This document shows positions 1-32,253 of a stretch of 32,253 nt of DNA, piece after piece; positions within the stretch are counted from its first letter, which is position 1; every line of letters begins with the position of its first letter. The stretch is from Candidatus Gastranaerophilales bacterium. Lineage in GTDB: Bacteria; Cyanobacteriota; Vampirovibrionia; Gastranaerophilales; Gastranaerophilaceae. The position numbers were made by a program, and so were the translations under genes. Location: assembly GCA_947624645.1 (NCBI GenBank), contig CANQLG010000023.1:1-32253 (forward strand), given 5' to 3'. The notes under the pieces were generated by a model. That model searched no databases. It saw only the letters and a list, made by a program, of their open reading frames with translations, and was not told where the DNA came from.

Positions 1-410
1 AGCGAAATGCCGAAGTAGCACCGAAATAGCGAACGACTTTTGCGAAGCAAATAGTGAGCGACTTGAAGGTGTGAAACAATAATCCTTGTTTGTTAATTTT
101 CCGCAAGTTCTCACGTTTCGCATAGCTCTAATTCAATAGTTAAAAGAGCTATTGCTCACCTGATGTGAGGCTGTACGGCTATTCGCCTACACCCTCAGCA
201 GCGTTTCGTGATTTTCTACGGCTTATGCCTTGAAAATTTGCTCTCCTGACCCGTCAAACTACGGCTCAAGCTTTCGCCTTGTTTGTCGTGCAAATCTTGT
301 AACATCAAACTAAGTGTTCAAAATAATCAGCTAACACGTAGCAGGCACACTCCTTTCACCTGTAATGCAACGGTTTTTTGTATCTTGCAGTAAAAAATTA
401 AACTGAGTGT
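1..410. repeat. GC-richer non-coding repeat region
   Basis: I find no coding region in these 410 bases: all frames are broken by stops. The composition is clearly richer in G and C than the genes to the right. Three imperfect copies of a short element with hairpin potential, TACGGCT...GCCT, lie at about 174-190, 217-232 and 260-281. A perfect 8-bp inverted repeat, ATAGCTCT/AGAGCTAT, sits at 122-129 and 145-152 with no T-run after it. A 14-bp direct repeat with one mismatch (AAACTAAGTGTTCA at 307-320, AAACTGAGTGTTCA at 400-413) reaches the end of the first gene. GCGAA and GAGC words recur in 1-75 and again at the right edge of the window. It is probably an extragenic repeat island; its origin is not visible. 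Confidence 0.5.
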
Positions 411-1190
411 TCATTTACACGATTCATTTTTCGTGTTTGACCATTGATGTACTATGCCTTGCTCTAGGCAAAATCTGCATGCATCAAAAGGTTTTTCATA
501 TTTTTTCATAAAATTTACTATTTCTTTACCACTAAGTTTATATATATCAGCCCCCGGCGGTAAATCCATTTTAGTCCCATATTTTTTGTTGTAATAGTAT
601 CTGTAACAATTTTGGCAAGGATATAGTTTTTGATGCCATAAATTTATACTATATTTGCTTCCGCATATTCCCCAAGACTTTTTTATATCGGAATCTCCTT
701 TAGGGTTTACGGATTCATAAAATTTTTTTGCTAATTTTATATTACCAGGTTGCATATCATGGTCATCTATAATGTCTAAAATTTCACTAAATTTATTACC
801 TAAAATCGGATATTTGGTTAAATCTATGCTTATATGTAATTTTTTTAATGTTTCCCAAAATTTATCATCCATTTTAGGCAATAATATTCCATTTGTTACT
901 ATTGATATAAATGCTTTGGGATAGGCATGCCGAACTGCAGCTAAATAACAGTTAATATTAGGATTTAATAATGGTTCTCCGCCCAATATTCTTATATGGA
1001 AAATATCTATTTTTGATGCAAGTGTGTTAATATCATTTATAAACTGCTTCAGGTCTATATAAATTTCTTCATCTATTAAGTTACAAAAATGCGAACAATG
1101 ATTACATTTTAGATTGCAATGATCTACTATATGCGTTTCAATATAGTTTAAACAAGGTTTTTTATTTTGTAAAAATAAATTATTAAACAT
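411..1190 (-). CDS. Radical SAM protein with C-terminal Cys cluster
   Basis: A 259-aa rSAM enzyme. The cluster-binding motif is CNLKCNHC (C25, C29, C32 counted from the ATG at 1190), followed by a further Cys in SHFC, and the SAM-binding GGEP is at about residues 70-73. The C-terminal third carries more cysteines (GICGS, PCQNC, CRFC) that could hold an auxiliary Fe-S cluster, as in twitch/SPASM proteins. A TTG one codon upstream is possible but the ATG is preferred. The variant CNLKCNHCSHF is typical of rSAM proteins found in surface-polysaccharide and secondary-metabolite loci. It is the last gene of a three-gene minus-strand run, 15 nt after the aminotransferase, so it is probably cotranscribed with it. 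The substrate is unknown. Confidence 0.85.
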   Translation of the reverse strand: MFNNLFLQNKKPCLNYIETHIVDHCNLKCNHCSHFCNLIDEEIYIDLKQFINDINTLASKIDIFHIRILGGEPLLNPNINCYLAAVRHAYPKAFISIVTNGILLPKMDDKFWETLKKLHISIDLTKYPILGNKFSEILDIIDDHDMQPGNIKLAKKFYESVNPKGDSDIKKSWGICGSKYSINLWHQKLYPCQNCYRYYYNKKYGTKMDLPPGADIYKLSGKEIVNFMKKYEKPFDACRFCLEQGIVHQWSNTKNESCK

Positions 1191-1205
1191 CAAAAAAATT
1201 ATATA

Positions 1206-2375
1206 TTAATCAATATATTTTGTCACATTTTTTCTGATTATTTCGGCAGCTATTTTTATTGTTTTTTTATCTGCCAATAATAAAGTATGAGGAAAAGTTA
1301 TTAGTTCTTTTGATAAATTTTGAGCTGTTGTATTATCTTTTTTTATGTATTTGTCTTCAGATATATTCCATAAATTATAATCATAAACAAGACTATAATA
1401 TCCGTTTTGGGCATATAAACCGTCTTGTATTAAATCATTTATTATATTATGGACTGTAATTCCGCTCTTAAGCTTGTTTGTATTAATTAATATTACAAAA
1501 TTATAGTAACTTCTTGCGGTTGTACCTTCGGAAGATTCTTGAAACCTTATTATTTCTACATCTTTTAGCATATTTCTCAATAATTCGGCATTTTCTTCCC
1601 GCTTAAAATTTTCTTTTAGTAAATAATTACATTGATTGGAAAGTACTGCTGCCTGAAATTCAGTGATATTACATTTATTATAAGGAACTGTATAATCTTT
1701 TCTATTGAATTTATCCAGTATCGAACATCCTATGTGACTTATTTTGTCCAATTTTGCAGCGATATTTATATCATTTGTTATGCAGATTCCGCCTTCACCG
1801 GATGTTAATAATTTTGATTGTTGAAAACTGAATGCAGAAACTAAACCAAAAGTTCCGACGGGTTTATTTTTATATATTGCTCCATGCGCATGAGCACAAT
1901 CTTCTATAACTTTTAGGTTATATTTATTGGCTATTTCTATTATTTTGTCCATATCAGCAATTGCTGAATATAAGTGAACCGGTATTATGGCTTTTGTTTT
2001 TTCTGTTACGGCTTCTTCTATTTTTTGTGGAGATATACATAATGTTTTTGCATCTATATCTACAAAAACAGGAATTGCCCCTATTTTCACAATTGGTGTT
2101 ACGGTTGTTATCCAAGTATATGCCGGAACTATAACTTCATCACCTGCTTTAATTCCTGCCGCATATAATGCATTTTCTATTGCCATGGTTCCGCTTACCG
2201 TTAATGCTGCATATTTCGCCGTATGTATCTTTAAAAATTTTTTTATGAATTGAACTTCATATTTACCCCACCAAGACCAATTCTGGCTAAAATATATCTT
2301 GCACAATGAAAATATAACTTCAGGATGAATTATAGGCCATATAGGAATATTTAATTTTTTTATTTTATTTTTCAT
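1206..2375 (-). CDS. DegT/DnrJ/EryC1/StrS-family PLP aminotransferase
   Basis: A 389-aa fold-type I PLP enzyme of the sugar/cyclitol aminotransferase family. Visible hallmarks are the SGTMAIENAL motif near residue 61, the PLP-contacting Asp in VIEDCAHAHG (D159), and the Schiff-base Lys in SFQQSKLLTSGEGG (K188). The family transfers an amino group, usually from glutamate or glutamine, to a keto-sugar, keto-cyclitol or related ketone. A TTG at 2411 would add 12 residues and overlap the upstream gene by 23 nt; I prefer the ATG at 2375, which leaves a 13-nt gap. It lies between the U32-like gene and an rSAM gene in one operon. Whether it works on a sugar nucleotide or on a peptide-derived ketone cannot be told. 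Confidence 0.9.
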   Translation of the reverse strand: MKNKIKKLNIPIWPIIHPEVIFSLCKIYFSQNWSWWGKYEVQFIKKFLKIHTAKYAALTVSGTMAIENALYAAGIKAGDEVIVPAYTWITTVTPIVKIGAIPVFVDIDAKTLCISPQKIEEAVTEKTKAIIPVHLYSAIADMDKIIEIANKYNLKVIEDCAHAHGAIYKNKPVGTFGLVSAFSFQQSKLLTSGEGGICITNDINIAAKLDKISHIGCSILDKFNRKDYTVPYNKCNITEFQAAVLSNQCNYLLKENFKREENAELLRNMLKDVEIIRFQESSEGTTARSYYNFVILINTNKLKSGITVHNIINDLIQDGLYAQNGYYSLVYDYNLWNISEDKYIKKDNTTAQNLSKELITFPHTLLLADKKTIKIAAEIIRKNVTKYID

Positions 2376-2388
2376 TATAATTAATATT

Positions 2389-3384
2389 TTATAATTTTTT
2401 ATCCATTGCAATTAAAATAGAATATTTTTTATTATTTTGAATTATTTTGGCACATATTAAATCTATTTTATTTCTTATTTCTTCTTGAGTAATTTCTGTA
2501 TTGAAAAAATATTGGTATAATTCATTAAATAATTCATCAAAATTGTGATCTCTTCCTTGAAGTTTTATTTTTTTTATTCCTATATTTACTAATTGTTTAA
2601 CTTGTTCATTTGTTATTGTAACATCCCGATATTTTGCATTATTCCGTTTGGGACAATTTTCCATTACAAATTTATCTAAGTTTGTTATTCCTTTAGTTAA
2701 TTTTTGTACGGAGTCTTGATTTATTTTTTGTTGTGAAACGTTATATTCATTTAATAAAATATAATGTTTTTTATGATATTGGCAATTATACTGACAGTAT
2801 TGATTAATCAAGATTTCAACTCTTGAAATATCCGAAATTAATTTATCTAATTTATCTATGTTTTCAATAGTATATTCAGGTCTCATAACAACAACTTCAT
2901 ATTTGTCCAGCATTTCATTATAAAATTTTGTTTCATCAAAATTTTTGTCATCTATTTTTTTACAAATAGGATTAATAATGGAACAGTGCATTTTGGCATT
3001 AGGATATCTAGATTTAATATGATTATAAAGAACATCTGATGCAACAATAAAGTGTGCATCATTTTGATATGCAATGTCTAACAAATTATTTGAAAATTCA
3101 TCATTTAATTGCTCTTCAATTTTATTTATATTGTTAAAAGTAAATGTAGGAGTTAGATTTTGTGTTTTTAAACTTTTTAAATAATAATCAATTTGGTTTA
3201 AATTTTTTATTTGGATTAAATTCTTTCTTCCGCCTGCCCATGCACATAATGGAGTTCCATATACATATTTGATTGGGTTTATTTCCTCTTTAAGTAATTC
3301 ATCCAGAATAGGAATAAAAATGTCATTACAATAGAAAAAGGGCATAAAATACTCTATATTATCATATATTACATATTTTTTCAT
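2389..3384 (-). CDS. U32-like Cys-containing protein (paralogue A)
   Basis: A 331-aa protein clearly paralogous to the gene at 7423-8370; they share YVYG(T/S)P.C.W..GR, LTPT.TFNNI, FYNEMLDKY and SRVE(I/V)L.NQ. Four cysteines are conserved between the two: C47, C197, C201 (C-x3-C) and C244, enough for a [4Fe-4S] cluster. The stretch with the Cys pair followed by YHKKHY, and a later KIKLQGR, resemble the cluster-binding part of U32/UbiU-type proteins, but the protein is short and the assignment is tentative. It starts at an ATG preceded by a GGTGAG ribosome site. It is the first gene of the minus arm of the locus, divergent from the rSAM gene at 3521. I do not recognise a specific function. Confidence 0.85.
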   Translation of the reverse strand: MKKYVIYDNIEYFMPFFYCNDIFIPILDELLKEEINPIKYVYGTPLCAWAGGRKNLIQIKNLNQIDYYLKSLKTQNLTPTFTFNNINKIEEQLNDEFSNNLLDIAYQNDAHFIVASDVLYNHIKSRYPNAKMHCSIINPICKKIDDKNFDETKFYNEMLDKYEVVVMRPEYTIENIDKLDKLISDISRVEILINQYCQYNCQYHKKHYILLNEYNVSQQKINQDSVQKLTKGITNLDKFVMENCPKRNNAKYRDVTITNEQVKQLVNIGIKKIKLQGRDHNFDELFNELYQYFFNTEITQEEIRNKIDLICAKIIQNNKKYSILIAMDKKL

Positions 3385-3486
3385 ATTTTAACTCACCCAT
3401 TAATACTATCATAAAATTAGTAATATTTATTTATATTATTATATATTATTTAAAAACTCAAATTATTTTTTTATATAATTTTGTTA

Positions 3487-3495
3487 TGATATACT
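3487..3495 (+). promoter_or_regulatory. Candidate extended -10 promoter, plus arm
   Basis: TG-A-TATACT forms an extended -10 element about 25 bases upstream of the rSAM start at 3521, inside a very AT-rich 136-bp divergent intergenic region. No convincing -35 box is seen. The leader would be short. Confidence 0.35.
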
Positions 3496-3520
3496 AGATT
3501 TGTTTATTTAAATATTTATA

Positions 3521-4540
3521 ATGAGGAAAAAACGATATATGCCTGCTATATCATTAACTAATAAGTGTCAATTAAGTTGTAAATATTGTTTTGCAGCTGA
3601 TATCATAAAGAAAAGCAAAGATAAAGAAGAAATATCAATAGAAGATTTACAATATGTTTTAAATTTTTTAAAAACAGGTAGCAGTGAACAGCCGCTTAAA
3701 TTAGTTGGCGGAGAACCGATGCTTCATTCTCGTTTTCTTGAAATTATTGATATAGTTAAAAATGATAAATATTTTAATAATGTTATGATTTTTACAAATG
3801 GTTTGGATTTAGATAAATATATTGATTTGATTAATGATTCAAAATTTTGTTTACTTATTAATTGTAATTCATATATGGATATAGGAAAAACTAAGTTTGA
3901 AAAATTAATGAATAATATTAAACTTTTAAATAAATATAATATTAATTTTGAATTAGGAATTAATTTGTATTATTTGGGAATGGATTATTCATATATTTTT
4001 GATTTGTTAAAACTTACGAAAAATAAAAATTTAAGATTTTCTGTTGCTGTTTCTAATTCAGAAAAAGAAGAAACACAATTGGTATTAGAAAGTTATTTAG
4101 AGTTTAAACCATTTTTAATAAAATTTTTTAACGATTGTGTTGATAATGAAATAGTGCCGTATTTTGATTGTAATTCTATACCATTTTGTTTATTAAATAT
4201 AGAAGATAAAAAAGTATTTTTAAAATTGGATAGATTAGCAAAAAAGTTAAAAGTTATATCAACAATAACCACTGCTCGTAAATGTAATTCACCTATAACC
4301 ATATTTCCTGATTTAACGGCAATTCGATGTTACAGTCAAGCTTCTTTATGTAATGTAAATATTAAAAATTTTAAAGATATATATTCATTAGAAAATTATT
4401 TTAATAATAAAATTGATGTTTATGAGGATGAAATATTAATTTCACCCAAATGCAAAAAATGTGAAAACGATGTAAAGAATAAATGCGGAATATGTCCGGC
4501 ATATAAAAATAAAGAAATAAGGGAAATAATTTCAAAGTAA
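3521..4540 (+). CDS. Radical SAM protein with SPASM/twitch-like C-terminus
   Basis: A 339-aa rSAM enzyme. The motif CQLSCKYC (C16, C20, C23) lies very close to the N-terminus and VGGEP is at residues 63-67. The C-terminal part has cysteines arranged like an auxiliary-cluster domain: RKCNSP, then IRCYSQ and SLCN, and finally CKKCENDVKNKCGICP. This is the layout of peptide- and protein-modifying rSAM/SPASM enzymes. The first ATG has no ribosome site; an in-frame ATG at 3539 has AGGA 11 bases upstream and is an alternative start. It opens the plus arm that contains the ATP-grasp gene, the small peptide gene and the RRE-rSAM gene, so a role in the same pathway is inferred. Confidence 0.85.
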   Translation: MRKKRYMPAISLTNKCQLSCKYCFAADIIKKSKDKEEISIEDLQYVLNFLKTGSSEQPLKLVGGEPMLHSRFLEIIDIVKNDKYFNNVMIFTNGLDLDKYIDLINDSKFCLLINCNSYMDIGKTKFEKLMNNIKLLNKYNINFELGINLYYLGMDYSYIFDLLKLTKNKNLRFSVAVSNSEKEETQLVLESYLEFKPFLIKFFNDCVDNEIVPYFDCNSIPFCLLNIEDKKVFLKLDRLAKKLKVISTITTARKCNSPITIFPDLTAIRCYSQASLCNVNIKNFKDIYSLENYFNNKIDVYEDEILISPKCKKCENDVKNKCGICPAYKNKEIREIISK

Positions 4541-4591
4541 TCCATTGAAGATAATATAATTAATTAGAGTACAACTTGAAAAAAATAAATA

Positions 4592-5608
4592 ATGAGATAT
4601 ACTGTTTATATGAGAAACAAATTTGGATTATTTTTAGAAATGTTAACCGGTAAATCATCCTCTAGAGAAAGAGAACGTAGTATAAGTTATCTGTATAATA
4701 CAGGTAAACCTGTATTTAATTATGCATTTTTATTGGATGTGAGTGAAGATGACTATCCGTTTTTTTTAAGTGAAGCATATCTTATTAAATTTGGCAGAAA
4801 ATTAAATCTTAAGAATCCAAAGACTATTAATGAGAAAATTCAATGGCTTAAATTATATGATAATTTGCCGATAAAAAAACAATTAACAGATAAAGTTCTT
4901 GTTAGAGATTGGGTTAAAGAAAAGATTGGTGAGGAATGCTTAAAACCTGTTCTGTGGACAGGAGATAAATTTGATGATATTCCTTTTGAAGAATTTCCTA
5001 AAAATTTTATTATAAAATGTAGTCATGCTTCTAAATGGAATATAGAAATAAAAGATAAGCAAAAAGTATTAACTACACCTGCAATATACAATTTGATTAG
5101 AAATAAAATAAATGAATATTTAAATAAATCCTTTTTTTATCAAAGTGATTTTGAAACACAATATAAAGGAATAATACCTAGACTGATAATTGAACCTATG
5201 TTAATTGAAAATCCTGATGAATCAGAATTTGAGTATGAGATATATTGTTTTAATTCTAAACCTAAAATATTTAGAAAATATAAAGTAGATTTAACTATAC
5301 ACAAAAGTTTGGTATCAACTTTTGATGAAAATTATAAAAAGATTGATTTGTCTTTTTTCTCTGAAGTAGAAGTTCCTACTGAATTTGATGCAGATGATAA
5401 TTTAAAAAAAGCTGTTGAATTATCTAAAGTGTTGTCAAAGGAGTTTAAATTTGTTCGGGTAGATTGGATAATTTATAAGAATATGTTATATTTTGGGGAA
5501 ATGACTTTTTCCCCACATTCCGGATTTTTTGTATTTGGAGAAAAAAATAAAAAATGGCAGTTAGAATTAGGTAATATGTTAAATTTGAAAGGAGCAAAGT
5601 ATGGATAA
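4592..5608 (+). CDS. TupA-like ATP-grasp protein
   Basis: A 338-aa protein with the features of the TupA-like ATP-grasp family: LNPKT-type segment near residues 72-80 (LKNPKTINEKIQWLKLYD), KNFIIKCSHASKWN near 137-150, and the C-terminal metal/ATP-binding stretch FVRVDW...LYFGEMTFSPHSGF. ATP-grasp enzymes activate a carboxylate as acyl-phosphate and join it to an amine or other nucleophile. TupA itself is linked to teichuronopeptide synthesis, and relatives occur in glycan loci. Its stop codon overlaps the start of the 56-aa peptide gene by 8 nt, which suggests translational coupling. That raises the inference that it ligates an amino acid or forms a bond on that peptide, although a glycan role is not excluded. 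Confidence 0.85.
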   Translation: MRYTVYMRNKFGLFLEMLTGKSSSRERERSISYLYNTGKPVFNYAFLLDVSEDDYPFFLSEAYLIKFGRKLNLKNPKTINEKIQWLKLYDNLPIKKQLTDKVLVRDWVKEKIGEECLKPVLWTGDKFDDIPFEEFPKNFIIKCSHASKWNIEIKDKQKVLTTPAIYNLIRNKINEYLNKSFFYQSDFETQYKGIIPRLIIEPMLIENPDESEFEYEIYCFNSKPKIFRKYKVDLTIHKSLVSTFDENYKKIDLSFFSEVEVPTEFDADDNLKKAVELSKVLSKEFKFVRVDWIIYKNMLYFGEMTFSPHSGFFVFGEKNKKWQLELGNMLNLKGAKYG

Positions 5609-5771
5609 AGATTCTAAGGATTTAGATGGATTATCTGTTGAACAGATAAATGAAATGTTTGGTGAAATTTTAAATATGGATGAAGGGAATAATTCATTAA
5701 TAGCTTGGTGTGATACATCAAGGTGTAAAAATTGTAATACAACGGCAGGTTGTGCTTCGAATTGGTTTTAA
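5601..5771 (+). CDS. Candidate RiPP precursor peptide, 56 aa, four Cys
   Basis: A short gene with an ATG at 5601 and a good ribosome site (GGAG at 5591-5594). It overlaps the ATP-grasp stop by 8 nt. Residues 1-33 look like a leader: acidic and partly helical, containing LSVEQINEMFGEIL. The C-terminal segment looks like a core: WCDTSRCKNCN followed by TTAGCASNWF, with C37, C42, C45 and C51, two Trp and one Arg, ending at F56. No signal peptide or membrane segment is present. The RRE-containing rSAM-SPASM gene follows at 6056. Small Cys-rich peptides next to such enzymes are typical substrates of the sactipeptide/ranthipeptide type, with Cys-to-carbon thioethers. The class, the cleavage site and the modifications are inferred, not seen. 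Confidence 0.7.
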   Translation: MDKDSKDLDGLSVEQINEMFGEILNMDEGNNSLIAWCDTSRCKNCNTTAGCASNWF

Positions 5772-5820
5772 AATAAACTGATAGAGCTCAGTTTGTCAAT
5801 AAAAATATGCTAAGAAGTTT
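5701..5820 (+). repeat. 120-bp direct repeat, copy 1 (core of peptide gene)
   Basis: This block holds codons 34 to stop of the peptide gene plus about 49 bases of 3' sequence. It is repeated at 5861-5980 with 107 of 120 positions identical by my count. The repeat starts at the Ile34 codon, so the leader is not included. Confidence 0.85.
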
Positions 5821-5860
5821 TTAGTTGAGTACTTTGTTATTAAAAGTTTTTTATAACATA

Positions 5861-5980
5861 TAGCTTGGTGTGATATATCAAGGTACAGAAGTTGTAATAC
5901 AGCGTTAGGTTGTGCTTCGAATTGATTTTAAAATAAACTAATAGAACTCAGATTGTCAATAAAAATATGCTAAAAAGTTT
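5861..5980 (+). pseudogene. Degenerate second copy of the peptide core
   Basis: This is copy 2 of the 120-bp repeat. In the original frame it reads IAWCDISRYRSCNTALGCASN and then a stop where copy 1 has Trp55. C37, C45 and C51 are kept but C42 is Tyr. All seven altered codons change the product (T to I, C to Y, K to R, N to S, T to A, A to L, W to stop). The frame is closed by a TAA just upstream at 5854-5856, and no start codon or leader is present, so it cannot be expressed as a precursor on its own. A flanking stretch, AGTTTTTTATAACATA, also occurs after both copies, consistent with an old tandem duplication. Confidence 0.75.
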
Positions 5981-6019
5981 TTTATAACATACTTAAAAGT
6001 TTATATTAATTATTTTCTT

Positions 6020-6034
6020 TACAAAAGTTTTGTA
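6020..6034. promoter_or_regulatory. Palindrome TACAAAA-G-TTTTGTA
   Basis: A perfect 15-bp palindrome with a central G lies 22 bases upstream of the RRE-rSAM start. A near-identical 14-bp palindrome without the central G is at 20485-20498, between two divergent rSAM genes. It could be an operator, but short AT-rich palindromes also arise by chance. Confidence 0.25.
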
Positions 6035-6055
6035 TACATAATAGAAGGGAAAAAT

Positions 6056-7423
6056 GTGAATATTAAAATAGAACCTTGGATAAGCACTAAAACGATACAT
6101 ATAATGAACAAATCTCCTATTTGTTATATTGAAGATGTCAGAAATTATATTATATATTTATTGAAAGGTATTTCTTGCGAATTATGGGATTTAATTATTA
6201 CTAATAAAGATTATAATAAAATTAATGAGTATGTATTAAAAAATCATTTAGAGAATGAATTTCGGGAATTTCTTCAGGAATTAAAATATAGACAAATAAT
6301 ACAAATAGAAGATATTGAACCTAAGTCTACAAAAAAATATATTAACATTGCAATTAGCAAAAAGGATGAAAATTACCAATATTTTAAAAATATTTTTAAT
6401 GAAATATACACAAAAAATGAGTTTTTAATATGTTTATATTTAGCATTAAATTATAAATGTAATTTAAATTGTAAACATTGCTATAATCCAAAAAATATGC
6501 CAGATTGTGAGATAAATTTTGAAACAGCTAAAAAAATTATTGATGAAGCATATGAATTTAATAATTATAAAGTAATGCTTTCCGGTGGAGAATGTACTGT
6601 TAATAAAGATTTTTTGAAAATAGCGAAATATATAAGAGAAAAATACTTGAATTTATATATTTTAACAAATGGTCAAAAGTTGTATGATGATGAAAACCTT
6701 TTTAATGAGCTCATAAAAATATATCCTTCTCTTATACAAATAAGTTTATATAGTATGGATTCTAAAATACATGATATGATTACCGGTATAGAAGGTTCTC
6801 ATTATAAAACTGTAAAAGTAATAAAAAAATTAAAAGAAAGTGGTATGAATGTACAAATTGCATGTTTTGATATGTCTTATAATGAAGGAGAGTATAAAGA
6901 AGTAAAAAAATTTGCTGATTCATTAAATATTGACTTTGTCAAAAGTCATATTTTTATTAATAATAAACAAAACAATAATTTAGAGTCAAAAATTAGGGAA
7001 GATAATATTACCGAATTTTATATAGAATATTTTGAGAATATTTCAAGAAAAAAATTCGAAAAAACTGATGAATTGATATGTCCGGCCGGCGTTGAACGAT
7101 TATATATAGATCCCGCATTAAATATAATGCCTTGTGTATACTATAAACATATACTTGGAAATTATAAAACAACTAGTTTAAAAGATATAAAAAATAAAAT
7201 TATTCCGGAATTTTACAAAACATTTAAACGAAATGATTTAAAAGAATGTTTTAAATATGATTATTGTGAATATTGTGATTATTGTCCAATTTATGCAAAT
7301 GAAGAAGGTTCTGTCGGAAAATCAGATGTATTATGTGAAGATGCAAGAGCTTATCAGAAGGCAGTCTTATATCATCAAAACCTGAATAATTATAATGTTG
7401 CTGATAGTGATGGAACACGTTAA
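6056..7423 (+). CDS. RRE-radical SAM-SPASM peptide maturase
   Basis: A 455-aa enzyme with three parts. Residues 1-90 resemble a PqqD-like RiPP recognition element (ICYIEDVRNYIIYLLKG, then helices ending in LKYRQIIQI). The rSAM core has CNLNCKHC (C135, C139, C142) and SGGE at 176-179. The C-terminal SPASM region has C342, C360, C398, C404, C407, C410 and C427, enough for two auxiliary [4Fe-4S] clusters. This layout is that of sactipeptide/ranthipeptide and related peptide-crosslinking enzymes, where the RRE binds the leader. The start is GTG at 6056 with AGAAGGGA just upstream. It follows the Cys-rich peptide gene and overlaps the start of the next gene by one base (TAATG). I infer that it forms thioether or carbon-carbon crosslinks on the 5601-5771 peptide. 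Confidence 0.9.
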   Translation: MNIKIEPWISTKTIHIMNKSPICYIEDVRNYIIYLLKGISCELWDLIITNKDYNKINEYVLKNHLENEFREFLQELKYRQIIQIEDIEPKSTKKYINIAISKKDENYQYFKNIFNEIYTKNEFLICLYLALNYKCNLNCKHCYNPKNMPDCEINFETAKKIIDEAYEFNNYKVMLSGGECTVNKDFLKIAKYIREKYLNLYILTNGQKLYDDENLFNELIKIYPSLIQISLYSMDSKIHDMITGIEGSHYKTVKVIKKLKESGMNVQIACFDMSYNEGEYKEVKKFADSLNIDFVKSHIFINNKQNNNLESKIREDNITEFYIEYFENISRKKFEKTDELICPAGVERLYIDPALNIMPCVYYKHILGNYKTTSLKDIKNKIIPEFYKTFKRNDLKECFKYDYCEYCDYCPIYANEEGSVGKSDVLCEDARAYQKAVLYHQNLNNYNVADSDGTR

Positions 7424-8370
7424 TGCTGAAAGATATTATTATTAAGAACAATATTGAACTGGTTTTACCTTTTTTATTCGGATATGATTTTTTAATTCCT
7501 ATAATGAAAGAACTTTTGAAAGAAGAGTTTTCTGCTTTTAAATATGTATATGGATCACCTTCTTGTGAATGGAATAGCGGCAGGTTCCCCATTATAAGTA
7601 TGGATTGTTCTAAATTGGATTATGTAGACACGTATTTTAAACAACTTAGAGATATAAATTTAACTCCAACATTAACATTTAATAATATTTCTATAAATGA
7701 ACAACAATTAAAAGATGAATTTTGTAATAATTTACTTGATATCGCTTATGAGAATAATTGTTATTTTATAGTATCTTCTGATGAACTATTCAATCATATA
7801 AAACAAAGCTATAAAGATGCTGTACTTATTTGCTCAGTTATAAAATCGTTAGCTGCATACGCAGAAAATACAAATTTCGATGAAACAGGATTTTATAATG
7901 AGATGCTTGATAAGTATGATATAATCGTTTTAAGACCTGAATATGTTATTGATAATATAGATAATATTGATAAATTAATTAAAGATATTTCCAGAGTTGA
8001 GGTATTAGCTAATCAAAGTTGTGCATATAATTGTAAATATCACAAAGAACATTATAAATTAATTTATGAGAGAATTAATAATATAATATCTGGTGAACAA
8101 TTTATAAATATATTGGATCATATGTGTCCTAAAAATGACGAATCATATAAATCTGTTCAAATGACTAATGAATTATTTGAAAAAGCTATAAATAAAGGTA
8201 TAAAGAAGATTAAGATACAAGGCAGAAATTTAAATCTTAATGTACTTTTTAATGATTTATATAATTATATTATCGATAATACAAAATGGACAAAAGATGA
8301 AATACGTAATAAAGCCAATTCAATATTACCGGGATTTCTTAATGAAAATTTCTCATATACTACATCCTAG
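7423..8370 (+). CDS. U32-like Cys-containing protein (paralogue B)
   Basis: A 315-aa paralogue of the protein at 2389-3384. It keeps the four shared cysteines (C48, C200, C204 in NQSCAYNCKYHKEHY, and C235 in MCPKN) and the KIKIQGR segment at 262-268. It begins on the last base of the maturase stop codon, so the two are translationally coupled. The Cys arrangement and the NQ.C...C...HY block recall U32/UbiU-type Fe-S proteins; some of those (UbiUV, RlhA) are oxygen-independent hydroxylases, but that function is only a possibility here. It lacks C20 of its paralogue and has extra cysteines (C62, C101, C113, C137). Presence in both arms suggests that two related steps, or a heteromer, are part of this pathway. 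Confidence 0.85.
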   Translation: MLKDIIIKNNIELVLPFLFGYDFLIPIMKELLKEEFSAFKYVYGSPSCEWNSGRFPIISMDCSKLDYVDTYFKQLRDINLTPTLTFNNISINEQQLKDEFCNNLLDIAYENNCYFIVSSDELFNHIKQSYKDAVLICSVIKSLAAYAENTNFDETGFYNEMLDKYDIIVLRPEYVIDNIDNIDKLIKDISRVEVLANQSCAYNCKYHKEHYKLIYERINNIISGEQFINILDHMCPKNDESYKSVQMTNELFEKAINKGIKKIKIQGRNLNLNVLFNDLYNYIIDNTKWTKDEIRNKANSILPGFLNENFSYTTS

Positions 8371-8427
8371 AGGTATTATTTCAACTTGAGAATAAGCTTA
8401 TATACAATATATACGTATTATAAACGA

Positions 8428-9522
8428 TTATATGTTTTCAGGTATTTCAGAAGAAAGGCAGTGTATTCCTCCACCTAATTTATAGAGCATTTCTTCTGAC
8501 AGATAATTGTTGTCGCCATCTACAAAGTAGATATGATTAGGTTTAATGTAGGGAGATATTATTTGCTTATAATAATCTTCAATGTTACCTCCGGCTTTTT
8601 TAAGAATTTCTTGAGATATATTATACATTCTTTCAGTTAAAGTACCATTTGTTATATATACAAGTTCATTATTTTTATTCTTTAATACATTTGCATTTAT
8701 AAAATTACAACTGTGCTTTAGCCTTTTGTTATAATTATATATTCTTCCTGGTACTCTTATAACTTCATATCCGTTTGCTGTTAATTTTTCTTCGACCTTT
8801 TTATCATAATGTTTATCATTAGAATTGATGGCTTGTTTAAAATCTCGGATAAGCTTTTTTAGCCCTATAATAGTATTTTTTATTTGAACAGATTCTGAAT
8901 ATGATAATTGTTGATTTGTCATATTGCCCGAATAATTTTCTACATTTGCGAGTATTTGCTTTAACATTGACAAAGACATATTATCATCTGCAAGAAGAAC
9001 TCTTTTATTATCTAATGGTCTTATAAATAAATCTATATGAAAATCCATCTGAGGTATAGTAATAACCCTGTCAACATTATATGCACATTTTATTTCTTCT
9101 AATGTGTGTTCTTGAAGTTCATCTTCTCCAATTATAAGTTCATTTCTGTCACCGTTTTTTACTATATACATATTGCCGCCTTCTATATTCGGGGCTTTTT
9201 CGTTGCTCTTATTTATTGTGCAATTCGGTAATATACCGGATATATGCTTAAATAAGTTAATACAATATTCAAGCTTATCATTATAGTGAAAAAATAGTTT
9301 GTTTTTATAAATCGTAACTATATCTTGTGCCCATATAGTCCATTTGTTTGCATTTTTATCTTTATTTTTGAATAAAAATATTTTAAATCCTTCTTGGTCT
9401 CCGATTGATTGCATTTTTTTTGCAATTTGTCCTTCGTCTGTGGTCATCAAAAATCCGCGAAGTCTTCTTGCATCGTATCCCTTAAAAGAATATTTATTTG
9501 TTGTTGAAATATCAATTTCCAT
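8428..9522 (-). CDS. Agmatine/peptidylarginine deiminase-fold protein
   Basis: A 364-aa protein with the motif series of the guanidino-group-modifying superfamily (agmatine deiminase, bacterial peptidylarginine deiminase). It has WAQD at 64-67 in place of the usual W.RD, EGGN at 114-117, FHID at 161-164 (H162, D164), NANV at 276-279, and a C-terminal GGGIHCLSSEIP with the putative nucleophile C355. These enzymes hydrolyse or transfer guanidino groups, for example arginine to citrulline. Residues 185-250 form a long helical insert. No signal peptide is visible, so it is probably cytoplasmic. It is convergent with the peptide locus, and the peptide core has one Arg; a link is speculative. The start ATG has no clear ribosome site. 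Confidence 0.75.
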   Translation of the reverse strand: MEIDISTTNKYSFKGYDARRLRGFLMTTDEGQIAKKMQSIGDQEGFKIFLFKNKDKNANKWTIWAQDIVTIYKNKLFFHYNDKLEYCINLFKHISGILPNCTINKSNEKAPNIEGGNMYIVKNGDRNELIIGEDELQEHTLEEIKCAYNVDRVITIPQMDFHIDLFIRPLDNKRVLLADDNMSLSMLKQILANVENYSGNMTNQQLSYSESVQIKNTIIGLKKLIRDFKQAINSNDKHYDKKVEEKLTANGYEVIRVPGRIYNYNKRLKHSCNFINANVLKNKNNELVYITNGTLTERMYNISQEILKKAGGNIEDYYKQIISPYIKPNHIYFVDGDNNYLSEEMLYKLGGGIHCLSSEIPENI

Positions 9523-9532
9523 AATGTCAAAA

Positions 9533-9554
9533 AATAATAATATGAATTATTATT
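9533..9554. repeat. Inverted repeat upstream of deiminase-fold gene
   Basis: AATAATAA, a 6-base spacer, then TTATTATT form a perfect 8-bp stem just upstream of the start codon at 9522. It may be a leader hairpin or an operator. It is not a terminator, since no T-run follows on either strand. Confidence 0.3.
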
Positions 9555-9597
9555 GATAGGGAATATCATTATTTTTTACAAATCTTTATTGAATTAA

Positions 9598-10023
9598 TTA
9601 TTTATTAAGCCTTTGTCCTTTTATTTCAATAAGATTGATATTGTATTTATCACATAAAATTTTTGCACGATTAAAGTATTTATAATCTTCCTGAGAATTT
9701 ATTATTAAAGCTAAACAAGGTTTTTTACCTGTACTTTGTGCATACCATAAGGCTTGACCTATACCTTCATACCATTTTTTTGCCCAATCAAATTCGCATG
9801 CCTCAGTTTGAGTTAAGCAATCTATTCGGGTTTTATCGGGTAATACATATTCGACTGTTCCTTTGCAGTATGCATTAACATAGTCTGATTCATGCCAAGT
9901 TTCAATTATGGGAGAAGTTATATCAATGTCTTTATTCAATATACAATATTGATAAAATACGACTATTGCAATAATTATAAATATGATTTTTTTTATAAAT
10001 TTTATATATTTCTTCTTAAACAT
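9598..10023 (-). CDS. Membrane-anchored small protein, nuclease-like domain
   Basis: A 141-aa protein (147 aa if the ATG at 10041 is used). A Lys-rich N-terminus is followed by one hydrophobic segment, about IIFIIIAIVVFYQYCI, so it is a signal anchor with the rest outside the cytoplasm. The soluble part has TRIDCLTQTEACEFDWAKK, then WYEGIGQALWYAQSTGKKP and an Ile/Leu-rich strand. That pattern (Asp, then Glu-x-Asp...Lys, then Y-A-x-x-T-G-K) recalls PD-(D/E)XK-type proteins, but the export signal and the short length argue for a different role. The start at 10023 is preferred because an extended -10 at 10047-10055 would place the transcript start almost on the upstream ATG, and GGGA precedes the inner one. 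Function unknown. Confidence 0.7.
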   Translation of the reverse strand: MFKKKYIKFIKKIIFIIIAIVVFYQYCILNKDIDITSPIIETWHESDYVNAYCKGTVEYVLPDKTRIDCLTQTEACEFDWAKKWYEGIGQALWYAQSTGKKPCLALIINSQEDYKYFNRAKILCDKYNINLIEIKGQRLNK

Positions 10024-10046
10024 TGGCTTTTTGCATCCCATACAGG

Positions 10047-10055
10047 ATTATACCA
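10047..10055 (-). promoter_or_regulatory. Candidate extended -10 promoter (TGG-TATAAT)
   Basis: Read on the minus strand this is TTTGG followed by TATAAT, the same extended -10 seen at 18033-18041 on the plus strand. It lies directly upstream of the membrane-anchored protein gene. A -35 box is not evident. Confidence 0.4.
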
Positions 10056-10084
10056 AATATTTTGGGTATAAAAAATTTATTTTT

Positions 10085-10801
10085 TTATTCAAAAATCATT
10101 TTTTGAATAATTTTTTGGAAATCTTTAACCCGCATAAAAGAAAATGCTTCAACGGCATCTAAATTCTTTAATAATCCTCTATATGAATTCAATCCTATAA
10201 TTTTATCTGCATAATTCTTTGATATTGTTTGAGATTGGTGGCAGTTAATTATTTGTTTTTTCATATCAATAACTTTTGATATATCAACATAATATTGCGG
10301 CATATTTATGGTTGACCATACTTCATAATAGGCTATATTCAGATTGCTTTTATATTCAGAGTGTTTAAGTTTATTGCTTAATAACAAACTTACAGCTTTA
10401 TGGTCTTTGTGCTGGTCAAAAATATAAGGAATGAAAATTATGTCGTATGAAGAAATATCTATTGTATCAAATTCTTTTTGCCCGTTAATAATATTTTTAT
10501 CCCGTAAATTGAGCATTTTTAAATTATTAATTTCTGCAAGTGCCATAGCTTTTTGCATTTCTTGTTTTCTTATATCGCTATCATCACCGTGAGTGAGGCA
10601 AACAACATCAAAGAATTTGGGATACATTGATAATAAACCGCCGCAACCGATGCTTTCATCATCAGGGTGCGGTGCAATTACTAAATATTTTTCATTCTCT
10701 TTTGGAATAAATTCCATAGGTTTTATATTTGTACCGAAAAAAGGATTATAAATCTTATTTAGCAAAAGCCTGTATAATATTTTCATAAATATCTTCTTCA
10801 T
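10085..10801 (-). CDS. PIG-L/LmbE-family deacetylase
   Basis: A 238-aa zinc-dependent deacetylase of the PIG-L family. The N-terminal metal site is APHPDDE at 43-49, and the downstream site is DQHKDH in FIPYIFDQHKDHKAV. Family members remove the acetyl group from N-acetylglucosamine units of lipids, mycothiol/bacillithiol precursors or antibiotics. About 35 hydrophobic and basic residues precede the catalytic domain and may touch the membrane. It is transcribed toward the membrane-anchored small protein, with a 61-nt gap holding that gene's own promoter candidate. The substrate is not evident from the context. A TATAAT just upstream suggests a very short leader. Confidence 0.9.
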   Translation of the reverse strand: MKKIFMKILYRLLLNKIYNPFFGTNIKPMEFIPKENEKYLVIAPHPDDESIGCGGLLSMYPKFFDVVCLTHGDDSDIRKQEMQKAMALAEINNLKMLNLRDKNIINGQKEFDTIDISSYDIIFIPYIFDQHKDHKAVSLLLSNKLKHSEYKSNLNIAYYEVWSTINMPQYYVDISKVIDMKKQIINCHQSQTISKNYADKIIGLNSYRGLLKNLDAVEAFSFMRVKDFQKIIQKMIFE

Positions 10802-10883
10802 AAATTTATTATATACAAAAATGTTTAATTTGTGAGATAAGTTATGAAAATGCCTAAAAATTACTTGGGTATCTCTTTGAGTG

Positions 10884-11879
10884 TTATTTTATTGAATATC
10901 CCCGTTCCATAACGGAGGTTGTATATGGCGGCATACCAAAATCCATATTGTTTTCATGGCATGTCTTTTTTACATAGTCTGAAATTTCGTAGTAGTGCTT
11001 GGGAATTGTAAAAGCTTTATCAATAATATCACGGTAATCGATATCTAAAACTATTATTTTAATACCTATTTCAACCATCAAATTCATAAACTTTTTAATT
11101 TCTTCCATATTATCGTTATAACCATTTACGATGATATATTTTATTATTATTGAATCATTGCCGGCTTTAACAATGTATTTTTTTAAGTTTTCAACGGATT
11201 TGTCGAATTTATCGACTTGTTTAATTTTTAAATAGGTTTCACGGCATCCCGAGTCAAGTGCTGTACATAGCTCTCCCTTTTTCGCAGCTAAAAGTCTTTC
11301 TATTATGGGCATATATACTATGTTATTAGTCGGAATATATATTGTTCCTACACCTCTTGTCAAAAAAGTATGTATAATATCTTCATGGTTTTTCAGGCAT
11401 GAAATATTTCCACCCTGAAAATCTATATAAAGGTTTTGGGTATCAATTAGATTATTATCATAAAGTTCATTAATAAATTTTAAAACATCATATAAAACGG
11501 GTTTATTTTCATCTTCTATTATTTTTTCAAAAGTTCTGTTACCCTGTGTGCAGTATATACAAGCACAATTGCACTGAGTGTAGTGGTTAAGCGTAATTTT
11601 ATTAATTCTAAAATCAGTTTGCTTTTTATATTCCGTAATATGTACGCAGTTTTGGCATTTATCTGGAATTTTACCCGATTTAAACATCTCTATATAGTGT
11701 TTTTTGGCTTTTATAAATTCTTTAATTGAGTCTTTTGTTGATAAATTACTGACTAAAGCAGGGCCTATGTTTGCGCTGCAGCAAGGTTCTAAAGTGTCTC
11801 TTGATGTAAAGTGCAAATGGTTGTTCAATAATGGACACATCAAAGATTTTTTATTCTTGAATATATTTAATAAACTCAT
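10884..11879 (-). CDS. Radical SAM protein, array family B (GGN variant)
   Basis: A 331-aa member of the rSAM array. The N-terminal auxiliary cysteines are C15, C33, C34 and the pair C75/C78 (KCQNC). The rSAM motif is CNCACIYC (C103, C107, C110). The usual GGE is FQGGNIS, so the Glu that normally contacts SAM is Asn. It shares the family signature SGCRETYLKIKQVDKF and a KYIIVNGYND segment. It is closest to the genes at 11902 and 21559, which share LNN/LNE and CCS...GP near the N-terminus. It is divergent from 11902 with only 22 bases between starts, and no ribosome site is visible, so the mRNA may be leaderless. Substrate unknown. Confidence 0.85.
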   Translation of the reverse strand: MSLLNIFKNKKSLMCPLLNNHLHFTSRDTLEPCCSANIGPALVSNLSTKDSIKEFIKAKKHYIEMFKSGKIPDKCQNCVHITEYKKQTDFRINKITLNHYTQCNCACIYCTQGNRTFEKIIEDENKPVLYDVLKFINELYDNNLIDTQNLYIDFQGGNISCLKNHEDIIHTFLTRGVGTIYIPTNNIVYMPIIERLLAAKKGELCTALDSGCRETYLKIKQVDKFDKSVENLKKYIVKAGNDSIIIKYIIVNGYNDNMEEIKKFMNLMVEIGIKIIVLDIDYRDIIDKAFTIPKHYYEISDYVKKTCHENNMDFGMPPYTTSVMERGYSIK

Positions 11880-11885
11880 AAAAAT

Positions 11886-11895
11886 ATTATATAAT
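11886..11895. promoter_or_regulatory. Overlapping divergent -10 elements
   Basis: The 22-base gap between two divergent rSAM genes contains ATTATATAAT, which gives a TATAAT on each strand. Transcription starts would fall at or next to both start codons, so both messages would be leaderless or nearly so. -35 boxes would lie inside the coding regions and are not clear. Confidence 0.4.
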
Positions 11896-11901
11896 GGAAT
11901 T

Positions 11902-12894
11902 ATGAAAAAAAGTTATTATTGCAAAAGATTAAATGAAACATTAAATTTTGATGCACTCAAAGTCTTTTATTGCTGTGCAACAAGAACAGGTCCGTCTATT
12001 GATGTGCCGGAACCAAAGCATGTAAAAGATATTATAAAAAAACGTAATTTTCTGATAAAACAACTTGACCATGGGCAAATCCCCCATGAGTGTGAGGGAT
12101 GTTTTGATTTAAAAGAAAAAGAACATCAGGAGTATGGCGGCTTCAAATTTTTTACCAAAATGCCTAAAGCTAATCTTATTATAGTAAAACATTTTAAACA
12201 GTGTGACTGTGCTTGTATATATTGTTGTGAGCAATATTTATCAAAAAGAAAAATAGTGCTTAAACCCCAAAAAAGTGATTATTATGATTTATTACCGATA
12301 ATAAAAGAATTGTATAAACAAAATATTATAGACAAAAAAGAGCTTGATGTTCATTTTCAGGGTGGGAATATTAGTGTGCTTGATGAGTTTGAACCATTAC
12401 TCAATACTTTCATGGAAAATGGAGTCAAAAGGGTAGAAATAGCTACTAACGGTATACAATATTTGCCTCAAATTGCTCAAATAGCAAATAGAACTTTTGT
12501 GGATGTTAATATTTCCATAGATTCCGGCTGCCGTGAAACATTTAGAAAAATTAAAACTGTTGATAAATTTGATGATGTTGTTGAAAATCTAAAAAAATAT
12601 GTAAAATTGCCTATTCTTTTAAGATTAAAATATATTCTTGTGCGAGGCGTAAACGATAGTATAGATGAATTAACCAAATATATTGATTTAATGCAAGAAA
12701 TCGGAATAAAAAATTCAGAACTTATGATTGATCAATGTGACAATGAATTTATTCAAAACGGAGAGTTTAAAATACCGGATTATTATTATGAACTGTTTAA
12801 ATTCTATAAGGAAAAATGTGCTCAAGCAGGTATTGAAGCTAATATTTGGGATTATATTAAAAAAATTTTAGATAAAGGCTCATTTTTTAAGTAA
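11902..12894 (+). CDS. Radical SAM protein, array family B (GGN variant)
   Basis: A 330-aa rSAM protein starting at the ATG at 11902. The frame is open further upstream, but only as the antisense of the neighbouring gene. Auxiliary cysteines are C7, C24, C25 and C64/C67 (CEGC). The rSAM motif is CDCACIYC (C101, C105, C108) with an extra Cys right after it. The GGE position reads FQGGNISVL, as in the gene at 10884. The core has SIDSGCRETFRKIKTVDKF and KYILVRGVND. Its last 15 bases overlap the end of the convergent gene at 12880. Together with 10884 and 21559 it forms a subgroup with an altered SAM-binding loop. Substrate unknown. Confidence 0.85.
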   Translation: MKKSYYCKRLNETLNFDALKVFYCCATRTGPSIDVPEPKHVKDIIKKRNFLIKQLDHGQIPHECEGCFDLKEKEHQEYGGFKFFTKMPKANLIIVKHFKQCDCACIYCCEQYLSKRKIVLKPQKSDYYDLLPIIKELYKQNIIDKKELDVHFQGGNISVLDEFEPLLNTFMENGVKRVEIATNGIQYLPQIAQIANRTFVDVNISIDSGCRETFRKIKTVDKFDDVVENLKKYVKLPILLRLKYILVRGVNDSIDELTKYIDLMQEIGIKNSELMIDQCDNEFIQNGEFKIPDYYYELFKFYKEKCAQAGIEANIWDYIKKILDKGSFFK

Positions 12895-13899
12895 ATTCTT
12901 TATTCTCTGTATTAATGAAAGTTTAACGGGTTTTAAATTTTTAAGATAATCATTTATAAAACAGTGTTCATCTTTAAAAATTGGGTCAGTAAGAATTTTA
13001 ACAAGTTCGTTATGTTTAGGGTGTGTATCAAGTGTTACATCCAAATCCTTTTCAAGTTCATCGGATTGAATTTGTCTGTGGTAATTGATGAAAAATGCAG
13101 TACCATCCATTTCTTTTGCAAATTTAACAAAATCTTTCATCTCTTTATAATTTAATGCAGTTACAACAAAATTTAATTGAAGAGCATTTATTTTTCCCTG
13201 TTTTTTTAGAGATGATAAATATTTAACATTTTCTGTAACGGCTTTAAAATTTCCCCTTTCAACAAGTTTATTATATGTTTTTTCAGTTGATGCATGTATT
13301 GAAATTATTGCATAATCTAATCTGTCTTCAAGTCCGAGTTTTTGTGTTGTTTCTTTTGTAAATAAAATTCCGTTTGAAATTATTCCAAACTTTATATCAG
13401 GATTTATATTAATAATTTTCTTTAATATTTCAACAGAGTGTTTGCTTGCGAATAATTCACCTGCGGAATTTAATTCAACAAGCTCTGCGTTTTGAATTAT
13501 GGGAGTAAAAATCTTATCAAAATTATCTTCTATACGTTTTTCTTTTTGGCGGTTATATTCTTCTTCTTCTTTGTTTTTTTCATTGCGGCAAAAGATACAG
13601 CGTACATTACAGTGCCTATCATAACTGAATTCTATACGTTTGGGGTACGGTGCAGTATAACTTGGCGTAATATTTTCATAAGCAGGGTCACAAACATCTA
13701 ATTTACAATATTTATAATTATTTTCAATAAATTGTTTCCGAAATTCTTTTGCTTTATCTCCGTTCCATATTTCGTCAAATGATTGTTCAAATATATTTCC
13801 GAACGAATAAAAATCAGTCCAAAAACAGCAGCAACAATATATTTCTCCCGTATTTTGTACTTGAATACTGTTAAAAGGATGTTTACATATATTATTCAT
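12880..13899 (-). CDS. Radical SAM protein, array family A (N-terminal SPASM-like)
   Basis: A 339-aa rSAM protein, start ATG at 13899; a TTG two codons upstream is possible. Residues 1-75 look like a SPASM domain placed in front of the rSAM core: C5, GEIYCCCC (C22-C25), SFGNIFEQSFDEIWNG, FR, then C65 and C70. The rSAM motif is CNVRCIFC (C97, C101, C104), and the SAM-loop reads SAGELFAS. SIHASTEKTYNKLVERGNF replaces the family B D.G..ET signature. The C-terminus ends in a basic amphipathic tail (LKPVKL...RIKNLLKK) shared with the other two family A genes. No ribosome site is seen and a TATAAT lies just upstream, so the message may be leaderless. Confidence 0.85.
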   Translation of the reverse strand: MNNICKHPFNSIQVQNTGEIYCCCCFWTDFYSFGNIFEQSFDEIWNGDKAKEFRKQFIENNYKYCKLDVCDPAYENITPSYTAPYPKRIEFSYDRHCNVRCIFCRNEKNKEEEEYNRQKEKRIEDNFDKIFTPIIQNAELVELNSAGELFASKHSVEILKKIININPDIKFGIISNGILFTKETTQKLGLEDRLDYAIISIHASTEKTYNKLVERGNFKAVTENVKYLSSLKKQGKINALQLNFVVTALNYKEMKDFVKFAKEMDGTAFFINYHRQIQSDELEKDLDVTLDTHPKHNELVKILTDPIFKDEHCFINDYLKNLKPVKLSLIQRIKNLLKK

Positions 13900-13910
13900 A
13901 AACAAATTGT

Positions 13911-13918
13911 ATTATAAT
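13911..13918. promoter_or_regulatory. Palindromic -10 shared by divergent genes
   Basis: ATTATAAT is its own reverse complement and supplies a TATAAT to both strands between the genes at 12880 and 13956. For the minus gene the transcript would begin about five bases before the start codon; for the plus gene the leader would be about 30 bases and include GGAGG. Confidence 0.4.
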
Positions 13919-13955
13919 ATTGTTAATATGGCAAAGTATATTTGGAGGTTTTAAT

Positions 13956-14951
13956 TTGAAATATGTAAGCTGTTCAAATATCCAAAACGGATTAAGATTT
14001 GAATATAATTGCATTAAGCTGTGTTGTTTTATGGGAAATAATACACCTGAGCCGTTGTTTATAAAAAAAGATTACTGGGGTGAAAAATTAAACTGGAATG
14101 AACTCCTTGCCAATATAAATGAAATTAGAGAAAATTTTAAAAAAGGGATAATTGACAGTCACTGTAAAGGTTGTTTTGCTTTAACCGAGCAAGATTGGGA
14201 TAATAATACAAAATTTAAATGGATTCAAATAGCACACTGGAGTGAATGCAATTGTAATTGTACATATTGTTACAGGCTACAAAATGATTTTGTAAAACCT
14301 AAAAAACGATATAAAATTATGCCGATAATTAAAGAACTGGACAAAATGGGAATGATTGACTACTCTGGAGAACTGGCATATTCCGGAGGCGAACCTGCAA
14401 GTTTAAGAGAATTTGATGATATAACAAACTTTTTCATTAAAAAAGGTGAAAAAAATATAATGGTGCATACTAATGCTATAAAACCCGTTAAATCTGTTCT
14501 TAAAGGATTGAAAACAGATACTTTGTCGGTTACTGCAAGTGTTGACTGTGGAGATCGGCAAAAATTCAAACAAATAAAACAAGTTGATGCTTATAATAAA
14601 GTTATGGATACATTAAAAAAATACGTTAACGCTCAGGGAAATAATAAAAAAATGGTTCGTTCCAAGTATATAATTATTCCTAAAGTTAATGATACGGTTG
14701 AAGATGTTAATAAATGGCTTGATGAAACTCAAAAAATAGGTATTCAGCAGGTAATTATAGATTTTGAATCCGATTGGCTTGAAAGAAATAAAAATGATAT
14801 TCCGTCATACATTGATGACCTCTATGATTATATAGTGGCAACTGTAAAACAGAGAGGACTTGATATTCAATTCTATGGGGTCGCTAATCAATACAGAACA
14901 CTAAAAGGCAAAGATTTAGATGTCGGAATCGGGCTTCATCAGGGAGAATAA
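13956..14951 (+). CDS. Radical SAM protein, array family B
   Basis: A 331-aa rSAM protein. The start is TTG at 13956, chosen because a perfect GGAGG (13944-13948) lies seven bases upstream and because the N-terminus then aligns with its relatives (KYVSC, compare SYKSC and RYKSC). Auxiliary cysteines are C6, C19, C23/C24 and C70/C73 (CKGC). The rSAM motif is CNCNCTYC (C98, C102, C105), followed by YSGGEPASL. Further signatures are SVDCGDRQKFKQIKQVD and KYIIIPKVND. The last 36 bases overlap the 3' end of the convergent gene at 14916, the longest coding overlap in the array. Substrate unknown. Confidence 0.85.
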   Translation: MKYVSCSNIQNGLRFEYNCIKLCCFMGNNTPEPLFIKKDYWGEKLNWNELLANINEIRENFKKGIIDSHCKGCFALTEQDWDNNTKFKWIQIAHWSECNCNCTYCYRLQNDFVKPKKRYKIMPIIKELDKMGMIDYSGELAYSGGEPASLREFDDITNFFIKKGEKNIMVHTNAIKPVKSVLKGLKTDTLSVTASVDCGDRQKFKQIKQVDAYNKVMDTLKKYVNAQGNNKKMVRSKYIIIPKVNDTVEDVNKWLDETQKIGIQQVIIDFESDWLERNKNDIPSYIDDLYDYIVATVKQRGLDIQFYGVANQYRTLKGKDLDVGIGLHQGE

Positions 14952-15959
14952 CCTTTTTAAAAAAGATACTTTCTCCAGTCCCGTAAAATATTCCCAGCCT
15001 TGTATAACTATGTCTTGCGCCTGCATAAATTCTTTTGAATGAACTACTTTTACAAGAGAATTATACTGAGGGTGTTTTGGGTTCTGTATATTGATTTTTT
15101 TATATAACGTTTCCAAATCTCTTGAACAATCAAGTCCCAGAAATCTTATATTTGCACCTAATTGCCTTGCAAATTTAATCATATCAGGCATTTCTTTATA
15201 ATTTATACTTGTTACCGTATAATGAAGCTCAAATCTTTCAATTTGCCCTGATTTTTTAAGTTCTGACAGGTATTTTAAATTTTCAATAACTTTTTTATAG
15301 TTGCCGCCTTTAACAAGCTTGTTATAGGTTTTTTCTTTAAATGCATGAAGTGATACCGTAATCATTGAAATGCGGTTAGTTAAATTCAGTTTTTCAATGT
15401 TTTCTTGTGTACAGTGGATGCCGTTTGTTATAATTTCAAACTTTATATTAGGGAAATTATCTGCTATATTTTTAATTAAATCTCTTGAAATTTTGCTTGC
15501 GAATACTTCTCCTACGGCATTTGTTTTTACATATCTCGCATTTTTCAGCCAAGGAGTTAATATTTCAAGTAGCTTATCCTCCTTATTTTTAGGAATTAAA
15601 TTAGGATTGACCTTATAATTTTCGGGTCGGCAGAATATACATTTTACGTCGCAAAATTCATCTAAACCAAGCAGCACTCTTTCAGGCGGAGCGGAAATTA
15701 ATTTAGGTTCGTTGTCACTTATTACTTTAAGAATTTCTAAATTTTGACAACCGGGGCAAAGTGAAAAATCGTTATCATAAAGTTTTTGTCTGAATTCCTT
15801 TGCCTTATCTCCATTCCATATTTCATCATAAGTTTGTTCAAAAATATTACCGAAAGAATACCCCCTAATCCAACCGCAGCTGCACGGGTATACATTTCCA
15901 TACGGCATAATTTCAGCTAATATATAAGGATTCGGACAATATATATGCTTAGATTCCAT
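14916..15959 (-). CDS. Radical SAM protein, array family A (N-terminal SPASM-like)
   Basis: A 347-aa rSAM protein. The ATG at 15959 follows the upstream stop codon by one base (TAA-T-ATG) and has GGCAGG as a ribosome site, so it is coupled to the gene at 15961. The N-terminal SPASM-like part has C8, GNVYPCSC (C26, C28), SFGNIFEQTYDEIWNG and C68/C71. The rSAM motif is CDVKCIFC (C103, C107, C110), with AVGEVFAS as the SAM-loop. SLHAFKEKTYNKLVKGG matches the other family A proteins. The C-terminal tail (VSFLKRLFSLMKP) is again hydrophobic and basic. Third gene of a minus-strand operon reading A, B, A. Confidence 0.85.
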   Translation of the reverse strand: MESKHIYCPNPYILAEIMPYGNVYPCSCGWIRGYSFGNIFEQTYDEIWNGDKAKEFRQKLYDNDFSLCPGCQNLEILKVISDNEPKLISAPPERVLLGLDEFCDVKCIFCRPENYKVNPNLIPKNKEDKLLEILTPWLKNARYVKTNAVGEVFASKISRDLIKNIADNFPNIKFEIITNGIHCTQENIEKLNLTNRISMITVSLHAFKEKTYNKLVKGGNYKKVIENLKYLSELKKSGQIERFELHYTVTSINYKEMPDMIKFARQLGANIRFLGLDCSRDLETLYKKINIQNPKHPQYNSLVKVVHSKEFMQAQDIVIQGWEYFTGLEKVSFLKRLFSLMKPDSDI

Positions 15960-15960
15960 A

Positions 15961-16944
15961 TTACCTGCCGTTATCAATATATCTTATAACCTCGGTATAA
16001 CCACAGGTTGTGAGAATTTCCCTGTATGAAAGATTACATTTATGTTCGTGTGCGTATTTTACAACGATTTCAATATATTCTTTTACGTTATCGGGGCAAT
16101 ATTTATTTTTTTCGTACCAATGATGTTCAAGCTCTAATTGAAGGTTTGTTATCCCTAAATCTTCAACAATTTTAAGCCAGCTTTGAATTTCATTTAATGT
16201 ATCGTTATAGCCGGGGATAAATATAAATTTTAATCCTATTAAGCTGTTGCGTATCGGGTCTAAGCCTTTTTGATATTTCTTAATGTTATTAATTACCTTT
16301 TTGAAACAGTCAACATTTTTAATTTTTTTATAAGTTTCTCTTGTACCTGCGTCCAAGGAAATTGTAGGGGCCGAGCGTTTCAGCTCGATTGCTTTTCTTA
16401 TCCATTTTGAATAATCAACTGCTGCTGTATTTATCATTATAAAAATATTTGTTTTTGTTAAAAAGAATTTCATTAAGTCCGGGAATTCTTTTAGAACGGT
16501 AGGTTCTCCGCCTGTTATATTAACGTTTCCTTCGTAGCTTAACATATTATTTTTTAGAGCATCTTTTAAAACAGGAAGTATTTTCCACGGTTTCATTTTA
16601 TTTAATTCTTTTTTACGTTCATGGGTGTGGCAATAAATGCAATCTAACGGGCAATTCTCCCAGTGATTAATAAGAATATATTTAAGCTGCATATCTCCCG
16701 CCCAGTCTTTAACCTTTAAACTTGGGCAGCCTTGACATATTGGCGGTATATCATTTTTTGCAAATCTGTCACGGTATTCTTGCTTAATTTGTCTTATTTT
16801 ATCCCAATCAAATAACTCGCCTTTATAATCCTCTATAATCTTTATCGCTTCAAATTTCATGCACATCGAATAACTGCATAAAACAGCAGCGTCATATATA
16901 AAACACATTCCGTTTTCAACAAATTCACACGATAAATATGACAT
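15961..16944 (-). CDS. Radical SAM protein, array family B
   Basis: A 327-aa rSAM protein with a good ribosome site (GAGGAA) upstream of its ATG. Auxiliary cysteines are C6, C23, C28 and C70/C73 (CQGC). The rSAM motif is CPLDCIYC (C98, C102, C105), unusual in the family for having Pro rather than Asn after the first Cys. The SAM-loop is TGGEPTVLKEF. The core has SLDAGTRETYKKIKNVDCF and KFIFIPGYND. It is the middle gene of the operon 17992 to 14916, sandwiched between two family A genes with a 43-nt upstream gap. This arrangement suggests that A and B proteins may act together, but no partner evidence is in the sequence. Confidence 0.85.
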   Translation of the reverse strand: MSYLSCEFVENGMCFIYDAAVLCSYSMCMKFEAIKIIEDYKGELFDWDKIRQIKQEYRDRFAKNDIPPICQGCPSLKVKDWAGDMQLKYILINHWENCPLDCIYCHTHERKKELNKMKPWKILPVLKDALKNNMLSYEGNVNITGGEPTVLKEFPDLMKFFLTKTNIFIMINTAAVDYSKWIRKAIELKRSAPTISLDAGTRETYKKIKNVDCFKKVINNIKKYQKGLDPIRNSLIGLKFIFIPGYNDTLNEIQSWLKIVEDLGITNLQLELEHHWYEKNKYCPDNVKEYIEIVVKYAHEHKCNLSYREILTTCGYTEVIRYIDNGR

Positions 16945-16987
16945 ATTTTTTCCTCGTAAATTCTTATAAAAATATTATATTATAAAC

Positions 16988-17992
16988 TTATTTTAAAAAC
17001 TTATTTTTTAAAGATTTAATAAAACCTATTGGTTTTAAATTTAACATTGTATCGTTAATTGTGCATTTACCCGAGCGGAATATGGGATTCTTCATAACTT
17101 TTACAAAATCATTATATTTTGGATGATTTTCGTCAACTATATTAAGTTCTTTATAAACATTTTCATTTGTTTCCAGTTCTAAAAGTTCCAAAAAACCGAC
17201 AGTGGCATCAATTTTCTCCGCCATTTTTATATAATCAGCCATTTCTCGGTAATTATATGCGGTAACAACAAAGTTCAGAATAAATCTGTCAAGTTTTCCT
17301 TGGCGTTTTAGATTTGATAAAAACTTTAAGTTTTCCATAACTTTGTTAAAATCGCCATTTTTAACCAGTTTGTCGTATGTTTCTTTTTTTATTGCGTGGA
17401 GTGAAACCGTTATTGATAATAACTTATCAATAATTCCAAGCTCTCTTAAATTTTTTTCATCGCATAAAATACCGTTAGAAATAAGTGAAAATTTAATATT
17501 TGGAAACATTTCTGCAATATGTTTTATAAGTTTTCTTGAATGCGGGCTGAATAGTGCTTCGCCTACTCCAGATAGAACAACATTTTCGGCATTTTCAAGC
17601 ATGTTTGAAATTATTTCATCCATATGTTCATTAAAATATGATAAATCCTGCTTTTGGTGGCAGCTGCGACAGAATATACATTTTACATTGCAGGTAGCGT
17701 CATAACAAAAAATAAATGTTTTTGGTTTTTTAACAATTTCTGACGGAACAATTTTTTGCGCACAGTCTTTAACGCATAAATCGAGCTTGCAATATTTGTA
17801 ATTATTGTTTATAAATTGTCTGCGAAACTCTTGCGCACGCTCTCCGTTCCATATTTCATCAAATGGCTGTTCATAAATATTACCAAATGTATAATTACTG
17901 CTCCAAGGCGGGCAACAGACGTAAACGTCACCTTGCATGCTTATTTGTGCTGCGTTAAAAGGAAATGTACATATTGCGTAATTTTTATTCAT
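16988..17992 (-). CDS. Radical SAM protein, array family A (N-terminal SPASM-like)
   Basis: A 334-aa rSAM protein with GGAG six bases before its ATG. The N-terminal SPASM-like domain has C8, GDVYVCC (C26, C27), TFGNIYEQPFDEIWNG, and C68/C73 (YCKLDLC), nearly identical in spacing to the gene at 12880. The rSAM motif is CNVKCIFC (C101, C105, C108), and the SAM-loop reads SGVGEALFS. SLHAIKKETYDKLVKNG is the family A form of the central motif. The C-terminal tail is LKPIGFIKSLKNKFLK. It is the first gene of a three-gene minus operon and divergent from 18063 across 70 bases. Confidence 0.87.
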   Translation of the reverse strand: MNKNYAICTFPFNAAQISMQGDVYVCCPPWSSNYTFGNIYEQPFDEIWNGERAQEFRRQFINNNYKYCKLDLCVKDCAQKIVPSEIVKKPKTFIFCYDATCNVKCIFCRSCHQKQDLSYFNEHMDEIISNMLENAENVVLSGVGEALFSPHSRKLIKHIAEMFPNIKFSLISNGILCDEKNLRELGIIDKLLSITVSLHAIKKETYDKLVKNGDFNKVMENLKFLSNLKRQGKLDRFILNFVVTAYNYREMADYIKMAEKIDATVGFLELLELETNENVYKELNIVDENHPKYNDFVKVMKNPIFRSGKCTINDTMLNLKPIGFIKSLKNKFLK

Positions 17993-18032
17993 TTAAGTCT
18001 CCAAGTAAAATATATAATAAAATTATTGATTT

Positions 18033-18041
18033 TGGTATAAT
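18033..18041 (+). promoter_or_regulatory. Extended -10 promoter (TGG-TATAAT)
   Basis: TTTGG followed by TATAAT lies 21 bases upstream of the ATG at 18063, leaving room for the GGGAG ribosome site at 18052-18056. It is the same sequence as the minus-strand candidate at 10047-10055. No clear -35 is present, as is usual with an extended -10. Confidence 0.45.
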
Positions 18042-18062
18042 GTAAACAAACGGGAGTATAAA

Positions 18063-19088
18063 ATGCAATATAAATGCTGTAATCATATATTAGGAAGTAT
18101 AGACTTGGGATTTAACGGTTTTAAATATTGTAATGAAGTATGGGAAGGACCTGAGTATATTCATTACAACGAAGAAAATGCATTTGAAAAAAATGAAAAG
18201 CGCCGTTTGAAAATCATAGAAGAAATGAAGAAAGGAATAATACCAGAGCGCTGTAAATTGTGTCCAGAACTTAAAGAACAGGATTGGAAAGAGTTTGACG
18301 GCAAAATATTTAAAATAACCGTTTTTAACTGGAAACACTGTAACGCCGCATGTTTTTACTGTTCAGTCGGTTCCGATTTTCATGACGGTGTTAAAAAAAG
18401 CGATGATTATGATTCTTTGCCTATTATTGAAAAATTAATTAAACAGGGGAGGTTAAATCAAGACTCTTTTATAGCTTTTATGGGCGGAGAACCTACTATG
18501 CTTGCCGAATTTCCCGCAATAGTTAAACTTCTTTTATCCCAAAATTGCAGAATGGAAGTATTAACTAACGGAATTAAATATGAAAGCGTTATAAGTGAAA
18601 TGCTGAAAGCTGATAACCATAACACTATTTGTATTTCGCTTGACTGCGGCTGTCAGGAAACCTATAAACGTATTAAAAGAGTTGATAAATTTAATGAAGT
18701 TATTGAAACTGTTACAAGATATATTATGGAAAGCGGAGAGAAATCCGGCAGAGTAAAATTAAAATATATTATTTTCCCAAATGTTAATGATAATAAAAAA
18801 GAAATAGACAGATTTTTTGAAGTCTGCAAAAATATGGGTGTTAAAACAGTTGCAAGAGCAGTTAATCACCATGAGAGCAAAATGGATACCACTAAAAATC
18901 AAGTAATAGAATCATCCGTTATAAAAGCGTATTCGTATTTTGCTAAACAGGCTGAAAAACTCGGGTTTGAACTTCAATTAGAACCTTGGGCAGACGCTAT
19001 TATAGAAAATAAAGTTTATAACTGCCGAAAAATTTCACCGCTTGTCAGATTAAAATCAGAATTACATTTTTTGTTCTCAAAAAATTAA
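18063..19088 (+). CDS. Radical SAM protein, array family B
   Basis: A 341-aa rSAM protein. Auxiliary cysteines are C5/C6, C23 and C64/C67 (CKLC). The rSAM motif is CNAACFYC (C93, C97, C100), the SAM-loop is MGGEPTMLAEF, and the central signature SLDCGCQETYKRIKRVDKF is a textbook match to the array. KYIIFPNVND follows. The N-terminal part is shorter than in relatives and has a single Cys at the second site. A GGGAG ribosome site and an extended -10 make this one of the better-defined transcription units. Its TAA overlaps the TAA of the convergent gene at 19085 in a shared TTAA. Confidence 0.87.
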   Translation: MQYKCCNHILGSIDLGFNGFKYCNEVWEGPEYIHYNEENAFEKNEKRRLKIIEEMKKGIIPERCKLCPELKEQDWKEFDGKIFKITVFNWKHCNAACFYCSVGSDFHDGVKKSDDYDSLPIIEKLIKQGRLNQDSFIAFMGGEPTMLAEFPAIVKLLLSQNCRMEVLTNGIKYESVISEMLKADNHNTICISLDCGCQETYKRIKRVDKFNEVIETVTRYIMESGEKSGRVKLKYIIFPNVNDNKKEIDRFFEVCKNMGVKTVARAVNHHESKMDTTKNQVIESSVIKAYSYFAKQAEKLGFELQLEPWADAIIENKVYNCRKISPLVRLKSELHFLFSKN

Positions 19089-20455
19089 ACAATTTCAATT
19101 CTGCCCAGTTTAGGCATTTTAGCATATATTCTTTTGGTTTCTGCATCTTTTAGTACTTTAAATAAAGAATGTGCATAAGAAAATTTGATTGTAGAAAAAC
19201 TCGTTTTAAGTATTTCTTCTATAATAGGTGATTTTATTGAACTTTCGGTAGTAAATTCAAGATCAAAACCGAGCTGTAAAAGTTCTGTTATTTTTTTATC
19301 AAAATCGGTTGCTTTTGTAATGTCTTTATATTGTGAACTTAAAAAGGCTCTTCTTTCGGGCGAAAACTTATCTTCACTTATTTGTTTGTTTAAAGCATCA
19401 AAATCTATATTTTCGTCAATATTTAGGTATAAATCTTTATACTTGTATTTGCCCGTGAGTTGTTTTTCATAGATATTTTTTGCTCTGTTCATAAAAGCAA
19501 GAAATGAATTTACTTTAATATTGTATTTCCTTGCGGCGAGTTCGGTATATTTAAGCATTTTAAGCGTGCGGTTAATATATTTTTTATTTTCGCATTTTTC
19601 AGATGAACATACGCTGTGTTCCGCATCAAACTGAACTTCAACAATACCCATATCGGCGCAGTTTTTAAGCCACATTTCTATTTCTTTTGCATTATCGTTA
19701 TAACCTGCTAAAAGAATATATTTTAAAATAACAAAATTCTTTAGTCTTGCGCTGTTAAGGTATGTTTTCATATTTTTCATAACGATATCATAAAATTTTG
19801 TACCCTTAATTTTCTCAAATGTTTCACGGCAGCCCGAATCAATACTTGCTACAATAGCTGCACTGTCAATTTTTTTTATGGCTTTACATAAACTTTTTGA
19901 TAACTTTATGCCCGATGTTGGCACGTATATTTCAGGTACATTGTGTGAAGAAAATAAGTCAACAAGATAATTAAATTCTTTTATTAATGTTGGTTCACCG
20001 CCGACAAACCTTAAAGAACCGTTATATTTTAACAAGTTTTTCTCCGTAAGCTCATTTATTACGGGTAAAAAATCAAACTCTTGTTCTCTGTTATGCCACT
20101 CTTCTATCCTGCCCGTCGGGCAATATATACATCTGGAATTACATTTCATTATATGACCTGCGGTTAAATGGTTGATATAATCTTCATCATCCCATTCATT
20201 TTCAACCAATTCAAAGCAGCCATCACATTGACTCGGATAAATTCCTTTTTTCGCATTTTCTCTTAATTTTCGTTTTTCACTAAAAATATAATCCCAATTA
20301 AGGTTTTCTTCTTTTAAGTTAAAATATAAATAAAGTCTGTCGTTAAAATCTAAATGGTCAGTGTTACAGCAATGTCCGGCACATATTTTTTGTGTCCCCG
20401 GGTCTTGATAAATATATATTCCATGCTCTAATAATCTGCAGCTTTTATATCTCAT
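19085..20455 (-). CDS. Radical SAM protein, array family B with C-terminal extension
   Basis: A 456-aa rSAM protein, about 115 residues longer than the other family B members. The common part has C6, C25, C29/C30, C77/C80 (CDGC), the rSAM motif CNSRCIYC (C105, C109, C112), VGGEPTLIKEF, SIDSGCRETFEKIKGTKF and KYILLAGYND. After about residue 340 there is an extra helical domain rich in acidic and Lys residues with no cysteines, ending in AKMPKLGRIEIV; I do not recognise it. No ribosome site is seen before the ATG. It is divergent from 20540 across 84 bases that contain a TACAAAATTTTGTA palindrome. Substrate unknown. Confidence 0.85.
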   Translation of the reverse strand: MRYKSCRLLEHGIYIYQDPGTQKICAGHCCNTDHLDFNDRLYLYFNLKEENLNWDYIFSEKRKLRENAKKGIYPSQCDGCFELVENEWDDEDYINHLTAGHIMKCNSRCIYCPTGRIEEWHNREQEFDFLPVINELTEKNLLKYNGSLRFVGGEPTLIKEFNYLVDLFSSHNVPEIYVPTSGIKLSKSLCKAIKKIDSAAIVASIDSGCRETFEKIKGTKFYDIVMKNMKTYLNSARLKNFVILKYILLAGYNDNAKEIEMWLKNCADMGIVEVQFDAEHSVCSSEKCENKKYINRTLKMLKYTELAARKYNIKVNSFLAFMNRAKNIYEKQLTGKYKYKDLYLNIDENIDFDALNKQISEDKFSPERRAFLSSQYKDITKATDFDKKITELLQLGFDLEFTTESSIKSPIIEEILKTSFSTIKFSYAHSLFKVLKDAETKRIYAKMPKLGRIEIV

Positions 20456-20484
20456 AAATAAATATTATCATTGAATTAAACTTA

Positions 20485-20498
20485 TACAAAATTTTGTA
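20485..20498. promoter_or_regulatory. Palindrome TACAAAATTTTGTA
   Basis: A perfect 14-bp palindrome sits in the divergent region between two rSAM genes, partly overlapping the place where a -35 box for the plus gene would be. It resembles the palindrome at 6020-6034. An operator role is possible but unproven. Confidence 0.3.
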
Positions 20499-20514
20499 AA
20501 AAAATATATTATGT

Positions 20515-20520
20515 TATAAT
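20515..20520 (+). promoter_or_regulatory. Candidate -10 box
   Basis: A consensus TATAAT lies 19 bases upstream of the ATG at 20540. A GAGGTGAG ribosome site follows at 20529-20536. The best -35 match, TTGTAA at 20494-20499, has a short 15-base spacer. Confidence 0.4.
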
Positions 20521-20539
20521 ATTCTCAAGAGGTGAGAAT

Positions 20540-21550
20540 ATGGGAAAAATGTACAGATGCAGATATTTGGCACATGGTTTATATATTCATTATGATTGTT
20601 TCAGGCACTGTCATTTATCAATTCATTCTCCAAAAGAAAGAAATAATAATTATATAATTCCTTATTCGGGTCCAAAAGATAATGTTGATTGGGAAAAAGT
20701 TTTTAATATTAAAAATACACTTGTAAAAAACATGAGACTTGGTGATATTCCTCCATTTTGCCAAGGATGCCATTGGATAGAAGAATTTGATGAAAATTCA
20801 GAAGAACAATTTGAATCTGATTTAGATAATTACCTTGATATGATATGGATAGGGCATTCTAATGAATGTAATGCTAATTGTATATATTGTTTTGCCTATC
20901 AGGAAATATTAGAGCACAGGACATATAAACCTTATGATATTTTCCCTTTGTTTAAAGAAATGCTTAATAAGAAGATATATAATTTGGAAAAAGCACCCGG
21001 AGCTCATATTTCTTTTGCGATGGGAGAGCCTACCATATTAAAAAAATTTGATGATATAATTAAACTTTTTGCAAAATATGGAAATAAACACTTTGCACTT
21101 TATACTAACGGTATAAAATACAGTAAAATGGCAGCTAAGGTGCTGGAAACAGATGGTGTTGATATACACATTGTAATATCACTTGATGCCGGTTCAAGAG
21201 AAGTCTTTAAAAAAGTAAAAAAAGTTGATAAGTTTAATGATGTCTGTAAAAATATTAAAAATTATACGAAAGCGTCGGAAAAATATAATCCGAGAGCTTT
21301 AGGCGTAAAATATATTATTATACCGAATATTAATGATACGAAAGAAGAAATAGATAAATGGTTTGATTTATGTGTTAATAAACTTGGGGTGAAATATTTA
21401 ATTGCGGATATTGAAGAAAAGTGGTTTGTAAGACAAAACGGTGAAGTTCCCGAATACGTTAAAGAACTTTTGAGATATATAAGAAATAGATGCGAAAAGG
21501 AAAATATAGCATTTGAATTTTATGATAGAGCCTTAGTGCTTAATTTATAG
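20540..21550 (+). CDS. Radical SAM protein, array family B (MGE variant)
   Basis: A 336-aa rSAM protein, first of a plus-strand run of three. Auxiliary cysteines are C7, C20, C24 and C74/C77 (CQGC), and a longer acidic loop (EEFDENSEEQFESD) separates them from the rSAM motif CNANCIYC (C110, C114, C117). The SAM-loop is FAMGEPTIL, with Met replacing the first Gly of GGE but the Glu kept. SLDAGSREVFKKVKKVDKF and KYIIIPNIND match the family. It has a strong GAGGTGAG ribosome site and a TATAAT upstream. The next gene starts eight bases after its stop. Substrate unknown. Confidence 0.87.
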   Translation: MGKMYRCRYLAHGLYIHYDCFRHCHLSIHSPKERNNNYIIPYSGPKDNVDWEKVFNIKNTLVKNMRLGDIPPFCQGCHWIEEFDENSEEQFESDLDNYLDMIWIGHSNECNANCIYCFAYQEILEHRTYKPYDIFPLFKEMLNKKIYNLEKAPGAHISFAMGEPTILKKFDDIIKLFAKYGNKHFALYTNGIKYSKMAAKVLETDGVDIHIVISLDAGSREVFKKVKKVDKFNDVCKNIKNYTKASEKYNPRALGVKYIIIPNINDTKEEIDKWFDLCVNKLGVKYLIADIEEKWFVRQNGEVPEYVKELLRYIRNRCEKENIAFEFYDRALVLNL

Positions 21551-21558
21551 GCGTAAAT

Positions 21559-22551
21559 ATGAAACAATACTTTTGTGATGAGTTAAATAATGTATTATCC
21601 TGTTTCCATGACAGAATCATGTCGTGCTGCTCAGGGCAAATTGGGCCTGTTTATTATGAAGCATATAAGGGTCAAAAAATTGATTGGAAGGCTTTTAGAC
21701 AAGTTAAAATTGATGCATTTAATATGTTAAATGAAGAAAATATTGATAAATCACCTTGCAAGGGTTGTTTTTTTCTGAGGGAAAAAAGACCCGATGATAT
21801 TATATCTCCTACATTTAATATGATTAATATAAGTCATTGGACTCAATGTAACTGCGGATGTATATATTGTGCAAGAATGCAGCATTCAAAAGGAAAAATT
21901 ACCTATAAACCTGAAAAAAGCGAGTACTATGATATGCTTCCGTTATTAAAACAACTTTATAAACAAGAACTGCTTGACAGAAAAAATCTCGTTGCCAGTA
22001 TTCAAGGTGGAGATATTTCCGTACTTAAAGAATTTGAACCTATGGTTAAAGAGTTTTTAAAAAACGGTGTAAATCGTTTTTATATTCTTTCCAATAATAT
22101 TAAATATCAGCCGATTATTGAAAAACTGCTTAAAAATAATATGGTTGATTTTACAACATCTCTTGATTGTGCTTCGCCTGATATTTACTTAAAGTTGAAG
22201 CGTGTTGATAAATTTTATGACAGTGTTAATAATCTTAAAAAGTACGCTAAAGTTAATAACGGGATAGGTGTTACCGTTAAATATATAGTTATTGAGCATA
22301 TTAATGATAATATCGAAGAAATAACAAAATTTGTAAACCTTATGGATGATATTGGTATAAAAAATATTGAATTTATGATTGATAATAAGTATGTTATGTT
22401 TACAAATTTGGATGAAACGCCCCTGCCAAGTCATTATGGTGAGTTATATAGGCATTTTAAAAAATTGTGTGACGAAAAAAATATTAATTTAACCATTTGG
22501 TCTAAAACAGAGTATATTATAAATAAATATGCACTAAAAATTGTAAGTTAA
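21559..22551 (+). CDS. Radical SAM protein, array family B (GGD variant)
   Basis: A 330-aa rSAM protein, second of the plus-strand run. Auxiliary cysteines are C6, C15, C23/C24 and C67/C70 (CKGC). The rSAM motif is CNCGCIYC (C97, C101, C104). The SAM-loop reads IQGGDISVLKEFEP, so the GGE Glu is Asp, and the whole loop resembles the QGGNIS of the genes at 10884 and 11902. The central signature is also changed, to SLDCASPDIYLKLKRVDKF. KYIVIEHIND follows. The ribosome site is weak (GGCG), so translation may depend on coupling to the gene before it. Substrate unknown. Confidence 0.86.
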   Translation: MKQYFCDELNNVLSCFHDRIMSCCSGQIGPVYYEAYKGQKIDWKAFRQVKIDAFNMLNEENIDKSPCKGCFFLREKRPDDIISPTFNMINISHWTQCNCGCIYCARMQHSKGKITYKPEKSEYYDMLPLLKQLYKQELLDRKNLVASIQGGDISVLKEFEPMVKEFLKNGVNRFYILSNNIKYQPIIEKLLKNNMVDFTTSLDCASPDIYLKLKRVDKFYDSVNNLKKYAKVNNGIGVTVKYIVIEHINDNIEEITKFVNLMDDIGIKNIEFMIDNKYVMFTNLDETPLPSHYGELYRHFKKLCDEKNINLTIWSKTEYIINKYALKIVS

Positions 22552-22578
22552 AAAGTAATTATATAGTGAGGATTATAT

Positions 22579-23589
22579 ATGAGTTACAAAAGTTGTAAAT
22601 TTATTCAAGGAGGGATAGCGTTTAAACATGATGTGATTTCTTTTTGTAATAAACTTTGTGGAACAAAACGTTATGAAAACTTTAATATACCTTATGAAGG
22701 TGATTTTTATAATAAATATATTGAAATAAGAGAAAAAGCAATTGAAAATTGTAAAAAAGGTATTTTACCGCATGAAGGCTGCCGGTATTGTCCGTATGTT
22801 GAAGATAAAGATTGGGATGAAGATACAAGATTTAGAGAATTTGAAATAACTCATTGGATACATTGCAACTGCTCTTGTTGCTATTGTTCTTTGCTTTCTC
22901 AAACAAAAGGCAAAATTACCAGATTTAAAACAAAAAGTCCATATCTTCAATTATTTCCTATTATAAAACGAATGCTAAAAGAAGGCAGAATCCATCCGGA
23001 GGCATTTTTCTCAATAGTAGGCGGAGAACTTACCGTGTTAAAGGAATTTCCGGATATAATGAAATTGTTGTTAAAACAGAAAAATGCTAATTATGCTTTT
23101 TGTTTGCATACAAATGCTATAAAATATGAAAAACTTTTATCTGAAGCAGTTGCAAGAAACAGCCGTACTTGTGTATCTGTTTCAGTTGATGCAGGTTCAA
23201 GAGATTTGTTTAAGCGAATGAAGAAGATAGATGCATATAACGATGTTATAAAAAATCTGAAACGCTATATACAGGATGCTAAAAAAAGCGGTAATGACAA
23301 TAGAATTGTTGTTAAATATATTATAGTTCCAAATGTTAATGATAATAAAGAAGAAATAGATAAATGGATTAAAACTTGCAAAGATATAGGTGTAAAAACG
23401 CTGCAACCTGCAATTGAATTTTGCTCTCATATTATAACACCCGGGACTTTCAAAGAAAAACAGGGAATATTATATGAATATATGAAAGAACAAATTGTTG
23501 TAAATGGCTTTGATATGATTACTTATGATTTTTTAGAAGATATAGTTAAAAATAAAAGTTTTGATTTAACTATAAAGTCAAATAATTAA
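22579..23589 (+). CDS. Radical SAM protein, array family B
   Basis: A 336-aa rSAM protein, third of the plus-strand run, with GAGGA six bases before its ATG. Auxiliary cysteines are C6, C23, C27 and C68/C71 (CRYC). The rSAM motif is CNCSCCYC (C96, C100, C103, plus two extra Cys). The SAM-loop is VGGELTVLKEF, in which the usual Pro after GGE is Leu. SVDAGSRDLFKRMKKIDAY and KYIIVPNVND match the family. The TAA is shared with the convergent gene at 23586 through a TTAA, exactly as at 19085-19088. Substrate unknown. Confidence 0.87.
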   Translation: MSYKSCKFIQGGIAFKHDVISFCNKLCGTKRYENFNIPYEGDFYNKYIEIREKAIENCKKGILPHEGCRYCPYVEDKDWDEDTRFREFEITHWIHCNCSCCYCSLLSQTKGKITRFKTKSPYLQLFPIIKRMLKEGRIHPEAFFSIVGGELTVLKEFPDIMKLLLKQKNANYAFCLHTNAIKYEKLLSEAVARNSRTCVSVSVDAGSRDLFKRMKKIDAYNDVIKNLKRYIQDAKKSGNDNRIVVKYIIVPNVNDNKEEIDKWIKTCKDIGVKTLQPAIEFCSHIITPGTFKEKQGILYEYMKEQIVVNGFDMITYDFLEDIVKNKSFDLTIKSNN

Positions 23590-24602
23590 GGTAATTTAGT
23601 ATTTAATTTTCTGAATACAAATTCAATGTTGGGGAAAAACATATAATTTAGTTTGTTTTCTTTTGCTTTTTTTGCCCAAAAATCAGCAAGCTCTACAAAA
23701 TGATGCAGAAGATTTTCATCATAGTTCATATTATTTAAAAGTTGATTGTATACATTCAGCGCTACTTGAGTAGCCCCGTTTTTTCTTGATTGTTTTATAA
23801 ATTCTTCAAGTTCTTTTTTATTGTCATTTATATTTGGCACTATAACATATTTTGTACAAAGTCTTTTTGTATAATCTTTATTTTTAGCTTTAGAATATTT
23901 TTTAAAATTATGCCAAACTTTATCAAAAGATTTTACGCCTTTTACTTTTTCGTGGCATTTTTTCGTTCCCGCATCAATAGAAATCATAAGGCTTATTGCG
24001 TTTTGTTTTATGCCTTGTTCAATTGCTTTTGAATATTGAATATTATTTGTGTGAATTATAATATTTTTAAAATTATTATCAAGTAAAAAGTATATAATAT
24101 CATCAAATTTAGGGTACAAGGTAGGTTCACCGCCGGCAAAATCAAATTCACAATCTTGAGCTATCACATTGTTTCTTATCATATCCTTAATAATTTCCAA
24201 CATATCATAAGGTTCTATAAATTCTTTTCGGAATTCTTGGTAGTTTGTATCTTTTTGTGATTTAGGTTCAACATGTCCCAAACAATATATGCAGTTGGAA
24301 TTGCATACTTGCCATGGCGATAATAATATGTAGTGAATTTTTTTATCGTCGATAAACTCTTCATCTTCTATTTGCTGACAGTTTTGGCATTCAATTCTGG
24401 CATTAGAATTTTTAATGCCTTCAATTTCTTTCGTACGATAATCAAAAAACTTATTCCAATCAATCTTTTCCCCGTCAAATACTTCATCGGAAATTTTTGG
24501 CCAGCCTTTTCCGTTATTGGCATTTGTTAAGGTACAGTATGTTATACCGATTTCTTTGTAATTAAAGCATATTGAAGTATTTAAATTATTACATATTTTC
24601 AT
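23586..24602 (-). CDS. Radical SAM protein, array family B
   Basis: A 338-aa rSAM protein that starts two bases after the stop codon of the gene at 24605, so the two are coupled. Auxiliary cysteines are C4, C23 and C72/C75 (CQNC), with a single Cys at the second site. The rSAM motif is CNSNCIYC (C100, C104, C107), followed after a long loop by FAGGEPTLYPKF. SIDAGTKKCHEKVKGVKSF is a divergent form of the central signature, and KYVIVPNIND is present. The C-terminus is plain, with no extension. Substrate unknown. Confidence 0.86.
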   Translation of the reverse strand: MKICNNLNTSICFNYKEIGITYCTLTNANNGKGWPKISDEVFDGEKIDWNKFFDYRTKEIEGIKNSNARIECQNCQQIEDEEFIDDKKIHYILLSPWQVCNSNCIYCLGHVEPKSQKDTNYQEFRKEFIEPYDMLEIIKDMIRNNVIAQDCEFDFAGGEPTLYPKFDDIIYFLLDNNFKNIIIHTNNIQYSKAIEQGIKQNAISLMISIDAGTKKCHEKVKGVKSFDKVWHNFKKYSKAKNKDYTKRLCTKYVIVPNINDNKKELEEFIKQSRKNGATQVALNVYNQLLNNMNYDENLLHHFVELADFWAKKAKENKLNYMFFPNIEFVFRKLNTKLP

Positions 24603-24604
24603 TA

Positions 24605-25681
24605 TTAATTATCTCTTATTTGTGCAATAAATGTATGATTAGTATACAGTTTTTTTAAATCTTTATCAAAATACTTAAATTTTATTGATTTTATAAAACG
24701 AGAAAAAATATTTTGTTTTTTTATAGTTTTATTATTAGTATTTTGAAAGAAAAAGCAATAAAATTCAGTTATAAAGTTTTGCTTTTTTGCTAATTTATCC
24801 ATTTCATATGCAAGATTAATAAAGTAATCATCAATATTATAGTTAGTAACTCTTGAATATCTGGCATCAATGTCAATTATAAGGTTTCTTACTCCAAGCT
24901 TTTTAGCAATATTAAGAAATTTTTTAAATTCCCTAATATTATCATTATATGTCGGAACAATTATATATTTAAGCCTGATAGCTTCACGTGATTTTTCGGT
25001 AGCCGCATATTTTGTAAGATTTTCAATAACTTTTTTAAATGCATCAACTCTTTTTATTTTTCTGTAAGTTTTTTCGGAACCTGAGTCTAATGACACAATT
25101 ATATATGTAGTTGCTTCATCCATTGCTCTAAAAAGGTTATGATTGTATTTAATTGCGTTAGTGGGAACAAAAACTCTTGCAAAATTATTAATTGCAAAAA
25201 GTTCAAGAAATTCATCACATTCCCTATATATAGTAAACTCTCCGCCTCCGATATGAAATTCACACCCTTTTTTTATAATACCTTGTTCAAAGTAGTATTT
25301 TAACAACGGAATTATGGAATATGTATTAGGATTTCTTGCCCATTGTTCCGTATTATTGGAGCAATATATACAATCTGCGTTGCACATGGAAAAGTGTGTA
25401 ATAGTAATTTGATCAATATAACGTTTATCATCCCAATCTTTTTCTTCGATTTTATAGCAGTTTTGACATTCTTTAGGACAATCACCCTGCTTAAAGATAT
25501 TTGCATATTTATCCATTCTGGCGAATAAGTCATCAACAGGAATAATTTGACCCCAATAATGATAAGCAAGTACAGGTGGGAACTGGTCATCAATCTGATC
25601 AACAGGTGAAAAACAGCAAGAAGCAAGTTTATTGTCAAAAAAACATAATCCATGTTGTATTAAATGACAGCTTTTATACAT
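24605..25681 (-). CDS. Radical SAM protein, array family B
   Basis: A 358-aa rSAM protein and the last member of the array. Auxiliary cysteines are C5, C22/C23 and C72/C75 (CQNC). The rSAM motif is CNADCIYC (C100, C104, C107). The SAM-loop is IGGGEFTIYRE. SLDSGSEKTYRKIKRVDAF and KYIIVPTYND match the family. The C-terminal 50 residues form an extra basic, aromatic tail (NIFSRFIKSIKFKYF) that is absent from most family B relatives and may bind membrane or a partner. The gene follows the GDPD gene by 41 bases on the same strand. Substrate unknown. Confidence 0.87.
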   Translation of the reverse strand: MYKSCHLIQHGLCFFDNKLASCCFSPVDQIDDQFPPVLAYHYWGQIIPVDDLFARMDKYANIFKQGDCPKECQNCYKIEEKDWDDKRYIDQITITHFSMCNADCIYCSNNTEQWARNPNTYSIIPLLKYYFEQGIIKKGCEFHIGGGEFTIYRECDEFLELFAINNFARVFVPTNAIKYNHNLFRAMDEATTYIIVSLDSGSEKTYRKIKRVDAFKKVIENLTKYAATEKSREAIRLKYIIVPTYNDNIREFKKFLNIAKKLGVRNLIIDIDARYSRVTNYNIDDYFINLAYEMDKLAKKQNFITEFYCFFFQNTNNKTIKKQNIFSRFIKSIKFKYFDKDLKKLYTNHTFIAQIRDN

Positions 25682-25722
25682 AATAAGTTAATGCTAACAT
25701 TGATACAATTTTTTTTCAATAT

Positions 25723-26631
25723 TTATATTGATTTTATGCATTCTTCCAAGACATTTCGGCTTATGGTATCAGTGGTAATTCCTGTAACATTATATTCATA
25801 TAAGCCTATAATTTTATCAATATCATTAACTGTCCAAGTTTCAATATCAAATTCGGCATCTTCAATTAACTCAACACTTTCATCATTTAATTTAGAGGAC
25901 TTAATATCTAAAAAAACTTCATTATGTCCGTTATCCAGTTCTTTAAGAATATCAATTGTTGATTCTGACGGTTTTTTGCTTGTTAAATATCCCAGTCTGG
26001 CATCAGGCATAAATTCACTGATTGTTTTTAAATAGTCTTCGTTAAAACTAATCCAGGTAATATTATCTTCAAGCCCGGCTTCTTTAACGGCATTGACAAG
26101 AATTTGAGCTTTTTGTGCATCAAAACAAGAACTTTCTTTTAACTCAACATATACATTTAATCCGTATTCTTTGGCACAATCGAGTAATTCAAAGAATGAC
26201 GGAATTTTTGTATCTTTATATTCTTCCCCTTTCCAACAGCCGAAATCGTACTGCCTCAATTCATCAAACATTAAACTTGAACATTTTTTAGGCCAAAATA
26301 TACGCTTCCCGTCTGTTGTTCTTGCCGTCCTGTTTATTTTAGAATCATGAAGAAGCACGGGAACCGAATCTTTTGTCCATTCTATATCACATTCTACCGT
26401 TGTATAACCGTTTTTGGCTGCTGCAATAAATGCGGGTATTGTGTTTTCGGGAGCTTCTTCACAGTAGCCTCTATGTGCAATTACATTTATTTTGGGTACT
26501 TGTTCGGTTATTTCTTCATCATTTCCTATAAAAATATTATCTTCATTGGCATTTAAATAACTTATCGGTGCGGATAATTGTGTATTATGCACTTGATTAT
26601 ATGAATTGTTTATATTGTTAACTGAAAACAT
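25723..26631 (-). CDS. Glycerophosphodiester phosphodiesterase-family protein
   Basis: A 302-aa protein of the GDPD family, which hydrolyses glycerophosphodiesters to glycerol-3-phosphate and an alcohol. Catalytic and metal residues are visible: AHRG (H53, R54), PENT (E62), VECDIE (E80, D82) and LLHD (H95), followed by the usual LRQYDFG and VYVELK segments of the TIM barrel. The N-terminal 45 residues are Asn-rich, polar and without any signal peptide or membrane segment, resembling the N-terminus of the upstream lysozyme-like protein. It follows that gene by 27 bases and is probably cotranscribed with it. A conventional GDPD is about 240-260 aa, so the extra length is this N-terminal tail. 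Confidence 0.92.
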   Translation of the reverse strand: MFSVNNINNSYNQVHNTQLSAPISYLNANEDNIFIGNDEEITEQVPKINVIAHRGYCEEAPENTIPAFIAAAKNGYTTVECDIEWTKDSVPVLLHDSKINRTARTTDGKRIFWPKKCSSLMFDELRQYDFGCWKGEEYKDTKIPSFFELLDCAKEYGLNVYVELKESSCFDAQKAQILVNAVKEAGLEDNITWISFNEDYLKTISEFMPDARLGYLTSKKPSESTIDILKELDNGHNEVFLDIKSSKLNDESVELIEDAEFDIETWTVNDIDKIIGLYEYNVTGITTDTISRNVLEECIKSI

Positions 26632-26658
26632 TTAATTTTATCCTTTTATGTTTATGGT

Positions 26659-27849
26659 TTATACCATGAATCCGTCCGAAAAATAGTTCGCATATACTGT
26701 CTTGTTGTTGTTATCTATACTTTGGTATGCATACATCGTTGCTAAAGTATTAACATTGACTGTAAATTGGTCATAATCAAAATTTTCAGGGTTACTCAAA
26801 AGTGTACCGATTTTATCGGCAAGAAGTCTGTCTGATTGCATGCCTGTTTGCCCTGTACCTTTATTCCATCCGTATGCTAAATATTCATTCTTAGTCATTT
26901 CTTGTCCAACTTCAGTTAATACATATCTTAATTTATTCAAAGACGTTTCATCTAAAGTGAAATTGGCATTGTTCTTTTTTAATAATTCATTTAATTTGTT
27001 AAGTTGAAATTCTTCATTATAGTCTTTTTCCACCTTTTTATCTGATATTTTTGTACCGTTTTGCGACAGAAAAAGTTGTTTAAGAGTTTGTCTTATTTCG
27101 GTTTGTGAATTGGTATCAATATTTTCATAAAAATTGACAATATCATTAAGTAATTGCTTACCTTCTGTTTCTATACTTTCAGGATTTATATTTTTCTTAA
27201 TAAATTCTTGTTCAAGTCTTGAATGTTCTTGTGCTAAAGTATTTTGATAATTACCGTAATTATCTGAAATTGAAGATAAAACTATAATAGTGGCAATAGC
27301 CGATAAATCAGGATTATTATATAGATTGTTACTTGATTTACCTTTTGCTTTAATCCCGTAATTTTTGATTAATTCTTTTTGGTCATCGGTTAATTTATCA
27401 CTGTTTAAAAAGTCATAAATTTTCATTTGTGTAAGTCCTGAAGAAGCTGAAGTTTTATCAAAAAATTTGGCTATACTTCTTATAATTTTATGGATGCCTT
27501 TATTTTCTTTGTTATAACCTTTTTCTTCTCCCATACCTGTTTCTTGGCTGGCTAAAGCAAGTGCTACACAGGCAAGGTTATCATATTCTTCTGAGGATAA
27601 ACTTAAATCTTCACAAAGATTTGATTTATTACTTTTTAAAGCTTCTAAAAATTTTTTGCCGGATTCATTGGAGTTAATATCAACCTGTTCAAAGGTTTCA
27701 AAAAAATTGCCTCTATCGTCTTCTTGTTTTGTTGTAGTATACATTATGCTTATATCTTCAAGTCTGATATCAGGTTCGTTTCCTCGTCTATAAGCAATGT
27801 TTTTATTATTATCATTGTTGTGAATTAAATTATTATTAACATTAGACAT
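26659..27849 (-). CDS. Lysozyme-like (transglycosylase-fold) protein, Asn-rich
   Basis: A 396-aa protein. Residues 1-30 are Asn-rich and disordered-looking. Around residues 92-145 there is a pattern of the lysozyme/lytic-transglycosylase fold: ALALASQETGMGE with a candidate catalytic E103, and later SSGLTQMKIYDFL, matching the SGL.Q motif of SLT-type enzymes. The C-terminal half is helical, with YLAYGWNKGTG reminiscent of a second muralytic-type segment, and has no known motif that I can name. There is no signal peptide, so if it acts on peptidoglycan it must leave the cell by another route. It is divergent from bioF and leads into the GDPD gene. The catalytic assignment is moderate at best. 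Confidence 0.7.
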   Translation of the reverse strand: MSNVNNNLIHNNDNNKNIAYRRGNEPDIRLEDISIMYTTTKQEDDRGNFFETFEQVDINSNESGKKFLEALKSNKSNLCEDLSLSSEEYDNLACVALALASQETGMGEEKGYNKENKGIHKIIRSIAKFFDKTSASSGLTQMKIYDFLNSDKLTDDQKELIKNYGIKAKGKSSNNLYNNPDLSAIATIIVLSSISDNYGNYQNTLAQEHSRLEQEFIKKNINPESIETEGKQLLNDIVNFYENIDTNSQTEIRQTLKQLFLSQNGTKISDKKVEKDYNEEFQLNKLNELLKKNNANFTLDETSLNKLRYVLTEVGQEMTKNEYLAYGWNKGTGQTGMQSDRLLADKIGTLLSNPENFDYDQFTVNVNTLATMYAYQSIDNNNKTVYANYFSDGFMV

Positions 27850-27932
27850 AAAATTTTTATCGGCATAAAATATAAAAACTTTAGTTATTTTTAAGAAAAA
27901 TTAAAAAAAATTCAAAGATGAAAATGTGATAT

Positions 27933-27938
27933 TATACT
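27933..27938 (+). promoter_or_regulatory. Candidate -10 box of the bio operon
   Basis: TATACT is placed 22 bases upstream of the bioF ATG. A weak -35, TTCAAA, is at 27911-27916 with a 16-base spacer. I see no BirA-type operator. Confidence 0.3.
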
Positions 27939-27960
27939 GCCTTTGATTTATACTGGGATT

Positions 27961-29115
27961 ATGAATTATTACGAACAAACAATAGAAAAACTGAAAGAAA
28001 AAGATAATTTCAGACAAATACACAAAATAGAAGAAAAATTTGGTAAATATGTATTGGCGGACGGTATTAAAATGCTTAATTTATCGTCTAATGATTATTT
28101 AAATTTGAGTACTAACAAAGAATTAAAATCTGAATTTATAGAAAAATATTCAAAGGATAATGAATTTATTTTTTCATCGGCATCTTCAAGACTTTTAACA
28201 GGTACTTCAAAAGTATACAAAATATTGGAAAAACATCTTGCCTCGATGTTTAAAAAAGAGTCTGCATTATTATTTAATACGGGCTATCAGTGTAACTTGG
28301 GGGTAGTATCAGCTTTAGTTAACAGAGATGACGTAATATTTTCAGACAAATTAAATCATGCAAGTATAATAGACGGCATGAGGCTTTCAGGTACGGAATT
28401 TTTTCGGTATAAACATTTTGATTACGATAATTTGGAAGAACTTTTGATAAAACACAGAAAAAATTATAAAAAGGCAATAATAATATCCGAATCGGTATTT
28501 AGTATGGATGGGGATATAGCAGATATAAAAAAACTGACGGAGTTAAAGAAAAAGTATGATTGCCTGTTAATGATAGATGAAGCGCATGCATTCGGGATAT
28601 TCGGAAATAATATGGCAGGATGCAGTGATGAAAACAATTTGCTTGATGAAGTCGATATAATAACAGCTACGTTGGGTAAATCTTTCGGATCAATGGGGGC
28701 ATTTTGCACTGCAGATAAAACTATTATTGATTACTTAATAAATAAAGCAAACTCATTTATTTTTTCGACAGCGCTGCCATCCGTTAATATAATGTGGGCA
28801 AATTTTTTGATAGAAGAAAAATTTGAAATCGTAAAACAACAATCTCAAAAACTCAGATTGTTGATAAATCAAGCACATCAGTATTTGGGAGATAATGGTT
28901 TAACTCAAATTATCCCCGTTATAATAGGAGAAAATGAAAAAACAATAAAAATAGCACAAGAACTTCAGTCTAAAGGCTATTATGTTTTACCCGTAAGGCC
29001 GCCCACCGTACCCGTAAATACATCAAGATTAAGGCTTTCGTTAACATCCGAGATTACATTTGAAGAGTTTAAAACGGTTATAGATATGGTCAGAGGATTT
29101 TTAAATGTTGAGTAA
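27961..29115 (+). CDS. bioF: 8-amino-7-oxononanoate synthase
   Basis: A 384-aa alpha-oxoamine synthase of usual BioF length, condensing pimeloyl-ACP (or CoA) with L-alanine to 8-amino-7-oxononanoate, the first ring-forming step of biotin synthesis. Hallmarks are SSNDYLNLS, the SSASSRLLTGT segment, NHAS (H133), SESVFSMDGD, the PLP-binding DEAHAFGIFG (D206, H209) and the Schiff-base Lys in TLGKSFGSMGAF (K240). The ATG at 27961 is chosen over a TTG 18 bases upstream. It heads an overlapping operon with bioG and bioC, which supply the pimeloyl moiety, so BioF rather than another alpha-oxoamine synthase is well supported. Confidence 0.95.
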   Translation: MNYYEQTIEKLKEKDNFRQIHKIEEKFGKYVLADGIKMLNLSSNDYLNLSTNKELKSEFIEKYSKDNEFIFSSASSRLLTGTSKVYKILEKHLASMFKKESALLFNTGYQCNLGVVSALVNRDDVIFSDKLNHASIIDGMRLSGTEFFRYKHFDYDNLEELLIKHRKNYKKAIIISESVFSMDGDIADIKKLTELKKKYDCLLMIDEAHAFGIFGNNMAGCSDENNLLDEVDIITATLGKSFGSMGAFCTADKTIIDYLINKANSFIFSTALPSVNIMWANFLIEEKFEIVKQQSQKLRLLINQAHQYLGDNGLTQIIPVIIGENEKTIKIAQELQSKGYYVLPVRPPTVPVNTSRLRLSLTSEITFEEFKTVIDMVRGFLNVE

Positions 29116-29731
29116 ATGGCTGAATAAAAAATTCAACAAAAGTGTTATTGTATTTTTTAACGGATGGGGAATGGATGAAAGAATCGTTTCTGATTTGGAT
29201 TATGGCAATAATGATGTTTTAACCGTATTTGATTACAGAGATTTAAAATTTGAAGAAATAGAATTTTCAGGGTATGAAAGAAAAATTTTAATTGCTTGGT
29301 CAATGGGTGTATATGTTTGCAGCTATTTTTATAATATGCTGAAAGATTTTGACCGATTTATAGCAGTAAACGGCACTCAAAAACCGATTGATGATGAATA
29401 TGGCATACCTGTTGATATCTATAATTTGACGGTTGAAAATTTTAATGAATTATCTTGCGAAAAATTTATGAAAAAAGTCACGACAGAAGTTAATTTAAAA
29501 GAATACAGCGCACGTTCGATAGATGAATTAAAATCGGAATTAATAAGTTTAAGAGATTTGAAAATTGAAAAGCAGCTTCACTTTGATAAAGCAATAATAT
29601 CACGTAAAGACAGAATAATCCCTTATAAAAATCAATTGAATTATTGGAAACAAACAAAAGCAAAAATTGAAGAAAAAGATGGAAATCATTTTATCTTTAA
29701 TCAATATGGAAGCTGGGATGCTTTATTATGA
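29105..29731 (+). CDS. bioG: Pimeloyl-ACP methyl ester esterase BioG
   Basis: A 208-aa alpha/beta hydrolase of the BioG (DUF452) family. It removes the methyl group from pimeloyl-ACP methyl ester, ending the BioC-dependent disguise of the growing chain. The family motif FFNGWGMDE is at 17-25, and the nucleophile lies in AWSMGVY (S66). A late Asp (SRKDRII) and His (GNHFIF) complete a likely triad. It overlaps the end of bioF by 11 nt and the start of bioC by 4 nt (ATGA), showing tight coupling. BioG replaces BioH in many bacteria, and the bioC partner next door supports the name. Confidence 0.9.
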   Translation: MLSKWLNKKFNKSVIVFFNGWGMDERIVSDLDYGNNDVLTVFDYRDLKFEEIEFSGYERKILIAWSMGVYVCSYFYNMLKDFDRFIAVNGTQKPIDDEYGIPVDIYNLTVENFNELSCEKFMKKVTTEVNLKEYSARSIDELKSELISLRDLKIEKQLHFDKAIISRKDRIIPYKNQLNYWKQTKAKIEEKDGNHFIFNQYGSWDALL

Positions 29732-30447
29732 TTGATAAAACATTAATAAAAAAAAGATTTTCAAAAAGTTTGAGTACTTATGAAGATAATGCAATTATTC
29801 AAAAGATAATGGCTGATAAATTGATTGAACTTATTAATGACAGAGAGTATAAATCTGTATTGGAAATCGGATGTTCAACGGGAATATTAACAAGAAAAAT
29901 AAAGGAAAAAATTAATTATAACAAATATAGTGCAATAGATATAGTAGGAGAAGCTTGTAAGTATGTTCTTCAAATTATAAATGATGCTGAATTTACGGAA
30001 GAAGATATAGAAACGGCAGAAATAAACGAAAATTATGATTTAATAATATCGAATGCTTGTATGCAGTGGTGTAATGATTTTGAAAAAACAATGCAAAAAC
30101 TAATAAGCAGATTAAATTATGGCGGAGTGCTGGCAGTATCTGTTTTTGCAAAAGAGAATATGAAAGAAATAAAAAGCTTTTTTAATTTGCCTCAGAGTCA
30201 ACATCCGACAATCTCTGGGGCAAAAGTATATGAACAAGAACCGATAAAAATTTATTTTGAAAGTCCTATTTCTGTTTTAAATCATATAAAGTTGACTGGA
30301 GTAAATGCAATAAAACCATATAAATTTACGAAAACAAAATTAAAAGAGTTTGAAGAATATTATAAGACAAATTATTCCGAAAATGGGAAAGTATATTTAA
30401 CTTATGCTCCAAAGTATATTATTTATGTTAAACCCGAGCGGTACTGA
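29728..30447 (+). CDS. bioC: Malonyl-ACP O-methyltransferase BioC
   Basis: A 239-aa SAM-dependent class I methyltransferase that methylates the free carboxyl of malonyl-ACP so that fatty-acid enzymes can build pimeloyl-ACP. The N-terminus has the BioC-type FSKSLSTYEDNAIIQ, and the SAM-binding loop is VLEIGCSTGILT at 44-55. Further BioC-like features are ISNACMQWCNDF and LAVSVFAKENMKEI. It is the last gene of the bioF-bioG-bioC operon and overlaps the end of the convergent ComM-type gene by 25 nt, so the operon terminator must lie within that gene. Confidence 0.92.
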   Translation: MIDKTLIKKRFSKSLSTYEDNAIIQKIMADKLIELINDREYKSVLEIGCSTGILTRKIKEKINYNKYSAIDIVGEACKYVLQIINDAEFTEEDIETAEINENYDLIISNACMQWCNDFEKTMQKLISRLNYGGVLAVSVFAKENMKEIKSFFNLPQSQHPTISGAKVYEQEPIKIYFESPISVLNHIKLTGVNAIKPYKFTKTKLKEFEEYYKTNYSENGKVYLTYAPKYIIYVKPERY

Positions 30448-31970
30448 ACAGCTTGCGCTATATGGTTAGTTTGAATATTTTGCGCATTCTCAAGGTCGGC
30501 AATAGTTCTTGCAAGTTTTAAGAGTCTGTCATAAGCTCTTGCCGAGAGGTTAAATTTTTTAACGGCGTTTTTAAGCAGATTGGATGCAGTATCATCGAGT
30601 TGGCAGAATTTTTTGATTAATTTCGGCGTAAGTTCGGAATTTGTATAAATACCATAATTTTTATAACGTTCAAGTTGGATATTTCGTGCATTAACAACTC
30701 TTTGTCTGATTTGTTCCGAGGACTCTGCTTCAAATGGAGTTTTATCGGTTAATTCATCCAGTTTAAGTCTTGGAACATCAATAATGATATCAATTCTATC
30801 TAAAAGAGGTCCTGATAATTTAGAACGGTACTGTTTAATTTGATATTCCGTACAAGTACAGTTTTTTTCTGAGTCGCCAAGATATCCGCAAGGGCATGGG
30901 TTCATAGCACCGAGCAGAATAAAATCGGATGGAAATTCCAATCTCATTTTTGCTCTTGCGATAACTATTTTCCCATCTTCAAGCGGCTGACGAAGCACTT
31001 CAAGAACATTTCTCGGAAATTCAACAAATTCATCAAGAAAAAGGACCCCTCTATGCGCCAATGTAATTTCTCCGGGTTTAGGGTTTGTGCCTCCGCCTAT
31101 AATACCTATTGCAGAAGCAGTATGGTGAACACTTCTAAATGGTCTTTGGGTAATTAAAGGTTTATTTGGGTTTAAAAGTGAACTTATACTATATATTTTT
31201 GTGAGTTCAATAGATTCATCAAATGTCAAAGGGGGTAAAATAGAAGGAAAACATTTAGCCAATAATGTTTTCCCTGAGCCGGGAGGTCCTGACATTAAAA
31301 GATTATGTGCACCTGCTGCCGCAATTTCAAGCGCTTTTTTAGCTTTTAATTGACCTTTTACATCTTTAAAGTCAAAATATCCGTTATTTAGGTCAGATTC
31401 ACAAGTATATTCGTTAATATTGACCTGAAAAGGTGTTAACTCTTTATGATTTGGAGCATCTTCAGAGCTGAAATGGTTAACTATATCAACAAGATTTTTG
31501 GCTCCGAGGATATTAATACCCGAAACAATGGCTGCTTCTTTAGCATTTTCAAAAGGTACAACAATAGTTTTAACCCCTAAATCTTTAAGTCCTGCAGTAA
31601 TGGGCAATACTCCCGAAACACTGCGTAAAGAACCGTCTAATGACAATTCTCCAATGAATGCAATATCTTTAAAATCTGTTTGTGTAATAATACCTGTTTT
31701 TGCCAGAATCCCGACAGCAATAGGAAGGTCATAGTAGCTTCCTATTTTTTTTATATCCGCAGGTGCAAGATTTATGACTATTTTTTTTGCGGGAAACTCA
31801 TAGCCTGAGTTTTTAATGGCAGAGCGTACTCTTTCTCTTGCTTCCGTAATTGATGTATCAGGTAGTCCGACTATGGAAACAGAGGGAAGAGAGTTATTGA
31901 TATCAACTTCCACGAGTATTTTGAATATATTAAGTCCTATAACGCTTGCCGTAAGAATTTGTGAAATCAC
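30423..31970 (-). CDS. comM: ComM/YifB-family Mg-chelatase-like AAA+ ATPase
   Basis: A 515-aa protein of full family length. Domain order is the N-terminal Lon-protease-like fold (SLPSVSIVGLPD...ARERVRSA, then INLAPAD and GELSLDG), the AAA+ core with Walker A GPPGSGKT (227-234) and Walker B GVLFLDE (307-313), and a Cys cluster in MNPCPCGYLGDSEKNCTC. The C-terminal domain has LSGPLLDRIDI and LSARAYDRLLK..RTIADL. ComM is a hexameric DNA helicase that promotes branch migration in natural transformation. The start is GTG at 31970 with an extended -10 (TGC-TATACT) about 30 bases upstream. It is an ordinary housekeeping or competence gene, not obviously linked to the rSAM array. Confidence 0.93.
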   Translation of the reverse strand: MISQILTASVIGLNIFKILVEVDINNSLPSVSIVGLPDTSITEARERVRSAIKNSGYEFPAKKIVINLAPADIKKIGSYYDLPIAVGILAKTGIITQTDFKDIAFIGELSLDGSLRSVSGVLPITAGLKDLGVKTIVVPFENAKEAAIVSGINILGAKNLVDIVNHFSSEDAPNHKELTPFQVNINEYTCESDLNNGYFDFKDVKGQLKAKKALEIAAAGAHNLLMSGPPGSGKTLLAKCFPSILPPLTFDESIELTKIYSISSLLNPNKPLITQRPFRSVHHTASAIGIIGGGTNPKPGEITLAHRGVLFLDEFVEFPRNVLEVLRQPLEDGKIVIARAKMRLEFPSDFILLGAMNPCPCGYLGDSEKNCTCTEYQIKQYRSKLSGPLLDRIDIIIDVPRLKLDELTDKTPFEAESSEQIRQRVVNARNIQLERYKNYGIYTNSELTPKLIKKFCQLDDTASNLLKNAVKKFNLSARAYDRLLKLARTIADLENAQNIQTNHIAQAVQYRSGLT

Positions 31971-32002
31971 GGATTTATTATCTCAATTATGTGTACGAAG
32001 TT

Positions 32003-32011
32003 AGTATAGCA
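32003..32011 (-). promoter_or_regulatory. Extended -10 promoter of comM
   Basis: On the minus strand TGC-TATACT forms an extended -10 whose start point would fall near 31996, about 26 bases before the GTG start of comM. Confidence 0.4.
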
Positions 32012-32075
32012 TTATAAAAAAAGAACTAATGTAAAGTTATGTAAAATTATTGATAAAAAGACGCATATAAAAAAA

Positions 32076-32103
32076 TTTACGGTCTTTATAAGTGGTGTAA
32101 AAT
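32076..32103 (+). promoter_or_regulatory. Candidate promoter for a short plus-strand RNA
   Basis: TTTACG at 32076-32081 and TAAAAT at 32098-32103 are separated by 16 bases, and TG directly precedes the -10. Transcription would start near 32110, just before the terminator hairpin at 32151. Confidence 0.3.
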
Positions 32104-32150
32104 AAAAAGTCTAAACTGAACAACTATCTACCAAAACTAACCTAGTTAAC

Positions 32151-32176
32151 GCTCTTTACCAAAAGAGCTTTTTTTT
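32151..32176 (+). terminator. Rho-independent terminator
   Basis: GCTCTTT (32151-32157), a four-base loop, AAAGAGC (32162-32168) and a run of eight T form a classic intrinsic terminator on the plus strand. A small stem AACTA/TAGTT precedes it. No plus-strand gene ends nearby, so it may end a short RNA starting near 32110, or act as a leader attenuator for a gene beyond the window. Confidence 0.65.
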
Positions 32177-32253
32177 GCGAAATTCCGTACGGACGAAGTC
32201 CGGTTTGCTACAAAGCGAAACACCACAGCGAAGTGAGGATGATTGAGCCTGTA
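32177..32253. repeat. GC-richer repeat-like edge sequence
   Basis: This edge contains the palindrome CCGTACGG (32185-32192), a hairpin CGGAC-GAA-GTCCG (32190-32202), and GCGAA/GTGAG words that resemble those in the first 75 bases of the window. It is cut by the window end and no gene is seen. Confidence 0.35.

Follow-up and report, generated by a model that had tools for sequence, protein, structure and literature searches.

What fourteen consecutive radical SAM (rSAM) genes could do together is the question raised by positions 10884-25681 of the 32,253-nucleotide stretch analysed here (the window), which is contig 23 of a 2.14 Mb Gastranaerophilales genome that is 99.8% complete; the host is a gut bacterium with kinship to the cyanobacteria. 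All fourteen ORFs were found at the coordinates of the original prediction and none has an internal stop. Their products all carry the CX3CX2C motif and score above the gathering score of PF04055 (14/14, Pfam), which assigns them to the radical SAM superfamily. They comprise eleven proteins of type B and three of type A (at 12880, 14916 and 16988), in line with the two architectures that had been described. The repeated change of orientation and the near-zero spacing noted at the outset were also borne out: the strand switches at 8 of 13 junctions, five neighbouring pairs overlap by 4-36 bp and the remaining gaps measure 2-84 bp. This leaves room for no other gene between the members, so that the description as an enzyme-only array holds for the window; it fails for the genus, where the islands of relatives contain other genes as well (see below).

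The array begins with 1B (10884-11879, minus strand), an rSAM protein with an N-terminal four-Cys domain (PF04055; orthologs 74-87% identical in relatives), and 2B (11902-12894, plus strand; PF04055; orthologs 75-83%). The A proteins 3A (12880-13905) and 5A (14916-15977), both on the minus strand, combine an N-terminal SPASM domain with the rSAM domain (PF13186 and PF04055); the true start of 5A may be the ATG at codon 7. 7A (16988-17992, minus strand) has the same SPASM and rSAM organization, and several of its orthologs are fused to an SGNH-fold membrane domain. Between them lie 4B (13956-14951, plus strand), which has a TTG start (PF04055; predicted model pLDDT 91; orthologs 77-94%), and 6B (15961-16944, minus strand), the most conserved position (84-98% between species). 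They are followed by 8B (18063-19088, plus strand; PF04055), by 9B (19085-20455, minus strand), whose C-terminal extension of ~125 aa is also found in its orthologs, and by 10B (20540-21550, plus strand; PF04055). In relatives a GDP-mannose 4,6-dehydratase gene adjoins 11B (21559-22551, plus strand), and its site is occupied in the window by 12B (22579-23589, plus strand). The last two rSAM genes are 13B (23586-24602, minus strand; PF04055) and 14B (24605-25681, minus strand), which lies away from the core array in many relatives.

The divergent start codons of 1B and 2B are 22 bp apart (window 11880-11901) around TATTATATAAT. For each of the two genes, 6 nt separate the end of a TATAAT hexamer from the ATG, which suggests leaderless and divergent promoters. 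The same 6-nt spacing forms a peak among other ORFs of the window genome too. Sigma-70 and terminator scans of the array gave signal near shuffle levels. The glycan-type genes near the array are limited to a PIG-L family deacetylase that adjoins 1B (10085-10801, minus strand; PF02585, E 3e-14), a DegT/DnrJ/EryC1 sugar aminotransferase (1206-2411, minus strand; PF01041, E 2e-88) and a TupA-like ATP-grasp protein (4592-5608, plus strand; PF14305, E 1.5e-33). Three more rSAM genes are found left of the array (411, 3521 and 6056). The third (6056-7423, plus strand) codes for an rSAM/SPASM protein; by eye, its first ~100 residues resemble a PqqD/RRE domain, and it is a possible peptide maturase. 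Two paralogs of ~320 aa (2389-3384, minus strand, and 7423-8370, plus strand) adjoin the rSAM genes at 3521 and 6056; they matched no Pfam or NCBIfam family and resemble U32-type Cys proteins by eye.

The A proteins are SPASM-type rSAM proteins, with PF13186 found at their amino terminus in 3/3 cases (E 3e-13 to 1e-15). The same search gave no match in B members, in whose N-terminal region four conserved Cys (C15, C33, C75 and C78 in the first protein) precede the rSAM cluster motif. The profile alignment of B with A spans the whole length, and the extra N-terminal Cys sets are predicted to hold an auxiliary Fe-S cluster. The four Cys are a more specific feature of B than the two motifs proposed earlier as common to all its members, which are variants of generic rSAM-core motifs. 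As written, D.G..ET..KIK.VD fits 3 of the 11 proteins and KYI...ND fits none of the 11, while K[YF][IV]x5ND fits all 11. No array protein reached the cut-off of curated sugar-rSAM or RiPP maturase models. The best scores were 62.8 bits for A against twitch rSAM NF033640 (cut-off 170), 47.5 bits for B and 53.6 for A against prokaryotic viperin NF038283 (cut-off 180), and at most 31.7 bits against BlsE TIGR04466 (cut-off 400); B members also match the Tes model weakly, far under its curated cut-off of 450 bits.

The window genome codes for 37 B and 9 A proteins, 46 copies spread over many contigs from singletons up to the array of fourteen, which is the largest run among them. Most of its dispersed single copies adjoin housekeeping genes and have no glycan neighbours. 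In the genus, B is found in 36 of 39 genomes (median 26, maximum 42) and A in 34 of 39, and the numbers of B and A copies rise together (rho 0.78). Neither B nor A occurs in three of the genus genomes (G007, G018 and G032). In a phylum sample of 292 genomes (B threshold E <= 1e-40), B is limited to this genus and to three sister genera, where it is a single, longer protein; when these longer proteins served as queries in a broader search for the family, single copies turned up in a few more genera. As to the distribution beyond the phylum, the titles of the 80 listed out of 352 candidate loci name Gastranaerophilales or uncultured bacteria and Cyanobacteria, and the nearest named relatives among the matches listed are Candidatus Gastranaerophilales MAGs, including Avigastranaerophilus. 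Phages, plasmids and viral contigs gave no match to the family, which speaks against a mobile or phage origin. One B protein is fused to a MatE transporter domain (L041:8983-11271) and, in the window genome, a B ORF (L003:2905-3954) overlaps a MatE-like ORF. No paper describing the expansion was found by title and abstract, with full text restricted to open-licence articles, and nothing like the array appears to have been described so far.

The B proteins inside the array are 25-39% identical to each other. Between species, the orthologs of a given position mostly share 60-98% identity, and their order and orientation are kept. In a tree of 385 proteins the array members group with orthologs from other genomes; support is high for most positions. 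The dN/dS values (NG86) at the array positions compared are roughly 0.01-0.14, approximate figures given that dS is near saturation; 12B, which has no ortholog in the 385-protein tree set, was left out. They indicate that each of the members open to this comparison is under purifying selection. The CX3CX2C motif is kept in 384 of 385 full-length copies. Taken with ortholog identity, kept order, the tree and low dN/dS, its integrity argues for an old and ordered array that is kept under constraint. The sole full-length B copy that lacks the motif is L063:2217-3197. The expansion with divergence suggested at the outset is thus supported by the copy numbers, the low B-B identity and the signs of purifying selection, but not as the recent tandem amplification for which a phylogenetic test had been proposed: every position corresponds to an ortholog group that is conserved from one species to the next, and these groups together with synteny rule out such an origin. 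Decay into pseudogenes is ruled out by motif conservation and dN/dS, and copies are not decayed in the relatives compared. The arrangement is not due to chance, since the same gene order recurs in many independent genomes; gene linkage within one genus is in part a single inherited arrangement and not a set of independent events.

The neighbourhoods were read from individual genome stretches. Islands in relatives reach 26 A/B genes in 35 kb (G002), 22 in 36 kb (G001) and 20 in 32 kb (G014). Inside them are genes for GDP-mannose 4,6-dehydratase, SGNH-fold proteins, an ApbA-like dehydrogenase and large multi-TM membrane proteins, the latter without a specific Pfam family. A close homologue of the dehydratase (Pfam PF16363, E 8.5e-114; NCBIfam gmd, 392 bits vs a cut-off of 415) is present in 16 of 39 genus genomes, as one copy in most. 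Its gene directly adjoins 11B and/or 13B in ten genomes, and in an eleventh its neighbours are DegT and GT2 genes, with 14B at a distance of two genes. The dehydratase gene of the window genome has no adjoining rSAM gene. At the other end of the array, B12-rSAM, cupin, DegT (LegC/PseC/WecE-like) and GT2 genes flank 1B in relatives, and in G015 cupin, DegT, dehydratase and GT2 genes form one cassette. SGNH-fold membrane proteins, whose fold matches are GDSL and carbohydrate esterases and an LPS acetyltransferase domain, are encoded at several array positions in relatives, besides being fused to 7A. They are the commonest non-rSAM neighbour family, found beside 11 rSAM ortholog groups. Obligate coupling to them is ruled out by the uncorrelated copy numbers of B and SGNH (rho 0.18; a genome with 35 B copies lacks any SGNH match). 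Relatives therefore display the linkage to nucleotide-sugar and glycosyltransferase genes that defines a surface-glycan island (dehydratase, DegT, GT2, SGNH). A small-ORF family shared by the surroundings of the 46 own-genome rSAM copies and of those in relatives was not found, which speaks against cis-encoded RiPP precursors.

The single-copy homologues of the sister genera align with B over 289 columns that include the four N-terminal Cys (hhalign 99.9%). Such homologues might have placed the family in a characterised pathway, and we know of none that contains them. Two of the five examined (L096 and L100) are fused to a hexapeptide acyltransferase. That domain of L096 is closest to WbbJ of LPS O-acetylation (E 2e-22), and the L096 gene overlaps a PGA_cap capsule gene. 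The fusions and the overlap point to surface glycans.

The rSAM core of the B model (4B, pLDDT 91) matches SuiB, SkfB, BlsE, PFL-activase and DesII (Foldseek and structural comparison). These best matches include both RiPP maturases (SuiB, SkfB) and sugar enzymes (BlsE, DesII), hence the fold does not decide the substrate. Searched against the PDB, the B profile matches best the archaeal tetraether synthase GDGT-MAS (E 2e-10), followed by the cytosylglucuronate decarboxylase BlsE, while the N-terminal SPASM of A finds its best solved-structure match in BtrN (E 5e-11).

The balance is about even for the proposal that an ancient rSAM radiation, specific to the genus, has its core in the array and putatively serves to tailor either nucleotide sugars or the glycan residues from which a surface polysaccharide is built. 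The CX3CX2C motif, the second Cys set, the selection, the conserved order and the recurrent linkage to nucleotide-sugar and glycan genes are the observations on which it builds. It is further favoured by the dehydratase beside 11B/13B, the DegT, GT2 and cupin genes at 1B, the WbbJ and PGA_cap features of the outgroup, the SGNH neighbours, the BtrN and BlsE matches, the lack of a shared small ORF near the rSAM genes, and the DegT, TupA and PIG-L genes that flank the array in the window. GDP-mannose 4,6-dehydratase and the DegT aminotransferase would supply 4-keto or 4-amino-6-deoxy sugars. Each rSAM enzyme would then generate a 5'-deoxyadenosyl radical and carry out its own deamination, oxidation, epimerisation or similar reaction on a nucleotide sugar or lipid-linked glycan residue, a step that would resemble the sugar or aminocyclitol conversions of DesII, BtrN and BlsE. 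O-acylation may be adjusted by SGNH-fold membrane proteins together with hexapeptide transferases, and large membrane proteins with GT2 enzymes may assemble the polymer. Under this proposal, many divergent enzymes imply many distinct residues or positions modified. Its extension to a genus-wide 'radical-sugar' system, with up to ~50 divergent rSAM enzymes per small genome in old ordered islands and a different predicted surface-glycan modification for each, is more tentative and leans towards the doubtful side. The main weakness of sugar tailoring is that dispersed copies mostly lack glycan neighbours and that SGNH number does not track B. The position of the window dehydratase away from rSAM genes, the indecisive fold and the absence of a sugar-rSAM model at cut-off also count against it, and we know of no precedent for a 2.1 Mb genome that encodes 46 different rSAM enzymes for sugar modification.

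The missing glycan neighbours of most dispersed copies would be in keeping with RiPP-like maturases, each with a peptide or protein target of its own, on which it would act in trans; the targets would be precursor peptides or surface proteins whose genes lie elsewhere. A carries a SPASM domain, as peptide maturases typically do; SuiB and SkfB are among the closest structural matches, and the nearby B12-rSAM and PqqD-like rSAM genes could act on peptides too. This alternative seems rather unlikely, given that neither a common small-ORF family near the copies nor a score at a curated RiPP maturase cut-off was found and that the recurrent neighbours are sugar enzymes. Chemistry of the tetraether or hopanoid type, with lipids or lipid carriers of the cell envelope as the substrates of A, of B or of both, is improbable: the GDGT-MAS match, although the best of the B profile in the PDB, covers profile positions 64-206, a stretch of generic rSAM core plus some of the N-terminal region, the weak Tes matches stay far below 450 bits, and there are no linked lipid-synthesis genes.

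Least credible, and very improbable, is a role in antiviral defence, with the array as an island of prokaryotic enzymes that resemble viperin and produce ddh-nucleotides. Ten of the 11 B proteins match PADLOC pVip models at E <= 1e-3 (best 4e-16), but generic rSAM similarity yields comparable MoaA matches, the curated scores (B <= ~48 bits, A 54) are distant from 180, B carries the extra N-terminal 4-Cys domain, and the order is kept across species, unlike in typical defence islands. The scattered copies, their number from 0 to 42 and the three genus genomes with none could also mean that the expansion is mainly a by-product of duplication in which few copies have distinct chemistry. This is already contradicted by the long-lived ortholog groups, the dN/dS range at the positions compared and the near-universal CX3CX2C, and is likewise held improbable.

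The genus appears to devote a few percent of a 2 Mb genome to one unassigned rSAM family, in islands of 14-26 genes. If its members are sugar enzymes, no single organism known to us would have a larger source of glycan-directed radical chemistry, and they would bear on how hosts and phages see gut Melainabacteria. They would also offer many divergent enzymes for mapping substrate change among rSAM proteins.

Known systems share parts of this organization. The RiPP maturases SuiB and SkfB are top structural matches of the B model, but their precursor peptide is encoded beside the enzyme and none was found near the array. The twitch-domain rSAM proteins of NF033640 have, as in A, an N-terminal twitch/SPASM domain followed by the rSAM core; A scores at most 63 bits against their cut-off of 170, and we know of no large arrays in that family. 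BlsE is a sugar-acting rSAM enzyme and the second PDB match of the B profile, yet B is far under the curated BlsE cut-off and BlsE is not part of an array. The auxiliary cluster domain of BtrN, the aminocyclitol dehydrogenase of butirosin, best matches the SPASM of A; it is C-terminal in BtrN, a single gene, and N-terminal in A. DesII (TDP-4-amino-4,6-dideoxyglucose deaminase) is a single gene in an antibiotic cluster, with ~13-16% identity over the aligned part. It is nonetheless among the structural neighbours of the B model and, like the proposal made here for the array, acts as an rSAM enzyme on a nucleotide sugar produced by a 4,6-dehydratase and a DegT-type aminotransferase.
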